A stretch of DNA of 64,000 nucleotides from Coriobacteriales bacterium OH1046 (GTDB lineage: Bacteria; Actinomycetota; Coriobacteriia; Coriobacteriales; Atopobiaceae). Both the position numbers and the translations under genes were made by a program. The notes beneath the pieces were generated by a model. That model searched no databases. It was not told the DNA's origin and saw nothing but the letters and a program-made list of their open reading frames with translations. The DNA lies in NCBI GenBank assembly GCA_004010535.1, contig RQYE01000004.1, forward strand, positions 1 to 64,000. The letters are read 5' to 3'. Of this stretch, positions 1-64,000 are shown piece by piece; the stretch's first letter is position 1, and every line of letters begins with the position of its first letter.

Positions 1-1
1 G

Positions 2-178
2 ACCTACACGGCCGTACCCGCTCCCCAGCCGGCAGCTCCCCAGCCCGCCCCGACTCCCGTCCCGGATCAGCCTGCCGCCCAGCCGGCACCGCAGCAACCC
101 GCCGTGTGCCCCGCATGCGGCACGGTCGTCGCACCCGGCTCCAAGTTCTGCGGAGTCTGCGGTCACCAGCTCTCCTAA
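2..178 (+). CDS. Zinc-ribbon protein, C-terminal fragment
   Basis: Only the last 58 residues are in the window; the reading frame enters from the left edge and stops at TAA 176-178. The visible part is a low-complexity Pro/Ala/Gln linker followed by a short zinc ribbon with two cysteine pairs, CPAC and CGVCG, about 14 residues apart. Such C-terminal or N-terminal ribbons are common on membrane-anchored or regulatory proteins of Actinobacteriota, often next to a Pro-rich spacer. The main domain is outside the window, so no function can be given. The frame is supported by the cysteine spacing and by the hairpin that follows the stop codon. Confidence 0.6.
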   Translation, partial: TYTAVPAPQPAAPQPAPTPVPDQPAAQPAPQQPAVCPACGTVVAPGSKFCGVCGHQLS

Positions 179-198
179 CCCATAGCGCATGCCGGCAA

Positions 199-230
199 GG
201 CCCCCATCGACGCTACCGTCGATGGGGGCC
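199..230. terminator. 14-bp perfect hairpin between convergent genes
   Basis: GGCCCCCATCGACG (199-212), loop CTAC, and its exact complement (217-230). It lies between the stop of the plus-strand zinc-ribbon gene (178) and the stop of the minus-strand nucleotidyltransferase (282), so it can end transcripts from both sides. Neither side has a T-tract, so it is not a classical intrinsic terminator. Confidence 0.5.
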
Positions 231-281
231 CGCATCGCACAGACCGGACAACCGGAGCGTACCTTGGCAAAAAACGGAGCC

Positions 282-1076
282 TTATTCCCAGTCCGTATAG
301 CTCCCGTCGACCGCGCACAGCTCCTCGAAGGAATCGATCTCGTCGATATCGTCGAAGCTGCATGCACGGATGGCGATCCGGTAGTGCTCGCGGCATATGA
401 CGCAGGGCACGTCATCCCAGAAGCGCTGCCTAGCCGCCCCATCCTCGAACACGCGGGGCAGATCGTCGGCGAGCCGACGGCCATCCTCGGCGCTCCAGTA
501 GGAGATCCCGTACATATGATGGCAGCCGTCCCCGCCCTTCTTGAGATCGCAGATGATGCCATCCTCGGTCGTGAAGCACCAGTCATCGGTATGCTCCACG
601 GGAACGCCCAGGTAGTTCGACTGATACTGGTAGCGCGTGATGAGCGCAGGATTCTTGAGGAAGAGATCGGACTCGAATACGTAGGCGTTCTCGAAATGGG
701 TTGCAGCAAGCACAGCCGACGAGATGTTGTTCGTCGAGGCGTAGTCGTGATTGTCGATGAAGCGGATGGCGGGGTATTTCCCGAGCAGCTCGTCGAAACA
801 GTCGGCGAGATAGCCGCGCACGAGGTAGACCTCCTCGATGCCCACGGCGGCAAGGGCGTCGAGGAGCGAGTCGATGATGCGCACGCCATGGACCCTCACC
901 AGCGGTTTGGGGCAGGTCCTCGTGACGGGCATCATCCGCGCCCCGAAGCCGGATGCGAGCATGATAGCGCGCCTGGCGCGATACGGCTCGAGAAGAGCGA
1001 GCTCTGCGGCGGTGGCGGCACCCTCATGCGCCCGCGCGGCCAAGCGGTCGAATTCCGCGCGCGTCAGCTCACCCAT
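282..1076 (-). CDS. LicC-like nucleotidyltransferase
   Basis: This 264-residue protein is a nucleotidyltransferase of the LicC/RmlA-like family, which activates phosphocholine or a similar phospho-alcohol or sugar phosphate with an NTP. After about 35 helical N-terminal residues it shows LASGFGARMMPVTRTCPKPL, a variant of the family's G-x-G-x-R-x(n)-P-K-P nucleotide-binding signature. The later segment FESDLF carries the metal-binding Asp. The start at 1076 is chosen because AGGAGG lies 6-7 bases upstream; the next ATG at 1082 sits directly against that site. It overlaps the upstream gene by 8 bases, so the two are translationally coupled. It is the last gene of the seven-gene surface-polymer operon. 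The substrate is not visible from sequence; CTP and a phospho-amino-alcohol are inferred from the neighbours. Confidence 0.8.
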   Translation of the reverse strand: MGELTRAEFDRLAARAHEGAATAAELALLEPYRARRAIMLASGFGARMMPVTRTCPKPLVRVHGVRIIDSLLDALAAVGIEEVYLVRGYLADCFDELLGKYPAIRFIDNHDYASTNNISSAVLAATHFENAYVFESDLFLKNPALITRYQYQSNYLGVPVEHTDDWCFTTEDGIICDLKKGGDGCHHMYGISYWSAEDGRRLADDLPRVFEDGAARQRFWDDVPCVICREHYRIAIRACSFDDIDEIDSFEELCAVDGSYTDWE

Positions 1077-2652
1077 GCCCATCCTCCTCGTACAGGGGCA
1101 TGGCAGCATCGCAGTAGGTTTGCGCGGCGCGGTACCAGATGTAGAGCCACGCGCCCACCGGGCTGCCCTTCGCCCCCTTGTAGATCGCCCATACATACCA
1201 GTACCAGCCCACCAGCGCAACCGCAGCCAGGCAGTGGCGCTGCTCGGCCGGCGTAGCCGCCCTCCCGTAATAGAGGTCGATGACCTCGAGGGTCTTATCG
1301 GGCGGGTAGTTGGAACCCTGCGCGACGAAGTTACCCAGATCGCACGCGTAATCGCCCATGGCGGAGTATTCCCAGTCGATGAGCCACATATCGTCTCCGC
1401 GCACGAGCAGGTTGGGGCCGTAGAAGTCGTTGTGGCAGAGCACCGGCTCTCCCCCATCGGCGGCAAGGTGGTCCGCAAGCCTGCCCATCCGCTTCGCGAG
1501 CTCGGAGAAGCCGCGCGGCAGCGGGTAGTGCATGGCGCGCAGGATGCCGGCGATCTTCTCGGCCTCGGCTCGGTAGTCGAACGACCACGGGGAGGTCTCG
1601 CCGCTCTCATGCAGGCGCCGCACAAGCGAGAGCGCACGCTGCACGTGATCGCGCTTGCCGTAGTCGAATGGTTCGCAGCCATCGATGAAGCGCGAGAGCT
1701 TCCATCCCTCGGCGGGGTCCTCGTACACGAAGGTCTCGTCGAGGCCCAGCTTGCGGGCGATATCCAAGGCGTGCGCCTCGGCGGCGCGGTTGATGATCTC
1801 ATCGGTTCCCGCCCCGGGGTGGCGGTACACGTACACCGTCCCCTTGCAATCGAAGCGGAACGAGAGGTTGGTGAGGCCCTGCTTGATGGGAACGACATCC
1901 GTGATGTCGCGCCGCTCGCAGCACAATGCGGCGCAGATGTTGTCCAAGATGGAAAGATCGATGTTCTCCACGAAATCGCGGTCGTAGGCGGAGAGATCGT
2001 TGAAGCTCTTGAACTCGTGCACAGCATCTTCGGGAAGCACGCGCGCCTGCAGACGGATCTCATCCGCATGCTGGGCGTAGACCTGGTCCCAGAGCATGGA
2101 TGCGAACAGAGGCTCATGACTCTCGTACTCGAGGATCCTTGCAAACGCCGCACCGTCTTCTTCCGAGAAGAACGCAGGCCCCTGCAAGATGAGGCGGCTC
2201 GGGATCTGCGGGGAGAGCGCGCAGATCGTCCCATCCCCTCCGATCTCGGCCCGAAGCTCCCGTTTGGAACCCGCGCGCTCGACGAGCGTGGCAAGCGAGC
2301 CATCTTCGACACCAACGAAAGGATTCTCGGGAAAGTACTGGTCGGATGAGCACACCCACGCGCCGGGAAGCACATCCCGCGCGATGAGCAGGGAGGCGGC
2401 GCTGCCCGTATCGGCATAGTCGGCATTGACGAGGATATGCGCTCCGAACCCATCCTCGAGGTAGAAGAGCGATTCCTTCATGTAGCCCACCACAACAGAG
2501 ACATCGTCCACGCCCGCCGCGCAAAGCTGGCGGATGAGCCGCTCGATGAGCACCTCGCCGCGCACGGTCAAAAGGGCTTTGGGCAGCTCGTAGGAGAGGG
2601 GGGCCATGCGCGTTCCCGATCCTGCCGCAAGGATGATCGCACGTCGGGCCAT
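1069..2652 (-). CDS. Nucleotidyltransferase-choline kinase fusion (LicC-LicA type)
   Basis: A 527-residue two-domain enzyme. Residues 1-230 are a LicC-like nucleotidyltransferase with LAAGSGTRMAPLSYELPKAL near the N-terminus. Residues 250-520 are a choline/ethanolamine kinase-like phosphotransferase with the catalytic loop CHNDFYGPNLL (Brenner motif HxDxxxxN) and the metal-binding IDWEYS. Together they could phosphorylate an amino alcohol and link it to CMP, as LicA and LicC do for choline in phosphorylcholine-decorating bacteria. The start codon directly follows the stop of the upstream amidohydrolase (TAG then ATG), and the end overlaps the next gene by 8 bases. The domain calls are firm; choline as substrate is inference, because ethanolamine or an unusual amino alcohol would fit equally well. 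Confidence 0.85.
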   Translation of the reverse strand: MARRAIILAAGSGTRMAPLSYELPKALLTVRGEVLIERLIRQLCAAGVDDVSVVVGYMKESLFYLEDGFGAHILVNADYADTGSAASLLIARDVLPGAWVCSSDQYFPENPFVGVEDGSLATLVERAGSKRELRAEIGGDGTICALSPQIPSRLILQGPAFFSEEDGAAFARILEYESHEPLFASMLWDQVYAQHADEIRLQARVLPEDAVHEFKSFNDLSAYDRDFVENIDLSILDNICAALCCERRDITDVVPIKQGLTNLSFRFDCKGTVYVYRHPGAGTDEIINRAAEAHALDIARKLGLDETFVYEDPAEGWKLSRFIDGCEPFDYGKRDHVQRALSLVRRLHESGETSPWSFDYRAEAEKIAGILRAMHYPLPRGFSELAKRMGRLADHLAADGGEPVLCHNDFYGPNLLVRGDDMWLIDWEYSAMGDYACDLGNFVAQGSNYPPDKTLEVIDLYYGRAATPAEQRHCLAAVALVGWYWYVWAIYKGAKGSPVGAWLYIWYRAAQTYCDAAMPLYEEDGHG

Positions 2653-4218
2653 CTAGATCTTCGCCTTGCTTGCAAGGCCGCAGATGAGGGCGGTGACCAT
2701 GTTCTTGGACTGGGGGCGGTAGGGCTTGCCGGATAGGATCAGGCGCTCGACCGCGATGGCGCCGAAATCGGCGGCGGGAACCTCGTAGGGATTGGCGGAG
2801 AGCACGACCATATCGGCGATCTTGCCCGCCTCGAGCGAGCCGCGCTCGTGCTCGTCGAAGCTGGCCCATGCTCCGTTGTAGGTGCACATGCGCAGGGCCT
2901 CCCGACGCGTGAGGCGCTCATGCCTGCTGGGGTTGTTGACGGCCTTATCCATCCACATGATGGGGTCGGGGTCGGTGCAGGGTGCATCGGAGCCTGCGGA
3001 GATGACGACGCCCTTGTCCCAGAGGGTGCGGATGGGATTCAGGCGTGCAGCCCGCGCAGGCCCGAGCAGCGACTCGAGGTAGCCATCGGACTCCTGCGGC
3101 CAATCGATGAAGGAGGTCTGCATGGGTATCTGGATACCGTAGTCCGCGCAGATGTCGATACCCTCTGCGGTGGGCAGGCAGCCGTGGATGATGCCGTGGC
3201 GGTGATCCGCGCGCGGGCCGGCATCGAGCGCGGCTTTGAGGCAGCGGGCGGCCTGCGCGAAGGCGGCATCGCCGATGGCATGCATCTCGATCTGGAGACC
3301 GGCTTCGTGGGCCTGCCGGCAGAAGCCGATAACCTGCTCGTCGGTGTAGTAGAGCACGCCGCAGTCCTCGCTCGCGGCATAGGGCTCGATGAGGGCGGCA
3401 TCGACGGAGCCGAAGCAGCCGTCGAGGGCGCAGGCGAAGCAGCCGCCGATACGCGGGAGCTTGCGGGACGTCGCGACCGCAACGTCCATAGACTGCGGGA
3501 ACACGCGCATCTGGAAGCCATGCTGGGCGCCCCTGCCGACGATCTTCTCGAGCGTGATGTCGAGGTCGCCGGCAAAGCCGATGCCCGACACCGTGTGGAC
3601 CATGCCGATGCCCTTGGACGCGAGGTAATCCATGGCATCGAGCATGTTGGAGACGAGCTCGGGGAGCGAGAGCGAGGCGGTGATGAGGCCCGAGGCGGCG
3701 AAGAAGGCCTCCTGGTTCATCTCGCCCGTATCGGGATGGTAGCCGCGGAGACCCCTGACCTTCTTATCCGCGAGTTCGAGCAGCCTGGAGTTGACCACGC
3801 AGGCATGGCCATCGTACTTGACCATCATGAAGGGCCTGTCGGAGCAGACCGCGTCGAGCTCCGCGCGGGAGAGCAGGCGCCCCTCGGCTACCGAATGCGG
3901 CGAGGCGCCGAAGGCGATGAGGATCCTCGCTTTGGAGCGCCGCGCGAAATCGGAGGCCATCTGCATGATCTCCTCATTGGAACGCGCAGCCATGACGTTC
4001 AGCCCGGCATTGAAGGTGGCGAAGCTCGCGAAGTGCTCGTGGGTGTCGACGAAGCTGGGCGCAAGCGCGCGGGTGCCCAAGCTGATGACGGGACCGCCGG
4101 CGTATGCGGACGGGAGCTCGTCTCCCACGAAGACGATGCGCCCCCGATCCTCCACGAGATAGCGGAAGACCTCGTCCTGCGCGTTGACGGTTAAGATGGA
4201 GCCCTTATAGACGTTCAT
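2653..4218 (-). CDS. YtcJ-like amidohydrolase (Amidohydro_3)
   Basis: A 521-residue metal-dependent hydrolase of the amidohydrolase superfamily, YtcJ/Amidohydro_3 branch, at the usual length. It shows the N-terminal beta-sandwich strands, then FVDTHEHF, a variant of the metal-binding HxH, later MHAIGDAAF and a C-terminal SAGSDAPC with the metal-binding Asp. There is no signal peptide, so it should be cytosolic. Family members cleave amides, carbamates or exocyclic C-N bonds of unknown metabolites, and the substrate here is not predictable. Its place inside an operon of nucleotidyltransferases suggests that it trims or supplies an amine precursor of the ligand. It is separated from the opine-dehydrogenase-like gene by 30 bases. 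A paralogue lies at 46538-48163. Confidence 0.75.
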   Translation of the reverse strand: MNVYKGSILTVNAQDEVFRYLVEDRGRIVFVGDELPSAYAGGPVISLGTRALAPSFVDTHEHFASFATFNAGLNVMAARSNEEIMQMASDFARRSKARILIAFGASPHSVAEGRLLSRAELDAVCSDRPFMMVKYDGHACVVNSRLLELADKKVRGLRGYHPDTGEMNQEAFFAASGLITASLSLPELVSNMLDAMDYLASKGIGMVHTVSGIGFAGDLDITLEKIVGRGAQHGFQMRVFPQSMDVAVATSRKLPRIGGCFACALDGCFGSVDAALIEPYAASEDCGVLYYTDEQVIGFCRQAHEAGLQIEMHAIGDAAFAQAARCLKAALDAGPRADHRHGIIHGCLPTAEGIDICADYGIQIPMQTSFIDWPQESDGYLESLLGPARAARLNPIRTLWDKGVVISAGSDAPCTDPDPIMWMDKAVNNPSRHERLTRREALRMCTYNGAWASFDEHERGSLEAGKIADMVVLSANPYEVPAADFGAIAVERLILSGKPYRPQSKNMVTALICGLASKAKI

Positions 4219-4248
4219 GTGCGCCTCGCAGAGACAGTGCAGACTTGG

Positions 4249-5328
4249 TTACAGATGGTAGAGCGCCTTGAGCGCCTCGATACCCGCAGGGATGCCCTCG
4301 AAGAACTCACGGGCAGAAGAAACGCCGGGGTACCATTCCCACACATGATCGATATGCGGCGTCCCGATCCCGGCGAACGCGGCGAAATCCTTGATTATCT
4401 TGAGACCGTAGGGGAAGTCTGCTCGGAAATACCTTGAGGTGAAATCAGGTGCCCACTGCCCGGGCGCGACCTGCCTCATGGGGGAGGTCAAACCCTTGAA
4501 AGCGGGGATATGCGCTATCTTCGCGGTCATTGCCGCAGCATCGGGACTTTCGTAATGCGCTTTGAGCGACAGGACCTCCGACAAATCGATATCGAGCATC
4601 CTCTCAAGAGCGCGGCAGACCCGCTGCAGCTCGTCATCGCAGGCGATCAGCAGCTCAGAGCTGGCATCATCCCAACTCTCGTAGAACAGGATGTTGGCGG
4701 GATACACGATGCCGGGTTCCCACGATGAGAACATCGAACAGAGGCGCGTGGTGTGCAGGATCGGGTTCGACGGGGTGAGCGTCTCGACAAGGTAGTTCGG
4801 CAGGACCCGGACGGGCATCTCGAAGAGCTCGGCGACCACAGAAGCGCGATCCTGCGCGATCCGGGCGGGCACCGATGCAAGCTGGAGCTCCGCTTTGCGT
4901 CCGAGCATGTACACGCTCTTTCCGCGCTCCTTCAAACGCGCCACGCAGTGGACGCGCTGAAGGCCGAGAAGGGCAGCCCCCTTATCGATGCAGGCGCCGA
5001 AGAAGAACTCGGCGGCCGCGCCGGGCATCACGCAGACCGTCTGGCCGGCTTCGATGCAAGCCGCCAGCTTCTCCCCGAGATCGCGGAACATGAACGTCGG
5101 ATAGGTTATGCAGATCATCTCTGCACCGTCGACGGCAACGGCTAGGTCGTCGGTGATGCAGGAAAGCGTTCCCTGCAGGATCAGCCCATCGTCGGTATCG
5201 AACACGTCTATCGTCTTGGAGAATATCTGCGGCTCCGATGCACGCAGACGCACGGAGTGTCCACGTGCAGCGAACTCCGCTGCGATGAGCGTGCCTATAT
5301 TTCCCCCGCCGATGACAGCGATTTCCAT
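4249..5328 (-). CDS. Opine/octopine dehydrogenase-like NAD(P)-binding protein
   Basis: 359 residues. The N-terminus MEIAVIGGGNIGTLIAAEF is a Rossmann fold with the GxGxxG dinucleotide-binding loop. The remainder resembles the NAD/NADP octopine/nopaline dehydrogenase family, including the C-terminal helical domain with conserved His residues in TTRLCSMF and SLKAHYE regions. Known members reductively condense an amino acid with a 2-oxo acid, or run the reverse reaction. The gene sits 20 bases downstream of the nucleotidyltransferase-PLP fusion and 30 bases upstream of the amidohydrolase in the same operon. An amine-linked acid as intermediate in ligand synthesis is a possible role, but this is inference. 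Ketopantoate-reductase-like enzymes share the fold, so the exact reaction is open. Confidence 0.65.
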   Translation of the reverse strand: MEIAVIGGGNIGTLIAAEFAARGHSVRLRASEPQIFSKTIDVFDTDDGLILQGTLSCITDDLAVAVDGAEMICITYPTFMFRDLGEKLAACIEAGQTVCVMPGAAAEFFFGACIDKGAALLGLQRVHCVARLKERGKSVYMLGRKAELQLASVPARIAQDRASVVAELFEMPVRVLPNYLVETLTPSNPILHTTRLCSMFSSWEPGIVYPANILFYESWDDASSELLIACDDELQRVCRALERMLDIDLSEVLSLKAHYESPDAAAMTAKIAHIPAFKGLTSPMRQVAPGQWAPDFTSRYFRADFPYGLKIIKDFAAFAGIGTPHIDHVWEWYPGVSSAREFFEGIPAGIEALKALYHL

Positions 5329-5348
5329 AGTCGCCCCCCCTCGGATCC

Positions 5349-7166
5349 CTATCGATACAGCACAGATCTCATGGCCCTGACCAAGCAGGCGTTATCATCC
5401 GCGCCGCGCACGGCCACGCGCACGAACTGCCGCCCGTCGCGTTCGATCTTCCCGGAGAGGTCCTTGATGAGGATCCGGTGATCCGCCAGGAGCCGCCTCG
5501 TGAGCTCGCGCGCGCCCACGGGCCCCGTGAGCTCGACCATGAGGTAGTTGGCCTGCGAGGGAAGCGGGCGCACCCCCTCGATCCGCGCAAGGCCATCGGC
5601 CAATGCGGTGCGGGCCGCGCGCAGCCCCACGAGGGCGTCTCGGTAATCGCCTAGATACTTCTCGGCGATCTGGAGGAAGAACTCGCCGAAAGAGTTGATG
5701 TTCCAGATCGGCACCGCGCGCTTGATCGCGGCGATGAGCATGATATCGGCGGAGGCGGCGACGCCCAGGCGCACGCCCGGCACACCGTAGGACTTGGAAA
5801 TGCTCTTCACCGCCACGAGATGCGGGTAGCGCCCGAGCAGTTCGTCATCGAGGAAGGTATTGGCGGGCTCGTCTGAGAAATCGGAGAACGACTCGTCGTA
5901 TACGAGGCGGATGCCCCGCCCTTCGCACCACGCAGCCAGACGCGCGACCTCGGCCTTGGGCATGTAGCAGCCCGAGGGATTGTCGGGATTGATGAGCACG
6001 AGGGCCTCGAGATCCTTGTCGGCGAAGAAGGCCATGAGCTCGTCGGCGGTGTAGGAGAAGTCCTCATGCGCGGGGACGAAGACGACCGAGCGCTCCTCAG
6101 GATAGCGGTTGGGATACTCCTCGAAGGTGGGGCGGATGAAGCCGACCTTGCCCCCGAAACCCTCGAGAAGGGCCTTGATGAGCTCCGCAGCGCCGTTGCC
6201 CACCACGATGCGGTCCTGAGCCACGCCGAAGGTCTTGGCAGCCAGCAGCGCGTTCACGCGCATGCCCGAGGGATACTGGGCGACCAGCGTATCGAAGCTC
6301 GCACGCATCTCGTCGAGCAGGCGCCGGGGCGGAAAGTAGGGGTTCACGAGATAGCAGAAGTCGGTGAGGCGCGGATAGCGCCAATAGCCGCCATAGCGGG
6401 ACTCGAGCAGGCCGAGCCGCTCGTCATCGTCGGGCGAGAACATGGACTCGGCGATATCGAGATCCTGGATGTCGTCGATCTCGTACCAGAGCCGGCCATC
6501 GAGGCGCTTGGCCTTGAGCTCGGAATCGTCGAGGTGCATGATGACGCGGAGCACCTGCTCGTAGTACTCGTTGTTGCCGAGCGCCTTGACGTATGCCTCG
6601 AGGAAGGGCACGTAGTGGGTACGCGAGAACTCCTTCGAGAACTTGTAGATGTTCACGGTCTTGTAGTACGAGGAGATGTCTTGGAACCTGAACTTCCTGC
6701 CGGGGACGAAGGCGACGATATCGTCGTTCTCGTCCACCTTGACGACGGTGCCGTCCATCCAGCTCTCGTACGCGTCCACGAGGGCGAGCGTAGGGCGGGG
6801 ATCGTCGACGAGATCGCGCAAGATCCCCTCCTCGAAGATGATGTCGCTCTCGAGCAGCAGGGTGTCGTCCTCCTCGAGATCGCCCATGGCAAGCGAGAGC
6901 GAGTAGATGTTGTTGGTCTTGTCGTAGAACGGGTTGAGGCGCCATTCGATGGGCGTCGCGACGTCGAGCGTGGAGACATACGCGCGCAGGCCCTCCGACC
7001 GGTAGCCGTCGACGATGACGATGCGCGCGAGGCCGAGCTCGTCGAGCTGCGCGAGGGCGCGTTCGATGAGGGTTGCGCCGCACACCTCGATCATGCACTT
7101 GGTGTTGTCGGCGGTGAGCGCCTTGAGGCGCTTGCCCATGCCCGCCGCGAGGATGATAGCCTGCAT
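5349..7166 (-). CDS. Nucleotidyltransferase-PLP enzyme fusion (FrbH-like architecture)
   Basis: A 605-residue fusion. Residues 1-245 are a LicC-like cytidylyltransferase (LAAGMGKRLKALTADNTKCM signature; LLESDIIF metal site). Residues 255-605 are a fold-type I PLP enzyme of the HisC/CobD group, with INPDNPSG, YDESFSDF and the Schiff-base lysine in SISKSYGVPGVRLG. The same order of domains is known in FrbH, which attaches CMP to an amino-phosphonate and decarboxylates it. CobD-like enzymes decarboxylate phospho-threonine or phospho-serine. A chain that produces a CMP-activated amino-alkyl ligand would therefore fit. No PEP mutase is in the window, so phosphonate chemistry is not shown, and a plain aminotransferase is also possible. 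It lies 12 bases after the TagB-like gene. Confidence 0.75.
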   Translation of the reverse strand: MQAIILAAGMGKRLKALTADNTKCMIEVCGATLIERALAQLDELGLARIVIVDGYRSEGLRAYVSTLDVATPIEWRLNPFYDKTNNIYSLSLAMGDLEEDDTLLLESDIIFEEGILRDLVDDPRPTLALVDAYESWMDGTVVKVDENDDIVAFVPGRKFRFQDISSYYKTVNIYKFSKEFSRTHYVPFLEAYVKALGNNEYYEQVLRVIMHLDDSELKAKRLDGRLWYEIDDIQDLDIAESMFSPDDDERLGLLESRYGGYWRYPRLTDFCYLVNPYFPPRRLLDEMRASFDTLVAQYPSGMRVNALLAAKTFGVAQDRIVVGNGAAELIKALLEGFGGKVGFIRPTFEEYPNRYPEERSVVFVPAHEDFSYTADELMAFFADKDLEALVLINPDNPSGCYMPKAEVARLAAWCEGRGIRLVYDESFSDFSDEPANTFLDDELLGRYPHLVAVKSISKSYGVPGVRLGVAASADIMLIAAIKRAVPIWNINSFGEFFLQIAEKYLGDYRDALVGLRAARTALADGLARIEGVRPLPSQANYLMVELTGPVGARELTRRLLADHRILIKDLSGKIERDGRQFVRVAVRGADDNACLVRAMRSVLYR

Positions 7167-7178
7167 CTGTCCTGCCCC

Positions 7179-8426
7179 CTATTCGGATGGATTCACCAGC
7201 TCGTCGTGCTTTCCTATGAGATAGTCGACCGTGCGCGCAACGCTCTCGCCTTGGAAGGCCCATGTCTGCCGACGGGCACGCGCCCTGCCCTCTGCCAGCG
7301 CGGTGTCTGCGATGACCTCGTCGATGACCGCCCGCATCCTCGGGAATTGGTCCCTCGAGAGTTCGGGGCCGAGCGCAGCGTAGATGGCAGACGTCCAGAG
7401 CGGCCCGTCGAGCCACGCGGAATCGTAAACCGCGTTGTCGAGGGTGCTCTGCGTGGAGATGACCGGCTTGTCGAAGATGAGGGCATAGTCGAGAACGACG
7501 CCCGAGAAGTCGCTGATCATGATGTCGGCGCGATGGAGGACCTCGAAGTTGTCGTTGTCGAAATTCCAGCTCAGGGACTCGCCGTCGGGGTATGCGGCCA
7601 TGAGGGAATCGAGCAGCTTCTTCTCTGCGGTCATGGACTGCGGATGCGGGCGGATGACGATATCGTATCCGGTGGCGAGCAGGGCGTCGATGACCTCCTT
7701 CCCATAGACCGAGAGGATGGCGCTCTCGCCCCACGAGGGGGCGAGCAGGACGCAGGGATGCTCGTTGCGGACCGGCGCGAGGGTCTCGGCGCGCTCGGCC
7801 ATGATGTCGAGGTAGGTGCAGCCCACGATCTCGAGCTCCTTGGGAGGGAGTTTGCGGAGCTCCTCGAGCGTGCGGATCTCATCGGCCTGGAAATCGCATG
7901 AGAGCAGGACCGCATCGTAGAAATCGAGGCCGAACATGCGATAGCCGGCTGCGGTCCCCAATGCATGGAGGATATGCACGTAGCAGTCCACGTTCTTGGA
8001 ACGCTTCCACTGGAGCACGTCGAGGCCGGGCGTGGTCGAGAGCACCACGTTCGCGCTCATCATGTTGAGGCGGGCGAAGGCCTTGTTTCCCTCGCCGATG
8101 AACTCGCACACCACATGCTCGTAGTCCTCATCGAGCGCAGGGTCGTCGGGCGAAGCCGTCCAATAGCGGAGCTCCACGCCGCGCCGCTCGAACTCGTCGC
8201 AGATGGGCTTGAAGATGTTCCAGTAGCGTTTGTGGTCTGCGAAGACCACGAACGGGAGCTTCCCCTCGTCGACCAGCCTGGCATTGCTTCCGGACAGCAT
8301 GACGCGGATGCTGATGAGCATCTTGCGCAGGAAGAAATACCCCGTGGTCACCAAACCGATGAGCAGTGTGAAGAGCATGCTGCCCGTACCGGGGTCGATG
8401 TAGCGGGAAAGGTGGGCGGATATCAT
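7179..8426 (-). CDS. CDP-glycerol glycerophosphotransferase family protein (TagB/TagF-like)
   Basis: 415 residues. It starts with an N-terminal hydrophobic segment (about residues 15-40), so it is probably membrane-associated on the inner face. The C-terminal half has the family marks IRPHPQS and SDFSGVVLDYALIFDKPVI, as in TagB/TagF enzymes that transfer glycerol phosphate from CDP-glycerol to a teichoic-acid primer or chain. A LicD-like or other polyol-phosphate specificity cannot be excluded. A ribosome site (GGTGAG) precedes ATG 8426. The gene begins 10 bases after the YidC/LtaS-like fusion and ends 12 bases before the nucleotidyltransferase-PLP fusion, which places it in the surface-polymer operon. 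Confidence 0.85.
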   Translation of the reverse strand: MISAHLSRYIDPGTGSMLFTLLIGLVTTGYFFLRKMLISIRVMLSGSNARLVDEGKLPFVVFADHKRYWNIFKPICDEFERRGVELRYWTASPDDPALDEDYEHVVCEFIGEGNKAFARLNMMSANVVLSTTPGLDVLQWKRSKNVDCYVHILHALGTAAGYRMFGLDFYDAVLLSCDFQADEIRTLEELRKLPPKELEIVGCTYLDIMAERAETLAPVRNEHPCVLLAPSWGESAILSVYGKEVIDALLATGYDIVIRPHPQSMTAEKKLLDSLMAAYPDGESLSWNFDNDNFEVLHRADIMISDFSGVVLDYALIFDKPVISTQSTLDNAVYDSAWLDGPLWTSAIYAALGPELSRDQFPRMRAVIDEVIADTALAEGRARARRQTWAFQGESVARTVDYLIGKHDELVNPSE

Positions 8427-8436
8427 GGGTGCTCAC

Positions 8437-11235
8437 CTACTCCGTGGGACCTTGGACGAGCGTCCAGTTATCGGGATCGAAGATGTCATCATGCACGCTG
8501 TACCAGTAGCCATCACCGGTCTCGAACACCGTGCCGTGGTGGTTGGTATCGACGTTGTGATGCCACGAGGTGGTGACGAGCTGATCGTGGGCATGCTTCT
8601 CCTCGTCGGTCATAGGCTTGCCCGTATAGGGGTTCACCGGATCCTCGATGATGCCCTCCAGGGCGATGAGGGGCGTATCGGCATTGGTCATGAACTCGTT
8701 CGAGACCTCGAAGCCGCGCGCATCGAAGTCCTTGACCATGAGCAGCGGGTTGAAACTGTTGACGTTCATGCGGATGAAATTCCAGATATCCTGGTCTCCA
8801 TCGATGAGGAGATCTTGGAATTGGGCGTATGGATAGCCGTGGTCCGAGACGATGATGATGCGCGTGTTGTCGTAGGCTCCTCCCGCGCGCAGGTAATCGA
8901 ACCACCTCCCCAGTTGGATGAACGTGGCCATGCTGGCGTGGTAGCTGGCCAGATAGGTGGGGTTGCTCATGTCGATGGTGCGGCCATCGACCGTGAAGCG
9001 GCCGTAATCCTCGAGGCCCTCGTTGTCGACGAACTCGGAAAACCCGTACTCGGGCAGTTGGAGCATCTGCGGCGAGTGCGTCGTATCGTTGTGCAGGAGC
9101 ACGAAGTTGTCGCTGCCGCCGCTCTCGATCGAGGTCAACTCGTCCATCAGGGCCAGCACCGCGTAGTTGTCGATGAAATCGCTGTTGGAGGCGTGGCTGA
9201 CGAGCGTCGAGTAGTAGTTGCCCCGATCGTAGACGGTCGTCTGGAGCACGACGGGTACGGCCTTGAAGAGGCTGTAGAACACGAAGCTGCGCGTGAGGTT
9301 CTCCGCAGAGCGGTTGCGCCCGTTCTCGAGGAAGTGGGCGCTGTAGGCTCCTTCGACCCGATAGGTGGAGAAGCCGTCGATGGCATCGAACATGCTGAAA
9401 TCGCGCGTTCCGTACGTGTAGGAGACGAGCGGCGGATCGAACTGCACCGCCGAGAAACCCGCTTCGGTGAAGAGCGTGGGCATGACCTTGATGGCCTCGT
9501 TGTGCTTCTCGGAAAGCAGCTCGGTATCGCGCCTGTTCATCTCGGTGGGCGTGTACTCGTAGCCGCCGTAGAGCGGGGGGCCTCCATAGACGGTGCAGGA
9601 ACCGAAGGAGAGCGTGTTGGGATAGTAGGTGAATCCGTCGAACTGCTCTCGGAGCTCGGGCCGCTCGGCCAGGATATAGGGCATATACGTGCCCATGGCA
9701 CGGTCCATGAAGAGCACCACCACGTTCCTCCCCTCCTGCGAGAGGTGGATGAGGGGGACGATGCTGCCATCGGCATCGAAGAGCGCATCTGCTGCGCCGC
9801 CATCGCCTGCGGAAGCGCCCTGGGCGATCTGGACGCCATGCGCCTCCATCTCGGCGGTTGCGGCTTGGATGGAGACGAGGTTGGGTACCGCCGCAGCTGC
9901 GGCCACGATGATGAGGATGACGAGCGCCGCATTGACGAGATCGCGCTTTCTGCGCCACAGGACGAGCATGACCGCAGCGAGCACGACGAGCACGGTGAGG
10001 TTCAGGAGCTTCTCCCCGAGCGGGTAGGAAGGATAGGCCTCGAATACCAGATCCTTGGTGATGGTGCCGAGATGCTGCCCGAAGAAGAGGAAGTCGACGA
10101 GGCAGATGCCCGCGAGGAGCCAGTAGGCGCACGCGATGAGGCGGCGGGTCTTGAGGTTGCCGAGGTAGAAGAAGATGCCGCCCCAGAAGATCACGAGACC
10201 GCCGATAATGGAGCTCGTGGTGACGATATGGCGCACGGGACTCGCCGCCGCATACTCGTCGATGAACTCCTTGGGCGAGGCGCCGATGAGCGCAGACGGT
10301 ATGAGCATGCCGAGGATGACGGTGATGAGCGCCGCAGCGAGCAGAAACGAACCCGTCGGAGAGGGCCCCTCGGATTGCTCCGCACCATCTTCCCCCCTAC
10401 GGGCATCCAGGACAGGCGGGAAGAAGAGGAAGGCCTCCACCAGCACCGCGAGCGCGCATGCGCCCAGCAGGCGGCGCGGCGAGGCGAGACGGCCGGACTG
10501 GAGCAGGTACACCCCGAGGGCCGCGAAGAAGACCTGCACGAGCAGGGCGAATACCCTGCGCGGATGCTTGAGCAGCTTGAAGAAGACGTTCTTGGCCAGC
10601 GAGAAGACCTGATTGCAGGTCCAATAGAAGACGAGGCCCGCCGGGCTCTGGTAGAGCAGCACGAGGAAGGCGGCCGCCAAGCCGTACGCTTGGATCTTGT
10701 CGCGCAGGGGCAGGCCCTTGGTATAGATGTATGTCGAGAAGCAATTGATGAGCGTCATGGCAATGGGCAGGATATTGAGCGCGAAGCCGCCCACCGTGAC
10801 CAGCTGGTCGGGTTGCGAGAGGTCGTTGATGAACAGGAAGCGCGTCCCCTCGAGATCGGCCAAATTGGAGAGATAGCTGTAGGCCGCCATGAAGAAGGGG
10901 ATCTGGAGCACAAGCGACAGCGAGCTCCTGAGCGCCTGGACGGGCTTGTAGCCCTGCTGGCGATAGTAGGTCGAGAGCATCATGTACTGCTCGTCGCCCT
11001 TGAAGTGCGCCTTGATGTGATCGACCCAGCACGCCATGGAGGCCTGCTTGCCGCGCTCCTCTTCCTGGATGAGATCGGCGCGCCGGTAGAGCGGGAGCGC
11101 CAGGAAGTTCACAGCCAAGCTCACACCGATGATGGAAAAGCCCGGATTCACGAAGAAGCGGTTGAGCACCGCGTAGACCAGCTCGATGAGGTAGATGATC
11201 GGCGCGACGATGACATTGTACGGAATCGTGAGCAT
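8437..11235 (-). CDS. YidC/Oxa1-like domain fused to an LtaS-like sulfatase-fold synthase
   Basis: A 932-residue membrane protein. Residues 1-255 match the YidC/Oxa1 insertase family: several membrane helices, a charged cytoplasmic hairpin (KAHFKGDEQYMMLSTYYRQQ) and helices ending in SPAGLVFYWTCNQ, the usual YidC end pattern. More helices follow to about residue 580. The remaining 350 residues look like an extracellular alkaline-phosphatase/sulfatase-fold domain: VVVLFMDRAMG (first metal site), a Ser/Cys/Thr cluster GSCTVYGG where LtaS has its nucleophile Thr, and VSDHGYPY (second metal site). LtaS-type domains polymerise glycerol phosphate or transfer phospho-groups to surface glycans. The start ATG 11235 opens the first helix; only a weak GCAGG site lies upstream. 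It is the first gene of the operon, so the domain may make or decorate the polymer served by the downstream genes. Confidence 0.8.
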   Translation of the reverse strand: MLTIPYNVIVAPIIYLIELVYAVLNRFFVNPGFSIIGVSLAVNFLALPLYRRADLIQEEERGKQASMACWVDHIKAHFKGDEQYMMLSTYYRQQGYKPVQALRSSLSLVLQIPFFMAAYSYLSNLADLEGTRFLFINDLSQPDQLVTVGGFALNILPIAMTLINCFSTYIYTKGLPLRDKIQAYGLAAAFLVLLYQSPAGLVFYWTCNQVFSLAKNVFFKLLKHPRRVFALLVQVFFAALGVYLLQSGRLASPRRLLGACALAVLVEAFLFFPPVLDARRGEDGAEQSEGPSPTGSFLLAAALITVILGMLIPSALIGASPKEFIDEYAAASPVRHIVTTSSIIGGLVIFWGGIFFYLGNLKTRRLIACAYWLLAGICLVDFLFFGQHLGTITKDLVFEAYPSYPLGEKLLNLTVLVVLAAVMLVLWRRKRDLVNAALVILIIVAAAAAVPNLVSIQAATAEMEAHGVQIAQGASAGDGGAADALFDADGSIVPLIHLSQEGRNVVVLFMDRAMGTYMPYILAERPELREQFDGFTYYPNTLSFGSCTVYGGPPLYGGYEYTPTEMNRRDTELLSEKHNEAIKVMPTLFTEAGFSAVQFDPPLVSYTYGTRDFSMFDAIDGFSTYRVEGAYSAHFLENGRNRSAENLTRSFVFYSLFKAVPVVLQTTVYDRGNYYSTLVSHASNSDFIDNYAVLALMDELTSIESGGSDNFVLLHNDTTHSPQMLQLPEYGFSEFVDNEGLEDYGRFTVDGRTIDMSNPTYLASYHASMATFIQLGRWFDYLRAGGAYDNTRIIIVSDHGYPYAQFQDLLIDGDQDIWNFIRMNVNSFNPLLMVKDFDARGFEVSNEFMTNADTPLIALEGIIEDPVNPYTGKPMTDEEKHAHDQLVTTSWHHNVDTNHHGTVFETGDGYWYSVHDDIFDPDNWTLVQGPTE

Positions 11236-11278
11236 AAGCGTATAACCTGCAGGGATGCGAGTAGGCACAGACCATATG

Positions 11279-11284
11279 AGTATA
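11279..11284 (-). promoter_or_regulatory. Possible -10 box for the surface-polymer operon
   Basis: On the minus strand TATACT lies 44 bases upstream of the YidC/LtaS-like start. I find no good -35 box at 16-18 bases, so the promoter is tentative. The 134 bases between this start and the GH13-GH77 stop also hold a 6-bp hairpin (319-324 paired with 331-336 of 11xxx) without a T-tract. Confidence 0.3.
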
Positions 11285-11369
11285 GCCCAAACGCATGCCC
11301 GGGCGCTCGGGCGAAAGCCCCTCCCTATCTGGAGGGTCCCCGGCCCCGCACGAATCGCCCGTAGGCTGC

Positions 11370-14300
11370 CTAGCGGTGCATGTCGACGAGCGTGGCGAGG
11401 CGATCGCCCGCAGCCATGACCGCTTGGGCATCGGCGCGCCAGCTCCAGTTGCCCTCGGCGACACCCGGCACGTTCATGCGGCTCTCGGCACCGAGGAGCA
11501 GCACATCCTGGAGCGGCAGGATGGCGACATCGGCTTCGGCGCCCATCACGCGTTCCGTGAGCTCGACGGCGAGCTTCCGCGCCTCCTTGGCAGATGCGGC
11601 GCGATCCTCGCACCACGCGAGGATCGTCGTCGTGTCGTGCGTTCCCGTGAACGCGACGGTATCCGGCGCAGGATGGAAGCCCTCGAGCACGTCCTCGTCC
11701 GAGAACTGCACCACGCTCATGCCCGGTGCCCCCACCTCGGCGAGCAGGGCGCGCACGGCGGGCGTGACGGTGCCGAGATCCTCCGCCAAAAGCGGCAGCG
11801 GACCGAAGCGATCGTATGCGGCCGTGAAGAGCTTCTTGCCCGGTCCGAAGCGCCAGGTGCCCTCCAAGGCGGTCTTGCCGGCAGGTATGCCGTAGTAGGA
11901 CGAGAAGCCCACGAAATGGTCGAGGCGCACGTAATCATAGAGCGCGAACATGCGGCCGAAGCGCTCGAGCCACCACGCATAGCCGCCTTTCTCGAGCACG
12001 TCCCAACGGAAGGTGGGGTTGCCCCAGAGTTGGCCTTGGGGGCCGAGCGGATCGGGAGGTGCGCCCGCGAGGACCGCCGGATCGAAGATGTCGGGGTGAG
12101 CCCAGGCATCGGCGGAATCGGCCGCCACGTACATGGGCATGTCGCCGATGATCGCGATACCGCGCTCGGCGGCGTAGGCTCGGATACGCCCCCACGCCCT
12201 ATCGAAGAGGAGCTGATCTGCCATGTGGCGGCGCACGCGCAGCCTCAAGGGCCGCTCGTCGAGGAGGGCGCGGTCGAAGCTGCGGTACCGCTCGGGCCAC
12301 TCCCACCACGGATCCTCCCCCATCGCATCCTTGAGGGCGCGGAAGAGGGCGTACGGCTCGAGCCATGAGGCGTTATCATCCACGAAGCGGCAGCCGCGCG
12401 CGATGTCCTTCTCGGCCAAGCGGCAGTCCCGCTCGGCACGGGGCCCCACAAGCGCGGGATCGCCCGCAAAGGCCGAGAGACCCGCGTACGGCGATCCGTA
12501 GGCATCGGTGGGGTTCACCGGCAGGATCTGCCAGTAGCGCACCCCCGCCGCATGCAGCCAATCGAGGAAGCGCATCGCCGGCTCGCCGAGCGTGCCGGGG
12601 CGTCCGGCGTTGGGCACGCTCGTGATGTGGGCCAGCACGCCCGCACCCGCCTCGAGCGGCTTCTGCAGGCGTATCTGCTCATGGAAGTGCAGCACGCTCG
12701 ATCCCAAGGGCCAGAGGGAGACCGTGCAGGAGCCATCCTCCACCACGACCGCGCGACCGGAGATGACATCGCTCGCCTGGGGTGCCGCCATGGGCAGCCT
12801 CACCTCGTGGATCTTCTCGAGGCTCGCGTTCACGAGCACGCATACGCATCCCGTGTCGCTGCGGCGCCAGAACCCGAAGACGTCATCGTTTGCCGCAAAG
12901 GGCTCGCAGCTGCCGTCGACCAGCACGGGAAGGGCCTTGCGCAGGCCGATGGCATTGCGGTAGATGGTCGGGCAGTACGGGTCGGGCGCATCCCAGGGCA
13001 TGGACGCACGGTTATAGGGATCGGTATAGCCCTCGAGGCCCAGCTCGTCGCCATAGTAGATGCAGGGGACGCCGGGAAGCGACATCTGCAGGAGCGCCGC
13101 CAGCCAAAGCCGTGAGCGCGCAAGGCCCAGCTGCTCCTCGGAGAGCCGGTAGCCCGCGCACTGCTTGTCGGTGAGCTTGCATTGGTCGGGAGCCCCTCCC
13201 AAGATGGTGAAGAGGCGCATGCGGTCGTGGGTGCCGAGCACGTTCAGGCAATTGGCCAACGCCTCGGGCGGATAGTTCTCGATCAGCTGCTCGAGGATAT
13301 CGGCAAGCTCGGCAGCCGTGGTCTCGCCGGTAAGGTAGCGGAGGATGCCCGCGCGCAGCGGATAGTTCATCACGCCGTCGAGCTCTGCGCCCTCGAAGTA
13401 CCGGCGCAGCTCGTTGTAGGCGACCTTATGGGTCGCATCCTCCCAAACCTCGCCGATGACGAGGGCATCGTCACGCTCGGCGAGCGCGGCGGCCTTGAGT
13501 TCGGCGATGAAGGAATCGGGCAGCTCGTCGGCCACATCGAGGCGCCATCCGCGCGCCCCGGCGCGCAGCCACCTTCTCACGATGCCGTTCTCGCCGCAGA
13601 TGAACGAGCGGTAATCGGGGTTGTCCTCGTCGATGTCGGGCAGATCGGCCACGCCCCACCAGCTGCTGTAGGAGCCGTCCTCCCCTATCTTGTACCACCG
13701 GTGATAGGGGGATTCGGAGCTTTGGGCGGCACCCACGTCGGGATAGTTGTCGAAGGCGTTGAAGTAGCGCGAATCGCGCCCAGTATGGTTGAAGACGCCA
13801 TCCAAGATGATGGAGATGCCATGCTCCCCGGCATCCTTGCAGAGGGCGCGGAACGACTCCTCATCGCCCAGCAGCGGATCGATGCGCGTATAGTCGGCCG
13901 TGTCATAGCGATGGTTGCTCGCTGCCTCGAAGATCGGATTCAGGTAGATCGCCGTGATGCCCAGGGCCTCGAGATAGCCGAGCTTCTCGCGGATGCCCTC
14001 GAGCGTGCCGCCGTAGAAATCCCAGGCAGCGATGGCGCCGTCATCGGCGCGCTCGTAGGAGACCGGCGCATCCCAATCCTCGACGAGGCGCCGCTGCGGC
14101 CCGGTGCGCGGCGTCGCAAGCGTCTTGGCCCGCTCGCGCCAGTCGCTCCCCCGGAAGAAGCGGTCGGGGAAGATCTGGTAGGCCACGCCCCCCCGGTACC
14201 ATGCAGGTTGGGTCGCGCGCGGAACATATACCGTGATCTGGAACGAGGGCGGCTCGCCGTAATGGAAGGTCCCCTCCCCCACCGCGTGCTCCTCGCGCGC

Positions 14301-14585
14301 CCCGTAGCTCCAGACGGAGCCGTCTGCGGCCTGGATTTTGAACGCATACCAGATGATGCCGGTACCTTCGGGCGTGTAATCGGCCGAGAAACGCGTGGCA
14401 TCGCCCTGCTCGGTGGCCTCCATGGGAATGAGGATCTCTCCATTGCCCTCGATCCACAGGCGCAGCTCGGCACCGAGCGGATCCTCGTCCCAGACATCGA
14501 TGGCCAGCTTGACGGTGCCGCCCAACTGGACGGCACCGAAGGGGCTTCTGTAGTCGGAATCCGACGTTATATGACATGCACGCAA
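11370..14585 (-). CDS. Alpha-amylase family (GH13) - 4-alpha-glucanotransferase (GH77) fusion
   Basis: 1071 residues. Residues 1-110 are an N-terminal beta-sandwich starting DYRSPFGAV, as in neopullulanase-like enzymes. Residues 120-580 form a GH13 catalytic domain with WRLDVADE (nucleophile Asp), VIGEVWED (acid/base Glu) and LGTHDRMR (third Asp). Residues 600-1071 form a MalQ-type GH77 domain with VRLDHFVGF, LLAEDLGT and TGTHDTTT. One chain can thus hydrolyse and transfer alpha-1,4-glucans. The start is a TTG at 14585: AGAGG lies about 5 bases upstream and no in-frame ATG fits before DYRSPFGAV. It begins 4 bases after the glgA stop, so it is coupled to the glycogen operon and is its last gene. 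Confidence 0.88.
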   Translation of the reverse strand: MRACHITSDSDYRSPFGAVQLGGTVKLAIDVWDEDPLGAELRLWIEGNGEILIPMEATEQGDATRFSADYTPEGTGIIWYAFKIQAADGSVWSYGAREEHAVGEGTFHYGEPPSFQITVYVPRATQPAWYRGGVAYQIFPDRFFRGSDWRERAKTLATPRTGPQRRLVEDWDAPVSYERADDGAIAAWDFYGGTLEGIREKLGYLEALGITAIYLNPIFEAASNHRYDTADYTRIDPLLGDEESFRALCKDAGEHGISIILDGVFNHTGRDSRYFNAFDNYPDVGAAQSSESPYHRWYKIGEDGSYSSWWGVADLPDIDEDNPDYRSFICGENGIVRRWLRAGARGWRLDVADELPDSFIAELKAAALAERDDALVIGEVWEDATHKVAYNELRRYFEGAELDGVMNYPLRAGILRYLTGETTAAELADILEQLIENYPPEALANCLNVLGTHDRMRLFTILGGAPDQCKLTDKQCAGYRLSEEQLGLARSRLWLAALLQMSLPGVPCIYYGDELGLEGYTDPYNRASMPWDAPDPYCPTIYRNAIGLRKALPVLVDGSCEPFAANDDVFGFWRRSDTGCVCVLVNASLEKIHEVRLPMAAPQASDVISGRAVVVEDGSCTVSLWPLGSSVLHFHEQIRLQKPLEAGAGVLAHITSVPNAGRPGTLGEPAMRFLDWLHAAGVRYWQILPVNPTDAYGSPYAGLSAFAGDPALVGPRAERDCRLAEKDIARGCRFVDDNASWLEPYALFRALKDAMGEDPWWEWPERYRSFDRALLDERPLRLRVRRHMADQLLFDRAWGRIRAYAAERGIAIIGDMPMYVAADSADAWAHPDIFDPAVLAGAPPDPLGPQGQLWGNPTFRWDVLEKGGYAWWLERFGRMFALYDYVRLDHFVGFSSYYGIPAGKTALEGTWRFGPGKKLFTAAYDRFGPLPLLAEDLGTVTPAVRALLAEVGAPGMSVVQFSDEDVLEGFHPAPDTVAFTGTHDTTTILAWCEDRAASAKEARKLAVELTERVMGAEADVAILPLQDVLLLGAESRMNVPGVAEGNWSWRADAQAVMAAGDRLATLVDMHR

Positions 14586-14589
14586 AAAA

Positions 14590-16077
14590 CTACCTCTTCT
14601 TCCAGGGGATGATCTCGGGATGCAGCGCGTGGAAGAGCTCGAGGTATTCCACCGCCGCACGATCCCACGAGAAATCGGTCGTCATGCCGCGCCTTTGAAG
14701 GACACGCCAAGCTTCCTTGTTATCGCGGTAGAGCCAGCAGGCGCCGAGCAGGCAGTCCGCCATCTCGTCTGCATTCATGTTCGCGAACGAGAAGCCCGTG
14801 CCCTCGCCCGTGAATTGGTTGTAGGGCTGGACCGAGTCGCGCAGGCCGCCCGTCTCGCGGACCACGGGCAGCGTCCCGTAGCGCATGGCGATCATCTGGG
14901 AGAGCCCGCAGGGTTCGAATTCGGAGGGCATGAGCAGGATGTCTCCGCCTGCGTACATGCGGTGGGAGAGCGCGTTGTCGAAGGTGATGCGCGCGCACAT
15001 CTGGCCGGGATAGCAGCTCTCGAAGTAGCGGAAGGCCTCCTCCTGATCCGCGTCGCCCGTGCCGAGCACGACCATCTGGGCCCCCTCGGACATGATGCGG
15101 CCCATGGCATAGCGCACGAGACCCAGGCCCTTCTGGTTGGTGAGACGTCCGATCATGACGATGAGCGGGGCGTCCTCATCCTGAACAAGGCCGCATTCCT
15201 CCTGGAGCGCGCGCTTGGCCTCCTTCTTGCCATCGATGCTATCCGCCCCGTAGTGGAAGGCGATGAGCGGGTCGGTCTCGGGATTCCAGATGCCCTGGTC
15301 GATCCCGTTCAGGATCCCGGAGAGGATGGATGCGCGGCGGCGGAACATGTAATCGAGCCCTTCGCCGAAGAACGGCATCTGAAGCTCGACGGCGTAGCTC
15401 GGGCTCACGGTGGTGAGCAGGTCGGAATAGCAGAGCGCGCCCTTCATGAAATTGATGGAGCGATCATCGCAGCGCAGCTGGTCGGCCGCAGCGGGGATAT
15501 GGCCCACGCCGAGGACATCGTCGAGCAGCGAATCGCCGAACTGGCCTTGGAATTTGACATTGTGCACCGTGAAGACGCACTTCACATTGTTGCAGGCATC
15601 GCTCTCACGGTAGAACTCGCGCAGGAACACCGGCACGAGCGCCGTCTGCCAGTCGTTGCACTGCACGACATCGCACTGCAGCTCGGGGAAGAGCTCGATG
15701 GCCTCGCAGATGGCTTTGGAGAAGAATGCGAAGCGCTCGCCGTCATCGAAATAGCCGTAGAGGCTGTCACGCTTGAAGTAGTCCTCGTTGTCGAGGAAGT
15801 AGAAGTCGACCCCATCGTGCACGAGATGCTCGACGCCGCAGTAGACGCTGCGCCATGCAAGCGGCACGTACATCTCGCCGAGATGCTCCATGCGGTCCCG
15901 GTGCTCCTGGGGGATCGTAGCGTATTTGGGCATGATCACCGCGCATTTCGCGCCCTCGGCGATGAGCGCCTGCGGGAGCGAGCCCGCGACATCGCCCAGA
16001 CCCCCCGTTTTGGCAAAGGGCACGGCCTCCGAGGTTGCGAGCAGCACCCGGAGCTTTCTTCTCGTTGCGTGCGTCAT
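14590..16077 (-). CDS. glgA: Glycogen synthase GlgA
   Basis: A 495-residue GT5 glycogen synthase that uses ADP-glucose to extend alpha-1,4-glucan. It has the N-terminal KTGGLGDVAGSLP ADP-glucose-binding loop, the GT-B fold linker and the C-terminal EFEPCGLSQMIAMRYG motif with the conserved E-x7-E type region. ATG 16077 is preferred over in-frame codons further upstream because the protein then begins right before the first beta strand (RKLRVLLATSEAVPF) and only 8 bases follow the glgD stop. It is transcribed with glgB, glgP, glgC, glgD and the GH13-GH77 gene. Confidence 0.95.
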   Translation of the reverse strand: MTHATRRKLRVLLATSEAVPFAKTGGLGDVAGSLPQALIAEGAKCAVIMPKYATIPQEHRDRMEHLGEMYVPLAWRSVYCGVEHLVHDGVDFYFLDNEDYFKRDSLYGYFDDGERFAFFSKAICEAIELFPELQCDVVQCNDWQTALVPVFLREFYRESDACNNVKCVFTVHNVKFQGQFGDSLLDDVLGVGHIPAAADQLRCDDRSINFMKGALCYSDLLTTVSPSYAVELQMPFFGEGLDYMFRRRASILSGILNGIDQGIWNPETDPLIAFHYGADSIDGKKEAKRALQEECGLVQDEDAPLIVMIGRLTNQKGLGLVRYAMGRIMSEGAQMVVLGTGDADQEEAFRYFESCYPGQMCARITFDNALSHRMYAGGDILLMPSEFEPCGLSQMIAMRYGTLPVVRETGGLRDSVQPYNQFTGEGTGFSFANMNADEMADCLLGACWLYRDNKEAWRVLQRRGMTTDFSWDRAAVEYLELFHALHPEIIPWKKR

Positions 16078-16085
16078 GGCACCCC

Positions 16086-17180
16086 CTAGTTGCTGCCCTT
16101 TTCCTTGACCAGCACTTCCTCGGGAGTGCCTCTGAACTCGGTGCCGGCAGGTATGAGGTTGTTCCGGTCGATGATGGCGTTCTCGACGCGCGCGCCGCTC
16201 TTGATGATGCACCCCTGCAGGACAATGGAGTTGCGCACCGTGGCACCGCTCTCGACGATGACGTTGCGACCGAGAACCGAATCGGTGACCTGGCCGAAGA
16301 TGCGGCAGCCTGCGGAGACGAGGCTGTTGCCCACCCGGCTGCCCGCCTCGTACTTGGCCGGCGAGGTGTCATGCGCCTTGGTCTTGATCTCGCGACCCTC
16401 GGGGAAGAGCTCGGCGGCCACAGCGGGATCGAGCAGATCCATGTTGCCCGCGAAGTAGCTCTTCAGGTTGAAGACCGGCCTGACATAGCCCTCGAAGAAG
16501 AGCGGACGCACGTCGACCCGACCGAAATCGCCGGACATGGCCTCGAAGAGATCGAGGTAGTCGTTGGCAGCGTACCAATCGAGCATGTCGAGCACAAGGC
16601 TCCTCGAGACGACGAAGCAGTCGAGGAACTCGGTATCGCCGTATGAGACCCCCTGATAGATGCCTGCAACGCGCTCGCCGTCGATCTTGAGGCCCACGAT
16701 GTCCTCATCGGTGCCCGCAGAGGGGCGCGCAAGCACGGTGATATCGGCACCCGAGCTGCAATGGGTATCGATGAGCTGCGCCATGTCGAAGTTATACACG
16801 AAGTTCGCTGCGGAGAAGACCACGTAATCGGACGAGGAGCGCTCGAAGTAGACCTTGTTCGCGATGAGATCGCGCAACAGGAAGCGCGCGCCGGCGCGCG
16901 ATGTGCCGAACGCCGAGCCCGGCAGGAAGAACAAGCCGCCGTTCTTGCGGTCGAGGCTCCACTCCTTGCCCGAGCCCACGTGGTCGATGATGGAGCGGTA
17001 GTTGAACGGCATGACCATGCCGATGGTGCGGATACCGCAATTGACCATGTTGGACAGCGGGAAGTCGACGAGACGGTACCTGCCGAGGTAGGGCAGGGAG
17101 GCGGCAGGGCGGCTCGCACAGAGGACGCCCGGATGCTTGATGGAATAGTTGCAGGTGATAAGACCGATGACGTTAGGCAT
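16086..17180 (-). CDS. glgD: Glucose-1-phosphate adenylyltransferase regulatory subunit GlgD
   Basis: A 364-residue GlgD-type partner of GlgC. It keeps the nucleotidyltransferase fold and the C-terminal left-handed beta-helix of hexapeptide repeats (SVLGRNVIVESGATVRNSIV region). The N-terminal glycine-rich catalytic loop is degenerate: it reads GVLCASRPAASLPYLGRYRL where GlgC has LAGGQGSRL. In Firmicutes the GlgC-GlgD pair gives higher activity than GlgC alone; the same role is inferred here. It starts 2 bases after the glgC stop, consistent with co-translation of the two subunits. Confidence 0.92.
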   Translation of the reverse strand: MPNVIGLITCNYSIKHPGVLCASRPAASLPYLGRYRLVDFPLSNMVNCGIRTIGMVMPFNYRSIIDHVGSGKEWSLDRKNGGLFFLPGSAFGTSRAGARFLLRDLIANKVYFERSSSDYVVFSAANFVYNFDMAQLIDTHCSSGADITVLARPSAGTDEDIVGLKIDGERVAGIYQGVSYGDTEFLDCFVVSRSLVLDMLDWYAANDYLDLFEAMSGDFGRVDVRPLFFEGYVRPVFNLKSYFAGNMDLLDPAVAAELFPEGREIKTKAHDTSPAKYEAGSRVGNSLVSAGCRIFGQVTDSVLGRNVIVESGATVRNSIVLQGCIIKSGARVENAIIDRNNLIPAGTEFRGTPEEVLVKEKGSN

Positions 17181-17182
17181 TC

Positions 17183-18328
17183 CTACTCACCCTTTCCCAC
17201 AACGACGTCGTTGCCGACAACGGCCGTGTCCTTGGTCGTATCCACGGAACCCAGGTTGACGTTCTCCTCGACCATGGCGTTCTCGCCGAGGATGGCGCGC
17301 ACCACATGGGCCCCGTCCTTGACGCGGGCGCCGGGAAGCAGGATGGAATCCTCGACCACCGCACGCTCGCCGACGCAGGCATCGGTGGAGATGATGGAAT
17401 GGCGCACCGTGCCGAAGATCTGGCAGCCGTTGGCCACGAGGCAGTCGTCGATATTGCCATTGCGGCCGATGTATGCGGGCGGCCTCGTGGAGGCATTGCT
17501 CATGATGGGGAACTTGCTGGAGAAGATGTCGAAGGCGGGCTCGGAACCCAAGAGATCCATGCTCGTCTCATGGTAGCTCGAGATGGTGCCCACATCGCGC
17601 CAGAAGCCCTCGAACGTGTAGGTGTAGAGGCGCCTGCCCTCGGCGAGCAGCTTCGGGATGATGTCGTTGCCGAAATCGTGCGTGGACGTCTGGTCGATGG
17701 CATCCTCTCTGAGCTTCTCGACGAGCAGGGCGGCGTCGAAGATGTAGATGCCCATGGAGGCGAGGTTGCTATCGGGCTGCTTGGGCTTCTCGCTGAACTT
17801 CAGGATGCGCTCGTCGTCGTCCTGGGTGATAATGCCGAAGCGCGACGCCTCCTCCCACGGCACGGGCATGACCGCGATGGTGAGGTCGGCGCCATGGCGG
17901 ATGTGGTTCTCGAGCATGAGGCGGTAATCCATGCGGTAGAGCTGGTCGCCCGAGAGGATCAGCACGTATTCGGGATCGTTCTGCTCGATGTAGCCGAGGT
18001 TCTGCGTGACCGCATCGGCCGTGCCGGCGTACCAGGCGCCACCTGTCTGGGTGGCATACGGCGGCAGGATGGAGACGCCGCCGCCCTGCTCGTCGAGATT
18101 CCAGGCACCGCCGGTCCCGATATAGGAATGGAGCAGGTAGGGACGGTACTGCGTGAGCACGCCCACCGTGCTGATGTCGGAGTTCGCGCAGTTGGAGAGC
18201 GCGAAGTCGATGATGCGGAACTTGCCACCGAACGACACTGCGGGCTTCGCCACATTGCTGGTAAGCGCACCGAGCCTGCTGCCCTGCCCGCCGGCGAGCA
18301 GCATCGCTATGCATTCCTTCTTGGCCAC
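17183..18328 (-). CDS. glgC: Glucose-1-phosphate adenylyltransferase GlgC
   Basis: 381 residues. This enzyme makes ADP-glucose from glucose 1-phosphate and ATP, the committed step of glycogen synthesis. It shows [15 protein letters not shown], the [14 protein letters not shown] sugar-phosphate region, [11 protein letters not shown] with the metal-binding Asp, and a C-terminal beta-helix. The start is GTG 18328, preceded at 6 bases by AGGAG; the upstream in-frame ATG at 18361 has no such site and would lie inside the intergenic gap after glgP. 36 bases separate it from glgP. Confidence 0.94.
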
Positions 18329-18364
18329 GTTCCGCTCCTTTCGAAGAGCTGATAATCCCACACA

Positions 18365-20836
18365 TCAAATATGCCAAATATCGCGTGCGTATTCACGGAT
18401 TGTTCGGTCGGAAGAGAAGTATCCCGCCTTGGCGGTATTGACAAGCGCCGAACGGTTCCAATCCGCGCGATCGGGGTAGCGGGCCGTGAGGGCCTCCCAT
18501 GCGTCGACGTAGGAATGGAAATCGCACAGCACCAGGCTTGGATCGTTGTTGACCATGAGCTCGTCGCGGATGCTCTCGAAGTTGCCCGAGAGGCGCGCGA
18601 GGGTGCCGTCGGTGAGCATATCCACGCACCTGCCCAGACGGTTACGGTCAGCGTTGTACCTATCCCAGGCCCAGTAGGTGCCCGAGGCTTGGAGCTCGGC
18701 CACCTCGTCGGCGCGCAAGCCGAAGATCTGGATGTTCTCCCCGCCCACAAGCTCGGCGATCTCGACATTGGAGCCGTCGTAGGTGCCGAGCGTGATGGCG
18801 CCGTTCATCATGAGCTTCATGTTGGAGGTGCCGGACGCCTCGGCGCCGGCGATGCTGATCTGCTCGGAGATATCGGTTGCGGGGTAGATGAGCTGGGCAT
18901 TCGAGACCGCGAAGTTGGGCACGAAGGCGACCTTGATGCGACCGTCCACGCGCACGTCGTTGTTGATGACATCCGCCACCGAGTTGATGAGGCGTATGAC
19001 CTCCTTGGCGAAGGTATAGCTCTGGGCGGCCTTGCCCGAGAAGATGAACGAGGTGGGCTGGGGCTCGAAGCTGGGATCGGCGAGTATGCGGTTGTAGAGA
19101 TCGAGCACCTTCATCACGTTGAGGAGCTGGCGCTTGTAGGCATGGAAGCGCTTGACCTGCACGTCGAAGACCGTTGAGGGATCGAGGGAGACACCGCTCG
19201 CCTTGGCGATATAGGCGGCCAGACGTTCCTTGTCCTGGCAGCGCGCCTTCTCCATACCCTCGAGGAACGATGCATCCTCCTTGTAGGCGAGCAAGCGCTC
19301 GAGCTGGAAGGCATCGTCCATCCAGTCGGTGCCGATGGCATCGGTGATGAGCTTGGCATAGGGCGGGTTGGCCTCGGCGAGGAAGCGGCGGTGGGTGACG
19401 CCGTTGGTCTTGTTGTTGAATTTCCCGGGCGTGAGCTCGAAGAAGGCCTTCAGGATCGTTTTCTCGAGGATGGAGGTGTGGAGCTCGGAGACGCCGTTCA
19501 CGGAATGGCTGAAGATGATGGAGAGGTTGGCCATGCGCACCTCGCCGTCCCAGAGGATGGCCGTCTGACGCAGCAGATCCTGCCAGTTCTCGATGTCGTG
19601 CGGGAAGGAGTCGCGGTAGCGACGATCGACCTCGTCCACGAACATGTAGGTGCGCGGCATGAGCGAGCGGAACATGGCGATGGGCCAGCGCTCGAGCGCC
19701 TCGGGCATGACCGTGTGGTTGGTGTAGGAGAGGGTCCGGTTGCAGATCTTGAAGGCAAGATCGAAGTCCACGCCCTTCTCGTCGACGAGGAGCCTCATGA
19801 GCTCGGGGCCGCAGAGCGCGGGGTGGGTATCGTTGGTGTGGATGCACACATGATCGCCCAGATGCTCCCAATCCTGACCATAATCGCGCTCGTAGCTGCG
19901 CAGGATCGTTTGCAGGCCCGCCGACACGAACAGGTATTCCTGCTTGAGGCGCAGCAGCTTGCCGTGATCGCCCGAGTCGTTGGGGTAGAGGATCGTGGAG
20001 ATAGCCTCCACATCCGAGCGGAACTTGTTGGCGCCGGCATAATCGCCGGCATTGAAGGCGTCGAGGTCGAAACCCGCCTCGTAGGGCTTCACGGACCACA
20101 GGCGGAGCTTGTTCACCTTCTTGCCGCCGTAGCCGATGACGGGCACATCATAGGGGACGGCGAGGACCTTCTCGCCGCCCTCCTGCGTGAACCAGAAGCG
20201 GCCCGTCTCATCCTCATGGCGCACGACCTCGCCGCCGAACTGGACGACCACGGAGGACGAGATCTTCTGGCTCTCCCAAGCGAAGCCGTTCTCGAGCCAG
20301 TTGTCGGTCTTCTCGACCTGACGGCCGCCCTCGATCTCCTGGCGGAACAGGCCGTAGTGGTAACGCATGCCGTTACCGTAGCCCGAGATGCCCTCATGGG
20401 CCATGGAGTCGAGGAAGCACGCCGCGAGGCGGCCCAAGCCGCCATTGCCGAGGCCGGGGTCCTTCTCCTGTTCGAGCAGCGTTTCGAGCGAGATCCCCAT
20501 CTTCTTGAGAACGCTCTCCACCATCTCGCGCTCATCGAGGTTGATGAGGTAGTTGTCGAGCAGCGGTCCCAGCAGGAACTCGAGCGAGAAGTAGTAGACC
20601 TTCTTCTCGCCGGGCTGGTGGGTCTCGACCTCGAGGTTGCGCCCTGCCTGGGCCACGAGGCGCGCCAGGATGGCGAAACGCTCCTGATCGGAGCATTCGT
20701 CGAAGGTCTTGCCCAAGCTCAGGATGCAGGTGGAACGGTAGAGCTCCTCGAACTCGGCCTCGCTCGCGAAGAGCCTGCGCGACGAGAAATTGCGCATGAG
20801 CCCCTGTAGGCGCTCGCCTAGAAATATCGGTGCCAT
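18365..20836 (-). CDS. glgP: Glycogen/starch phosphorylase GlgP
   Basis: An 823-residue GT35 phosphorylase, the usual length. It releases glucose 1-phosphate from alpha-1,4-glucan ends using phosphate. Seen motifs include DPGLGNGGLGRLAACFLDS near residue 110, the active-site HTNDTHPAL, VQVKRFHAYKRQLLN, and EASGTSNMKLMMNG with the PLP-binding lysine. The start ATG 20836 has GGAG about 4-5 bases upstream. Its placement between glgB and glgC means that degradation and synthesis enzymes share one transcript, as in several Firmicutes. Confidence 0.95.
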   Translation of the reverse strand: MAPIFLGERLQGLMRNFSSRRLFASEAEFEELYRSTCILSLGKTFDECSDQERFAILARLVAQAGRNLEVETHQPGEKKVYYFSLEFLLGPLLDNYLINLDEREMVESVLKKMGISLETLLEQEKDPGLGNGGLGRLAACFLDSMAHEGISGYGNGMRYHYGLFRQEIEGGRQVEKTDNWLENGFAWESQKISSSVVVQFGGEVVRHEDETGRFWFTQEGGEKVLAVPYDVPVIGYGGKKVNKLRLWSVKPYEAGFDLDAFNAGDYAGANKFRSDVEAISTILYPNDSGDHGKLLRLKQEYLFVSAGLQTILRSYERDYGQDWEHLGDHVCIHTNDTHPALCGPELMRLLVDEKGVDFDLAFKICNRTLSYTNHTVMPEALERWPIAMFRSLMPRTYMFVDEVDRRYRDSFPHDIENWQDLLRQTAILWDGEVRMANLSIIFSHSVNGVSELHTSILEKTILKAFFELTPGKFNNKTNGVTHRRFLAEANPPYAKLITDAIGTDWMDDAFQLERLLAYKEDASFLEGMEKARCQDKERLAAYIAKASGVSLDPSTVFDVQVKRFHAYKRQLLNVMKVLDLYNRILADPSFEPQPTSFIFSGKAAQSYTFAKEVIRLINSVADVINNDVRVDGRIKVAFVPNFAVSNAQLIYPATDISEQISIAGAEASGTSNMKLMMNGAITLGTYDGSNVEIAELVGGENIQIFGLRADEVAELQASGTYWAWDRYNADRNRLGRCVDMLTDGTLARLSGNFESIRDELMVNNDPSLVLCDFHSYVDAWEALTARYPDRADWNRSALVNTAKAGYFSSDRTIREYARDIWHI

Positions 20837-20876
20837 ATGTCTCCTCTCCAGCGCAGGTATTCCTGCGCACTGATAT

Positions 20877-22871
20877 TTACTCTGATGCGCGCGTGCGCTT
20901 CTTGCGGACGGCCTTCTTGGGCGGAAGCGGCGCGACGCGCTTGAGCACGATACCGGCCAGCGGCGGGACGCGCACCACCACCGAGTCCTCGCGCCCGTTC
21001 CAAGCAACGTCCTCACTCGCGATCCGGCCCTCGTTGAACACGCCCGAACCGCCGAAACGCGGGTCGTCGGTGTTGAACAGCTCCTCGTAGAAGCCGCTTC
21101 TGGGGACGCCCATACGGAAATCCTCATGGGCGTTGATATCCATGTTGACGAGCACCACCACGTCATCCTTCCGGTGCTCGCCGCGGCGGACGTAGGTGAG
21201 GACGGATCGGTCCTTGTCATCGGGATCGATCCACTCGAAGCCCTCGGATGTGTAGGAGAACTCCCAGAGTGCCGGCATCTCCTTGTAGAAGCGGTTAAGC
21301 TCCGCTATGAACCGGCGGTGCTTGGCATGAGCCTCGAAGCGCTCGGTCAGGAAGTACTCGATGCCCTCGTAATAGCGCCACTCGATGAACTGGCCGATCT
21401 CGTTGCCCATGAAGTTGAGCTTGGCGCCGGGATGGGTCATCTGGTAGAACGCGAGCGCGCGCAGCCCCGCGAACTGGCGCCAGTTGTCGCCCGGCTGGCG
21501 GGTGATGAGCGAGCACTTGCCGTGCACGACCTCGTCGTGGGAAAGCGCCAACACGAAGTTCTCGTTGAAGGCGTACATGATGGAGAAGGTCAGAAGGCCG
21601 TGGTTGCCGGGACGGTAGGGGAAATCGGTCTGCATGTAGTGCAGGGTATCGTGCATCCACCCCATATCCCACTTGTAGTTGAAGCCGAGGCCCCCGACCT
21701 CGGGCGGGTAGGTGACGAGCGGCCAGGCGGTGGACTCCTCGGCGATCATCATGACGTCGGGATGGTACCTGCCCACAACCGCATTGCACTGGCGGACGAA
21801 GGCGATGGCGTCATCGTCCTCCTCGGTGCCGCGGCTGTTGAAGCGCTTCCTCGAAGGCTCGTCGATGCCGAAGTTGAGGTAGAGCATGGAGGTCACGCCG
21901 TCCATGCGCACGCCGTCGGCATGGTACTCCCCGATCCAGTAGAGCAGGTTCGACACGAGGAAGCTGCGGACCTCGCCGCGCGCCACATCGAACTTGAGCG
22001 TGCCCCATGTGGGATGGATGAGACCCTCGTAGAGCTTGCCGCCGTTGAAGCGCGCGAGGCCGTGCGCATCGGGGCAGCAGCCGCCGGGGACCCAATCCAG
22101 GATGACGCCGATGCCGGCCTGATGACAGGCATCGATGAAGTGCTTGAACTGCTTGGGATCGCCGAAGCGCGAGGTGGGGGCGTAATAGCCGATGACCTGG
22201 TAGCCCCACGAGCCGTCGAAGGGATGCTCCATCACGGGCATGAGCTCGATATGGGAGTAGCCCATCTCCTTGACATAGGCGACGAGCTGATCGGAGAGCT
22301 CGTCGTAGCCGAGGTAGGAGCCGGTGCCGTCCTCGGGCTTCTCGGGGCTGGCCCCGTTTCCCAGCAGGCCGTCGTCGTGGCGCTTCCAGCTGCCGAGATG
22401 CACCTCGTAGATGTTGAGGGGCCGCTTCAGGTGGTTGGTCTTCGCGCGCGCGGCCATCCAGCGCTTGTCGCCCCACTCGTACCCCGCGATATCGAAGGTG
22501 CGCGAGGCGGTCTCGGGAATGACCTCCGCCCAGAAACCGTAGGGGTCGGCCTTGTAGAGCTTCTCGCCCGTCGCGGTCTCGATCAGGTACTTATAGGAGA
22601 CGCCCTGATCGATATCCGGGACGAAGCCCTCCCAGACGCCGCCCGTCGCGCTGCAGAACAGGGGATGCGCGCTCTCATCCCAGCCATTGAAGCTGCCGAT
22701 GACGTGGACGTTCCTCACATCGGGGGCCCATACGGCGAAGTGGTAGCCGAGCCGGCCATCCTTCTCCGCAGGATGGGCGCCGAGCTTCTCGTAGCTCTTG
22801 TACCAATCCCCCTTGGCAAGAAGGAACAGGTCGTCCTGCGAGAGATACAGGGACGCATCTTGTGCAATCAT
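20877..22871 (-). CDS. glgB: 1,4-alpha-glucan branching enzyme GlgB (altered region I)
   Basis: A 664-residue GH13 branching enzyme: N-terminal CBM48 (residues 40-135), catalytic barrel (165-540) and C-terminal all-beta domain, then a basic tail PPKKAVRKKRTRASE. Catalytic residues are present: GVRMDGVTSML (nucleophile Asp), MMIAEESTAWP (Glu) and LSHDEVVHGK. Conserved region I reads DWVPGGCCPDAHGL, whereas the family has a His and usually a Phe at the GC positions (DWVPxHF). This loss of the substrate-binding His is unusual and could lower activity, unless it is a sequence error. ATG 22871 has GGAG 6 bases upstream. First gene of the glycogen operon. Confidence 0.93.
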   Translation of the reverse strand: MIAQDASLYLSQDDLFLLAKGDWYKSYEKLGAHPAEKDGRLGYHFAVWAPDVRNVHVIGSFNGWDESAHPLFCSATGGVWEGFVPDIDQGVSYKYLIETATGEKLYKADPYGFWAEVIPETASRTFDIAGYEWGDKRWMAARAKTNHLKRPLNIYEVHLGSWKRHDDGLLGNGASPEKPEDGTGSYLGYDELSDQLVAYVKEMGYSHIELMPVMEHPFDGSWGYQVIGYYAPTSRFGDPKQFKHFIDACHQAGIGVILDWVPGGCCPDAHGLARFNGGKLYEGLIHPTWGTLKFDVARGEVRSFLVSNLLYWIGEYHADGVRMDGVTSMLYLNFGIDEPSRKRFNSRGTEEDDDAIAFVRQCNAVVGRYHPDVMMIAEESTAWPLVTYPPEVGGLGFNYKWDMGWMHDTLHYMQTDFPYRPGNHGLLTFSIMYAFNENFVLALSHDEVVHGKCSLITRQPGDNWRQFAGLRALAFYQMTHPGAKLNFMGNEIGQFIEWRYYEGIEYFLTERFEAHAKHRRFIAELNRFYKEMPALWEFSYTSEGFEWIDPDDKDRSVLTYVRRGEHRKDDVVVLVNMDINAHEDFRMGVPRSGFYEELFNTDDPRFGGSGVFNEGRIASEDVAWNGREDSVVVRVPPLAGIVLKRVAPLPPKKAVRKKRTRASE

Positions 22872-22911
22872 CTGTGCTCCTTAAACTGAACCTCGTTCTC
22901 GGGATGCCCCT

Positions 22912-22938
22912 ATTCTAATCAAAGTAGGCCCCCGGCAA
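22912..22938 (-). promoter_or_regulatory. Possible glgB operon promoter
   Basis: On the minus strand TTGCCG (22933-22938) and TAGAAT (22912-22917), 15 bases apart, lie 41 bases upstream of glgB. The spacing is short, so confidence is low. The 121-base gap is shared with the divergent nth gene, for which I see no clear promoter. Confidence 0.3.
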
Positions 22939-22992
22939 CGCAGATATGCCAGCAACGGTTGTATCCTTATCGTAGATTGAAGGGAGCATGCC

Positions 22993-23709
22993 ATGCCACG
23001 CGAATCGAAACGATCCAAACGGGAACGCGCCATCGAGGTGTGCCGTCGCATGGGCGAACTCTATCCGCGGGCAGAGAGCGCGCTTTGGTTCGACACCTTC
23101 TTCGAGCTGGTCATATGCGTCCTGCTCTCCGCGCAGACCACCGATGCGGCCGTGAACAAGGTAACACCAGAGCTCTTCAGACGCTGGCCCGATGCGCCCT
23201 CGCTGGCAGCAGCAGATCCCACCGAGGTGGGCGAGGTCATCCGCTCGATAGGGTTCTGGCGCGCCAAAGCCGCCCATGCCATCGCGGCCGCGCAGATGAT
23301 CGTCGCGGACTTCGGCGGCAAGGTGCCTGCCACGATGGACGAGCTCGTCAAGCTGCCGGGCGTGGGCCGCAAGACGGCCAACATCGTCCTCAACAAGGCC
23401 TATGGCATCGTCGATGGCATCGCGGTCGACACGCATGTGTTCCGCATCTCACGTCGGCTGCGCTTCTCGGATGCCCCCACTCCGCTCGCATGCGAGCGGG
23501 ATCTGCTCGCGTTGCTCCCCAAAGAGCTCTGGGGGCCCGTTAACGAGCAGTGGATCCATTTCGGCCGCGCTATCTGCACGGCGCGCGCACCGAAGTGCGG
23601 AGCTTGTCCGCTCGCCGACCTCTGCCCCAGCTGCGGGATCGCCGAGGGCAATCCCGAACGCACGAGGAGATGGCGGACAATGCCGCAAGAGCGGAAGAGC
23701 TCTCGGTAG
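22993..23709 (+). CDS. nth: Endonuclease III (DNA glycosylase/AP lyase)
   Basis: 238 residues. It removes oxidised pyrimidines from DNA and nicks the resulting abasic site. The helix-hairpin-helix motif LPGVGRKTANIVLN contains catalytic Lys127, and Asp146 lies in VDTHVFRIS. The iron-sulfur cluster ligands are Cys195, 202, 205 and 211 with the textbook C-x6-C-x2-C-x5-C spacing. Length is slightly above the usual 210-220 because of a basic C-terminal tail. It stands alone on the plus strand, divergent from glgB, with GGGAG before the ATG. Confidence 0.95.
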   Translation: MPRESKRSKRERAIEVCRRMGELYPRAESALWFDTFFELVICVLLSAQTTDAAVNKVTPELFRRWPDAPSLAAADPTEVGEVIRSIGFWRAKAAHAIAAAQMIVADFGGKVPATMDELVKLPGVGRKTANIVLNKAYGIVDGIAVDTHVFRISRRLRFSDAPTPLACERDLLALLPKELWGPVNEQWIHFGRAICTARAPKCGACPLADLCPSCGIAEGNPERTRRWRTMPQERKSSR

Positions 23710-23734
23710 GGTGGAAACCGCTTCCGACCGCGCA

Positions 23735-23750
23735 GGGTTGGGGGCAACCC
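23735..23750 (+). terminator. Weak hairpin after nth
   Basis: GGGTTG (23735-23740), loop GGGG, CAACCC (23745-23750). No T-tract follows directly; a T6 run stands 30 bases later at 23782-23787 without a stem. Termination of nth here is plausible but weakly supported. Confidence 0.3.
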
Positions 23751-23810
23751 CGGGCAGAGACGGCGCAAACGGCCCCTGTTCTTTTTTCCGATGTTTTCAG
23801 CGGTTCCCAC

Positions 23811-23839
23811 TTGACGCGCAACCTCATTCGTAGCAAGAT
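23811..23839 (+). promoter_or_regulatory. Promoter of tRNA-Arg
   Basis: TTGACG (23811-23816) and CAAGAT (23834-23839) are separated by 17 bases, ending 12 bases before the tRNA. The -35 is strong and the -10 matches half the consensus; position relative to the tRNA is as expected. Confidence 0.5.
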
Positions 23840-23851
23840 GTTTAGTTGCAC

Positions 23852-23928
23852 GCGGTGTTAGCTCAGCTGGATAGAGCGTTTGACTACGAATCAAAAGGTC
23901 GGGGGTTCGAATCCCTCACGCCGCACCA
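23852..23928 (+). tRNA. tRNA-Arg (anticodon ACG)
   Basis: A complete cloverleaf can be drawn. The acceptor stem is GCGGTGT paired with ACGCCGC (one G-U), the D arm has GCTC/GAGC, the anticodon stem TTTGA/TCAAA holds a loop with anticodon ACG at 23886-23888, and the T arm is GGGGG-TTCGAAT-CCCTC. CCA is encoded at 23926-23928. ACG (read as ICG after editing) decodes CGU, CGC and CGA arginine codons. A terminator hairpin follows at once. Confidence 0.97.
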
Positions 23929-23938
23929 CCGAATGCGC

Positions 23939-23960
23939 GAGCCCCGTCCCGGGGCTCTTT
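23939..23960 (+). terminator. Intrinsic terminator after tRNA-Arg
   Basis: GAGCCCC (23939-23945), loop GTCCC, GGGGCTC (23951-23957) and TTT. It starts 10 bases after the tRNA CCA end. Confidence 0.7.
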
Positions 23961-23983
23961 CCCTATGATGGGGGCCGGCCACT

Positions 23984-24673
23984 ATGCAACGCGGGGCCAT
24001 CTTCGATTTCAACGGGACCATGATCTACGACGGAGCGTTCCATGAGACCGCCTGGCGCACGTGGGCGCGCGACAACCTCGGCCTCACGCTCAGCGACGAG
24101 GATTTCACCTACCGTATCCACGGCGTGAGCATCGGTGAGGTACTCGAGTTCATGATGGGGCGATGGCCCTCCCCTGCGGAGACCGATGCCGCAGAAGCCG
24201 AACGGGAACAATGCTACCGCGACCTCTGCCTCGAGCATGCGGATGCATACCACCTGATCCCGGGTCTTCCGGAATTCCTCGATGGGCTCGTCGCGCGCGG
24301 CGTCGGCATCAACATCGCCACGGCATCGCCCCTCGTGAACATGGAGTTCCATTTCGGGCATCTGGGGCTGGCACGCTGGTTCTCGCTCGACACGATCGTC
24401 TACAACGACCGCAGCTTCCCCAGCAAGCCCGCGCCCGACATCTTCGAGCGCGCGATGGGCAGGCTCGGCCTATCTGCCAAGGATTGCACCGTTTTCGAGG
24501 ACGCTCCTGCGGGCCTCGAGGTGGCCCGCCGTGCAGGGGCGGGACATATCGTAGCCGTGGCCGCCGAGTTCGACCCCGCCTTCCTAGCCGATCTCCCGGG
24601 CGTCGACCGCGTGATCGTCGATTACCGCGATGCAGATGGTCTCCACAGCCTCATCGAGGCGCGCTCGGCATGA
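23984..24673 (+). CDS. HAD-family phosphatase (beta-phosphoglucomutase-like)
   Basis: 229 residues, the size of a HAD subfamily I hydrolase with a helical cap (residues 18-90). Motif I is FDFNGTMIYD with nucleophile Asp8, but Asn10 replaces the usual second Asp that acts as acid/base; this DFNGT variant occurs in a subgroup of HAD proteins. Motif II is ATASP, motif III the Lys in SKPAPDIF, and motif IV FEDAPAGLEVARRAG. Substrate is a small phosphorylated metabolite, not predictable. It is convergent with the his operon, which lacks a histidinol-phosphatase gene, but I see no direct evidence linking the two. Confidence 0.75.
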   Translation: MQRGAIFDFNGTMIYDGAFHETAWRTWARDNLGLTLSDEDFTYRIHGVSIGEVLEFMMGRWPSPAETDAAEAEREQCYRDLCLEHADAYHLIPGLPEFLDGLVARGVGINIATASPLVNMEFHFGHLGLARWFSLDTIVYNDRSFPSKPAPDIFERAMGRLGLSAKDCTVFEDAPAGLEVARRAGAGHIVAVAAEFDPAFLADLPGVDRVIVDYRDADGLHSLIEARSA

Positions 24674-24734
24674 GGGCGGGCCGACCGTTCGTGGGGGAAG
24701 CTTCTGCACGGATCATCGTTTTGGGCGCCATCTC

Positions 24735-25052
24735 CTAGCGCCTGCGGGCATCGAGCTCCCCGGCAAGCTCTGCGAGCGTGATACCGTAGCGCTCGCAGAG
24801 CACGAGCGCGTGGTAGAGGAGATCGCCGAGCTCGTAGCGGATATGGTCATGATCGCGATCCTTTGCGGCCATGACGACCTCGCCCGCCTCCTCGACGATC
24901 TTCTTCAGGAGCTTATCCTCGCCTCCTCGGAGCAGGCGCGCGGTGTAGGACTCCTCCGGCGAGGCGCTGCGGCGCGCGGCGATGACCTGCGCCAATCCTT
25001 CAAGCGTCTGTCCGATATCGCCGTCTGCAACGCCGGCCGTTCTCTCGCCCAT
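24735..25052 (-). CDS. hisE: Phosphoribosyl-ATP pyrophosphatase HisE
   Basis: 105 residues of the MazG-like HisE family; it hydrolyses phosphoribosyl-ATP to phosphoribosyl-AMP and pyrophosphate, the second step of histidine synthesis. Core motif KKIVEEAGEVVMAAKD carries the metal-binding acids, followed by YELGDLLYHALVL. It is the last gene of the his operon and begins 3 bases after the hisI stop. No clear terminator is visible in the 61 bases to the convergent HAD gene. Confidence 0.93.
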   Translation of the reverse strand: MGERTAGVADGDIGQTLEGLAQVIAARRSASPEESYTARLLRGGEDKLLKKIVEEAGEVVMAAKDRDHDHIRYELGDLLYHALVLCERYGITLAELAGELDARRR

Positions 25053-25055
25053 CCC

Positions 25056-25391
25056 TCACACCTCCTCGAGCTCGCGGTAGAAGCAGCTGCGGTTGCCCGT
25101 ATGGCAGGCAGGACCGGGAGAATCCACCACGACGAGCAGGCAGTCCCTGTCGCAATCCACGAGCACCTGCTTGACCTGCTGCACATTTCCGCTGGTAGAT
25201 CCCTTATTCCAGAGTTCTCGGCGCGAGCGCGACCAGAACCAGGCGGTACCCGTCTCGAAGGTGAGCCGCAGCGACTCCTCGTTCATCCATGCGAGCATGA
25301 GCACCTCGCCGGTACCCTCCTGCTGCACGATGGCGGGAATCAGGCCCCGCTCGTCGAAGGCAAGCCCCTCGGCTATGCGAACAGACCCCAT
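25056..25391 (-). CDS. hisI: Phosphoribosyl-AMP cyclohydrolase HisI
   Basis: 111 residues. The enzyme opens the adenine ring of phosphoribosyl-AMP. Zinc and magnesium ligands are seen in [11 protein letters not shown] and [13 protein letters not shown], with the substrate region [12 protein letters not shown]. The start ATG 25391 is preceded by AGGAGG at 4-5 bases. In many bacteria HisI and HisE are fused; here they are separate adjacent genes. hisF ends 8 bases upstream. Confidence 0.94.
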
Positions 25392-25399
25392 GCTTCCTC

Positions 25400-26167
25400 C
25401 TAGAAATCGAGCCGCACGGGGATGCCCTGCCCCGCCATATACTCTTTGACCTGGCGGACGCTGAAGGTGCCGAAGTGGAAGACGCTCGCCGCGAGCACCG
25501 CATCGGCCTCGCCGTCGATGATGCCCTCGGCGAAGTGCTCGAGCGTTCCCACACCGCCCGAGGCGATGACGGGGATAGGGACTGCGCGCGCGACCGCGCG
25601 GGTGAGCGCGATATCGAAGCCATCCTGGGTCCCATCGCGATCCATGCTCGTGAGCAGGATCTCGCCGGCACCGCGCCGCGCCGCCTCCTGTGCCCACCCG
25701 ACCGCATCGAGCCCGGTCGGGGTACGGCCGCCGCGGATGTAGGCCTCCCAGGAATCAGCCGCACCGGTGCGCTTGGCATCGATGGCCACGATGACCGCCT
25801 GGCTGCCGAATGCCCTGCTCGCAAGCGTGATGAGCTCGGGGTCGCGCACAGCCGCCGTGCAAAGGGAGATCTTGTCGGCACCGGCGGCGATCATGGCGCG
25901 CGCGCCTTCGATGTCGTGGAATCCGCCGCCCACGGTATAGGGGATGCGCAGGCGCTCCGCAGCGTGCGAGGCCAGATCGATCGTGGTCGCGCGTTCATCG
26001 GACGTGGCGGTGATGTCGAGGAACACGACCTCGTCGGCACCCTCGCGATCGTAGACCTCGGCAAGCTCCACCGGGTCGCCCGCATCGCGCAGATCGACGA
26101 AGTTCACGCCCTTGACCACCCGGCCGTCGTTCACATCCATGCAGACGATGACACGTTTGGTGAGCAT
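25400..26167 (-). CDS. hisF: Imidazole glycerol phosphate synthase, cyclase subunit HisF
   Basis: A 255-residue beta/alpha barrel that uses ammonia from HisH to form imidazole glycerol phosphate and AICAR. Catalytic Asp11 is in [12 protein letters not shown] and the second catalytic Asp in VAIDAKR. Phosphate-binding loops VGGG and ASGGVG are both present. Its start shares one base with the hisA stop (TGATG), so expression is coupled. Confidence 0.96.
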
Positions 26168-26910
26168 CAGCCCTTCCTTTCCGTCGCAGCAAGCACATCC
26201 TCGAGCAGAAGGCTCCCTTCGAGAAGCGCACGCCCGCAGATGACCCCCTCGATGATGTGGGAGCCGAGGCTTGCGAGCGCCTCGATATCCGAGATGGACG
26301 CGATACCGCCCGATGCCACGACGGGAAAGCCCGCTGTTTTTGCGATATGGGCATAGGCGTCCGTATCGATGCCGGTCTGCATGCCGTCGCGCGCGACGTC
26401 GGTGAAGACCAGGTGCCTGAATCCCAAATCGGCGAGACGCGAGACGAGCTCATCGGCAGAGAGCTCCTCGGTCTCACGCCATCCGTTCACGCGCACCCGC
26501 CCTCCATGCGCCGCGACATCGGCGACGGCATGGTCGCCGAAGCTGCGGGCAACCTGGGCGGCGAGCGCGGTGTCGCGGACAAGGGCCGTGCCCACCGCGA
26601 CGCGCCTCACACCGAGGGCGAGCAGCCGCTCGAACGCAGCGAGCGAGCGGACTCCTCCCCCGGCATCGATCCGGATTCCCGGCACGGCGCAAATACCCCG
26701 GATGGCCGCCGCATTGGCAGCTTGAGCCGCAGCGTCCTCCTCGAGCGCTGCAGAGAGGTCGACCACATGCACCCACCGCGCACCGCGATCGCGGAAATCC
26801 TCGGCAACGGCCACGGGATCATCGGAATAGACCTTCATATGGGCGCGATCGCCGCGCTCGAGGCGCACGACCTTCCCGCCGATGAGGTCGATTGCGGGAA
26901 AGACGATCAT
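26167..26910 (-). CDS. hisA: Phosphoribosylformimino-AICAR ribotide isomerase HisA
   Basis: 247 residues, the same half-barrel-duplicated fold as HisF. It catalyses the Amadori isomerisation of ProFAR. Asp8 is in [12 protein letters not shown] and the second catalytic Asp lies in VADVAAHGG before VNGW; loop length here varies between species. Phosphate loops GGGVRS and ASGGIAS are seen. It overlaps hisH by 4 bases. Confidence 0.95.
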
Positions 26911-27557
26911 GGTCGGCCTCCCGGGACGAGGGAGACGAAGTTCTTGAGGATGCGCAGGCCCACGGTGGAGGACTTCTCGGGATGGAACTGCACCGCGAAG
27001 AGCGCGGATCCATCCCAGATAGCGCTCGCGAACCGCCTGGTATAGCTGGTGTATGCCGCTACGATGCCCTCGTCCACATCATCGTCGAGGGCATGGCTGT
27101 GCGTGAAGTAGACGTGCGCACCGTCCTCGACTCCGGCGAAAAGCGGGCAGCGGCGCCCGGACTCGGTGAGCTCGAGCTGGTTCCAACCCACATGCGGGAC
27201 CTTGAGCGCGCTGCCGTCCAGCTTGCGGACCGAGCCCCTCACCATGCCCATACCCGCGCAGTAACCGCCCGCGCTCTCATCGCCGTATTCCATGATGAGG
27301 TGCTCGCCGAGGCAGATGCCGAGGAACGGGACCTTGCGCGCAAGCGCATCCGCGAGAGCCTCCGCGACACCGGACTCATGCAGGAAGCCCATGGCGTCTT
27401 CGAAGCTCCCCACGCCGGGGAGCACAAGACCGGCGGCGGCCCTGATCTTATCGGGCTCGTCCGTGATGGTGACCTCGGCGCCCACGTCCGAGAGGCTGCG
27501 GGCGACCGAGAGGAGATTGCCCTTGTGGTAGTCGATGAGGACGATGCGCGGTGCCAT
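26907..27557 (-). CDS. hisH: Imidazole glycerol phosphate synthase, glutaminase subunit HisH
   Basis: A 216-residue class I glutamine amidotransferase that feeds ammonia to HisF. The nucleophilic Cys lies in FLGICLGEHLI (most HisH proteins have GMQ where this has GEH) and the His-Glu pair in QFHPEKSS. The oxyanion-loop PGVGSFEDA is present. ATG 27557 overlaps the hisB stop by one base, and this start removes about 30 upstream residues that do not look like protein. Confidence 0.94.
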   Translation of the reverse strand: MAPRIVLIDYHKGNLLSVARSLSDVGAEVTITDEPDKIRAAAGLVLPGVGSFEDAMGFLHESGVAEALADALARKVPFLGICLGEHLIMEYGDESAGGYCAGMGMVRGSVRKLDGSALKVPHVGWNQLELTESGRRCPLFAGVEDGAHVYFTHSHALDDDVDEGIVAAYTSYTRRFASAIWDGSALFAVQFHPEKSSTVGLRILKNFVSLVPGGRP

Positions 27558-28144
27558 CAGAGCACGCCTTTCGTGGAGGGGATGCCGCTCACGCGCGGAT
27601 CCTCCTCGCATGCGGCGCGGAGCGCGCGTGCACAGGACTTGAAGCATGCCTCGATGATGTGGTGGGCGTTGGATCCGGCGAGCTTGCGCAGGTGCAGGGT
27701 GATACCCGCCTCGCGCGCGAAGCCTGCGAAGAACTCCTGGGCGAGCTCGGTATCGAACGTGCCGACTTTCGCGGGTTCGATGGGAACGTCCCAGAAAAGC
27801 GCGCCGCGTCCCGAGATATCCACGGATGCGAGGACGAGCGCCTCATCGAGCGGCACGATCGCATGGCCGAAGCGGCGGATGCCCGCGCAATCGCCGAGCG
27901 CTGCATGCAGGGCCTGTCCGAGCGCGATGCCCGTATCCTCCACCGTGTGGTGGTCATCGACCCAGATGTCGCCCTCGGCATGGATGTCCATATCGATGAG
28001 CGCATGGCGCGCGAGCGCGGTGAGCATGTGGTCGAAGAAGCCCACGCCCGTGGCGACGGTGTAGGAGCCCGTGCCGTCGAGATCGACCGAGAGGTCGATG
28101 GAGGTCTCGCCGGTTGTGCGGGATATCGATGCGCTCCGCGTCAT
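27557..28144 (-). CDS. hisB: Imidazoleglycerol-phosphate dehydratase HisB
   Basis: 195 residues, monofunctional, without the histidinol-phosphatase domain found in enterobacterial HisB. The two manganese-binding motifs DDHHTVEDTGI and SNAHHIIEACFK are intact, and GVGFFDHML matches the family start. ATG 28144 overlaps the hisC stop in an ATGA junction. Confidence 0.95.
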   Translation of the reverse strand: MTRSASISRTTGETSIDLSVDLDGTGSYTVATGVGFFDHMLTALARHALIDMDIHAEGDIWVDDHHTVEDTGIALGQALHAALGDCAGIRRFGHAIVPLDEALVLASVDISGRGALFWDVPIEPAKVGTFDTELAQEFFAGFAREAGITLHLRKLAGSNAHHIIEACFKSCARALRAACEEDPRVSGIPSTKGVL

Positions 28145-29220
28145 GGCAAATCCTTTCCCAGAAGCTCTGCGATGGCGACGGCCACGCGCTCGTTCTCGCG
28201 CGGCGTGCCCACCGTGATGCGCAGGCAATCCCCGAGGCCGGGCGTCTGCGAGAAATCCCTCACGAGGATCGAATGCTCGTCGCGCAGGCGCTCCCAGATG
28301 CTATGGGCATCCGGCAGGCGCACGAGCAGGAAGTTGGCAGAGCTCGGCCAGACGCGCACGCCCTCGATCTTGGCGAGCTCTCCTGCCAGCCACGAGCGCC
28401 CCTCGATGATCGACCGGAGGATGCCTTCATAGGCTGCACGCTCCCGCACCGCAACCGCCGCCGCCGCTTGGGAAAAGACGTTCACGGAGTAGGGCTGGCG
28501 AACCGCGGCGAATGTATCGATGATTTCGGGGGCCGCAAGCGCGTAGCCGATACGGCCGCCCGCAAACGCAAAGGCCTTCGAGAGCGTGCGGAGCACCACG
28601 AGATTGGGAAGGGTGCCGAGAAGCGCGAGGGAGCTCGGACTGTCCGCGAACTCGAGATACGCCTCATCGACCAGCACGAGTCCCTCCGTCGCAGCGCAGA
28701 GCCTCTCGATCAAGGCGAGCGGGGCGAGGGTGCCCGTGGGGTTGTTGGGCGTGGTGATGACGGTGATCCGGGCGTCGGCCGCCTCGGCGAGCAGCGCCTC
28801 CTCATCGATCGCGAAGGTCTTGGGGTCGCGCGGGACATCTGCGACCGCACATCCCAGAAGCTCGGCATAGAGCCTGTAGATCGAGAAGGTCGGCGGGCAG
28901 TTCACGACCTTCGCCCCGTCGGCGCCGAAGGCGAGGAAGAGGTTGAAGATGATCTCGTCGCCGCCGTTGCCCACGATGATCCGCTCCGGGTCGATGCCAT
29001 GCCACGCCGCGAGCTCGGCGCGCAGCGCAGGCGCGAGCGGGTCAGGGTAGCGGTTCGCAGCGGTCTGGGCGAGGGCGTGCGCCATCGCATCGCAGACGGC
29101 AGGCGGCACCCCGAAGCTGTTCTCGTTGGAAGAGAGGTTGACCTCGACCGCGGCAAACGCAGGATCGTAGGGTTCGAGCACCGCAGCAGCGGGCCTCATG
29201 AGCTCTTTGAGATCACGCAT
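28141..29220 (-). CDS. hisC: Histidinol-phosphate aminotransferase HisC
   Basis: A 359-residue fold-type I aminotransferase that converts imidazole acetol phosphate to histidinol phosphate with glutamate. It has LSSNENSFG, TPNNPTG, VDEAYLEFAD and the PLP lysine in TLSKAFAFAGGRIGY. The start ATG 29220 overlaps the end of hisD by 8 bases. A distant relative is the PLP domain of the 5349-7166 fusion. Confidence 0.94.
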   Translation of the reverse strand: MRDLKELMRPAAAVLEPYDPAFAAVEVNLSSNENSFGVPPAVCDAMAHALAQTAANRYPDPLAPALRAELAAWHGIDPERIIVGNGGDEIIFNLFLAFGADGAKVVNCPPTFSIYRLYAELLGCAVADVPRDPKTFAIDEEALLAEAADARITVITTPNNPTGTLAPLALIERLCAATEGLVLVDEAYLEFADSPSSLALLGTLPNLVVLRTLSKAFAFAGGRIGYALAAPEIIDTFAAVRQPYSVNVFSQAAAAVAVRERAAYEGILRSIIEGRSWLAGELAKIEGVRVWPSSANFLLVRLPDAHSIWERLRDEHSILVRDFSQTPGLGDCLRITVGTPRENERVAVAIAELLGKDLP

Positions 29221-30520
29221 TGTCGCCCGCCTCTCCGCGCAAGCGCTCCAAGCGCAGGCTGACCGAGAGGGCGTGCGCCCACAGGCCCTCGGCAGTTGCA
29301 AGCGTCTCGACGGACGGGCCGTCGTCAAGCACCCCTTCGGGCGAATAGCTGATGATGCTCGTCCGGGTGACGAAGTCCCACACGCCGAGCGCGCTCGAGA
29401 AGCGCGCGGTACCGCCGGTGGGAAGCGTGTGGTTGGGGCCGGCGACATAATCGCCCAGCGGCTCGGAGCTCCACGGGCCGACGAAGATGGCGCCGGCGCT
29501 CTTGATACGCGGCAGCAGCTCCTCCGCGTTATCGCAGTGCAGCTCGAGGTGCTCGGGCGCGATGAGGTTCATGGTATCGATGGCGGCATCGAGGGAGTCG
29601 CAGATCACGCAGACGCCGTTATCGCCGAGCGAGGCACGGGTGATCTCGGCGCGCGGGCTCTCGGCAAGCAGGTCGTCGAGCGCCGAGAGGACCTTCGTCG
29701 CAAGCGCCTCATCGAGCGTGACCAGATAGCAGGCGGCCATGGGGTCGTGCTCGGCCTGCGCCATGAGGTCTGCGGCGACGATTCTGGGGTCGCTCGCCGC
29801 ATCGGCGAAGACGCACACCTCGGAAGGCCCGGCGATCATATCGATACCCACGTCGCCCGAGACGGCGCGTTTTGCGGCGGCCACATAGGCGTTGCCGGGG
29901 CCGACGATCTTGTCGACGGCGGGGATGGAGGCGGTGCCGTAGGCGGCGGCTCCGATGGCTTGGGCACCGCCCACCGCATAGATCTCGTCCACGCCCGCGA
30001 CAGCGGCGGCGGCAAGCGTGAAGGCCGATATGCTGCCATCAGCCTGGGGCGGGGTGAGCATGATGACGCGCTCGACGCCCGCGACCTTGGCGGGAATGCA
30101 ATCCATGAGGACCGTCGAGGGATATTGCGCACGGCCGCCGGGAACGTAGAGGGCTGCCGAGGACACGGGGGCGATCCGCAGGCCCAGGCGCACGCCGTTC
30201 GGCCGCTCATAGGACCATGAGCGCTCGAGCTCGCGCTCGTGGAATTCGCGGATCTGAGCGGCCGCATGCTGGAGCGCCGCGAGGAAGGCCTCGTCGACGG
30301 CGGCGCAGGCGGCGCTCACCATCTCCTCCGGAACAAGGAACCGGTCAGGACAGGATCCGTCGAAGCGCAGCGTGTATGCGCGGAGCGCCTCGTCACCGCG
30401 CTCGCGCACATCTGCGACGATGGCTTCGGCAGCAGCGCAGACCTCGGCGGGAAGCGTGCCCTGCGCGCGCAGATCGGAGCGGGAAAGACGGTCGGAGCCG
30501 TTCAGGTAGAGCATTCTCAT
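29213..30520 (-). CDS. hisD: Histidinol dehydrogenase HisD
   Basis: 435 residues. This zinc enzyme oxidises histidinol to histidine in two NAD-dependent steps. Visible signatures are VPGGRAQYPSTVLM, KIVGPGNAYVAAAKR, IDMIAGPSE, LMAQAEHDP and the catalytic Glu-His pair in NLIAPEHLEL, plus zinc-site HTLPTGG. ATG 30520 has AGGAG 8 bases upstream. It starts 14 bases after hisZG. Confidence 0.95.
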   Translation of the reverse strand: MRMLYLNGSDRLSRSDLRAQGTLPAEVCAAAEAIVADVRERGDEALRAYTLRFDGSCPDRFLVPEEMVSAACAAVDEAFLAALQHAAAQIREFHERELERSWSYERPNGVRLGLRIAPVSSAALYVPGGRAQYPSTVLMDCIPAKVAGVERVIMLTPPQADGSISAFTLAAAAVAGVDEIYAVGGAQAIGAAAYGTASIPAVDKIVGPGNAYVAAAKRAVSGDVGIDMIAGPSEVCVFADAASDPRIVAADLMAQAEHDPMAACYLVTLDEALATKVLSALDDLLAESPRAEITRASLGDNGVCVICDSLDAAIDTMNLIAPEHLELHCDNAEELLPRIKSAGAIFVGPWSSEPLGDYVAGPNHTLPTGGTARFSSALGVWDFVTRTSIISYSPEGVLDDGPSVETLATAEGLWAHALSVSLRLERLRGEAGDNA

Positions 30521-30534
30521 AAGCCGGGCTCCTC

Positions 30535-32178
30535 TCAGCGGGTGGCGAGGCGATCCGCAAGGGCGCGGATGCGTCCATCACACCTATACGCTGCAGGGCT
30601 CGCGAAGAAGCGGGCGCTGCAGGACATGACCTCATCGACGATCGCCAAGTCGTTCTCGGCAAGGGTCGTGCCGGTCGCCGTGATGTCGACGATGCGGTCG
30701 GTCATGCCCAAGAGCGGCCCCAGCTCGATGTTGCCATGGAGGGTGATGATGTCGGCCTGCTGGCCGATGCGATCGTAGTAGGCGCGCGTAAGGTGCGGGT
30801 ACTTGGTCGTGACGCGCACGGTGCCCCTCCAAGCCTGCGCGCGCTCGACGGCGCCGTGGGCGGAGACGGGCTCGGCGACGCAGAGACGGCACCCCCCGAA
30901 CCCCAGATCGAGCAGCTGCACGAGATCGAGGTTGGCCTCGAGCAGGGCGTCGCTTCCGCAGATGCCGCAATCGGCACCGCCATGGGCGACGAAGGTGGGC
31001 GCATCGATGGCGCGCACGATGACGTACTCCACATCGCCTGCCGAGATGACGAGCTTGCGCCCGGGATGTTCGAGCTCGTCGACGGGCAGGCCGGCCGCTT
31101 CGAGGGAGGCGACGGCACCGGGGAAGAGCGAGCCCTTGGGCACCGCGATGCGCAGGGGGCGCCCAACGGCGCCGGAGGCCACGATGCCCGACTCCCCCTG
31201 CTCGCCGAGCACCTCCTGCAGGCGCTCGAGCGAGAGCGCGAAGCCGCAGGCCGAGATGCCGTCGCGGCCGAAATTGCGCAGCACCGAATCGTAGCGGCCA
31301 CCCGTGGCGAGCGCTGCGGCGATACCGCCGGAATAGCCTTTGAAGATGAGGCCCGTGTAGTAGTCGAACGAGTTCATGACCGAGAAATCGAAGCTCGCGC
31401 GATCGCTCGCTAAGAGGTCGGAGACGCCTCGGACGAGCTCTGCAAGCTCCTCGGAGCCGCGATCCCCCGCAGCGACGCCGGCGGATGCGAGCAGACCGTC
31501 GAGGACGGCGATGCACTCCCCGCCCCCGGAGAGCCTGACGATCCCTGTGAGCGCGCGGGCGGTCTCAGGGGCGAGCGCGGACGTTTGGGCGACGAGCTCG
31601 TCGAGGCCGACGAAGTCGGAGCTGTGGACGAGGCGCCTCACCTGCCTGCGGAAGGCATCGTCGGGTGCGCAGGCGGCGAGCAGCGCTTCGAGGGGCGCTA
31701 CCGAGCCGAGCACGATCCGCCAGTCCGGGACCTCGAGTTCCGCGAAGGCCTCGGCGAGGAGCCGAATCGCCTCGAGTTCCGCGACGGCGCCCTTCTCGCC
31801 GACAAGCTCGATGCCCGCCTGCGTGAACTGGCGGGGCTGGCCGCCGAGAGCCGCCTCCTCGCGCACGACCGGCGCCTGGTAGCGCAGGCGCAGGGGCAGA
31901 GCGTCACCGCCGATGCGCCCGGCGATCATGCGGGCTATGGGCAGCGTGCTGTCGGGGCGCAGCATCAGGAGGGCACCATCGGAATCGAAAAGCTGGAAGG
32001 GCATGTCATCGATGGAACTCCCCTGCTCGAGCACCTCGCGCATCTCGAGAAGGGGCGTCTCCACGGGTAGGTAGCCGTGGGCTGAGAAGCAATCGCGGAT
32101 AGCACCGGATATGCGTTCGCGGACAAGCGCCTCATGCGGCAGGATATCCCTGAATCCCGATGGTGTCGTCAACGCCAC
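30535..32178 (-). CDS. hisZG: HisZ-HisG fusion: ATP phosphoribosyltransferase with regulatory subunit
   Basis: 547 residues joining two proteins that are normally separate. Residues 1-330 are HisZ, a class II histidyl-tRNA-synthetase-like regulatory subunit (GFRDILP, MLRPDSTLPIARM, ATGGRYDSVLRNFG). Residues 340-547 are a short-form HisG without the C-terminal regulatory domain (RIAVPKGSLFPGAV, VRVTTKYPHLTRAYY, DITATGTTLAEN). Short HisG needs HisZ for activity and histidine feedback, so the fusion fixes the 1:1 ratio. The start is GTG 32178 with AGGGAGG 6 bases upstream; a nearby ATG is out of frame. First gene of the his operon and first step of the pathway. Confidence 0.92.
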   Translation of the reverse strand: MALTTPSGFRDILPHEALVRERISGAIRDCFSAHGYLPVETPLLEMREVLEQGSSIDDMPFQLFDSDGALLMLRPDSTLPIARMIAGRIGGDALPLRLRYQAPVVREEAALGGQPRQFTQAGIELVGEKGAVAELEAIRLLAEAFAELEVPDWRIVLGSVAPLEALLAACAPDDAFRRQVRRLVHSSDFVGLDELVAQTSALAPETARALTGIVRLSGGGECIAVLDGLLASAGVAAGDRGSEELAELVRGVSDLLASDRASFDFSVMNSFDYYTGLIFKGYSGGIAAALATGGRYDSVLRNFGRDGISACGFALSLERLQEVLGEQGESGIVASGAVGRPLRIAVPKGSLFPGAVASLEAAGLPVDELEHPGRKLVISAGDVEYVIVRAIDAPTFVAHGGADCGICGSDALLEANLDLVQLLDLGFGGCRLCVAEPVSAHGAVERAQAWRGTVRVTTKYPHLTRAYYDRIGQQADIITLHGNIELGPLLGMTDRIVDITATGTTLAENDLAIVDEVMSCSARFFASPAAYRCDGRIRALADRLATR

Positions 32179-32208
32179 AGCATGCCTCCCTCCGTATTCG
32201 ACTCAGCC

Positions 32209-32214
32209 ACTGTA
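32209..32214 (-). promoter_or_regulatory. Extended -10 box of the his operon
   Basis: On the minus strand TGC-TACAGT (the -10 hexamer at 32209-32214 with an upstream TG) lies 31 bases before the GTG of hisZG. No good -35 is seen. The 158-base gap to MATE 1 is too short and lacks the conserved bulges for a T-box leader. Confidence 0.4.
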
Positions 32215-32336
32215 GCACACGCGGCAAGCACTCACGTTCCTGCGGATGAAGTCGTAACATGCGCGTCGATTACCGATATGCCGCGTGAGGCGGACTCAGG
32301 CGAGGGACTTCTGGAGGATATCCGTCCGCACCGATC

Positions 32337-33737
32337 CTAGGCTCGTTCCACCCGCTCGTGAACGGTCTTACGGAAGCGCAGGAGCACGAGCGCGCTGGCG
32401 ATGGCGCAGAGCACATGGGTCGCCGGGCTGTTGAGCCAAAGGCCGTCGAGCCCGAGGGGCCAGAGCGCGAAGAGCACCGCCACCGGGAAGATGAGCACCA
32501 TGGCCACGGAGACGAACGATGCGAGCTTGATCTGGCCGACCGCGATCATGAAGGTCTGCGCCGCGAACGAAAACCACTTCACCAGGAACGAGAACCCGTA
32601 GAGGCCGAGCGCATGCGTGGCGAGCGCGAGGAAGCCCGCACCCGCATTCGGGAGGAAGATGAGCACCATCTGCTCGGGGAAGAGCCGTATGAGGGCGAAT
32701 CCGAGGATGCCGAGGACAGCGCTCGTGGCAAAGCAGTAGACCTCGATCGCCCTGACACGGGAAAGGTCGCGCGCTCCCCAGTTGTAACCCACGGCAGGCT
32801 GCAGCGCATCCACGGTGCCGTAAATGAGCATGGTAACGACAGCCTGCACAGACATGATGATGCCGTATACCGATACGGCCGTCTCCCCGCCCAAACGCAG
32901 GAGGGCCATGTTCATGAGGATCGAGAAGATCCTGCCTGCAGCATTCTCGAGGAACACGGGCATGCCGAACAGGGCGATCTCCTTGGTAGTCTCGGGGGAG
33001 ATGGTGGGCCTCACGAACTTGAGGGTCATCCTGCCTTGGATGAACGGCCAGAACGCGATGGCGATCGAGACGACCATGGCAAGGGAATACGCGAACGCCG
33101 CCGCCCAAACCCCGAGATGGAGCACGCCGAGCAGGACGATCTCGAGCCCGGTGCCGAATATGGCCATGAAGGCGTTCACGAGGAAGCTGCGCCTGATATG
33201 GCCGCTGATGCGCATGAAGTTATCGACCGAGTACATGATGGTGGTCAACGGGAGGAAGACCGCATAGACCTGGAGGTACGTCGTCGCCAAGGCGGCGAGC
33301 TCGCCGCTCGCGCCCATGAGCGCCATGATGACCGGTGCTCCGAAGAAGAGCGCGAGCCCCATGATCGCGCCCGTCGCAACGTTGAGCACGCACGCATACG
33401 AGAAGACGTCGTTCGCGTGATCGTAGTCGCCCTTGCCGAGGCTGATGGAGATGGGCACGGCCGAACCCGAGCCGATGAGATCGCCCAGCGCGAAGCCCAC
33501 GATGACGAAGGGTATCGCGAGGTTGATGGCGGCGAAGGCCGTCTCGCCGAGGAAGTTGCCCACGAGGATGGCATCGGCAAGCTCGTAGACAGACGAGATG
33601 AGCATACCCATGGCACCGGGGATCGCGGCGCGCAGGAAGAGGCGCCTCACGGGTGTATGCGCGAAGAGCTCCTCGGATTTGCGGATGCTCTCGTCATCTG
33701 TCTTCTGCCCGTCCATGCCGGGCTCGTTCGTTTCCAT
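32337..33737 (-). CDS. MATE family efflux transporter 1
   Basis: A 466-residue inner-membrane protein with about 12 hydrophobic helices in two homologous halves, the size of MATE (NorM/DinF) pumps that export drugs or metabolites against Na+ or H+. The N-terminus starts after a charged stretch with RRLFLRAAIPGAMGMLISSVYELADAILVG, a typical helix 1. ATG 33737 has AGGT 6-7 bases upstream. It is less similar to the other two MATE proteins in the window than those are to each other. Substrate unknown. It ends 158 bases before the his operon. Confidence 0.88.
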   Translation of the reverse strand: METNEPGMDGQKTDDESIRKSEELFAHTPVRRLFLRAAIPGAMGMLISSVYELADAILVGNFLGETAFAAINLAIPFVIVGFALGDLIGSGSAVPISISLGKGDYDHANDVFSYACVLNVATGAIMGLALFFGAPVIMALMGASGELAALATTYLQVYAVFLPLTTIMYSVDNFMRISGHIRRSFLVNAFMAIFGTGLEIVLLGVLHLGVWAAAFAYSLAMVVSIAIAFWPFIQGRMTLKFVRPTISPETTKEIALFGMPVFLENAAGRIFSILMNMALLRLGGETAVSVYGIIMSVQAVVTMLIYGTVDALQPAVGYNWGARDLSRVRAIEVYCFATSAVLGILGFALIRLFPEQMVLIFLPNAGAGFLALATHALGLYGFSFLVKWFSFAAQTFMIAVGQIKLASFVSVAMVLIFPVAVLFALWPLGLDGLWLNSPATHVLCAIASALVLLRFRKTVHERVERA

Positions 33738-33768
33738 ATAATAACCTGCACTTAGATAGTCAGAAGGA

Positions 33769-33774
33769 ATAATA
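33769..33774 (-). promoter_or_regulatory. Possible -10 box of MATE 1
   Basis: TATTAT on the minus strand, 32 bases upstream of the MATE 1 start. No -35 is found at the normal distance. Confidence 0.3.
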
Positions 33775-33941
33775 CTAGCGCATGCCATCATCGCCTGTCT
33801 ACGCAGCGTTTCCACAGCTTTCCAGCCGACTAGGACGATGGCAACGCACTGCGGCCGGCCCCCTGCCAGCCCGTCAAGGGAGGGCGCGGCAGAGTGCGTG
33901 TACCTGCGGCATGCAAGCTCCTTCTCCTCCCATGATGCGTG

Positions 33942-34138
33942 TTGGCACGGGAATCGCCCGAATTTGCCACGAAGGGCACTTATTCCGCAAGATTTGGGTG
34001 TGGTTTGCCCATCGAGGCCGTACACAGCCTCCACCGAGCTGGGCAAACGCGGGCCTAGTCCCCGCCCGATGGCGATTCGGCACCGAAAAGCTGCGGAATA
34101 AGTGCCCTTCGTGGCAAAAAGCGCCGGATCGGCTGCCA
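33942..34138. repeat. 197-bp structured inverted-repeat element, copy 1
   Basis: The 450-base gap 33738-34187 has no gene but holds this element. It is bounded by TTGGC and GCCA. A perfect 27-bp arm pair lies at its core: TTTGCCACGAAGGGCACTTA and following bases at 33963-33989 pair with 34091-34117. The centre holds a smaller stem CTGGGC/GCCTAG with loop around GCAAACGCGG, and the conserved words TTTGCCCATC and GATGGCGATTC. A second copy of the same length (197 bp) lies at 59144-59340; arm differences between the copies occur as base-pair exchanges. It stands downstream of MATE 2 and upstream of MATE 1. The rest of the gap (33775-33941) shows nothing I recognise. Confidence 0.8.
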
Positions 34139-34187
34139 GCAACCGCATTCGCGAACCGCACGCGATGCTTCAACACCTTTCGTGGGA

Positions 34188-35588
34188 TCAACCTCGCCCT
34201 GATTCCGAGGCGATGAGGATACGCAAGCGCCGCACCTCCCGGATGGCAAGCACGATCGAGAGCACACCTGCGCCGATGTTGGCGACGAGCTGCGCCCACC
34301 ACACGCCGTCGACGCCCATCAGGGCACCGAAGGCGAAGACCAGAGGTATCGTGAAGATGACGTAGAGGGCGATGCCGCAGACGATGGCCTCGCCGATCCT
34401 TTCCACGCACTCGAAGTAACTCGACATGACGCTGCCCGTATACCCGAGGGCGCACAGCGCCACCACGATGCGGACCGCAGGGGCAGCCGCTGCGAGCAGC
34501 TCGGCATCGCCCGCCGCGAAAAGCGAGCAGAACGCTTCGGGGAAGAGGCATACCATGGCCGAGCATGCTCCCATGAACACGACCTCGTATATCAGCTGGA
34601 CGCGCATGAGCTCGATCAGGCGTCCCCAGTTCCTCGCGCCGTTGTTGAACGAGGCGATTGCCTGCGAGGCAAAGCCCAACGCCATGACGAAAAGCATGAG
34701 CACATAGATGACGTACCCGTTGATGATGGCGAAGACGGCGAGGTCCATCGAGCTCCCAAGCGCGGCAAGGCGATTGTTGATGACCGCCGTATAGATGGAG
34801 CTGGCCGCCTGCAGGCAGAAGTACGGGAAGCCGATCTTGACGAACTCCTTGGCAAGCGCGGGATCGACCCCTCTGCCCTGCATGCGGATCTTGAGGCTCG
34901 CTTTGCCCTTGCCTTCGCCGACGAACCAGAAGAACGCGCCAGCCCACACAGCGATGGTGAGGCCGAAGTAGATGCCCGCACCGGCAACGCCCCACTGCAT
35001 GATGAAGGTCGAACATGCGAGAAACGAGATGGCGATGATCGCCGAGGCGATCTGCAGGCCGGCCGCCACCCTGGGCTTCTCGTCGACGCGCAGCACGGCG
35101 CAAAGCATCTGGCCGACAATGGTGAGCGGGAAGAACGCCACGAAGATGCGCACGCCGATAAGGGCATCGACATAGATGTCGGGTGTCGCGCCGAGTATGG
35201 TGACGAGCGGGCCTGCGAAGAGCTCGATGAGCAGCATCAGCGCCACCGAGACGTACAGGGTGAGCCAGAATCCCTTGCCGAATGCCCGTTGCGCGCCCTC
35301 ATGATCGCCCGCGCCGAGCTTCGCGCCCACCACAGCCGATACGCCGATGCCGAGCGCCCCGCCCACGGCGAGGTTGATGAGCTCGACCGAGATGATGATC
35401 GAGACGCAGGCGAGGCCATGCGCGCCGAGGCCGCTGCCCATGACCATGCCTTCGAGTACGACCATGATGATCTGGGCGATCATGCCCGCAAGGCTGGTGA
35501 GCGCATATTTGACGAACAGCGGTCCTATCGGCTTGGTGCCGAGTTCGCGTTCCTCTTGGACGGCTTCCGGGGTGATCTCCTCGGCCAT
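34188..35588 (-). CDS. MATE family efflux transporter 2
   Basis: 466 residues, about 12 membrane helices, MATE family. The first helix region VVLEGMVMGSGLGAHGLACVS and the motif GAKLGAGDHEGAQRAFGKGF are shared almost word for word with MATE 3 (48269-49648), so the two are close paralogues. ATG 35588 is chosen because GGAGGA lies 6 bases upstream; a GTG at 35603 is less likely. A CGGGTTTAATGCGG site lies 67 bases upstream, next to TTGACC. It may export amines or other metabolites; the shared motif hints at a link with the agmatine genes. Confidence 0.88.
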   Translation of the reverse strand: MAEEITPEAVQEERELGTKPIGPLFVKYALTSLAGMIAQIIMVVLEGMVMGSGLGAHGLACVSIIISVELINLAVGGALGIGVSAVVGAKLGAGDHEGAQRAFGKGFWLTLYVSVALMLLIELFAGPLVTILGATPDIYVDALIGVRIFVAFFPLTIVGQMLCAVLRVDEKPRVAAGLQIASAIIAISFLACSTFIMQWGVAGAGIYFGLTIAVWAGAFFWFVGEGKGKASLKIRMQGRGVDPALAKEFVKIGFPYFCLQAASSIYTAVINNRLAALGSSMDLAVFAIINGYVIYVLMLFVMALGFASQAIASFNNGARNWGRLIELMRVQLIYEVVFMGACSAMVCLFPEAFCSLFAAGDAELLAAAAPAVRIVVALCALGYTGSVMSSYFECVERIGEAIVCGIALYVIFTIPLVFAFGALMGVDGVWWAQLVANIGAGVLSIVLAIREVRRLRILIASESGRG

Positions 35589-35654
35589 GGGCGTTCCTCC
35601 CACAGTTGTTAAGGCGCTACCAGTACCAATGGTGACGCAAGGTCAAGGCCGTTG

Positions 35655-35668
35655 CGGGTTTAATGCGG
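35655..35668. promoter_or_regulatory. GTTTA-GCGG motif upstream of MATE 2
   Basis: CGGGTTTAATGCGG. A TTGACC hexamer (35641-35646, minus strand) lies on its downstream side as a possible -35 of MATE 2, which would put the motif at an activator position. Related sites: 49758, 50881, 57965-58007, 58112 and 60429. The rest of 35604-35818 shows nothing further. Confidence 0.55.
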
Positions 35669-35818
35669 ATTAGATGGGGCCGATGGCATGAGACGTGATC
35701 GGAAGGAGCGGTCCTCACCGCACAATCGTATATGCTTCCCGCTCTTACCGTCTGCGCAATGAGTCATTTCGAGTTCTTACGCCCGCAATCCTTTGTGCAA
35801 GACAGCTGTGTCTCCCAA

Positions 35819-36694
35819 TCAAGCGCCGAAGATTCTCTCGGCCGTTCCGTAGAAGATCTGCTGTTTCTCCATCTCTGTGAATACGTTGGTCTTGCGTAGC
35901 AGCGCTAAATCCCGCATCAAAAGGCCCTCACCGCTGTTGGGATAGTCCGTGCCCAACAGCAGATGATCCACACCAGCGAAATCCCGCAGAAAGGCATAGT
36001 TGACTTCCGCATGATTCAGCGCTAGGTCATAGTAGAACGAACGCAGCACACGCATGACCTCGTCCTCGCTCTGCTGGATGCAGCCCCACTGCCCCGAGAC
36101 CGCCATCCTGTGCGCTAGAAAAGGAATCGCTCCCCCAGCATGCGGCAGGATCCAACGAATATTCGGCCAGCGTCCGACTTTGCCCTGAAAGACAAAGTCC
36201 ATGATGGCGCGGGTAGTGTCGAAGGCATACTCATAGACGGAATCGTTTCCTGTAAACACGAGCCTATCATTACCTGGCGCACGGTAATGGCAGGGATGCA
36301 GGGCAACGATAGCCTCCCGGCTGTTGAGCACATCGAAAACCGGGTTCAGATAATCGTCGCCAAGATAAATCCCATGGTTGTGCGTATTAAGCGCAAAGCC
36401 TGCCGCCCCACAATCATCGAGGACAAATGAAATCTCTTCCAAGGTTGCACCGACATCATCGTATGGCAGCGAACCCAGCATTTTGTGATGTGCCGGTTCC
36501 AACGAGACCTGCGCAGCCAGAAACTCATTGTATCGGTGGGCTGACGAGGTTTCGGTTTGCAGCGGGCAGGAAAGCAAGGCGTCCGTTACTCCGCTTCGCT
36601 CCATAATGATTCGATCATGATCCATAGTCCATGGCCGAACAGGTGCTTCAGGCGGAAACGCATGATGGTGTACGTCGATGATTTTGCGGTACAT
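35819..36694 (-). CDS. Amidohydrolase family protein (Amidohydro_2)
   Basis: 291 residues, a compact metal-dependent TIM-barrel hydrolase of the Amidohydro_2 (ACMSD-like) group. The N-terminal metal motif is DVHHHAFPPE, with WILPHAGGAIPF and LLGTDYPNSG later in the barrel. ATG 36694 is chosen because the family begins right at this strand; a TTG start 48 bases upstream would add residues without family counterpart. It follows the PTS EIIBC gene after a 72-base gap with a 9-bp hairpin, so it may act on a product of the imported sugar. Base composition is lower in G+C than in the flanking operons. Confidence 0.75.
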   Translation of the reverse strand: MYRKIIDVHHHAFPPEAPVRPWTMDHDRIIMERSGVTDALLSCPLQTETSSAHRYNEFLAAQVSLEPAHHKMLGSLPYDDVGATLEEISFVLDDCGAAGFALNTHNHGIYLGDDYLNPVFDVLNSREAIVALHPCHYRAPGNDRLVFTGNDSVYEYAFDTTRAIMDFVFQGKVGRWPNIRWILPHAGGAIPFLAHRMAVSGQWGCIQQSEDEVMRVLRSFYYDLALNHAEVNYAFLRDFAGVDHLLLGTDYPNSGEGLLMRDLALLRKTNVFTEMEKQQIFYGTAERIFGA

Positions 36695-36726
36695 CCTGCA
36701 TTTTCTCCAGTAAAGTTTCAATGTAT

Positions 36727-36761
36727 TCAAGGGCGCTCCCAAGCTTTGGAAACGCCCTTGA
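36727..36761 (-). terminator. Intercistronic hairpin between EIIBC and the amidohydrolase
   Basis: TCAAGGGCG (36727-36735) pairs perfectly with CGCCCTTGA (36753-36761), loop 17 bases. No T-tract; it could be a processing or attenuation hairpin. Confidence 0.4.
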
Positions 36762-36766
36762 CCTGG

Positions 36767-38188
36767 TCATCGTTTCTCTTCAGCTTCCGCATCCTTATAG
36801 GTGAGCATCATCATCAGAAAAGTGACCGCAAAAGCGACACCAGCACAGAGGCAGCCGTAAAGGAAGTTCGAGCTAGTTTCTCCACCGGCAAAGCCGAGAA
36901 CGGCAAGTACATTACTGGGGCCAAACTGGTGGTACCCCACGTGCAAAATACCGAGCAGCAAACCGGAGACAGCACCGCCCACGATGGTGGGTAGGTAGGT
37001 TTTTTTATTTGGGATCAGGATCCCGAACAGAGTAGGTTCGGAGACGCCGCCAAGCGCGGAGGCGATCAAGCAGGTCGCGCCCAGCTTCTTCTTGTCGGGC
37101 GTACGAGACTTGAAGATGTATCCAGCGGCAATACCCATGACCAAGAAGTTGTTTAGGACCATGGCGATGGGCATATAGGTATATTCCGCACCGGTGGACA
37201 TCAGGACGGTCAGGCAGGCGAAGAACACCGGGCGACCGAACCCGAAGGCTGTCATGAAGGGAATAACGGCGCAAACCAGCATCGTCTCCACAGGACCGGC
37301 AGTATTGTATAACCACTGTATCGCGAAAACCAGCATGCCGCCGATCCACGTGCCGACCGGCCCGAGAACCAGGAACTCCAGCGGCATCATGATCGCAATA
37401 GTGCAAAAAGCAACCAAGATAACTTTCAGTGCATTGGGGATGACCTTGCTCAACAGCCGTTCGATATATCCCTGAATCCAAACCACCAGTAGGATGGGGA
37501 TTATTTGCCCGCTATAGGTCACGTTTGGGGCAAGCAGACCGTAAATGGCGTAACCTTCCTCCGAGGCAAGGAGCTCCAGAATTTGGGGATGGAGCATTAG
37601 GGCTGCCAACGTGACGGAAACAAAGGTGTTGGTCTTGAAGTAACGGGAAGCCGTAATGGCAACGAAAAAAGGAAGGAAGTAGATGATCGCCTGACCGACC
37701 AAATAGAAATTGTTATAGAGATCCGACTCCGAGCTGACCAGATTGAGGAGGGTCGGTCCAATCACTGCGGCCACGATGTTGACCATACCGAGCGCAACAA
37801 AGAGCGGGACCAAGGGCTCCATACAATTGGAGAAGGTTCTGGCAATCCTGCCGGGGATGGATTTGATGGAGAGGGGCTGCCGCGTAAGATTTTCGTCCAA
37901 ATTCTCCTCGATTGTCTCCTCTGCGGGCAGATTGCCAATGTCAAGCAATTCACGGTAGATATCATCCACAGCAGGGCCAATGACAACCTGCAGGGTATCT
38001 TGGGCATACTGGGCGCCGAGGACGCCATCGACGGCTTTGATTTCATCCAGAGAGACCCCGCTCGTGTCCTTGAGCTTGAAGCGCAGCCGAGTCATGCAGT
38101 GGAACACTTGGCTCACATTAGAAGCACCCCCGACGAGCGCCCATATTGACTCGGCAAGTTCACGCTTGTCATAGTCGGATTTCGCCAT
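36767..38188 (-). CDS. PTS sugar transporter EIIBC (beta-glucoside type)
   Basis: 473 residues. Residues 1-85 are an EIIB domain with the phosphocysteine Cys31 in FHCMTRLRFKLKD. Residues 105-460 are an EIIC domain with about 10 membrane helices and GGVSEPTLFGI, the conserved substrate-site motif. It imports and phosphorylates a sugar, probably a beta-glucoside or another disaccharide, at the inner membrane. No EIIA is attached and no free EIIA gene is seen nearby. A strong AGGAGGT ribosome site precedes ATG 38188. The GH4 gene lies upstream on the same strand, 168 bases away; that gap shows no recognisable element. Confidence 0.92.
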   Translation of the reverse strand: MAKSDYDKRELAESIWALVGGASNVSQVFHCMTRLRFKLKDTSGVSLDEIKAVDGVLGAQYAQDTLQVVIGPAVDDIYRELLDIGNLPAEETIEENLDENLTRQPLSIKSIPGRIARTFSNCMEPLVPLFVALGMVNIVAAVIGPTLLNLVSSESDLYNNFYLVGQAIIYFLPFFVAITASRYFKTNTFVSVTLAALMLHPQILELLASEEGYAIYGLLAPNVTYSGQIIPILLVVWIQGYIERLLSKVIPNALKVILVAFCTIAIMMPLEFLVLGPVGTWIGGMLVFAIQWLYNTAGPVETMLVCAVIPFMTAFGFGRPVFFACLTVLMSTGAEYTYMPIAMVLNNFLVMGIAAGYIFKSRTPDKKKLGATCLIASALGGVSEPTLFGILIPNKKTYLPTIVGGAVSGLLLGILHVGYHQFGPSNVLAVLGFAGGETSSNFLYGCLCAGVAFAVTFLMMMLTYKDAEAEEKR

Positions 38189-38356
38189 GATCTGTTACCT
38201 CCTTTTCGGCTCCGCGATACGCGGCGTCGAGAGATCCGGTGCGAATCATATCGGATTGCAGGAAAATGCAGACGTACCTGCTCTGGGCAAGAGAGCAGTA
38301 TGGGTAAAACTCCATATGCTCCCTTGGGTTTTTGCCAGTGTTTCGGGCAGCGGCAA

Positions 38357-39781
38357 TTAGTTCTTAGGTTCTTCGCCTGCCTCGATGGCGGCAATCGCCT
38401 CGGCGAAGTTGGGCAGCCACTGCTTCTCGGCAACCAGAAGCTCATTGAGCGCAGCCTTGGCCTTGTAGTAGCTGTTGACTAATGGATTGCAGACCAGTGC
38501 CTCGAGGGCGGCGTGATAGCTGCCGGTGACAGCGGCCTCCACTGCCAGCTTCTCATACTCCTTGGCAGCATAGATCTTCGCCATCATGTGGCCGGGCAGT
38601 TTGGGGAAGCACATCGGATGGATTCCAGCAGCGTTGACCAAGGAAGTGGTGGTGCAGACACACTTGGGATCGAACTCCTGGATGCAGCCCATAGAAGCCA
38701 CATCTGGGCTGAAGACCTCGTTGGTATTGTTCCACAGGGCATTGATCAGGGTGATACCGGCTTCGCCGTAGCCCTTGCCGCCACGGGTGTTGCAGGCAAG
38801 CTGATAAGCTCTGGGGTCGAGCTTCTCATACAGCTCGAAGGTGCGCTTCTCGATGATCCTAACGCACTCGGAGCGGGTAGCACTTTCCGGCATGACCAAG
38901 TCGTCGCAGACATCGCCGACGTTCTTACGAACGTGGCTGAGCATGGAATCCCAGTGATTGCCGGAGTAATTCTGCAAATCGTTGAAGTTGGTATCGAAGT
39001 CGTAGTAGAACTCAAGGTACGGACCCATGGGGATGTATCCGATGAACTTCTCCAGAGCGGGCTCCACGAACTCGCGCCGTAGAGCGGGGATATTCTCCGC
39101 AGACCATTCGAGCAGCCTTTCGAAAGCCTCGTCGGTTCGATCCTCCCCCTTGACGAAGACCTTGCACCAGATCAGGTGATTCAGACCGATGACCTCGACG
39201 AAGACATCATCGGGATCCTCCTGCCCGTAAATGGCCTGCATAGCTTTGCGGATGACAGTAGGGCCGTTGCAGAGGCAGGCATATCTGATGTTTGCGTAGC
39301 GCTCAAGGGCTTCGCCGATCATACCGGAAGGGTTGGCGAGGTTGACCAAGTAGCAGTCGGGCTTGGCAACCCGTTCGATAGCATGGGCGATCTCCAGCAT
39401 GGCGGGGATTGTCTTGAGGCCCATGATCATGCCACCGGGAGCTGTAGTTTCCTGCCCGATCAAGCCGTGTTTGAAGGGGATGGTCTCGTCGAGATTTCGA
39501 CCGTCGGACATGCCCGGACGGATAGTGGTGATGACATAGTCGCAGCTGCGAACAGCCTCTTCCAAATCGGTGGTCATGGTAATCACGGTGTCCATGCCGG
39601 CATCGGCGAACATCTTCTTCACATACCTGCCGGTGCAGTTGAGACGATACTCGTCGATATCCATAAGCCGCCACTCGGCGACCTTCATGATCTCGCGGCG
39701 CTCAATGAGCATCTCTGCAATGTCGGGCAGATAGGAGGAACCGGAACCGATGTTAGCGAGGACCATTTCGTCGGTATTCAT
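38357..39781 (-). CDS. 6-phospho-glycosidase, GH4 family
   Basis: 474 residues. GH4 enzymes use NAD+ and a metal ion to hydrolyse 6-phospho-alpha- or beta-glucosides by a redox mechanism. The N-terminal Rossmann strand reads ANIGSGSSYLPD, the metal and substrate site CNGPT resembles the CN[VI]P of 6-phospho-beta-glucosidases, and GLNHLIW gives the conserved His. The enzyme would split the phospho-sugar delivered by the adjacent EIIBC. It is divergent from the PRD regulator. Confidence 0.9.
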   Translation of the reverse strand: MNTDEMVLANIGSGSSYLPDIAEMLIERREIMKVAEWRLMDIDEYRLNCTGRYVKKMFADAGMDTVITMTTDLEEAVRSCDYVITTIRPGMSDGRNLDETIPFKHGLIGQETTAPGGMIMGLKTIPAMLEIAHAIERVAKPDCYLVNLANPSGMIGEALERYANIRYACLCNGPTVIRKAMQAIYGQEDPDDVFVEVIGLNHLIWCKVFVKGEDRTDEAFERLLEWSAENIPALRREFVEPALEKFIGYIPMGPYLEFYYDFDTNFNDLQNYSGNHWDSMLSHVRKNVGDVCDDLVMPESATRSECVRIIEKRTFELYEKLDPRAYQLACNTRGGKGYGEAGITLINALWNNTNEVFSPDVASMGCIQEFDPKCVCTTTSLVNAAGIHPMCFPKLPGHMMAKIYAAKEYEKLAVEAAVTGSYHAALEALVCNPLVNSYYKAKAALNELLVAEKQWLPNFAEAIAAIEAGEEPKN

Positions 39782-39832
39782 AGCTGCGTGCCCCTTTCCA
39801 ATTGTTCGCGTTTGCGTTTGATGACATCACTA

Positions 39833-39875
39833 TGCCGGGTTCCAATGAGGGAAGAAACCCGCACTTTTTTCATGG
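39833..39875. promoter_or_regulatory. Candidate operator between GH4 and regulator
   Basis: The divergent 207-base gap carries CGGGTT and its complement AACCCG about 13 bases apart (within CCGGGTTCC...GAAACCCG). This is a plausible binding site for the neighbouring activator. A weak minus promoter TTTCTT-17-CATAGT overlaps it. Confidence 0.4.
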
Positions 39876-39902
39876 GGATAGGAAAAAATCGTGGGAGTTT
39901 AT

Positions 39903-39930
39903 TTGTACGTTCTCTTTTTCACGATATAAG
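39903..39930 (+). promoter_or_regulatory. Promoter of the PRD regulator
   Basis: TTGTAC (39903-39908), 16 bases, TATAAG (39925-39930). It ends 58 bases before the start codon of the regulator. Confidence 0.6.
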
Positions 39931-39988
39931 GTTGCGCTATGCGGGAATGGAGCGTGTATTTAAAGAATGGGATCATGAGAGGAGCCCT

Positions 39989-41896
39989 ATGAAGCAGGAT
40001 AATATAGCGCTTCTGGCTGCCCAATTAGCCGGATCGACCCAATGGCTTTCGGCGAGCGATCTTGCCCTATTGCTGCATACCACGACCCGTACCATCCGCA
40101 ATTATGTTCAGGCCCTCAACCACAATGCCGGGGAAAAATCATTGATCCTCTCCGGTCCTAAAGGATATCGCTGGAACTCCGAGTACGAGCATCTGCGGGA
40201 GCACTATATCCTCGTCCGCACACCCCCTGAATCCCCACGAGAACGGGAGTTGTATATCCTACGAGAGCTCCTCTATCGCGGAAGCGCCGATCTATTGGAG
40301 CTGGCAGACGCGCTCATGGTCAGCGACCGCACCGTGCAGCTGGACTTGGAGCAGATTCGTAGACGTGTGCGCCGCTTCGATGTCTCCCTAAGGCTGCGGA
40401 AAGACCGGATCTCGCTCGGTGGCAAGGAGAGTAGCCTGCGACACTTGAGCTGCGCTTGCATCACTCGAACCACCGGCACAGAGCTTTTGACGCTGGAGCT
40501 GATACGCGGAGCTTTTCCCCTCATGGACGTCTCTGCGATTGACCAGACGCTCCTTGAAACCTTATCCGCCCACGGTCTGGGACTAAATGCCTATGCCCAC
40601 TACGAATTGCTGCTCTTGCTTTTAATCCAGATCGTCCGCATCGAACAAGGGCATCGCATCGAATCGGGGGAGCTTCCAGTTGAGTCTCTTTCCCAAACGC
40701 CCGATGCTACTTGCGCCGCAGCACTAGCCAAAGGATTGGGCGCGCAGCTCGGCATAGAGTATTTGCCTGCCGAAATCGACTATCTCACTGCCATGCTGCT
40801 GTGCAAGGCGGAGTATGATGGGCCATACGACTTCCTAGCCGATACGGAATTCTCAGAGCTGCCTGAGCGCGTGCGCTTTTCCTTTGAGATCGTACGTCGC
40901 AGATTCGGCGCAGCACTGTTTCAAACCGGTGTGCCGAGGCGTCTGATTCATTTCTGCCACCGGATGATTGTGCGCAGCCGGATGCGTCTCCGGACCTACA
41001 ACCCGATGACCGACGCACTGCGCGCAGCTGAACCGTACCTGTATAGCTGCGCCGGATGGGTCATGACAGAGTTCATCAAGCACTATGGCGTTCATCCCGC
41101 CGCTGGCGAGACCGCTTTTTTGGCATTGGCATTTGCGGAGCTGCTTCCAGATCGATTGCAGTTGGAGCCGCCTATCCGCTATGTGTTGATCTGCCCGTCC
41201 TATGGGGCGATTGGAAATCACCTGACCATGAAGTTGGAGCAGAAATTCCAACCAAGGCTGCAACAGATCGCCCTGCTGGACAGTTTGGATGTGGAGCAGC
41301 TCCCACAGGCAGATCTCTGTTTATCGGTGCTGCCATTGAAGAACCGACGCCGTTTGATTCAAATCTCGCCACTGCTATCCGAGATCGACTGCGAAGCAAT
41401 TCGTCGGGAGGTGAACCGCCTCGACTATCTACGCCATCGAGATGCGCTGACTGCCTGTTTGACCCGTTATTCTCAGCCCGCCTTCTTCCATCAAGTTGTC
41501 TCCGTTCCTTCTCGCGAAGAGGCAATCACTCAGATATGCAATGCGCTAGAACAGGCCGGAATCGTAGATGAGCGCTTCTGCCAGACCGTACTGCTGCGGG
41601 AGCAGGCTGACAGCACCGCCATCGCCCATCTGATTGCCCTGCCCCACGCTTGCCTTTCTACCGTTCGCCATAATACCATCTACATTTATCGCAGCGAGAC
41701 TCCCATCCCCTGGGGAGAGGACAATGTGAACCTGGTCATCCTTATGGCCTTCCGAAGGGACTTGCTCGATGACTTCAAATACGCCTATACCTCATTGATA
41801 AAGGTGCTCTCGCATCCGAAACATGTTGCCGCAATCCTGAACGCGAAGAATCTCGATGATGCGATTGAGGCGATTTCAAAGTTCAACCTCGAGTAA
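39989..41896 (+). CDS. PRD-containing transcriptional regulator (MtlR/LicR type)
   Basis: 635 residues. Domain order: winged HTH (1-60), second Mga-like HTH (85-150, SDRTVQLDLEQIRRRV), two PRD domains (about 165-400), an EIIB-like segment (about 405-490) and a C-terminal EIIA-like domain (495-635) with the phospho-His motif HLIALPHACLS. Such activators sense sugar through phosphorylation by PTS proteins and switch on the adjacent PTS genes. ATG 39989 is preceded by GGAG at 5-6 bases; longer in-frame extensions lie antisense to the GH4 gene. The EIIA-like domain is the only EIIA in the cluster. Confidence 0.88.
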   Translation: MKQDNIALLAAQLAGSTQWLSASDLALLLHTTTRTIRNYVQALNHNAGEKSLILSGPKGYRWNSEYEHLREHYILVRTPPESPRERELYILRELLYRGSADLLELADALMVSDRTVQLDLEQIRRRVRRFDVSLRLRKDRISLGGKESSLRHLSCACITRTTGTELLTLELIRGAFPLMDVSAIDQTLLETLSAHGLGLNAYAHYELLLLLLIQIVRIEQGHRIESGELPVESLSQTPDATCAAALAKGLGAQLGIEYLPAEIDYLTAMLLCKAEYDGPYDFLADTEFSELPERVRFSFEIVRRRFGAALFQTGVPRRLIHFCHRMIVRSRMRLRTYNPMTDALRAAEPYLYSCAGWVMTEFIKHYGVHPAAGETAFLALAFAELLPDRLQLEPPIRYVLICPSYGAIGNHLTMKLEQKFQPRLQQIALLDSLDVEQLPQADLCLSVLPLKNRRRLIQISPLLSEIDCEAIRREVNRLDYLRHRDALTACLTRYSQPAFFHQVVSVPSREEAITQICNALEQAGIVDERFCQTVLLREQADSTAIAHLIALPHACLSTVRHNTIYIYRSETPIPWGEDNVNLVILMAFRRDLLDDFKYAYTSLIKVLSHPKHVAAILNAKNLDDAIEAISKFNLE

Positions 41897-41909
41897 GCTG
41901 GGCACGACC

Positions 41910-42064
41910 TGCTGGTCGAGAGCTTGGTATCAGCATACGATTTCCAAGTAGACAAGAACTCGTCGGTGACAATAGCGGCACCGAGGCGATCGGCCATCTC
42001 CTCGATTGCGTCAGATAACGTCAGCGGTGAGGATACCCACACGAGCTGCTCGTGTGCTTTGGTC
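41910..42064 (-). pseudogene. Possible gene remnant
   Basis: In the 205-base gap between the convergent regulator and pflD, the minus strand reads a protein-like stretch (QLVWVSSPLTLSDAIEEMAD, then RLGAAIVTDEFLSTWKSY) with no start codon or ribosome site and an end that runs into the regulator's antisense. It has amphipathic, protein-like composition but I recognise no family. It may be the relic of a gene removed when the sugar cluster was inserted. Confidence 0.3.
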
Positions 42065-42101
42065 TTCTGGGGCCGATGGGCGTATCGGATGCCGGACGGT
42101 C

Positions 42102-44516
42102 CTACAGCGCCTGCTCGGTGCGATCGATGATGTCGTCCTGCGTGGCCTTGGAGAGCACGTTGAAGAAGGCGGAGTATCCGGCGACGCGCACGATCAGGTC
42201 CTTGTGCGCCTCGGGATGTTTCTGGGCATCGATCAGGGTATCGCGGCTCACGATGTTGTACTGGACATGGTAGCCGTGCAGGCGCTTGAAGAACGTGCCT
42301 ATCATCATCTCGAGCTTCTTCTTGTTCTCCTCGCGGGAAAGCATCAGGGGGGTCATCTTCTGATTGAGCAGAACACCGCCGGTGATCTTCTCCGTGGGAA
42401 GCTTGGAGACGGACTTGAAGACGGCGGTCGGCCCCTGCCTGTCGCAATTGTGCGCGGGGCTGCAGCCCTCTGCCAGCGGCTCGTAGGCACGGCGCCCATC
42501 GGGCGTGGCCATGGTGCCCATGCCCTGTCCGACGTTGGCCGAGATCGAGCTCGTGCCGGCATAGCGGATGCCGCCTATGGGGCCGCGGCCGTGACGCGTG
42601 TTGGGATAGTTTCCGATCTCGTCGATGTAGGGCTCGTAGGCCTCGACGATGAGGCCGTCGACATAATCGTCGTCATTGCCGTACTTGGGGGCATCGTCGA
42701 TCAGCGTCTGCTGGATGCGCCGGCTCTCGGGGCTCTGGAAATCGTCGAGGATGGCATCCCAAAGCTGCCGGGGCGTGAGCAGCCCCTCGTCGAACACGAG
42801 CTTCTTGATGGCGGCGAGCGAGTCTGCCATGTTGGCGATACCCACCTGCGGCCCGGAGATGAAGTCGTAGACGGCGCCCCCCTCCTTGATGGGCTTGCCC
42901 CGGCCGATGCAATCGTCGACAAGCGTCGAGCACAGCACATCGGGGACATCGCGCTCGGAGGCCCTGTCGATGAAGTTCTCCACGATCACGGAGTAGCGGG
43001 TCATCTCGCGGATGGTCTTGTCCCATGCGGAGAGGAGCTCGTCGTAGCTGCCCATCTCGGTAAAGCGGCCGTAGTCTTTGGCGAAGCGCCTGCCCGTGGT
43101 GAGGTCGACGCCGCCGTTCATGGCGACGAGCAGAAGGCGCGGGAAGTTGAGATAGCTCATACCCGTGCAGCGGTAGCCCCACTTGCCGGGCACGGCGCAC
43201 TCGACGCAGCCGATGGCCGAGTAGTTGCAGGCGTCCTCGGGAGCCACGCCCCATGCGATGAACGACGGGATGATGACCTCGTCGTTATTGAAGGCGGGCA
43301 TGCCGAAGCCGAGCTTCATGACCTCGATGCACTCGTCGAGAAACCTCGGGTCGATGTTCGCATGGTAGCGCACGGTGAGGTTGGGCTGTGTGAGGCGGGT
43401 CTGCGCGACCGAGCGCAGCACGAGGAATGAGAGCTCGTTCACGGCATCCTTGCCATCGGCGGTCTGGCCCCCGATGGTCACATTCTGGTACATCGGGCTT
43501 CCCGCCGAGGAGAGCGTGTGAGCCTGGCTGCGGATCTTCTGGACGGTGAGGGTCTTGATCCAGAGATTCGTGAGGATCTCGAGGGCCTCCTCCTCGGTGA
43601 TCGCGCCCCTGCCGAGATCGGCCATGTAGTAGGGGTACAGGTACTGGTCGAAGCGGCCGAAGGAAAGCGAGTGGCCATTCGACTCGATCTGCAGGACGAC
43701 CTGGAAGAACCAGGCGACCTGGACTGCCTCCCAGAAGCTGCTTGCCGGCTCCCAGGGAACCTTCGCGCAGATGGCGCCCATGCGCTCGAGCTCTGCCTTG
43801 CGCTTGGGATCGGCCTCCCTCCCGGCAAGCTCGATGGCGAGCTGGGAGTAGCGCAGCGAGAAGCGGCGCACGGCATCGAGGACGATGAGGACGGCCTTGT
43901 AGAAGGTGTACTTGTCGATCGATTCCGGATCGGCGAGATCGAGCGCCGCTTGGGCCTCCTCTGCCCGCCGATAGTAACCTTCGAGGCCCTCTCTGAGCAC
44001 GCGGGAGTGGTTGATGGCGAGGTGGGCATCGCCGGCATTGAGCTTGCCCTCCATGCCGAAGAGGCCCGTCTCCACGAAAACGCCGACCTCGGGCGGCAGG
44101 AGCGCCATCCCCTTATCGCGCAGGGTGTTGTCCTTCCAGAACGGGTAGATGTCGCGCAGCTGCTGCTTGGTCTCATCGGTGATGTAGAAGACATCGCCGT
44201 CGCGCTTGTCGAACGTGTCGAGCTCGTCGAGGATGAAGCCGAGGGTGTACTCGGGGAAGACGGGGGCGTTGCCGTTCTTAGTGGCCTGGTTGCCGCAGAG
44301 CAATGTCTTATCCTCGATATAGATGCTCATGTTGTCGAGGATCTTCTCGAGCATGAGGGCGCGCTTCATGACGGGCGGCTGGCTGAGGTTCTCCCTGTAG
44401 GCCTCGGTGCAGAGCACCGCACGCTCGGCATCGATGTAGGGTTTTTCATCGAGAACCTCGTCGCGGAAAGCCTGCATCCTCTCCGTCAGCCTGCCGAAAT
44501 GCCTGCTGTTCTCCAT
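42102..44516 (-). CDS. pflD: Glycyl-radical enzyme, PflD/YbiW-like
   Basis: 804 residues. The active-site thiyl motif is IGCVECAVPGKWGYR and the glycyl-radical motif RVAGYSAFF lies about 25 residues from the C-terminus. The Cys-x-Glu arrangement (GCVE) is that of dehydratase/decarboxylase-type glycyl-radical enzymes, not of pyruvate formate-lyase, which has two adjacent Cys. The wording around it (PGKWGYRCTGMSYLNFPR) is closest in my memory to E. coli YbiW/PflD, whose substrate is unknown. ATG 44516 has AGGAG 7 bases upstream. It is divergent from its activase and controlled from a 175-base AT-rich region with DeoR-type sites. It works only without oxygen. Confidence 0.88.
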   Translation of the reverse strand: MENSRHFGRLTERMQAFRDEVLDEKPYIDAERAVLCTEAYRENLSQPPVMKRALMLEKILDNMSIYIEDKTLLCGNQATKNGNAPVFPEYTLGFILDELDTFDKRDGDVFYITDETKQQLRDIYPFWKDNTLRDKGMALLPPEVGVFVETGLFGMEGKLNAGDAHLAINHSRVLREGLEGYYRRAEEAQAALDLADPESIDKYTFYKAVLIVLDAVRRFSLRYSQLAIELAGREADPKRKAELERMGAICAKVPWEPASSFWEAVQVAWFFQVVLQIESNGHSLSFGRFDQYLYPYYMADLGRGAITEEEALEILTNLWIKTLTVQKIRSQAHTLSSAGSPMYQNVTIGGQTADGKDAVNELSFLVLRSVAQTRLTQPNLTVRYHANIDPRFLDECIEVMKLGFGMPAFNNDEVIIPSFIAWGVAPEDACNYSAIGCVECAVPGKWGYRCTGMSYLNFPRLLLVAMNGGVDLTTGRRFAKDYGRFTEMGSYDELLSAWDKTIREMTRYSVIVENFIDRASERDVPDVLCSTLVDDCIGRGKPIKEGGAVYDFISGPQVGIANMADSLAAIKKLVFDEGLLTPRQLWDAILDDFQSPESRRIQQTLIDDAPKYGNDDDYVDGLIVEAYEPYIDEIGNYPNTRHGRGPIGGIRYAGTSSISANVGQGMGTMATPDGRRAYEPLAEGCSPAHNCDRQGPTAVFKSVSKLPTEKITGGVLLNQKMTPLMLSREENKKKLEMMIGTFFKRLHGYHVQYNIVSRDTLIDAQKHPEAHKDLIVRVAGYSAFFNVLSKATQDDIIDRTEQAL

Positions 44517-44552
44517 ATTCGCGCTCCTTGATTTATGTAAATAACCATTTTT

Positions 44553-44570
44553 ACTTTCGTTCGTAATTAT
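44553..44570. promoter_or_regulatory. DeoR-type operator at the pflD promoter
   Basis: ACTTTCGTTCGTAATTAT. It abuts the pflD -10 box on its downstream side. The same TTTCGTTCGTA word occurs at the deoR promoter (46411-46421). Confidence 0.6.
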
Positions 44571-44597
44571 TGTAATCTGGATCCGTTGTATCGTCAA
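44569..44597 (-). promoter_or_regulatory. Promoter of pflD
   Basis: On the minus strand TTGACG (44592-44597), 17 bases, TACAAT (44569-44574). Strong match to the housekeeping consensus, 53 bases upstream of the start codon. Its -35 overlaps that of the opposite promoter. Confidence 0.75.
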
Positions 44598-44619
44598 GCG
44601 TTTATTTATGTGGCATACT
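44591..44619 (+). promoter_or_regulatory. Promoter of the pfl activase
   Basis: TCGTCA (44591-44596), 17 bases, CATACT (44614-44619) with TG one base upstream of the -10. The predicted transcript start falls at the second operator. Confidence 0.55.
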
Positions 44620-44626
44620 ACAAGTA

Positions 44627-44662
44627 TTGTTCGTAAGTAATAAATCTTCCGTTCATAAATAG
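44627..44662. promoter_or_regulatory. DeoR-type operators at the activase promoter
   Basis: TTGTTCGTAAGTAAT (44627-44641) and CCGTTCATAAATAG (44649-44662). Both resemble TTCGTTCGTAATTAT at 44556. They cover the expected start of the activase transcript, a repressor position. Confidence 0.5.
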
Positions 44663-44691
44663 CATCTAGCGAGACGACAGTGGGGAGCATC

Positions 44692-45600
44692 GTGCAGGCC
44701 GCAACCGTGCTCAATATCCAGAAGTTCAGCCTGGACGATGGGCCGGGCATCCGCACGGCCGTCTTCCTCAAGGGCTGTCCGCTGCGCTGCGCCTGGTGCT
44801 CCAACCCCGAGAGCCAGCGCCGAGATCCCCAGGTTGAGTGGAGGGAAAGCGCCTGCATCGGCTGCGGGGCCTGTTGTGCCGCAGCGCCTTCCGCAGGGGC
44901 AGTGGAGCGTGCGGGCAAGCGGCATGTGGATATCCGCAACCTGAGCTTCTCCTCCCCCGAGGCGGAGGCGGCGATTGCGGTCTGCCCCGCACGCGCCCTC
45001 ACCCGCACAGGCGAGACCAAGACGGTCGACGAGGTCCTTGAGATCTGCCTGCAGGATAGGCCCTTCTACGAGGACTCGCAGGGCGGCGTGACGCTTTCGG
45101 GCGGAGAGGCCATGGTCTGGCCGGAGTTTTGCAGCGAGCTTTTGAGCCGGCTTCGCGAAGAGGGCATCGACACCTGCATGGAGACCGAGGCCCATGTCCC
45201 CCAGCAGGTGTTCCGGGCGGTAGCGGCCCATCTCGACCATTTGCTCATCGACATGAAACATTGGGATCCCGTACGGCATCGCACGGCCACGGGCGTCGGC
45301 ATCGGCCTCATCGGCGCCAACACGCGCTGGGCCATCGAGGCGGGACTGGACGTGCTCGTGCGCACGCCCGTCATCCCGGATTTCAACGATTCCCTCGCGG
45401 ACGCCCGTCAGATGGCGCGCCGCCTCAAGGGGCTGGGGGTCGGGCGCGTACAGCTCCTCCCCTTCCACAACTTCGGGGAGGGCAAATATGCCCTGCTCGA
45501 TAGGGACTACGCCCTGCGCGGCACCAGGGACCTGCATCCAGAGGACCTCGGCCGGTACCGCCACGCCCTCATCGATGAGGGCGTGGAAGCGTTCTTCTAA
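44692..45600 (+). CDS. pflE: Glycyl-radical enzyme activase (radical SAM)
   Basis: 302 residues. It installs the glycyl radical on the divergent PflD-like enzyme using S-adenosylmethionine and an iron-sulfur cluster. The radical SAM motif CPLRCAWC binds the first cluster, SLDDGPGIRTAVFLKGC is the family's N-terminal signature, and CIGCGACC with a later CP supplies ligands for an auxiliary cluster. GRE activases of the dehydratase class often carry two extra clusters; only one is evident here. Start GTG 44692 has GGGGAG 4-5 bases upstream, better than GTG 44680. Confidence 0.88.
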   Translation: MQAATVLNIQKFSLDDGPGIRTAVFLKGCPLRCAWCSNPESQRRDPQVEWRESACIGCGACCAAAPSAGAVERAGKRHVDIRNLSFSSPEAEAAIAVCPARALTRTGETKTVDEVLEICLQDRPFYEDSQGGVTLSGGEAMVWPEFCSELLSRLREEGIDTCMETEAHVPQQVFRAVAAHLDHLLIDMKHWDPVRHRTATGVGIGLIGANTRWAIEAGLDVLVRTPVIPDFNDSLADARQMARRLKGLGVGRVQLLPFHNFGEGKYALLDRDYALRGTRDLHPEDLGRYRHALIDEGVEAFF

Positions 45601-45620
45601 GGTGCTCTCCAGCGCAGCGT

Positions 45621-46364
45621 CTACGCGATGATGAGCTGGATGCCAAGCTTCGTGATGCCTCCGCGCGCCTCCTCGGGGATATCGGCATCGGTCACCACGG
45701 TGATGGGCTTCTTGACCCGTATCGGCACGGCGCCCCGTCTGCCGAACTTCTCCGACTCGGTAAGCACGACCACCTCGGAGGCGGACTCCGCCATCGAGCG
45801 GACCGCCTCGGCGCGCATCTGATCCGCGTTGGTGAAGCCGACCCCATCCGCCCATCCGTCGGCGCCGATGAAGAGCCGGTCGACCAAGAACTCCTGGGCG
45901 CAGATCCTGACAAGCGGCCCGACCATCACCTGGGAATCGCGCTGGACACTACCGCCCAGCAGGGTCACGTCCACATGCGGGCTATCGCGAACGTAGTCGG
46001 CGATGAAGCCGCTGTTGGTGACGATGGTCACATCTTCCCTCGTGTCGGCGATCCTGCGCGCGAGCAATGCGCAGCAGCTGCCGTTCTCCACCATGATGGT
46101 CGCGCCGTCCGGGACGAGCTCGGCGGCCTTGGACGCGATGCGGAGCTTCTCCTCGTAGTGATAGGCGAGGCGCCCGGCCACGTCATTCGGATTGGCGAGC
46201 AGCGCATAGCCGTGCTCGCGCCGCACGAGCCCCTTGGACTGGAGCTCGTCGAGGTCCTTGCGCATGGTGACGCTCGAGACGCCGAGCCCTTCCGCAAGCA
46301 GCGCCACCTCTACCTTGTGCTCCTGGGTCAAGATCTCCAGAATCTGCGAGGCGCGCTTGGACAT
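45621..46364 (-). CDS. DeoR-family transcriptional regulator
   Basis: 247 residues. N-terminal winged HTH with the family recognition helix VSSVTMRKDLDELQSKGLVRR (residues 30-50), then a DeoR C-terminal sensor domain (phosphosugar-isomerase-like) with NSGFIADYV, LLGGSVQRDSQVMVGP and FIGADGW. DeoR proteins normally sense phosphorylated sugars. It converges with the activase (20-base gap). TTCGTTCGTA-like sites at its own promoter and at the pflD promoters suggest control of both. The ligand is unknown. Confidence 0.88.
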   Translation of the reverse strand: MSKRASQILEILTQEHKVEVALLAEGLGVSSVTMRKDLDELQSKGLVRREHGYALLANPNDVAGRLAYHYEEKLRIASKAAELVPDGATIMVENGSCCALLARRIADTREDVTIVTNSGFIADYVRDSPHVDVTLLGGSVQRDSQVMVGPLVRICAQEFLVDRLFIGADGWADGVGFTNADQMRAEAVRSMAESASEVVVLTESEKFGRRGAVPIRVKKPITVVTDADIPEEARGGITKLGIQLIIA

Positions 46365-46387
46365 AACGGCTCCCGTCGCTAGTTTTT

Positions 46388-46401
46388 GCTTTCGTTTAAA
46401 C
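46388..46401. promoter_or_regulatory. DeoR-type operator 2 at deoR
   Basis: GCTTTCGTTTAAAC, between the deoR -10 and its start codon. Confidence 0.5.
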
Positions 46402-46403
46402 AG

Positions 46404-46432
46404 AATATAGCTTTCGTTCGTAGTTTAATCAA
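46404..46432 (-). promoter_or_regulatory. Promoter of deoR with overlapping operator
   Basis: On the minus strand TTGATT (46427-46432), 17 bases, TATATT (46404-46409), 39 bases before the start codon. The spacer is filled by GCTTTCGTTCGTAGTTTAAT (46410-46429), nearly the same as the pflD operator, which implies autoregulation. Confidence 0.75.
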
Positions 46433-46452
46433 GATAGCAGGAGGTTGGATCC

Positions 46453-46514
46453 GTCTGGATAGGGGTTTTAAGACATTTTCGGAGCCGATTCTGTCTTGAA
46501 CCGCCTATCCAGAC
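46453..46514 (-). terminator. Long hairpin after the amidohydrolase
   Basis: 46453-46475 (GTCTGGATAGG...AAGACA) pairs with 46492-46514 over 23 positions with two mismatches and one G-U. CTATCCAGAC is repeated again at 46523-46532. No T-tract. It separates the amidohydrolase from deoR. Confidence 0.55.
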
Positions 46515-46537
46515 GCGACGCTCTATCCAGACAGACG

Positions 46538-48163
46538 CTACGCCTCGTAGACGACCTTGCCTCCGAGCACGGTGAGGACGGCCTTGGTCTCGAGGACCTC
46601 GGCAGGCGGGCAGGTGAAGAGGTTGTGGTCGAGCACGCAGATATCGGCGACCTTGCCGGCGGAAAGCGTGCCGAAACGGTCGTCGACGCCCATGGCGTAG
46701 GCGGAGCCCAGCGTGTAGGCGCGCAGCGCCTCGGCCATGGAGATGCGTTCCGCAGGGAACCATCCTTCGGGGTTTGACTGGTCCTCGAGCATACGGAAGA
46801 CGGCGCCGTAGACCTCCTCCATGGGATCGATGCCCACCACAGGAAAATCGGATCCCAGATGGATGTTGGCGCCGCTCGCCTGCAGGCTATGGAGCGGCCA
46901 GGAGAGAGCGGCGCGTTCGGGACCCACGGCGGCATCCTTGGCGAGATCGGCCATGTCGAGCAGCATGTGCCACGGCTGCATCGCAGGCGAGATGCCCAAG
47001 CGGGCGTAGCGCGGCAGATCCTCGGGCTGGACGGTCTCGTTGTGCTCGATGCAGTGGCGCAGGTCCTGCTTGCCGTACAGGCGCTCGCCCTCCTCGAAGC
47101 AATCGAGGACGAAGCGGATGGACCGGTCGCCGATGGCGTGGATGCGCACGGCCATGCCGTTCTCGATGGCCTTGAGCATGCTTGCGCGGATACGCTCCGG
47201 ATCCTCGGCCGGCTCGCCACAGGTCTCGGGAGCGTTGGCGTAGGGCTCGAGCATCCAAGCGGTATGGTCGGAGCACACGCCGTCGAGGAACTGCTTGAGG
47301 CCGTTCCACTCGATCGTGCTATCGGGGAAATCGTACTTCGCCTCGATCTCCTCGGGCGTCATGGTCTCGAGATCGAAGAGGTCGGTGTACATGAACACGC
47401 GCAGGGGGAACCGCCCGGCCCGGTTCATCTCGGCGAAGACGGCATACGGATTCTCGAGGCTCACGAACGTGGGGTTGACGGCACCCACGGAGGTGATGCC
47501 GCAGCTGTTGGCATACGCAGCAGTCTTGGCAAAGGACTCCCTAGCTCGCTCGATGGGCGGGTTGTAGACCGACTCCATGAAGAGGGCGGAGGCGTTGTTG
47601 GAGAGGACGCCCGTAAGATCGCCGTTCTCGTCGCGGAGGAACTTGCCGCCCGCCGGATCCTCAACATCGCGGGTGACGCCCATCTTCTCCAAGGCGCAGG
47701 TGTTGACCGAGAAGGTGTGGAGATCGACCTGCTGGAGAAGGACCGGGCGATCGGAGATGTAGGCGTCGATCATCTTTGCCGTGGGCATCTCGGGAACAGC
47801 CCACTGGAACTGGATGATCTGCACGCCGAGGATCCACTCGTTATCGGGATGGGCACCCGCAAAGGACACGACGCGCTCCATCGCCTGCTCGAAGCTCGTG
47901 CAGTCGATGAGGTTGACGCAGAAATCGGGGTCGGTGGTCATGGCACCTTGGGCGAAATGGGTGTGCGAGTCGATGATGCCGGGCATGACGAGCTTGTTGC
48001 CGTAGTCGCGCACCTCGGTATCGGGACCGATGAAAGCGGCAAGGTGGAGCTCATCGCCGCAGGTGAGAATCGTATCATTAACGATGGCCACGCCGCCTGC
48101 GAAAGGCTGGGTGCCATCGCCGGCGAACACGGCTTTGGATTTGATGACCATGTCTGCGTACAT
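46538..48163 (-). CDS. YtcJ-like amidohydrolase 2
   Basis: 541 residues, Amidohydro_3/YtcJ family. Metal-binding DSHTHFAQGAM in strand 1 (HxH), RIHAIGDRSIRFVLDC, CIEHNETVQPEDL and HLGSDFPVVGIDPM with the last Asp. It is cytosolic, with unknown substrate. MATE 3 lies upstream on the same strand, 105 bases away across a hairpin, and deoR follows. It is a paralogue of 2653-4218. An N-acyl or carbamoyl substrate would be consistent with family chemistry, but is not shown. Confidence 0.8.
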   Translation of the reverse strand: MYADMVIKSKAVFAGDGTQPFAGGVAIVNDTILTCGDELHLAAFIGPDTEVRDYGNKLVMPGIIDSHTHFAQGAMTTDPDFCVNLIDCTSFEQAMERVVSFAGAHPDNEWILGVQIIQFQWAVPEMPTAKMIDAYISDRPVLLQQVDLHTFSVNTCALEKMGVTRDVEDPAGGKFLRDENGDLTGVLSNNASALFMESVYNPPIERARESFAKTAAYANSCGITSVGAVNPTFVSLENPYAVFAEMNRAGRFPLRVFMYTDLFDLETMTPEEIEAKYDFPDSTIEWNGLKQFLDGVCSDHTAWMLEPYANAPETCGEPAEDPERIRASMLKAIENGMAVRIHAIGDRSIRFVLDCFEEGERLYGKQDLRHCIEHNETVQPEDLPRYARLGISPAMQPWHMLLDMADLAKDAAVGPERAALSWPLHSLQASGANIHLGSDFPVVGIDPMEEVYGAVFRMLEDQSNPEGWFPAERISMAEALRAYTLGSAYAMGVDDRFGTLSAGKVADICVLDHNLFTCPPAEVLETKAVLTVLGGKVVYEA

Positions 48164-48204
48164 GCGGACCCCTTTCCTCTGTATGTGGGACGAGCGACCT
48201 GCCG

Positions 48205-48259
48205 CCCTGTTCCGGAAAGCCTGCGGCCGTGCCCCTGACCGCAGGCTTTCCGGACGGGG
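48205..48259 (-). terminator. 21-bp hairpin after MATE 3
   Basis: CCGGAAAGCCTGCGG (48212-48226) pairs perfectly with 48239-48253, and the stem continues through CCCTGT/ACGGGG. Loop 12 bases. No T-tract on either strand. It lies between MATE 3 and the amidohydrolase. Confidence 0.55.
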
Positions 48260-48268
48260 AGATCGGGA

Positions 48269-49648
48269 CTAGGCGAGCGCGGAGAGGCGCCTGTTCTCGC
48301 GGGCTACGAGCGCAAGGCAGATGATGCCGGTGAGGATATCAGCCGCAAGCAAACCGTACCAGACGCCGTCGACGGTGCCCATCATGTTGCCGACGAGGAT
48401 CATGAGCGGGCAGGCGAGGATGACGTAGCGAAGCAGGGATACGATCGTAGCGAGGACGATCTTCTCGACGGACTGCAGGTAGGAGCTGACCATGGAGCCC
48501 ATGAAGCCGAGGGCGGAAGCCAGGCAGATGATGCGGACCGCATGCGATGCCGCCTCGGTGAGCACGGGATCGCCACCGTCGAAGAAGTTGCAGATGGGAG
48601 TCGCGAAGAGCACGACGGCGACGGTGAGGACGGCGGAGACGATGACCTGGACGATGATCGACCAGGTGAGCGACTCCTTCAGGCGGTCGTATTTCTTAGC
48701 ACCGTTGTTGACGGAGGCAAGGGGCTGGAGACCGTAGGACAGGGCGTTGTTGAACATCATGATGATGTAGACGATGTAGCCGTTGATGACGGCGAAGGCG
48801 CCGATGTAGAGCGACCCGTTCTCACCGCCGAGGGTGCCGAGCAAGTTGTTGGCAACGGTGTTGTATACGAAGGTGCCGGCCTGGGTCACGAAGAACGGGA
48901 AGCCGATCTTGACGATCTCGCCCCAGACGGCGGGATCGGGCAGCATCTCCTTGGCCGTGATTCTGAACTCGGCCTTAGGGCCGACGAAATAGACGATGCC
49001 GAAGGCCCAGATGCCGATCGAGAGCCCGTAATACACGCCGGCACCGGGGACGCCGAGTTTGAGGACGAGGACGGCGAGGGCGAGCCATGCGATGGCGATG
49101 ACCGCGGAGACGGTCATGAGGTTGGCGGACTCCTGCGGCCTCTCGATGACGCGGAGGACGCCGGTGAGCATCTGGCCGATGATGGTGAAGGCCAAGAAGA
49201 TGCCGAAGACGCGGATGCCGGCGGCGGAATCGGCGAGGATATCGGGGGTGGCGCCGAAGAAGGTCGCCAAAGGCTCGGCGAAGACCTCGAAGACGACGGC
49301 GACGATGATGGCCACGTAGGTGGTGAACCAGAAGCCCTGGCCGAAGACATGCTTGGCACCCTCGCGGTCGCCGGCACCGAGGCGGTTGCCCATGACGGTG
49401 GGGACGCCGGTGCCGAACAGGTTGCCGAACGAGAGGTTGATGTACTCGACGGACATGATGATGGAGACGCACGCCAGGCCATGGGCACCGAGGCCGAGGC
49501 CCATGACAAGGCCCTCGAGCACGACCATGATCACCTGGGCGATCATGCCCTGCATGGTGACGAGGGCGTACTTGTTGAACGTGGGTTTGACCGGGGCGGT
49601 GAGGAGCTCGAGGTCCTCTGCGGACTGAGCCGCTGCTGCTTCTGCCAT
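48269..49648 (-). CDS. MATE family efflux transporter 3
   Basis: 459 residues, about 12 membrane helices, MATE family. Closest to MATE 2: both have QVIMVVLEG or QIIMVVLEG, LGAHGLACVSII and NRLGAGDREGAKHVFGQGF-type wording. ATG 49648 has GGAGGGG directly upstream. A TGGGTTTAATAGCGG site lies about 110 bases upstream, shared with MATE 2 and the agmatine genes. It lies downstream of luxR 1 and could belong to the regulon of that receptor-like regulator. Confidence 0.88.
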   Translation of the reverse strand: MAEAAAAQSAEDLELLTAPVKPTFNKYALVTMQGMIAQVIMVVLEGLVMGLGLGAHGLACVSIIMSVEYINLSFGNLFGTGVPTVMGNRLGAGDREGAKHVFGQGFWFTTYVAIIVAVVFEVFAEPLATFFGATPDILADSAAGIRVFGIFLAFTIIGQMLTGVLRVIERPQESANLMTVSAVIAIAWLALAVLVLKLGVPGAGVYYGLSIGIWAFGIVYFVGPKAEFRITAKEMLPDPAVWGEIVKIGFPFFVTQAGTFVYNTVANNLLGTLGGENGSLYIGAFAVINGYIVYIIMMFNNALSYGLQPLASVNNGAKKYDRLKESLTWSIIVQVIVSAVLTVAVVLFATPICNFFDGGDPVLTEAASHAVRIICLASALGFMGSMVSSYLQSVEKIVLATIVSLLRYVILACPLMILVGNMMGTVDGVWYGLLAADILTGIICLALVARENRRLSALA

Positions 49649-49757
49649 ATTCCCCTCCAAGACACTAGATGGCTGATGGGGCGGATGCCCTTGCACATAC
49701 TCTGTCGGACGGCACCGGAGTTGAGGAGGCCCAAAGAGGATTAGGAGGGCCGGGCGT

Positions 49758-49772
49758 TGGGTTTAATAGCGG
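49758..49772. promoter_or_regulatory. GTTTA-GCGG motif upstream of MATE 3
   Basis: TGGGTTTAATAGCGG, the same as the MATE 2 site with one inserted base. It lies in the 187-base gap between luxR 1 and MATE 3; the rest of the gap shows nothing clear. Confidence 0.5.
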
Positions 49773-49835
49773 TTACAGGGCTTTGAGCTGGTGCGCTGCA
49801 AGGGCAAGCCCGCAGGAGCGATCATCCTCCCGGAG

Positions 49836-50825
49836 CTAGAACCTCCAGAACGCCGTTGCCAGATCGCGCCGGCCGTTCACGCCGGCCTTGATGTAGATAC
49901 GGTGCATGTGCGCTTTCACGGTGCCGGTGGAGATGTAGAGCTCGGTGGCGATACCCTGCGTGTCCTTGCCCTTGAGGGCGAGCTCGAGAACGTCGCGCTC
50001 ACGCGGGCTCAAGCCTTTGGCATCGCAGTAGCTCAGCAGCCGCTCCTCGAAATTGTGCATGCCGTGCTCATCCTTAAGATGGGCGCCCTTCTCGGCAGGA
50101 TGCCGGGCATAGACGCGCATGGTATCGCGGTCGTAGACCATCTTGCGCACGGCGAGCACCGCCATGGTGATGTTCTCGGTGATGTTGCGTTGCTGCAGAT
50201 GCCACCAGAACTCATACCAGAACGGATCGTCCATATCGGGGATGAACAGCATGATGTTGCAGATATCCTCGACGAGGATGAGGCAGAGGAGGACGAACAC
50301 CGCCCTATAGAACAGGCGTGCCCGATGGAAGCCGAGCTTCTCGATATCTTCGACTCGGTGGCGACAGTACCAGAATCCGAAGGCCACCGTGCCGATGAGC
50401 GCGAGGTCGCGGATGCCCCAATAGAGAAGCGTGCGCAGACGGCCGGCACTGCCGGCCACCGGGCAGAGGAAGTACTCGAGCAGGCAGAAGGCCGAGGCCG
50501 CCATGAGAAACCACGGCCAGTCGATCTTGATGCGGAGGCGCATGAGCGTCCATGCCCAAGCCGAAGCCACGATGATCGTCGCCAGAACCGTCGTGACGAG
50601 GGGATGGGTGATGCCGGCATCGAAGTAGGTATTCGGATCCACCTTGCCCTGCGTGTACTCATCGAAGAAGATGATCGCGGTATCGAAGATGTAGGCACCG
50701 AAGGCGATCGCCGCCGCGATGCAATCCTTGCGGGCGGTGAATACCCAGAGCGACATGCTCGTCGAACAGGCCATGATGGCGATGACGATGATCGCGAACG
50801 TGTAGATGAACCACATCAGGCTCAC
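49836..50825 (-). CDS. LuxR-family regulator with seven-helix N-terminus 1
   Basis: 329 residues. About seven hydrophobic helices (residues 1-225) precede a short linker and a LuxR/NarL HTH at 265-329 (LSPRERDVLELALKG, GTVKAHMHRIYIKAG). The helices could sense a small molecule at the membrane; such proteins are numerous in Eggerthella-like bacteria. No receiver domain is present. GTG 50825 is preferred: AGGAGG stands 6 bases upstream. AGCGGCTAAACCGG lies 56 bases upstream, suggesting auto-control. It follows the agmatine operon. Confidence 0.85.
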   Translation of the reverse strand: MSLMWFIYTFAIIVIAIMACSTSMSLWVFTARKDCIAAAIAFGAYIFDTAIIFFDEYTQGKVDPNTYFDAGITHPLVTTVLATIIVASAWAWTLMRLRIKIDWPWFLMAASAFCLLEYFLCPVAGSAGRLRTLLYWGIRDLALIGTVAFGFWYCRHRVEDIEKLGFHRARLFYRAVFVLLCLILVEDICNIMLFIPDMDDPFWYEFWWHLQQRNITENITMAVLAVRKMVYDRDTMRVYARHPAEKGAHLKDEHGMHNFEERLLSYCDAKGLSPRERDVLELALKGKDTQGIATELYISTGTVKAHMHRIYIKAGVNGRRDLATAFWRF

Positions 50826-50880
50826 GCGCGCCCTCCTTTGCAAACCAAGAGCTAACCCATCTTACAGCACATACGGCATC

Positions 50881-50894
50881 AGCGGCTAAACCGG
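50881..50894. promoter_or_regulatory. GTTTA-type motif upstream of luxR 1
   Basis: AGCGGCTAAACCGG; on the other strand CCGGTTTAGCCGCT, matching CGGGTTTAnTGCGG in 10 or so positions. Confidence 0.4.
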
Positions 50895-50941
50895 CGGATT
50901 ACCAGCGATGCAGCCGGGCTTTTTCGATGCGGTCGCACTGA

Positions 50942-51090
50942 GCCCAGCAAAGGCCATGGCGACTGCACAGTCACCGGAGGCCTTGCAGGGCAAACGCTCT
51001 CCGGAGAATCCGCAGTAGATCCTTCTCGGCATGTTTTCCCAGCAAGGACCCCTTTGACTGTACAGTCGCCGGGGTCCTTGCTGGGAAAAC
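50942..51090. repeat. Two tandem related hairpins
   Basis: Copy A (50942-50991) pairs GCCCAGCAAAGGCC with GGCCTTGCAGGGC imperfectly around GACTGCACAGTC. Copy B (51033-51090) has 20-bp perfect arms (GTTTTCCCAGCAAGGACCCC and complement) around the palindrome GACTGTACAGTC. The shared words CCCAGCAA, GACTGYACAGTC and CCTTGC show that they are duplicates. They follow the aguA 1 stop, in the 286-base gap before luxR 1. No T-tract. Confidence 0.65.
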
Positions 51091-51111
51091 GCGATAGGTC
51101 AAGCGGCAGCG

Positions 51112-52233
51112 CTACCTCACCCGCGCCTTGGGCTGCTGCTGGGTGATGCAGTGGATGTTGCCGCCGCCGAATATGATCTCCTTGGTGTGGATGCCGATGA
51201 TCTCGCGATCGGGATAGGCGCACCTGATATCCTCGAGCGCCTGGGCGTCGTTGGGGTCGCCGAACTGCGGCACGAGCACGGCGCCGTTGATGGGCAGGAA
51301 GTTGAGATAGCTGGGCTCGAAGGCATCCTCGGACGTGCGCGGCAGGCTCCCCTCGACCAGATCGATCGTGGAGGCCTCCTCCTCGGTCATGTAGACGCTC
51401 GTGCTCGGCATGATCACCTTGTGGATCTTGAGCTTCCTCCCGCGTGCATCGGTCGCCTCGGAAAGGGCCTTGTAGGCCTCTTGGCACTCACGATAGAACT
51501 TGTGCCCGGGATCGTCGGTCCACATGCAGCAGACCTCGCCGGGAGCCGAGAAGCACGCCACGTCATCCACGTGGCCGTTGGTCTCGAAGGGATCGATGCC
51601 ATCCTTGATCCAGATGACCTTCTCGATGCCGAGGTACTCGCCGAGCAGGTGCTCGATCTCCTCCTTGGTGTACCGGGGATTGCGATCCTCGTTCAGAAGG
51701 CACATCTCGGTGGCGACCACGGTACCCTGGCCGTCGCAGTTGAACGAACCGCCCTCGAGGATGTAGTCCGTAGGGCGGTAGCGGTTCACCTGCTCGATCT
51801 GGGCGATCTGCAGACCGATCGAGGCGTCCTTATCCCACGGGAAGTAGAGGCCGTCGATGAAACCGCCGTAGGCGTTGAAGTGGAAGTGGCTGAGCGCGAC
51901 AGCGCCCGCATCGTTCACGAGGAAGGCCGGCCCCGGATCGCGGATCCACGAGTCGTTGTACTGCATGAGCAGCACGCGGACGTTCTCGTCCGCATCGAAG
52001 AGCTCGCAGACGGCGGGCCAATCCTCGGCATTGACCCCCACCGTGACAGGCTGGAAGCGTGCGATGGTGCGGATGATCTCGGCGAAGACCTTTTGCGCAG
52101 GCTTGGCGCCGTTGCGCCAGACGTCGGCGCGATGCGGCCAGAGGATCCAGGTGCGCTCCTGCTCCTCGTACTCGCCGGGCATGTGGAAGCCGTCGGCCTT
52201 GGGTGTTGACTGATCTTGGTAGATGGTGCGCAT
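51112..52233 (-). CDS. aguA: Agmatine deiminase 1
   Basis: 373 residues of the PAD_porph/AguA family. It hydrolyses agmatine to N-carbamoylputrescine and ammonia. Catalytic Cys lies in FGGGNIHCITQQQP, with NDSWIRDPGP, GGFIDGLYFPWDKD and NGHVDDVACF carrying the other active-site residues. ATG 52233 has AGGAG 7 bases upstream and begins MRTIYQDQSTPKADGFHMP, as in aguA 2. It is one of two paralogues, separated by an NhaC-type transporter gene. It ends the ptcA-to-aguA run. Confidence 0.93.
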   Translation of the reverse strand: MRTIYQDQSTPKADGFHMPGEYEEQERTWILWPHRADVWRNGAKPAQKVFAEIIRTIARFQPVTVGVNAEDWPAVCELFDADENVRVLLMQYNDSWIRDPGPAFLVNDAGAVALSHFHFNAYGGFIDGLYFPWDKDASIGLQIAQIEQVNRYRPTDYILEGGSFNCDGQGTVVATEMCLLNEDRNPRYTKEEIEHLLGEYLGIEKVIWIKDGIDPFETNGHVDDVACFSAPGEVCCMWTDDPGHKFYRECQEAYKALSEATDARGRKLKIHKVIMPSTSVYMTEEEASTIDLVEGSLPRTSEDAFEPSYLNFLPINGAVLVPQFGDPNDAQALEDIRCAYPDREIIGIHTKEIIFGGGNIHCITQQQPKARVR

Positions 52234-52277
52234 GTTCGTTCTCCTTTGAAGCGTGTGCGGCGATTCGGAGGCATGGC

Positions 52278-53822
52278 TCAACGCGACCGATTGCGGAGCA
52301 GCCGGAACACGGCCACCGTCGCCGCAAAGCCCAGGGCAAGCGGGATGGGCGCGCTGCGCGTGATGCCCGCGACGATGAACGAGACGCAGCTCACCGCAGC
52401 GGCGATGAGGGCGTAGGGCAGCTGCGAGCGCACATGATCGATATGGTTGCACCCGGCTCCCGTAGACGAGAGGATCGTGGTATCGGAGAGCGGCGAGCAG
52501 TGATCGCCGAAGATGACACCCGCAAGGACGGCGCCGAGGACGAGCGAGATGGTATCGGGAGCAACCTTCGCGCAGACGGCGATGGCAGGCGGGATCATGA
52601 TGGCCATGGCACCCCAGGAGACGCCCGTGGTGAAGGCTATGACTCCCGTGGTGACGAACATCGCGAGCGGCAGGAGCAGGCCGGGGGTATCGGCAGGCAC
52701 GAGGCTCGCCACGAAGGGACCGGTCGCAAGGACCTCATCGCCCATGACCTGGGCGACGGTCCAAGCCAAGATCAGCATCAGCATGGCATCGACCATGGAT
52801 TTGACGCCATCTATGTACGCCTTGCAGTACTGGTCGATCGTGATGATGCGGCGCGGGATGTACAGCGCGAACAACAGGACGCTCGTCGCCACGGCGGCAT
52901 AGACGAGCGACATGGTGGACTCGGACTCCTGCAGGGCTTCCAAGGCGGGAACGCCGTCGAAGGCGCCCCCCGTGCCCATCATGAAGACCACGGCGGCAAG
53001 GGCGAGGAAGACCATGGGGATGACGAGATCCGATGCCTTCGCCGTGCCGGCCGCATGCGCCCCGGCATCCTCGGACGGGCGGCGCGTCGTGTCGTTGCCC
53101 GCCTCCGCGTCCGCCTCGATCTGCCTCATGGGGCCGATATCGACGTTCCACACGGCCGACAGCACCACGCAGAGCAGCGTGAGCCATGCATAGTAGTTGT
53201 AGGGGATCGTGGCGAGGAAGGCCCTGAAGCCCGTGACCGGGAAACCGTAGCGGTCGAGTTCCGGGGTGATGAGGAGCACGACCGTCGCAACCCAGCTCGA
53301 GAGGGGCACGAGGATGGTGACGGGGGCGGCCGTGGCATCGCAGATATAGGCGAGCCTCGCCCGCGAGATCTTCAGCCGGTCCGAGATGGGCTTGATGACG
53401 TTTCCCACGGTGAGAGCATTGAAATAATCGTCGACGAAGATGAGGACGCCGAGGCCGAACGCGCTGAGCAGGGCTCCCGTGCGGGTTCTCACATGCGGTT
53501 CGGACCACTTCGCGAAGGCTTCGGAACCCCCCGCAACCATGAGGGTCTCGACGATACCGCCGAGAATCGCGATGAAGGCGAAGAGCGTGATGCTCTCGGG
53601 GGCCGCGAACGAGGCCATCAAAGCGCGGATGGTCTCGTAGAAGGGTCCGAGGATAGGATCGGGCACGGCGAGGACGGATGGATCGGGTGCGAAGACGACG
53701 TAGATGAAGAAGCCTGCGAACACGCCCATGAGCAGCGAGGAGACGGACCTGCGCGTCTTGATGGCGAGCGTGATGGCCACAACAGGCGGGATAAGCGACA
53801 GCCAACCGTACGGGGAACCCAT
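52278..53822 (-). CDS. nhaC: NhaC-family Na+/H+ antiporter
   Basis: 514 residues with about 12 membrane helices, NhaC family. Motifs include VDDYFNALTVGNVIKPISD, TAAPVTILVPLSSW and FGDHCSPLSDTTILSS. It lies between the two aguA genes, 44 bases upstream of aguA 1. In this context it may handle sodium or pH load during agmatine fermentation, or exchange an amine-linked acid; some NhaC-type proteins carry organic substrates with Na+. The specific substrate is inferred only from neighbours. Confidence 0.82.
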   Translation of the reverse strand: MGSPYGWLSLIPPVVAITLAIKTRRSVSSLLMGVFAGFFIYVVFAPDPSVLAVPDPILGPFYETIRALMASFAAPESITLFAFIAILGGIVETLMVAGGSEAFAKWSEPHVRTRTGALLSAFGLGVLIFVDDYFNALTVGNVIKPISDRLKISRARLAYICDATAAPVTILVPLSSWVATVVLLITPELDRYGFPVTGFRAFLATIPYNYYAWLTLLCVVLSAVWNVDIGPMRQIEADAEAGNDTTRRPSEDAGAHAAGTAKASDLVIPMVFLALAAVVFMMGTGGAFDGVPALEALQESESTMSLVYAAVATSVLLFALYIPRRIITIDQYCKAYIDGVKSMVDAMLMLILAWTVAQVMGDEVLATGPFVASLVPADTPGLLLPLAMFVTTGVIAFTTGVSWGAMAIMIPPAIAVCAKVAPDTISLVLGAVLAGVIFGDHCSPLSDTTILSSTGAGCNHIDHVRSQLPYALIAAAVSCVSFIVAGITRSAPIPLALGFAATVAVFRLLRNRSR

Positions 53823-53906
53823 GAGGCCCCCTCTCTTCCGGCGCTGAGACCGGACTACATGCGCGCGAAGGCTCCATAGAGGGGGCGTCGCCTTCGAACG
53901 GGGGAT

Positions 53907-53936
53907 CCCCGGACCGGCACGGGCACCGGTCCGGGG
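53907..53936 (-). terminator. 11-bp perfect hairpin after aguA 2
   Basis: CCCCGGACCGG (53907-53917) pairs with CCGGTCCGGGG (53926-53936), loop 8. No T-tract. Confidence 0.5.
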
Positions 53937-53965
53937 AAACGTATCGGATGATGGACTCCCGCGCC

Positions 53966-55168
53966 TTAGGCTTCGGGTTCCTGCTGGGTGATGCAGTGGA
54001 TGTTTCCGCCACCGTAGACGACCTGCTCGGACTGGACGCCCACGACCTTGTAGACACCCTCGCCCCAGGTCTCGTCGTAGATCTTCTGGAGGGTCTCGAC
54101 GGCCAGGGCATCGTTCTCGTCACCGTACTGCGGGGTGATGACACCGTGGTTGGTGACGAGGTAGTTCATATAGGAGGCGATCAGCGGCTCGTCGGGGACG
54201 CGCGGCTCGGCGTTCTCGTCGATGTCGATGGAATCGCAGGCCTCCTGAGTCATATAGAGGGGCTTTGCCGGCATGGGGAGCTTGTAGACCTTGAGCTTGC
54301 GCCCCTTGGCGTCGGTCGCATTGGAAAGCGTCTCGTAGGCCTCATGGCATTGGCGATAGAACGGGTACTCGGGATCATCGGTCCAGATGCAGGCCATGAC
54401 GCCGGGGGCGACGAAGGTCGCAACATCGTCGATGTGGCCGTTGGTCTCGCTGGGATCGATGCCCTCCTTGACCCAGATGACTTTCTCGACGCCCAGGTAA
54501 TCCTTGAGGTGCTCGGTCATGTACCCGCGCAGCTCCTCGCTCCAGGGCTGGAACTTGAGGGCATAGGTGGGCCAGATATCGTCCTCGTCCTCCTCGACGT
54601 GCACGGCCGAGGCGGTGCGGCCCGGGGAGAGCAAGCACTGGTCGGTCACGACGAGGGTGCCCTCGCCGTCGACGGTGATGGAGCCGCCCTCGAGGATCAT
54701 ATCATCGGGACGGTAGCGGTCGCACTCGGAGATCTCGGCCATCTTGAGGGCGATCTGCTCGTCCTTATCCCACGGGAAGTAGAGGCCGTCGACAAAGCCG
54801 CCGTAGGCGTTGAAGTGCCAGTGGTTGGCGCGCTTGCCCCCCTTGCCGTCGATGACATAGGTGGCGCCGGTATCGCGGAACCAGGCGTCGTCGGTGGTCA
54901 TCTCGATGACGTGCACGCCGGGGTCATCCTCGAAGACAGCCTTGCAGTTGGCATAGTCGACTTGGTTGGCGCACATGTAGACCGGGGTGAACTCGGCGAT
55001 GGCGCGGGCGATGTCGGCGTACTGCCTCTGCGCGGGCTTGGCACCCATCTGCCATGTATCGGTGCGGTGGGGCCATCCCATCCAAATGCGCTTCTGGGGC
55101 GCGAACTCGGCGGGCATGAAATAGCCGTCGGCCTTGGGAGTGGAATCGGACTCATAGATGGTACGCAT
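53966..55168 (-). CDS. aguA: Agmatine deiminase 2
   Basis: 400 residues, the same family and reaction as aguA 1, with YGGGNIHCITQQEP holding the catalytic Cys, DDAWFRDTGATYV, GGFVDGLYFPWDKD and NGHIDDVATF. It is longer than aguA 1, mainly by an acidic insertion around residue 190 (VHVEEDEDDIWP). ATG 55168 has GAGG 7 bases upstream. Keeping two copies in one operon suggests different kinetics or specificity (for example agmatine versus a longer analogue), which is inference. Confidence 0.93.
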   Translation of the reverse strand: MRTIYESDSTPKADGYFMPAEFAPQKRIWMGWPHRTDTWQMGAKPAQRQYADIARAIAEFTPVYMCANQVDYANCKAVFEDDPGVHVIEMTTDDAWFRDTGATYVIDGKGGKRANHWHFNAYGGFVDGLYFPWDKDEQIALKMAEISECDRYRPDDMILEGGSITVDGEGTLVVTDQCLLSPGRTASAVHVEEDEDDIWPTYALKFQPWSEELRGYMTEHLKDYLGVEKVIWVKEGIDPSETNGHIDDVATFVAPGVMACIWTDDPEYPFYRQCHEAYETLSNATDAKGRKLKVYKLPMPAKPLYMTQEACDSIDIDENAEPRVPDEPLIASYMNYLVTNHGVITPQYGDENDALAVETLQKIYDETWGEGVYKVVGVQSEQVVYGGGNIHCITQQEPEA

Positions 55169-55235
55169 GACAAAACCTCCTAGACGAAACCTTGCCAATA
55201 CAACACGCGAACTGAAGGGACGAGGAAGAGCGGGG

Positions 55236-55268
55236 CGCGTGACAAGTGACCTGTCCCCTTGTCACGCG
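55236..55268 (-). terminator. 11-bp perfect hairpin between aguD and aguA 2
   Basis: CGCGTGACAAG (55236-55246) pairs with CTTGTCACGCG (55258-55268), loop TGACCTGTCCC. No T-tract. It is intercistronic. Confidence 0.5.
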
Positions 55269-55275
55269 GGAGGAG

Positions 55276-56718
55276 CTACTCCCCGGCCTCGCCTGCTGCA
55301 GCCTCCTCGACGAGGCGCTGGGCGGCAAGCTCGGGGGTGAGGCCCTTGTACTCCTCCTTGCGGCCGCGGGCGCTCCAAATGCGGACGATCTCGCCGACGA
55401 CGAGCAGGACCGCGAAGCCGATCGCCATCGGGACCTTGTCGGCGATCTCATCGGCCGAGAGGGGCACGAGGGTGGCGATGACGGTGAGCACGAGCTCGAC
55501 GGCGGGAATGATCAGGGCGACCTTCATCACGGTGCCCTTGAAGGGGAACTCGTAGATGCGCGGGCGATCGGGATCGACCTTGCGCAGATTGATGAATGCC
55601 GGGAACATGGGGATGTAGGTGATGAGCAGGAAGACGACGGACATGCCGAAGAGCATCCAGAAGACGCCGCTGGAGATAGCCTCGTTGGGGATGAGCTGGA
55701 TGCAGAGGATGAGCGAGGTCACCACGCCGTTGGTGATGGCGGCGCCGTCGGGCATGCCGGTCTTGGGATTCATCTTGCCGAAGACCTTGGGCATGTTGCC
55801 GGTCTTGGCAGCGTAGGCGGCAACGGAATTGACGCCGAAGGACCAGGATGCCATGTTGGCGAAGAGGGTCACGAGGAAGGCGATGGCGATGACCTTGAAC
55901 AGGATGCCGTCGCCCACCATGGTCTGGACAGCTACGAGCATGCCGAAGTCGGGATCGATCTGGTCGGCCGGGATGGCGGCGCCGATGCCGAAGGAGGCGA
56001 ACAGGTAGATCGCGGCGATCGCCACGCCGCCCATGATGATGGCGCGCGGGATCTCGCGCTTGGGATCCTTCATGTCGCCGGTCATGGTGCAGATGACCTC
56101 GAAGCCCATGAAGTTGAAGATGATGATCGAGATGAAGCCGAGCGCGGAGGTGCTGGTGAGATCGGGCAGGAAGGTGTTGAAGCTCATGTCGGTGGCGAAG
56201 CCGTTCTGGGTCGCATACCAGATGCCGATGCAGCCCACGACCACGGCGACGGCGACCTTGATGATAGCGCCGCCGTTGAGGACCGCCTCGGAGTCCGAAA
56301 CCGGCGAGAAGGCCATGAGGGTGACGATCCAGGTGAAGGCAAGCTCGATAGCCAGGACGATCAGGATATTGGACTCGAGATCGACGCCGAAGACCCAGGA
56401 GAGGATGGTCGGGAACAGGGTGGCCAGCGAGGCGATCCAGAACGGGTAGTTGACCCAGTAATAGTACGCAGCGCGGGCGGCCCATTTGTCGCCGAGGCCA
56501 TCGCGGATCCAGTCGATGATGCCGCCGTCGCTCTCATAGGCGGTGCCGAGCTCGGCAACAGCCAGGCCATAGGGCACGAGGAAGGTGATGATCAGGAAGA
56601 TCCACCAGAAGAACTGCTGGTTGCCGATGGCGGCCGCAGGGGCGGCGGCCTCGCAGACGAAGACGACGCAGATCACCGTCGAGATGATCGTGAAGAACGA
56701 GAGGCCCTTCTTATCCAT
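55276..56718 (-). CDS. aguD: Amino acid-polyamine antiporter (probable agmatine/putrescine exchanger)
   Basis: 480 residues, about 12 helices, APC superfamily (amino acid-polyamine-organocation). It begins MDKKGLSFFTIISTVICVVFVCE and has IIIFNFMGFEVICTMTGDMKDPKREIPRA, the family's helix 6-7 region. Position between ptcA and aguA 2 matches the agmatine:putrescine exchanger of agmatine deiminase operons, which brings in agmatine and expels putrescine without energy cost. Substrate is inferred from this context. Confidence 0.85.
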   Translation of the reverse strand: MDKKGLSFFTIISTVICVVFVCEAAAPAAAIGNQQFFWWIFLIITFLVPYGLAVAELGTAYESDGGIIDWIRDGLGDKWAARAAYYYWVNYPFWIASLATLFPTILSWVFGVDLESNILIVLAIELAFTWIVTLMAFSPVSDSEAVLNGGAIIKVAVAVVVGCIGIWYATQNGFATDMSFNTFLPDLTSTSALGFISIIIFNFMGFEVICTMTGDMKDPKREIPRAIIMGGVAIAAIYLFASFGIGAAIPADQIDPDFGMLVAVQTMVGDGILFKVIAIAFLVTLFANMASWSFGVNSVAAYAAKTGNMPKVFGKMNPKTGMPDGAAITNGVVTSLILCIQLIPNEAISSGVFWMLFGMSVVFLLITYIPMFPAFINLRKVDPDRPRIYEFPFKGTVMKVALIIPAVELVLTVIATLVPLSADEIADKVPMAIGFAVLLVVGEIVRIWSARGRKEEYKGLTPELAAQRLVEEAAAGEAGE

Positions 56719-56733
56719 TGGTATTCCTCACTA

Positions 56734-56789
56734 CTAGTTGGGGGCACATTCGAGAACCCGGCGGCGCGGATGCGCCACCGGACAACTAG
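56734..56789 (-). terminator. Intercistronic hairpin between ptcA and aguD
   Basis: Outer stem CTAGTTG (56734-56740)/CAACTAG (56783-56789), inner stem CCGG-GGCGC (56758-56767)/GCGCC-CCGG (56772-56781) around GGAT. No T-tract. It may tune the ratio of the two products. Confidence 0.45.
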
Positions 56790-56802
56790 CTCAGGGCACG
56801 GA

Positions 56803-57852
56803 TCACAGAGCCTCGACAGCGGCGATCGCGGCGTGGAGGCGCTCTTTGCCGGCATACTCGACGCCCTCATCGAAAAGCGGGGTGCGGGGGCCGAAGGCGG
56901 CGAGCAGGGCGCGGATGGAGTGCTTGCGGTTCTCGGCCTCGACCCAGCAGAGCGAGCGGTCGGAGTCGGCAACCTCGTCGGTAACCTCCTCGCCGCGGAC
57001 GGCGGGCAGGCAGTGCATGAACTTGGAGTCGGGACCGGCGTAGTTCATGAGATCCATGGTGACCTGGTAATCGGGCATGAAGACATCGAGGTAGGACGGG
57101 CCGTCGACCTCGGCGTCGTAGAGACCGTACCAGACGTCGGTGTAGATGAAGTCGGCTCCCTTGATGCACTCGACGTTATCGGAGATCTCGATGGTGCCGC
57201 CGGATTTCTTGCAGTTCTCGAGGCCGATGGCGAGGAGATCGACATCGGAGTCGACCTGCAGGCCGCCGTCGGTGATCTGGTGGCCCTTGGGGCCGTACTG
57301 GACGAACTTCATGCCGATGATGGAGGCCATGAACATGAGCGAGACGCAGACCTGCGTGGCATCGCCGATGAAGGCGAGCTTGCAATCCTCGATACGCTTG
57401 CCCTCGGGGAGGTTCTCGAGCATGGTGAGCAGATCGCCCATCTCCTGGGTGGGGTGATTGTACTCGGACATGCCGTTGAGAACCGGGCAGGCGGCGCCGG
57501 CGGCAAGGCCCACGACATCCTTGTGGCGGTTCACGCGCGCCATCAGGATGTCGAGGAGATCGCCCATGACGCGGGCGGTGTCACCCAGCGACTCATGGCC
57601 GCCGAGCTGGATGGTGCCGGGACCGTAGAACTGGGCGTGGCCGCCGAGGTCGGTCATGGCCGTCTCGAAGGAGAGGCGGGTGCGGGTGGAGACCTGCTGG
57701 AAGATCATGCCGAGGCTCTTGTTGCGCAGAAGATGGGGGTAGTAGCCGTCCTCCTTGATGGCTGCCTTCATGGCCATGGCCAGCTCCTCGATAGCGAGGA
57801 TCTGCTCCTTGGTGAGCTCATTGGTATCGATGAAGTCCTTGGGGAATGCCAT
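56803..57852 (-). CDS. ptcA: Putrescine carbamoyltransferase
   Basis: 349 residues of the aspartate/ornithine carbamoyltransferase family. It splits N-carbamoylputrescine with phosphate into putrescine and carbamoyl phosphate. Carbamoyl-phosphate motif STRTRLSFE and the loop [17 protein letters not shown] are seen. The wording [20 protein letters not shown] and the long C-terminal helix ([10 protein letters not shown]) fit the PTC subgroup better than ornithine carbamoyltransferase. ATG 57852 has AGGAG 6 bases upstream. It is the first gene of the minus-strand agmatine run and faces luxR 2. Confidence 0.9.
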
Positions 57853-57964
57853 AACGCGCTCCTTTCTCTGCCGGTTCCGGCATCGTGTGACGTACAGCAG
57901 TGCCTCGCGACACTTCCTGCTCACCATTACTTTCGCCCCGAGCTGGGAAAAGGTCGAGTTCATA

Positions 57965-58007
57965 CGGGTTTATTCTCCGCATGTGGGGGTAAACCCGCTA
58001 TAAACCG
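57965..58007. promoter_or_regulatory. Cluster of GTTTA/TAAAC sites between ptcA and luxR 2
   Basis: CGGGTTTA (57965-57972) and its inverted copy TAAACCCG (57990-57997), spacer 17 bases, run into CCGCTATAAACCG (57995-58007), which on the other strand is CGGTTTATAGCGG. It is a strong candidate binding region for LuxR 2 or LuxR 1. ptcA starts 113 bases away on the minus strand. Confidence 0.6.
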
Positions 58008-58111
58008 ACTGCAGGCCGGTCGTAAAACGTCGGAGAAATACCGTTCGTAGATGGATTTCTACCATTCATGGATCATCGTGCTATGAATAGAGGAGTTTAG
58101 TTTTTCACTCG

Positions 58112-58123
58112 CCGGTTTATCGC
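58112..58123. promoter_or_regulatory. GTTTA-type site next to luxR 2
   Basis: CCGGTTTATCGC, just before the ribosome site of luxR 2 (start 58135). A position for negative autoregulation. Confidence 0.4.
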
Positions 58124-58134
58124 TCGGAGGAGCT

Positions 58135-59112
58135 GTGAACGCCTTCTTCTTCACGTATACGATCGCCCTCATCCTCGTGGCGGGCGCGGCGGCTGCGCTT
58201 GCCCTCGGATCATATGCGGTCTCCCGCAGGAACGTGCGCCTCGTTGAGGCGGCGTTCTTCGTGGTCTACACCATCGAGCTGGTCGGTATCTTCAAATCGG
58301 AGTGGCTCATGCAGAACCTGTCGGTCGAGATGGTCGACTACTACGCCGTCGAGACGCCGTTCGCCCGCACCCTCGAGAGCGCGGCCATCCTGCTCTGCCT
58401 TTGGCTCATCATCCTCCACTACCTCGATGAGCATCGCCTCGCTGTACAGCTCGCGCCCATAGCAGCCTACATCGTCGCCTCGGCGCTCGCGCTCGAACTC
58501 TTCGCCTACGGGGCGTTCCGCCAGTGGCTCTACTACACGCTGCGCCAGGTCTTCCTCGCGGGGGCGCTCCTGTATGCGCTGCATCGTTTCCGCACATCCT
58601 CCGATGATGCCTACCGGCAGAGGCTTTCCCGCTATGTGAGCATCTATCCGGTGTACTGGGCCCTGATCGTCGTCATCACACTCGAGGATGTCCTGGTCAT
58701 CCTGCTCATGCCCGAACCGACCTCCGCCGACACCTTGCCGCTCTACCTCTCCTCGCGCAACATCTCCGAGAACTTCGCGATGCTCTTCATCGCCTATCAG
58801 GTCATCGCATCGTCGCTCAAATCCCTTTCACTGCGCTTCAACGAGCCCCCAGCCGTGAGCGATGACGAGCGCAAGCGGACGGCCTTCCGCACCCACATCG
58901 ACGAGACCCTGCCCGCCTTCGCGGCCAAGTACGGACTCTCCGCACGCGAGCGCGAGATCCTCGCCCACGTGATCGAGGGCAAGGACAACCGCAGCATCGC
59001 GGGGGAGCTCTTCCTCTCGGAGGGCACGGTCAAGACCCACGTGCACAATATCATGGTCAAGACCTCGACCACATCGCGCCCCGAACTCAAGAAGGCCTTC
59101 TGGAGCGCATAG
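58135..59112 (+). CDS. LuxR-family regulator with seven-helix N-terminus 2
   Basis: 325 residues. About seven hydrophobic helices (1-235) then a LuxR HTH at 260-325 (LSAREREILAHVIEGKDNRSI, EGTVKTHVHNIMVKT). Paralogue of luxR 1 with the same architecture. Start GTG 58135 follows GGAGGAG. It is divergent from ptcA and lies between ptcA and arcC, which is the expected place for the regulator of the agmatine genes. Four TAAACC/GGTTTA sites precede it. The signal sensed is unknown; agmatine or a change in membrane state would be candidates. Confidence 0.85.
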   Translation: MNAFFFTYTIALILVAGAAAALALGSYAVSRRNVRLVEAAFFVVYTIELVGIFKSEWLMQNLSVEMVDYYAVETPFARTLESAAILLCLWLIILHYLDEHRLAVQLAPIAAYIVASALALELFAYGAFRQWLYYTLRQVFLAGALLYALHRFRTSSDDAYRQRLSRYVSIYPVYWALIVVITLEDVLVILLMPEPTSADTLPLYLSSRNISENFAMLFIAYQVIASSLKSLSLRFNEPPAVSDDERKRTAFRTHIDETLPAFAAKYGLSAREREILAHVIEGKDNRSIAGELFLSEGTVKTHVHNIMVKTSTTSRPELKKAFWSA

Positions 59113-59143
59113 GGTCGGGAGGCTAGACCCCATCCTGGGCGCA

Positions 59144-59340
59144 TTGGCGCGCGATCGGGCGTTCTCCAACCGAAACGGCACGTATTCCGCGCTTTTCCGG
59201 TGCTGTTTGCCCATCAAAACGATACACGTCTTCCGCTGACCTGCGCAAACACGGGTCAGATCCCCGCTCGATGGCGATTCATCACCGGAAAAGCGCGGAA
59301 TACGTGCCGTTTCGGTTGGAGAACGCCCGATCGCTTGCCA
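59144..59340. repeat. 197-bp structured inverted-repeat element, copy 2
   Basis: A perfect 52-bp inverted repeat: 59151-59202 is the exact reverse complement of 59283-59334. Outside, TTGGC and GCCA bound the element, as in copy 1. The centre contains CCATC/GATGG (59211-59215 with 59270-59274), a stem CTGACC/GGTCAG (59236-59241 with 59254-59259) and the words GCAAACACGG and GATGGCGATTC shared with copy 1 (33942-34138). It lies between the convergent stops of luxR 2 (59112) and arcC (59351). Confidence 0.85.
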
Positions 59341-59350
59341 GCAGCCTTAT

Positions 59351-60322
59351 CTAGTAGTGGATGCGGGTGCCGGATTCGCCGCGCACAGCCTCGGGAGCCT
59401 TCTCGAGCGAACCGATGATGGCGACGCGGTTGGCGCGGCTCTTGCAGAACTTGATGGCCGCGCGCACCTTGGGCTCCATGGAACCCTTGCCGAACTGCCC
59501 TTCATCCGCGTAATCCTCGGCTTCGGAAACGGTTATATCGGCAAGATCCTGCTGGTTCTTCTTGCCGAAGTTAATGGCGACATGGTCGACGGCGGTAAGC
59601 AGCACGAGCACATCGGCATCGCAGTCCTCGGCGAGGAGCTCGCCTGCCATATCCTTGTCGATGACGGCGGGAACGCCCTTGTAGCAGCCGTAGTTATCGG
59701 TATCGCGGATCACGGGGACGCCACCGCCGCCGCAGGCGATGACGATGAACTCGTTGTCGAGGAGGTTCAGGATCGACTCGTTCTCGACGATCTTGCGGGG
59801 TTTGGGCGAGGCGACGACGCGGCGATAGCCGCGACCGGAGTCCTCGACATAGTGGAACAGGGGGTCGGCCGCAGCCTTCGCCTCGGCCTCTTCCTTGGTC
59901 ATGAACTCGCCGATGGGCTTGGTGGGGTTGTCGAAGGACTTGTCGTCGGCATCGACCTCGATCTGGGTCACGACGGAGGCGACGTGCCACCTCATGCCGG
60001 TCTTGTGCATCTCGGCACCGATGGCCTGCTGCAGATGATAGCCGATATAGCCCTGGCTCATGGCACCGCACTCGGGCAGCTCCATGAAGGGGACCTTGGC
60101 ATCGGCCTTGTTGGCAAGGGTGAAGGCCTTCTGGATCATACCGACCTGCGGGCCGTTGCCATGGGTGATGATGATCTCGTTGTTGTCCTTGATGACATCG
60201 AGCAAAACGGGAGCGGCATGGCGGACGCGCTCGATCTGCTCTTCGGGGGTATCGCCGAGGGCATTTCCGCCAAGGGCGATGACGACGCGCTTGGGTTTGC
60301 CGGGATCCTTCGTGAACGCCAT
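59351..60322 (-). CDS. arcC: Carbamate kinase
   Basis: 323 residues. It makes ATP from carbamoyl phosphate and ADP, the energy step of the agmatine pathway. Seen are IALGGNALGD, ITHGNGPQVGMIQ, GGGGVPVI and the C-terminal VAIIGSLEKAPEAVRGESGTRI. ATG 60322 has AGGAG 6 bases upstream. It stands alone between luxR 2 and a decayed gene, not in the ptcA-aguA run, but a CGGGTTTAGTGCGG site at 60429-60442 links it to them. Confidence 0.95.
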   Translation of the reverse strand: MAFTKDPGKPKRVVIALGGNALGDTPEEQIERVRHAAPVLLDVIKDNNEIIITHGNGPQVGMIQKAFTLANKADAKVPFMELPECGAMSQGYIGYHLQQAIGAEMHKTGMRWHVASVVTQIEVDADDKSFDNPTKPIGEFMTKEEAEAKAAADPLFHYVEDSGRGYRRVVASPKPRKIVENESILNLLDNEFIVIACGGGGVPVIRDTDNYGCYKGVPAVIDKDMAGELLAEDCDADVLVLLTAVDHVAINFGKKNQQDLADITVSEAEDYADEGQFGKGSMEPKVRAAIKFCKSRANRVAIIGSLEKAPEAVRGESGTRIHY

Positions 60323-60428
60323 GGTGCACTCCTTCGCTGTGCTGAAAACGGGCAGCGGGCCCACCTGCGCGCCCGCCTCTCCTGACAGCATAAGCATAGG
60401 TTTCGCGCAAGTGGATGGCGAGTATATT

Positions 60429-60442
60429 CGGGTTTAGTGCGG
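60429..60442. promoter_or_regulatory. GTTTA-GCGG motif upstream of arcC
   Basis: CGGGTTTAGTGCGG, 107 bases upstream of arcC. Thirteen of fourteen bases equal the MATE 2 site. Confidence 0.55.
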
Positions 60443-60480
60443 CTCAGCGCACGCAGGAGGACGGCGTCTGCGCACGGGGC

Positions 60481-60601
60481 CCATCGAGACAGGGCGGGGA
60501 TGATCAGATGGAAGCCCTTCTCGAGGAGCGGCATCGCCGAGCGGGTGGAACATGACGAGCACGTCCTCATTCCCAGTCCCGTATTCATGGACAGTCAGCA
60601 T
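60481..60601 (-). pseudogene. Remnant of an alpha/beta hydrolase gene
   Basis: The minus strand opens with ATG 60601 and MLTVHEYGTGNEDVLVMFHP followed by LG, like the start of an alpha/beta-hydrolase. After that the frame is lost, but another frame continues with PLLEKGFHLIIPALSRW, the next strand of the same fold. About ten codons and the frame are missing at the junction, and the catalytic part is absent. It is a decayed fragment between the MBL gene and arcC. Confidence 0.6.
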
Positions 60602-60713
60602 GTCCCACCCCTTTTCTCCATGCACCTCCTTATCGATACGGTATCCATTTATAGCTCGGCAGGGACGGCACCCTCCGGTTATCATGTGGGTTGATCCGGG
60701 AAATACCCTGCGC

Positions 60714-61580
60714 CTAGGACTCGTATTTGGGCAGCCTCATCCTGCGGGCCCTCTCTTCGGTGTCATCCCGTTCGTCATAGCCATCGTAGGGGGCGCGCGG
60801 ATCGTGCGGCTTCTGCCGCCTGAGCGAGTTCACGGTCTCGTCCTTGTGCGCGAACACGAAATCGAGATTGTCGGCCCAGCCGGTATGCCCGGTGATGACG
60901 GCGGGGCTGAGGGAGCGGGCCCTCAGGCGTTTCTCGAGCGCGGCCAGGCTCTTCTTGGCAAGATCGTTGTCCTCGGCAAGCGAGTTGATGAAGCTGTACC
61001 CGCCATCCACGCCGAACCAGATGGTATCGCCCGTGAAAAGATAGGCGTCGTCCACAAGGTAGACCATGTGCCCCCACGTGTGGCCCGGGACGAGGAGGGC
61101 CTCCACCTTGACGCCTTCGATGTCGAGCACGTCCCCATCGTCGAGCAAGACGCGCGGATTGTCGGAATAGACCTGCGGGAGCTTGTAGAGGCCGAAGAGG
61201 ACCTTGCGGCGAATCTGCCCCGTGAGGTAGTTGTTCTCGATGCGCCCCACATAGAGCCTGGCGTCGCGGAACAGCTGGTCGGAATCACGCTCCACGGCAC
61301 CCACATGGTCGGTATCCTGATGGGTGATCAGGATATGCCGTATGGATGCGGGGTCGATATCGATCCAGCCCATCTTCTCGCGGAGGCGCTCGTAGTTGTA
61401 GCCGGCATCGATCATGATGGTCGTGCCGCCCTTGGTGTAGAAGAAGATGTTGGCGACCCATTCGCGCACGCAGGCGACGCGATCGTCGATCCAGCCGGTG
61501 TCGAGCGGTTTGAAGATCTCCTTGCCCCGATACCCGAGCGACATGACCTTCTTCTGGAACCGGGATGCCTTGCGCGACAT
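60714..61580 (-). CDS. MBL-fold metallo-hydrolase
   Basis: 288 residues of the metallo-beta-lactamase superfamily. The first metal motif is THQDTDHVGA: Asp89 replaces the second His of HxHxDH, a variant seen in several MBL families. Further ligands lie in VPGHTWGHM, FTGDTIWFG and TGHTGW. The C-terminal 40 residues are charged and probably disordered. It is a cytosolic hydrolase of unknown substrate (thioester, lactone or phosphodiester are family examples). It follows rarA by 68 bases and could share its transcript; CGAGTTTAGTGTTG (61611-61624) in that gap resembles the GTTTA motif. Confidence 0.78.
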   Translation of the reverse strand: MSRKASRFQKKVMSLGYRGKEIFKPLDTGWIDDRVACVREWVANIFFYTKGGTTIMIDAGYNYERLREKMGWIDIDPASIRHILITHQDTDHVGAVERDSDQLFRDARLYVGRIENNYLTGQIRRKVLFGLYKLPQVYSDNPRVLLDDGDVLDIEGVKVEALLVPGHTWGHMVYLVDDAYLFTGDTIWFGVDGGYSFINSLAEDNDLAKKSLAALEKRLRARSLSPAVITGHTGWADNLDFVFAHKDETVNSLRRQKPHDPRAPYDGYDERDDTEERARRMRLPKYES

Positions 61581-61648
61581 GGGCGCACCCTCTTCCGCAT
61601 CGGATGGCTTCGAGTTTAGTGTTGCTAACTCTTATGCTACTACAGGAC

Positions 61649-63055
61649 CTATCCGGAAGGGAGCTCCTCTTCTGCGTGCGACGCTGCAGCGCGCAGGACC
61701 TTGAGCTGCTCGAGGCGGGCCTTGAAGGCTGCTTCGCGGCCCTCATCGGTAGGCTGGTAGTATGCGGTCCCCGCAAGGGAATCGGGCAGGCACTGCATGC
61801 CAGCCGCCACCTTTCCCTCCTCGTCGTGGGCGTAGCGATAGCCCGCTCCGTAGCCCAGCTCCCCCATGAGGCGCGTGGGGGCGTTGCGGATGACGAGCGG
61901 CACCGGCTCCGCCAGCGTGGTGAGCGCATCGCGCTTGGCATGCTCGTAGGCGAGGTAGGAGCTGTTGGACTTGGGTGCGAGCGAGAGGTAGATCACGGCC
62001 TCGGCAAGGTGGACCGAGCACTCGGGCATCCCGATGAAATGGCAGGCATGGAAGGCGTTCACGGCAACGTTGAGGGCGCCCGTATCGGCAAGGCCCACAT
62101 CCTCCGCAGCGAAGCGCGTGATGCGGCGCGCCACGTAGAGCGGGTCCTCCCCCGCTTCGAGCATGCGCGCGAGCCAGTAGACCGCCGCATCCGGATCGGA
62201 GTTGCGCATGGATTTGTGCAGCGCCGAGATGATGTTGTAGTGCTCGTCGCCGAGTTTGTCGTAGAGGAGGCTGCGCTGGCCGGTGACCTGGGCCACGGTC
62301 TCCCCATTCACCGTCACCGCGCCATCCCCGTCCTCGTCCCCGTTCAGCACCACCATCTCGAGCGTGGAAAGCGCCCTGCGGGCGTCGCCGTTGGAGAAGG
62401 CGGCGATGGCGGCGAGAAGGTCGTCGGCTATGCGCACGCCCATCCCGCCGAAACCGCGCGGATCGCCGAGGGCGCGGCGCAGTAGGCCCGCCACCTCGTC
62501 TTCGGTGAGGGCCTTCAAGACGAAGACCTTGCAGCGCGAGAGCAGGGCGCCGTTCACCTCGAAGGAAGGATTCTCGGTCGTGGCGCCGATGAGCGTGATG
62601 GCGCCCTTCTCCACGAAGGGCAGGAAGGCATCCTGCTGCGCCTTGTTGAAGCGGTGGATCTCGTCAACGAAGAGGATGGTCGTGCGACCGAGGGCGCGCT
62701 CGGCCTCGGCGCGCTTCATGACCTCGCGTATCTCCTTGATACCGCTCGTGACCGCCGAGAAGTCGATGAAGGCCGCGCGCGTCTGATGGGCGATCACGCG
62801 CGCGAGCGTGGTCTTGCCCACGCCGGGAGGCCCCCAGAAGATCATCGAGGGCACCTGATCGGCCTCGATCATGCGGCGCAGCACCTTGCCCGGTCCGATA
62901 AGAGATTGCTGGCCCACCATCTCGTCGAGCGTGCGCGGGCGCAGGCGCGCGGCGAGCGGTGCCGTGGGGTCGAACGCATCCTCCGAACGCGCAGCGGAAA
63001 GATCCTCATCGGCCATCGGGAAGAGCCGACCCTGCCCATCTACCATGTCCACCAT
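61649..63055 (-). CDS. rarA: Replication-associated recombination protein A (AAA+ ATPase)
   Basis: 468 residues, RarA/MgsA/Mgs1 family, acting at stalled replication forks. Walker A WGPPGVGKTTLAR, Walker B LFVDEIHRFNK, sensor 1 GATTENPSFEVN, arginine finger LLSRC and a C-terminal tetramerisation domain are all seen. ATG 63055 is chosen over ATG 63046, 3 codons downstream, because GAGGG stands 7 bases upstream of it; both remain possible. An insertion around residue 265 (LNGDEDGDGAVTVNGE) is acidic. Confidence 0.92.
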   Translation of the reverse strand: MVDMVDGQGRLFPMADEDLSAARSEDAFDPTAPLAARLRPRTLDEMVGQQSLIGPGKVLRRMIEADQVPSMIFWGPPGVGKTTLARVIAHQTRAAFIDFSAVTSGIKEIREVMKRAEAERALGRTTILFVDEIHRFNKAQQDAFLPFVEKGAITLIGATTENPSFEVNGALLSRCKVFVLKALTEDEVAGLLRRALGDPRGFGGMGVRIADDLLAAIAAFSNGDARRALSTLEMVVLNGDEDGDGAVTVNGETVAQVTGQRSLLYDKLGDEHYNIISALHKSMRNSDPDAAVYWLARMLEAGEDPLYVARRITRFAAEDVGLADTGALNVAVNAFHACHFIGMPECSVHLAEAVIYLSLAPKSNSSYLAYEHAKRDALTTLAEPVPLVIRNAPTRLMGELGYGAGYRYAHDEEGKVAAGMQCLPDSLAGTAYYQPTDEGREAAFKARLEQLKVLRAAASHAEEELPSG

Positions 63056-63252
63056 CCTGCATCCCTCGCAAAAGCGTACACGTGCTTTCCAGATACCCCG
63101 CCCGGCCCTCGGGCGCATCCGCAGCCCCGGCGACCGGCCAGCGCGGACACTATCCGCTCGTTGGAGGAAAGCAAGGCCATCTTCGCGTTCGTCCCATCAG
63201 CGCCATAGACATGATCAGCCTATCCATCGGAGTCCAATCATCGTCATCTCAA

Positions 63253-63279
63253 TTGTTATAGCAGAATCGATCCTATAAT
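63253..63279 (+). promoter_or_regulatory. Promoter of the radical SAM gene
   Basis: TATAAT (63274-63279) is a perfect -10 box. TTGTTA (63253-63258) lies 15 bases upstream, a short spacing. It leaves an untranslated leader of about 70 bases. The remaining part of the 300-base gap to rarA shows only a weak hairpin at 63292-63311. Confidence 0.5.
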
Positions 63280-63355
63280 CATGGAGTAACGGTCCTGCAG
63301 CAGAACGGGCTGCACCTACGTATATGATTGGAGCACGTTAGAGACAAGGGACGCC

Positions 63356-64000
63356 ATGACTGTTCAGATCAACGAAGTCGAGGCCAAGGGCATCATGACC
63401 GCCTCCAATCTGCCGGTTGCGGACTTCTCGGTCAACCCCTATGTGGGCTGCGCCTTCGCCTGCACGTACTGCTATGCGAGCTTCATGAAGCGCTTCACCA
63501 ACCATCGTGAGCCGTGGGGCGACTTCGTCGACGTGAAGTTCTGGCCGCCTATCAAGCATCCCGAGAAGCACGCCGGCAAGGAGGCGTTCCTCGGCTCGGT
63601 CTGCGACCCCTACCAACCCGCCGAGAAGACCTACGGCCGCACGCGGGCCCTGCTCGAAGAGCTTGCCGGCTCGGGCATCAGCATCAGCATAGCCACCAAG
63701 AGCGATCTGGTGCTGCGCGATCTCGACCTCATCAAGACCTTCCCCAATGCACGGGTGAGCTGGTCGATCAACACGCTCGATGAGGACGTGCGCCGTGCCA
63801 TGGACAAGGCCGTGCCCATCAGGCGCAAGCTCGACGCCATGCGGCGATTCTATGAGGCGGGCGTGCGCACCACGTGCTTCATCTCGCCCATCATGCCCGG
63901 CATCACCGACTGCAAGGAGATCATCCTCGAAGCCAAGGATATCTGCAACCTGGTGTGGCTCGAGAACCTCAACCTGCGTGGCGACTACAAGCCGCGGATC
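63356..64000 (+). CDS. Radical SAM protein (SPL-like), N-terminal part
   Basis: 215 residues are visible; the gene runs past the window edge. NPYVGCAFACTYCYASFMKRF carries the radical SAM cysteines CxxxCxxC (GCAFACTYC), followed by GSVCDPYQPAEKTYGRTR and SINTLDEDVRRAMDKAVP, as in the spore-photoproduct-lyase-like radical SAM family. It binds an iron-sulfur cluster and S-adenosylmethionine, but the modified substrate is unknown. ATG 63356 follows AAGGGACGCC. It is a standalone gene on the plus strand, divergent from rarA. Confidence 0.82.
   Translation, partial: MTVQINEVEAKGIMTASNLPVADFSVNPYVGCAFACTYCYASFMKRFTNHREPWGDFVDVKFWPPIKHPEKHAGKEAFLGSVCDPYQPAEKTYGRTRALLEELAGSGISISIATKSDLVLRDLDLIKTFPNARVSWSINTLDEDVRRAMDKAVPIRRKLDAMRRFYEAGVRTTCFISPIMPGITDCKEIILEAKDICNLVWLENLNLRGDYKPRI

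Follow-up and report, generated by a model that had tools for sequence, protein, structure and literature searches.

A seven-gene operon of Coriobacteriales bacterium OH1046 that may make a CDP-activated ethanolamine derivative and attach it to a cell-surface glycopolymer

The DNA analysed here (the window) comprises positions 1 to 64,000 of contig RQYE01000004.1 of Coriobacteriales bacterium OH1046 and starts at the contig start. Seven intact open reading frames (ORFs) with zero internal stops, all on the minus strand, were read between positions 282 and 11235. The intergenic gaps from P0001 to P0007 were 10, 12, 20, 30, 0 and -14 bases. The features of the locus are as follows.

P0001, 8437..11235, minus strand: YidC/Oxa1-like membrane domain and alkaline-phosphatase (AP)/sulfatase-superfamily domain, LtaS-like, 932 aa
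P0002, 7179..8426, minus strand: predicted TagB/TagF-like CDP-alcohol phosphotransferase, membrane-anchored
P0003, 5349..7166, minus strand: LicC/PntC-like cytidylyltransferase (residues 1-245) fused to a CobD/SMUL_1544-like PLP decarboxylase (250-605)
P0004, 4249..5328, minus strand: opine dehydrogenase with NAD-binding and Octopine_DH domains
P0005, 2653..4218, minus strand: Amidohydro_3 metal-dependent hydrolase
P0006, 1069..2652, minus strand: LicC-like cytidylyltransferase fused to a choline/ethanolamine-kinase (APH) domain
P0007, 282..1082, minus strand: third LicC-like cytidylyltransferase, with a 14-base overlap with P0006
Hairpin, 199..230, strand not given: 14-bp perfect inverted repeat with a 4-base loop, directly after the operon

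The seven same-direction genes and the domains named in a first-pass annotation were all found by ORF reading and domain search. LicC-like nucleotidyltransferase (NTase) domains occur three times (P0003, P0006 and P0007), and the APH/choline-kinase domain (P0006) and the class I PLP domain (P0003) once each. Downstream of the operon lie only the hairpin, found by sequence reading, and the end piece of a truncated convergent gene; the hairpin is a possible shared terminator in which a clear T run is absent. Other genomes of the genus carry the operon in full (L047/L171, on a single contig, with 88-96% identity; also L172), and the arrangement is therefore not a matter of chance. The search for the gene set in Coriobacteriia and Clostridia that had been suggested returned, beside these operons, sub-modules at about 90 loci, which belong to Coriobacteriia, Clostridia and other groups, and many bacteria of the gut and rumen have parts of the kit, combined interchangeably. 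Close homologues were not scattered over unrelated contexts, but clustered with LicD or TagB/YidC-sulfatase genes, with kinase-cytidylyltransferases and with each other.

The N-terminal YidC/Oxa1 domain of P0001 (Pfam 60KD_IMP, 72.8 bits) had been missed when the protein was called an LtaS-like synthase. The Pfam Sulfatase score was 21.8 bits, below the cut-off of 25, although the predicted AF2 fold of the sulfatase part clearly matches AP-superfamily enzymes (2w8s best, Z 20.7; PbgA, 19.8; EptC, 18.7; MCR-1, 18.0), and the domain has invariant D, T, H and D-H residues. LtaS was not among the 50 structures listed for it, which excludes nothing. We propose that P0001 carries out an extracytoplasmic phosphotransfer or polymer step. 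P0002 has a TagB/F-type transferase domain (Glyphos_transf, 30.8 bits; cut-off, 22.1). Among 87 loci with a homologue of the fused enzyme P0003, LicD was present in 40, TagB in 20 and both in 1 (p 1.8e-5; the loci are not independent, many contigs are cut short, and this and the later p values ignore relatedness). Such mutual exclusion is expected of alternatives, and TagB together with the YidC-sulfatase, which accompanies it in 15 of the 20 TagB loci, seem to take the place of LicD in transfer. The seven-gene operon has neither LicD nor LicB, and sister operons L137 and L170 have both, the latter as a LicB-like EamA transporter.

The first-pass annotation noted that TagF/LtaS build teichoic acids, but a glycerol-phosphate teichoic acid is not a safe assumption here, since no TagD-like enzyme was found in the host draft genome (98.6% complete), where the CTP_transf_like proteins were NadD, CoaD and RibF only. 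TagF-type enzymes normally use CDP-glycerol. It is conceivable that P0002 and P0001 build a glycerol-phosphate chain and that a LicD encoded elsewhere adds the ligand separately, as the family names and this donor preference would suggest. The host does have a LicD gene at G000:C1:490494, among glycosyltransferase genes, and its product could be the real transferase. Given the lack of a TagD-like enzyme and the exclusion between LicD and TagB/YidC-sulfatase beside the fused enzyme, we consider this arrangement unlikely, though it is the strongest of the alternatives.

The operon holds both a LicA-type kinase and a LicC-type cytidylyltransferase. LicC (1jyk) was the best solved relative of the NTase domains of both P0006 (5.7e-23) and P0007, and the kinase domain of P0006 matched 3dxq, 'choline/ethanolamine kinase family' (E 5.9e-33). 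Homologues of P0007 and P0006 form one fused protein in relatives (L167, L168, L169, L199, L200 and L206). The NTase domains were compared at the choline-pocket positions of LicC (D105/D192 and the aromatic box). P0003 has Glu/Glu and no Trp and is not of the choline type; its E106 and E203, invariant in 23 sequences, correspond to the Glu pair of the primary-amine-binding PntC, as opposed to the Asp/Asp of LicC. P0006 has Ser/Asp with Trp, and P0007 has Glu at the first PntC-type position, Asp at the second, and Trp.

P0005 matched Amidohydro_3 with 195.9 bits, and its HxH, K, H, H and D motifs were located. Its homologue adjoins the kinase-cytidylyltransferase in 15 of the 19 Coriobacteriia genomes that carry P0005 and occurs without this module in 4. 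An ethanolamine permease (TIGR00908, 446.7 against an equivalog cut-off of 381.75) was found in relatives, in five of them within the salvage operon; no TIGR00908 permease over the cut-off was found in the host genome. Among 298 genomes of the class, the permease (E<=1e-80) was present in 13, P0005 in 19 and both in 6 (P=3.8e-5), five of which have the two genes on the same strand within about 2.2 kb. Locus L201 encodes, in a single run, kinase-NTase, permease, an ornithine-cyclodeaminase-family (OCD) enzyme, amidohydrolase, NTase and LicD. Ethanolamine is the probable amine, given its permease in five sister operons and the likeness of the P0003 PLP domain to phosphoserine decarboxylases (below), and the amine would then not be wholly exotic. 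Because P0005 travels with the salvage branch, its more likely role would be to supply ethanolamine, as proposed by release from an amide, rather than to build a new amine.

P0004 matched Octopine_DH with 97.5 bits, and its H192 and D304, invariant in 18 homologues, align with H212 and D329 of octopine dehydrogenase. In two operons of one genus, whose flanking genes are 97-98% identical, the slot of the opine dehydrogenase in L137 holds an OCD enzyme in L170, and the two proteins have no similarity. Opine dehydrogenase was present in 33 of the 87 fused-enzyme loci, OCD in 13 and both in 1 (p 0.015). Where present, either enzyme directly adjoins the P0003 homologue in most loci, and both associations arose repeatedly on the tree. 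P0004 probably modifies ethanolamine after its supply, by a predicted N-carboxyalkylation. As 42 of the 87 loci have neither enzyme within the stretch examined, tailoring would be optional; likewise, many TagB/YidC-sulfatase loci lack opine dehydrogenase, and that machine is therefore not tied to a carboxyalkyl ligand. The PLP, opine and amidohydrolase genes had been thought to build a non-choline amine. The non-choline part was supported, with the opine dehydrogenase probably acting after the amine is made and the amidohydrolase shifted to supply.

Distant opine dehydrogenase homologues (24-31% identity) occur in siderophore or other contexts. Loci L138-140 (opine dehydrogenase, PLP and TagD-like proteins) were considered as the same chemistry with another cytidylyltransferase and were not used as support, their PLP protein being HisC-like (248 bits versus 167 for CobD-like). 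A DUF1015 protein beside two loci was considered as a possible serine kinase, for which the open-access literature gave no support.

If the decoration were plain phosphoethanolamine or phosphocholine, P0003 and P0006 would yield either CDP-choline or CDP-ethanolamine, with the opine dehydrogenase serving another end, say, redox balance or a free opine. The 42 loci without either reductase are compatible with this, as are the LicCA-like P0006 with its LicC-like Asp at the second position and Trp, the EamA transporter of L137 and L170, and a methyltransferase that adjoins LicD and the fused enzyme in L115 and in Gloeothece. The position of the opine dehydrogenase or OCD directly beside P0003 homologues, in the same slot of near-identical operons and through repeated association, makes it improbable, however, and the Glu/Glu pocket and the ethanolamine permease further weaken a choline-only version.

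The PLP domain of P0003 scored 160 bits for CobD and 121 for HisC (NCBIfam). Its best fold match was 6oux, the SMUL_1544 decarboxylase (Z 35.9), tied with CobD (Z 35.4), and 6oux was also the best match among PDB sequences (3.2e-45, versus 3.7e-24 for CobD). SMUL_1544 converts phosphoserine to ethanolamine phosphate. The PLP lysine K458 is invariant across 23 sequences, and fold and PLP residues agree with a SMUL_1544-like L-Ser-P decarboxylase. P0003 is proposed, as its most likely function, to be a CDP-ethanolamine synthase acting from O-phospho-L-serine. The tied fold scores would also suit a cobamide-type route from threonine phosphate to (R)-1-amino-2-propanol, but the far stronger sequence match to SMUL_1544 and the ethanolamine permease of the sister salvage operons make that amine very unlikely. 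FrbH, of FR-900098 biosynthesis, is a cytidylyltransferase fused to a CobD-like PLP decarboxylase. A phosphonate pathway with P0003 as an FrbH-like enzyme was rejected as barely credible, for although P0003 shares the FrbH domain architecture (analogous to PntC-AEPT) and related enzymes occur in phosphonate-type clusters, one with PEP mutase, no PEP mutase homologue was found in the 98.6% complete host genome or in the operon, and this genome would have no phosphonate route.

On balance, we think that the operon probably produces an ethanolamine derivative in CDP-activated form and links it to a glycopolymer of the cell surface, which largely agrees with the earlier outline of an amine that is CMP-activated for a surface polymer. 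De novo, P0003 would use CTP to activate either O-phospho-L-serine or the phosphoethanolamine that arises from it, and would carry out the decarboxylation, yielding CDP-ethanolamine. In salvage, ethanolamine released by P0005 from an amide would be phosphorylated by the P0006 kinase domain, and the cytidylyltransferase domains of P0006 and P0007 would activate the product. P0004, probably at the CDP stage, would join an alpha-keto acid (as the simplest guess, pyruvate) to the primary amine and reduce the resulting imine, so that the head group would become N-(1-carboxyalkyl)ethanolamine phosphate. The donor for P0002 would be the CDP-ligand, and P0001, either by itself or jointly with P0002, would complete transfer at the outer membrane face, a role that LicD would fill in related loci. 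What each enzyme catalyses and in which order, and which keto acid, polymer and amidohydrolase substrate take part, we infer from sequence; domains, folds, catalytic residues, module structure, permease linkage, the opine dehydrogenase/OCD swap, transferase exclusion and the lack of PEP mutase and TagD were computed.

More tentatively, and at slightly less than even chances, N-(1-carboxyalkyl)ethanolamine phosphate may be common as a surface ligand among Coriobacteriia and Clostridia of the gut and rumen. The kit that builds it would have interchangeable parts: two CDP-ethanolamine supplies, imine reduction by either of two unrelated enzymes (an opine dehydrogenase or an OCD-family protein), and attachment by either of two unrelated systems (LicD, or TagB plus YidC-sulfatase using the CDP donor directly). 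Phosphocholine decoration is a known host-interaction factor. If our reading is right, it suggests that phosphoethanolamine-type decoration occurs widely, and in varied forms, among common bacteria of the gut and rumen, and it provides a route from phosphoserine to CDP-ethanolamine within one polypeptide. It also points to genes that could account for N-(1-carboxyethyl)ethanolamine phosphate as an O-antigen substituent. The O-antigens of Proteus mirabilis contain N-[(R)-1-carboxyethyl]ethanolamine phosphate (PMC9630907). No gene for this substituent was found described in the open-access literature, and neither the residue nor such genes are mentioned in the main text of the P. mirabilis O-antigen gene cluster paper (PMC5560731). 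An opine dehydrogenase in a P. mirabilis record (25.6% identity) was rejected as a genetic link; it is not in an O-antigen cluster, and its siderophore-type locus also contains a gene resembling those of TonB receptors and a cysteine-synthase homologue. No description of the gene set was found in the open-access literature, and the kit as a whole appears to be undescribed so far.

We rate the operon as a new variant of Lic/Pnt-type tailoring. Like Lic-1 (LicA-LicB-LicC-LicD, phosphocholine), it combines a kinase with LicC-type domains and would place a CDP-activated amino-alcohol phosphate on a surface glycan, and its sister operons L137 and L170 share LicD and the LicB-like transporter. It differs from Lic-1 in de novo supply by the fused phosphoserine-decarboxylase-like domain, in an extra cytidylyltransferase, in the opine dehydrogenase (or OCD) step, and in having TagB and YidC-sulfatase in place of LicB and LicD. 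PntC-AEPT phosphonyl tailoring is described from Treponema denticola, Olsenella uli and Atopobium rimae (PMC6697681), and resembles the operon in its NTase-PLP fusion, its Glu pair for a primary amine, its surface-glycan context and its occurrence in related bacteria. In contrast, our operon has no PEP mutase and a class I CobD-like PLP domain rather than a class V AEP transaminase, and it is predicted to yield a phosphate ester instead of a phosphonate. FrbH matches P0003 as a fusion of LicC-like NTase and CobD-like PLP domains, and its substrate, 2-amino-4-phosphonobutyrate, has O-phosphoserine as its phosphate counterpart; however, FrbH belongs to an antibiotic phosphonate cluster without opine dehydrogenase, kinase or surface transferase, whereas the host genome lacks PEP mutase. 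The cytidylyltransferase step of FrbH is cited in PMC6697681. The P. mirabilis residue is the head group predicted if the keto acid is pyruvate, but what is known of it is its structure, in the O-antigen of a Gram-negative bacterium (PMC9630907). SMUL_1544 and CobD, of cobamide biosynthesis, are nearest in sequence and fold to the PLP domain of P0003, in which, by contrast, the decarboxylase is fused to a cytidylyltransferase and placed in a proposed surface pathway. Opine dehydrogenases and staphylopine-type enzymes, which reduce an imine between amine and keto acid, share the Octopine_DH fold and catalytic dyad of P0004, whereas the P0004 subfamily lies in CDP-ligand operons.

The operon (282-11235, minus strand) consists of seven intact ORFs, P0001-P0007, separated by 10, 12, 20, 30, 0 and -14 bases. 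Its genome is a 2.38 Mb draft, 98.6% complete; the window covers contig C13 from its start to 64 kb. The gene arrangement was confirmed, and domain searches recovered the domains listed in the first-pass annotation; P0001 has, in addition to the sulfatase domain listed there, an N-terminal YidC/Oxa1 domain. The complete seven-gene set was also found in the same genus, in L047/L171 (single contig, 88-96% identity) and L172. Locus L173, from the same family, has the opine dehydrogenase, amidohydrolase, NTase-kinase, NTase, YidC-sulfatase and TagB genes but not the fused P0003. Within window 1-230, the first sequence of the contig belongs to a truncated convergent gene whose end has a zinc-ribbon-like motif, and a 14-bp perfect inverted repeat (199-230) separates this gene from the operon. 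Upstream are ordinary glycogen/alpha-glucan genes on the same strand:

11370-21220, minus strand: an amylase and 4-alpha-glucanotransferase fusion, glycogen synthase, two glucose-1-phosphate adenylyltransferase-like proteins and glycogen phosphorylase.

Operon proteins were compared with other loci. The 80 named ones were the top matches of a single query; many lie on short contigs, and most come from metagenome-assembled genomes. The PLP domain of P0003, a cytidylyltransferase-PLP fusion, scored 160 bits against the CobD model versus 121 bits against HisC. By sequence, its closest solved structure was 6oux (E 3.2e-45; title 'SMUL_1544, a decarboxylase'), with CobD 1lc5 far behind (3.7e-24). 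By fold, the two tied when the AlphaFold2 model (mean pLDDT 82) was compared (Z 35.9 for 6oux and 35.4 for CobD). SMUL_1544 is known to decarboxylate O-phosphoserine to ethanolamine phosphate.

P0004 has an octopine-dehydrogenase domain, in which His192 and Asp304, invariant in 18 sequences, correspond in the alignment to His212 and Asp329, the catalytic pair of octopine dehydrogenase. Among 87 loci with P0003 homologues, 33 had an opine dehydrogenase, nearly always directly adjacent, 13 had an ornithine-cyclodeaminase-family (OCD) gene, confirmed as PF02423, and one had both. As about half of the loci had neither within the stretch examined, the modification is optional. No fewer than 23 changes in these labels were needed on the P0003 tree, with minima of 8 and 5 forced by well-supported branches. 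The strongest single result was a natural swap between L137 and L170, two loci of one genus with the same operon: between flanking genes that are 97% and 98% identical, one has an opine dehydrogenase and the other an OCD enzyme, without sequence similarity to each other. Iminosuccinate and pyrroline-carboxylate reductases are among the relatives of the OCD family, and the ability common to both families is reduction of a keto-acid-related imine.

We infer that P0004 would N-carboxyalkylate the amine of ethanolamine. A PLP decarboxylase requires a primary amine, so this step would have to come after decarboxylation; it would probably also come after CMP-activation, as loci with and without an opine dehydrogenase share the same NTase pocket. 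P. mirabilis O-antigens are known to contain a compound of this kind, N-[(R)-1-carboxyethyl]ethanolamine phosphate (PMC9630907).

Other neighbors were also observed. Loci L138, L139 and L140, which belong to a different genus in this order, have an opine dehydrogenase (35-38% to P0004) beside a HisC-like PLP enzyme and a CTP_transf_like/GFO_IDH_MocA fusion; this may be a distinct ligand pathway of an analogous kind. DUF1015 family genes directly adjoin fused NTase-PLP or opine dehydrogenase genes at two unrelated loci (L055:7683-8939 and L034:6179-7405). A diaminopimelate-dehydrogenase-like gene (L083:8899-9879) and a SAM methyltransferase gene (L115:11863-12567) adjoin P0003 homologues, which suggests that tailoring has further variants; the latter lies beside LicD, as in Gloeothece L044, and could lead to de novo phosphocholine.

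In Coriobacteriia, the P0005 amidohydrolase adjoins an NTase-kinase in 15 of the 19 genomes that have it, and five of these salvage operons (L169, L199, L200, L201 and L202) include a TIGR00908 ethanolamine permease family protein. The equivalog cut-off is 381.75 bits; the L169 permease scored 446.7, and the L202 copy was slightly under the cut-off (368.3). In a class sample of 298 genomes, 13 had the permease, 19 the amidohydrolase and six both (hypergeometric P 3.8e-5, with related loci counted as independent, as in all p values here); in five of those six, the two genes were at most about 2.2 kb apart on the same strand. The clearest case was L201, with NTase-kinase, permease, OCD, amidohydrolase, NTase and LicD genes in one run. 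Given this linkage, ethanolamine is the leading candidate for the amine that is salvaged. No permease above the TIGR00908 cut-off was found in the OH1046 genome, so any ethanolamine uptake there would be by another carrier. The earlier outline, in which the PLP, opine and amidohydrolase genes make a non-choline amine that is CMP-activated and added to a polymer, was supported for the most part, in a revised form: the candidate amine is now ethanolamine, and the opine dehydrogenase would act in tailoring.

Winged-helix (HTH_24/MarR-like) domains are fused to LicC-LicA type NTase-kinases in L137, L167-L170, L201 and OH1046 itself (contig C2, 27.5 kb; L151:1294-3072), and some of these proteins carry another NTase as well (887-960 aa). 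Metabolic enzymes that bear a DNA-binding domain in this way are possibly self-regulating.

For attachment, LicD was found less than 10 kb from P0003 homologues at 40 loci, TagB at 20 and both at one (Fisher p 1.8e-5); TagB and YidC-sulfatase occurred together at 15. Outside the window, OH1046 encodes a 1391-aa YidC/TagB/sulfatase-like fusion (G000:C13:211352-215527; L146:6352-10527), another version of the P0001/P0002 machine that is complete in one protein. This fusion and a YidC-TagB fusion in L137 support the view that YidC, TagB and sulfatase form one machine replacing LicD. The fold of the P0001 sulfatase domain, that of the alkaline phosphatase superfamily, which includes phosphoethanolamine transferases, is compatible with more than one reaction. 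The CTP_transf_like proteins of this 98.6% complete draft, assigned from sequences and neighbors, were NadD, CoaD and RibF only; therefore no TagD for making CDP-glycerol was found among them. The genome's LicC-like proteins were the operon's three and another kinase fusion, at C2:27.5 kb. On both counts, the CDP-ligand of its own operon would be the most parsimonious donor for P0002.

Among the NTase pockets, that of P0006 looks more LicC-like, that of P0003 more PntC-like and that of P0007 intermediate. The substrate nitrogen in P0003 faces Glu106 and Glu203, both invariant in 23 P0003-type sequences. They match the pattern of PntC (Glu104/Glu196, primary amine) and differ from that of LicC (Asp105/Asp192, choline) (PMC6697681); the second PntC position was placed via LicC Asp192, as the PntC sequence used stopped short of that site. 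PntC-AEPT, a full-length fusion with a layout like that of P0003, was among its Foldseek matches. The natural P0003 substrate should be a phosphate rather than a phosphonate, because PEP mutase was not found in the draft genome. At L043 (Priestia megaterium pBM700), an FrbH-like fusion adjoins a 1-deoxyxylulose-5-phosphate reductoisomerase homologue and ATP-grasp genes, an arrangement that resembles a fosmidomycin-type phosphonate cluster carrying self-resistance. The OH1046 operon is probably a variant of CDP-activated phospho-ligand tailoring of surface glycopolymers, of which the Lic and Pnt pathways are known.

Follow-up and report, generated by a model that had tools for sequence, protein, structure and literature searches.

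Results

The window, by which we mean the whole 64,000-nucleotide stretch of Coriobacteriales bacterium OH1046 that was analyzed (RQYE01000004.1:1-64000), carries on its minus strand an open reading frame at 8437..11235, with its ATG at 11235 and a stop codon ending at 8437. The 932-aa product is a fusion of a YidC-fold module to a phosphotransferase of the alkaline phosphatase superfamily, an architecture that we call type A. The preliminary description of this DNA had placed the frame correctly and had left the strand unstated. A chance overlap with the plus-strand frame 8425-11364 was dismissed, as the conserved domains sit in the minus frame. Pfam assigns residues 32-219 to 60KD_IMP (YidC) at 72.9 bits (E 4e-20; cut-off 35) and residues 504-803, weakly, to Sulfatase at 21.9 bits (E 1.2e-4), below the cut-off of 25. 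Ten nucleotides downstream lies the constant partner of the fusion, the gene of a TagF-like CDP-alcohol phosphotransferase (PF04464; 7179..8426, minus strand). The minus strand continues with a LicC-like cytidylyltransferase fused to a CobD/HisC-like PLP enzyme (5349..7166), an octopine/nopaline dehydrogenase-like protein (4249..5328) and an amidohydrolase (PF07969; 2653..4218) of the same operon, a LicC-LicA fusion of an NTP transferase and a choline/ethanolamine-kinase-like domain (1069..2652), and a second LicC-like NTP transferase (282..1070), which is the C-terminal part of the mechanical frame 282-2453 and has an estimated start. The order of the octopine dehydrogenase-like and amidohydrolase genes is conserved in two other loci (L060 and L061). 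On the other side of the fusion, judged by eye only, an alpha-amylase-type enzyme is joined to a 4-alpha-glucanotransferase-type enzyme in a 1,096-aa frame (11370-14660, minus strand), adjoined by a glycogen-synthase-like frame (14590-16212).

A membrane insertase domain joined to an extracytoplasmic enzyme invites the suspicion that two genes were run together in assembly, the explanation that the preliminary description itself had named as fatal to its reading. A scan of species genomes returned at least 549 relatives, from which 75 loci were kept, with 107 fusion frames counted, part of them cut by contig ends. The relatives are distributed over Coriobacteriia, Clostridia (Lachnospiraceae and Oscillospiraceae), Negativicutes and Spirochaetes (Treponema), and the hundreds of them include cultured isolates, among these Schwartzia succinivorans DSM 10502 (Negativicutes), Butyrivibrio sp. 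MB2005 and Lachnospiraceae XBD2001. Since the fusion recurs in a single frame at 75 loci from four groups of bacteria, isolates included, at 38-89% identity, an assembly join can be excluded as its source. In the open-access literature we found no account of this fusion or of a related system, and the passages of PMC10234575 on the teichoic-acid genes of Eggerthella do not mention the module.

The N-terminal module (residues 1-222; 10570..11235, minus strand) is better conserved than any other part of the chain, with a mean pairwise identity of 59%, against 43% for the outer catalytic domain and 33% for the transmembrane (TM) bundle between them. The structural matches of a whole-chain model fell mostly on the outer domain, and residues 1-222 were therefore modeled alone with AlphaFold (59 sequences, pLDDT 82). 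The model matches E. coli YidC (6al2) with a Z score of 17.8 over 199 residues and Bacillus halodurans YidC (3wo7) with 17.4, while unrelated folds score 7.1 or less; the predicted structure has the conserved five-TM core with the cytoplasmic C1 hairpin that defines the YidC/Oxa1 insertases. The preliminary assignment of the N terminus to YidC/Oxa1 holds for the fold. In the genome scan for YidC-like proteins a fourth match (C14:290201, 19 bits) was rejected as false, the 554-aa frame reading as a permease.

A further mark of an insertase is the positively charged residue of the hydrophilic groove (R366 in E. coli, R72 in B. halodurans), and at this position, by alignment, the window protein has an asparagine, N43 (11107..11109, minus strand). 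Among 122 type A sequences the residue is Asn in 110, Ser in 10 and Gln in 2, and Arg in none; the stand-alone YidCs that were aligned have Arg (5) or Lys (1), and a second class of fusion, type B, described below, has Lys in 19 of 19. NCBIfam's yidC_oxa1_cterm model (TIGR03592) scores the window protein at 77.6 bits and type B at 72.5 and 83.1 bits, all under the curated cut-off of 84.3. The YidC parts of types A and B form separate supported clades (100/100 and 100/99) on long stems, and the long branches keep the tree from relating the two.

One reading of such a protein is that of a specialized YidC paralogue, a dedicated insertase or chaperone for the insertion or assembly of the transferase fused to it, or of the partner protein. 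The fold is clearly that of YidC, with its C1 hairpin conserved, but the groove arginine is missing, as is a free basic C-terminal tail, and most genomes hold a stand-alone YidC as well. The last was present in 12 of the 14 genomes checked, which rules out the fusion as a replacement of the cell's insertase; the remaining two are metagenome-assembled genomes in which no intact copy was seen, the stand-alone gene being in fragments or absent. Moreover, type B has its outer enzymes encoded separately, and two relatives (L049 and L188) are without an intact YidC part, so that the outer enzyme can evidently do without a fused insertase. Nor would self-insertion give the YidC part a reason to co-occur with a TagF-like gene, as it does (see below). 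Hence, we regard an insertase role as very improbable, and the earlier suggestion that the YidC part does something other than insertion gains support from the loss of the groove arginine, the missing tail and the separate YidC alike.

The loss of the arginine in all type A sequences is also what would be expected of an inert platform that merely holds the TagF-like enzyme beneath the outer transferase, the lipid being moved by another protein or by spontaneous scrambling. This scaffold or docking role is the chief rival of the reading that we prefer, in which the YidC fold carries lipid, and the lost groove charge of the window type could equally mean a dead groove; the structural model (pLDDT ~80) bears on the fold and not on the binding of lipid. 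Against it, docking alone would not need a full five-TM core, yet the whole core, TMs included, is what is best conserved, and type B retains a charged groove residue throughout. We consider it rather unlikely, and return to it with the evidence on gene partnership.

Beyond the core, hydropathy gives a C-in end to the YidC part, a variable and removable two-TM linker (residues 223-289, missing in some relatives), a predicted five-TM bundle (residues 290-470; 9826..10368, minus strand) and then the catalytic domain, which the odd number of preceding TMs puts outside. This extracytoplasmic phosphotransferase domain (residues 496-932; 8440..9750, minus strand) comprises 437 residues of alkaline phosphatase fold; the preliminary description had the fold right and the length, given as the last 350 residues, too short. 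Residues D511, T548, H720, D798 and H799 are unchanged in all 98 sequences compared. From family knowledge we take them to be the metal ligands, with T548 the presumed nucleophile, and the domain thus has the fold, metal ligands and Thr nucleophile by which the superfamily is recognized. The motifs MDRAMG and SDHGYPY had been picked out as metal sites, and fittingly D511 lies in the first and D798 and H799 in the second.

The same description had called the enzyme an LtaS-like polymer synthase, a label that is not specifically supported. Structural matches with Z scores of 18-21 include sulfatases, phosphonate monoester hydrolases, YejM, EptC, LtaP and MCR-1, so that LtaP/LtaS are among many equal matches and the domain is as near to the others as to them. 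Alignment by hhalign to the stand-alone LtaS-like protein of the same genome covered only 27 columns, around the DH motif. The structural kinship to LtaS and LtaP nonetheless speaks for another possibility, a teichoic-acid-like polymerization in which a short poly(alcohol-phosphate), made on a lipid by the TagF-like enzyme, is exported by the YidC part and then lengthened or attached by the outer enzyme; the protein would then be a true polymer synthase or exporter, as the preliminary description had suggested. The partner protein lends this some weight. Its PF04464 domain, the mark of the TagF type, scores 30.8 bits, above the curated cut-off of 22.1, and its profile matches Cps3D (1.3e-7) and TarL (0.0024). 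The protein has an N-terminal membrane hairpin with the motif YIDPGTGSM, and its RPHPQ and DFS residues are invariant over 28 relatives. The observation that several outer enzymes may be served by one TagF-like protein is better suited to decoration than to chain growth, however, and the donor genes discussed below bear on the same question.

The partnership with the TagF-like gene is close. It lies within 200 bp of the fusion and on the same strand in 61 of the 75 loci, and of 10 cases in which the locus lacks it, 9 have it at another place in the genome. In the arrangement of the window, 15 of 383 genomes of the class have the TagF-like gene, and the fusion with its YidC part is found in exactly these 15 (hypergeometric 3e-27, a figure that ignores kinship between genomes). 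In four genomes (G010, G120, G337 and G338) the outer enzyme has a relative with no detectable intact YidC core, and the TagF-like gene of this type is absent from them also; one of these copies (G337) ends at a contig end, with any YidC part beyond reach, and the contig of a further genome (G287) shows the outer part of the fusion only. By this distribution, it is the TagF-like gene that the YidC part accompanies, and not the outer enzyme as such. This tracking is also a point in favor of the scaffold, as is the direct YidC-TagF fusion of type B. In five loci (L049, L188, L035, L046 and L185) the N terminus of the outer-enzyme relative is a remnant of the first YidC helices; their genomes also carry a type B YidC-TagF protein and may use it in trans.

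What is new here is that the same modules occur in three arrangements, of which the window fusion is one. The preliminary description had missed the TagF-like partner, the second and the triple fusion, and the genes for CDP-choline and CDP-amino-alcohol donors. In the first, that of the window, a YidC-phosphotransferase is accompanied by a separate TagF-like CDP-alcohol phosphotransferase; in the second, type B, a YidC-TagF fusion is accompanied by a separate phosphotransferase; and in the third all three are joined in one chain, as in a paralogue in this very genome (C13:211354-215511), whose 1,386 residues read YidC core, TagF-like domain, TM bundle, outer phosphotransferase. Relatives occur in 79 of the 383 genomes, mostly as a YidC-TagF protein of ~650 aa with an outer enzyme of ~720 aa encoded separately next to it; the full chain of ~1360-1400 aa is found in eight genomes, this one included. 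In one genome (G003, locus L033) the triple gene, a window-type fusion, its TagF partner and donor genes are all consecutive. By the Rosetta-stone argument, fusion of this kind marks the three modules as parts of a single functional unit. Because the TagF domain of the triple chain lies between the YidC core and the next TM set, it is predicted from hydropathy to be cytosolic, and fusion order and predicted topology agree with a loader inside, a membrane part and a transferase outside. The Y[IV]DP hairpin motif that starts the separate TagF-like proteins (in the window from 8426 downwards) also stands ahead of the TM bundle of the triple fusion (P0003, residues ~690-725), and the hairpin may be a shared element of membrane contact.

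Further evidence comes from neighboring copies of the fusion, in which the YidC part was more alike than the catalytic part in 27 of 27 pairs, with means of 88% vs 66% identity and extremes of 99% vs 56% (L088 and L107). Gene conversion could account for such a pattern, but as the sole cause it is ruled out by the low fourfold-site identity of some pairs. In the pairs of L077, L088, L101 and L107 this identity is 0.78-0.91, and in others it is 0.36-0.6, near saturation, though the proteins are still much alike; thus, conversion and selection at the protein level both act. If several outer enzymes that drift apart share one partner on the inside, this would explain why the YidC parts stay alike while the catalytic parts do not. 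The near-identical YidC parts fit a shared docking surface as well, and so can be claimed for the scaffold. One locus (L196) has a single YidC-TagF gene followed by three outer enzymes, and since one such chain can thus adjoin up to three separate enzymes, direct channeling is not always possible. At another (L079, JAFWQC010000004.1) up to eight YidC-phosphotransferase frames, some of them fragments, surround one TagF-like gene in an apparently expanding tandem array of near-identical YidC parts and diverging outer domains.

As to the substrate, activation genes (LicC-LicA, LicC-CobD/HisC or PEP-mutase-type) lie within ~8 kb in 35 of the 75 loci. The LicC-CobD/HisC gene, which probably makes a CDP-amino-alcohol (the exact alcohol is a guess), adjoins the TagF-like gene in 7 and recurs beside it and the fusion in L060, L061, L092, L096, L105, L123 and L124; a LicB-like permease is found in 10 loci, and a PEP mutase together with a phosphonopyruvate-decarboxylase-like (Ppd-like) gene in 6. 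These neighbors point to CDP-choline, CDP-amino-alcohols and CMP-activated aminophosphonates; activation of aminophosphonates of the PntC type has been described (PMC6697681). In L068 (3711-5714) and L064 (3713-5716) the gene directly behind the TagF-like gene encodes a LicC-like NTP transferase, a second cytidylyltransferase-like domain and a PEP mutase in one chain, a phosphonate-activating fusion with two nucleotidyltransferase domains. No recognized CDP-alcohol gene lies within ~8 kb in the other 40 loci, and the headgroup there may therefore differ, for example glycerol from genes elsewhere. For polymerization the donors are a difficulty: many of these genes lead to choline, ethanolamine or aminophosphonate, and some of these products have no second hydroxyl and cannot polymerize. 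We hold polymerization to be improbable, and, in general, the insertase and polymer-export roles fit less well than transport.

Discussion

What has been computed is the YidC fold, the loss of the groove arginine, the catalytic residues, the constant TagF-like partner, the three arrangements and the donor-making neighbors. We would give an even chance to the reading that the fusion supplies the membrane part and the outer enzyme of a three-part system for transfer of phospho-headgroups across the membrane, with the YidC module linking the cytosolic and the extracytoplasmic transferase and probably flipping a lipid-linked donor between them. In the cytosol, the TagF-like enzyme would use a CDP-activated alcohol to load a headgroup phosphate onto a membrane lipid carrier, the candidate alcohols being choline, ethanolamine or another amino-alcohol; for some relatives the candidate is an aminophosphonate. 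The YidC-fold module would contact this enzyme and carry the polar lipid head over the bilayer by way of its groove, a step proposed by analogy. Outside, to judge by the reactions of its superfamily, the catalytic domain would take the phospho-headgroup onto its catalytic Thr and pass it to a surface glycan or polymer. There is precedent for the middle step, in that E. coli YidC and further members of the Oxa1 family scramble lipids in vitro after reconstitution, by way of the insertion groove (PMC10491306), a finding repeated in review (PMC7618853), although such scrambling is non-specific and may be incidental. There is precedent for the layout also, in that three-component systems of a cytosolic transferase, a flippase and an outer transferase add sugars to teichoic acids and other glycans (PMC7389260, PMC8035078, PMC11127046).

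The broader proposal is that there exists, apart from the insertases, a YidC-fold family that is a dedicated translocator of lipid-linked phospho-headgroups, its groove recruited as a flippase in a widespread three-part machine for surface decoration; we hold this tentatively, at close to but short of even chances. Each part falls into a known superfamily, and in its layout as a whole the system is like three-component systems already described; the chance that the YidC-fold translocator represents a component of a new kind is substantial. If the proposal is true, lipid transport is a YidC-fold protein's own job, tied by fusion and strict co-inheritance to phosphotransferases inside and outside the cell, and the role of lipid transport in the YidC family becomes directly testable in the fusion system. 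It would, moreover, link cytosolic synthesis of CDP-choline and CDP-amino-alcohols to outer transferases of the alkaline phosphatase superfamily. The system is carried by abundant gut and rumen bacteria, in which surface phospho-decorations likely matter for host recognition and phage binding. In practice, profile searches score hundreds of such genes as YidC, and they are easily mistaken for insertases.

Comparison with known systems can be made part by part. The module shares with bacterial YidC/Oxa1/Alb3 proteins the five-TM core, the C1 hairpin, the high Z scores and a Pfam 60KD_IMP match well above cut-off; unlike them, it has N, S or Q (type A) or K (type B) in place of the groove arginine and lacks the free basic tail, is fused to and co-inherited with phosphotransferases, and forms clades of its own. 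The partner resembles TagF, TarL and Cps3D in its PF04464 and profile matches, and differs from them in being a single short domain of ~415 aa with the YIDPGTGSM hairpin, or in standing fused behind a YidC core (type B). The outer half, like LtaS/LtaP, EptA/EptC/MCR-1 and YejM/PbgA (and, by the literature, PptA and GacH), has five TMs ahead of an outer catalytic domain and an Asp/Thr/His/Asp/His site, with Z scores of ~18-20; unlike them, the window protein adds a fused YidC core and a TagF partner, its Pfam Sulfatase match is under cut-off, and it has no close sequence kinship with the genome's own LtaS-like protein. With the Lic-1 pathway (LicABCD) the system has in common the LicA-, LicB- and LicC-type genes beside the module in part of the loci, and the TagF-like and YidC-phosphotransferase pair stands in the place where LicD would act. 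A 2023 survey found no species with both Lic-1 and PptA, the phosphocholine transferase of the alkaline phosphatase superfamily (PMC10434233). The nearest parallel in layout, three-component transmembrane glycosylation, likewise has a loader inside, a carrier in the membrane and a transferase outside. It is defined by a cytosolic GT, a small flippase of the GtrA/GtcA type and a GT-C enzyme, and the module shares none of these three protein families, so that the layout alone is alike; where that system moves sugars, the module would move phospho-headgroups, and its membrane part has the YidC fold and is fused to its partners.
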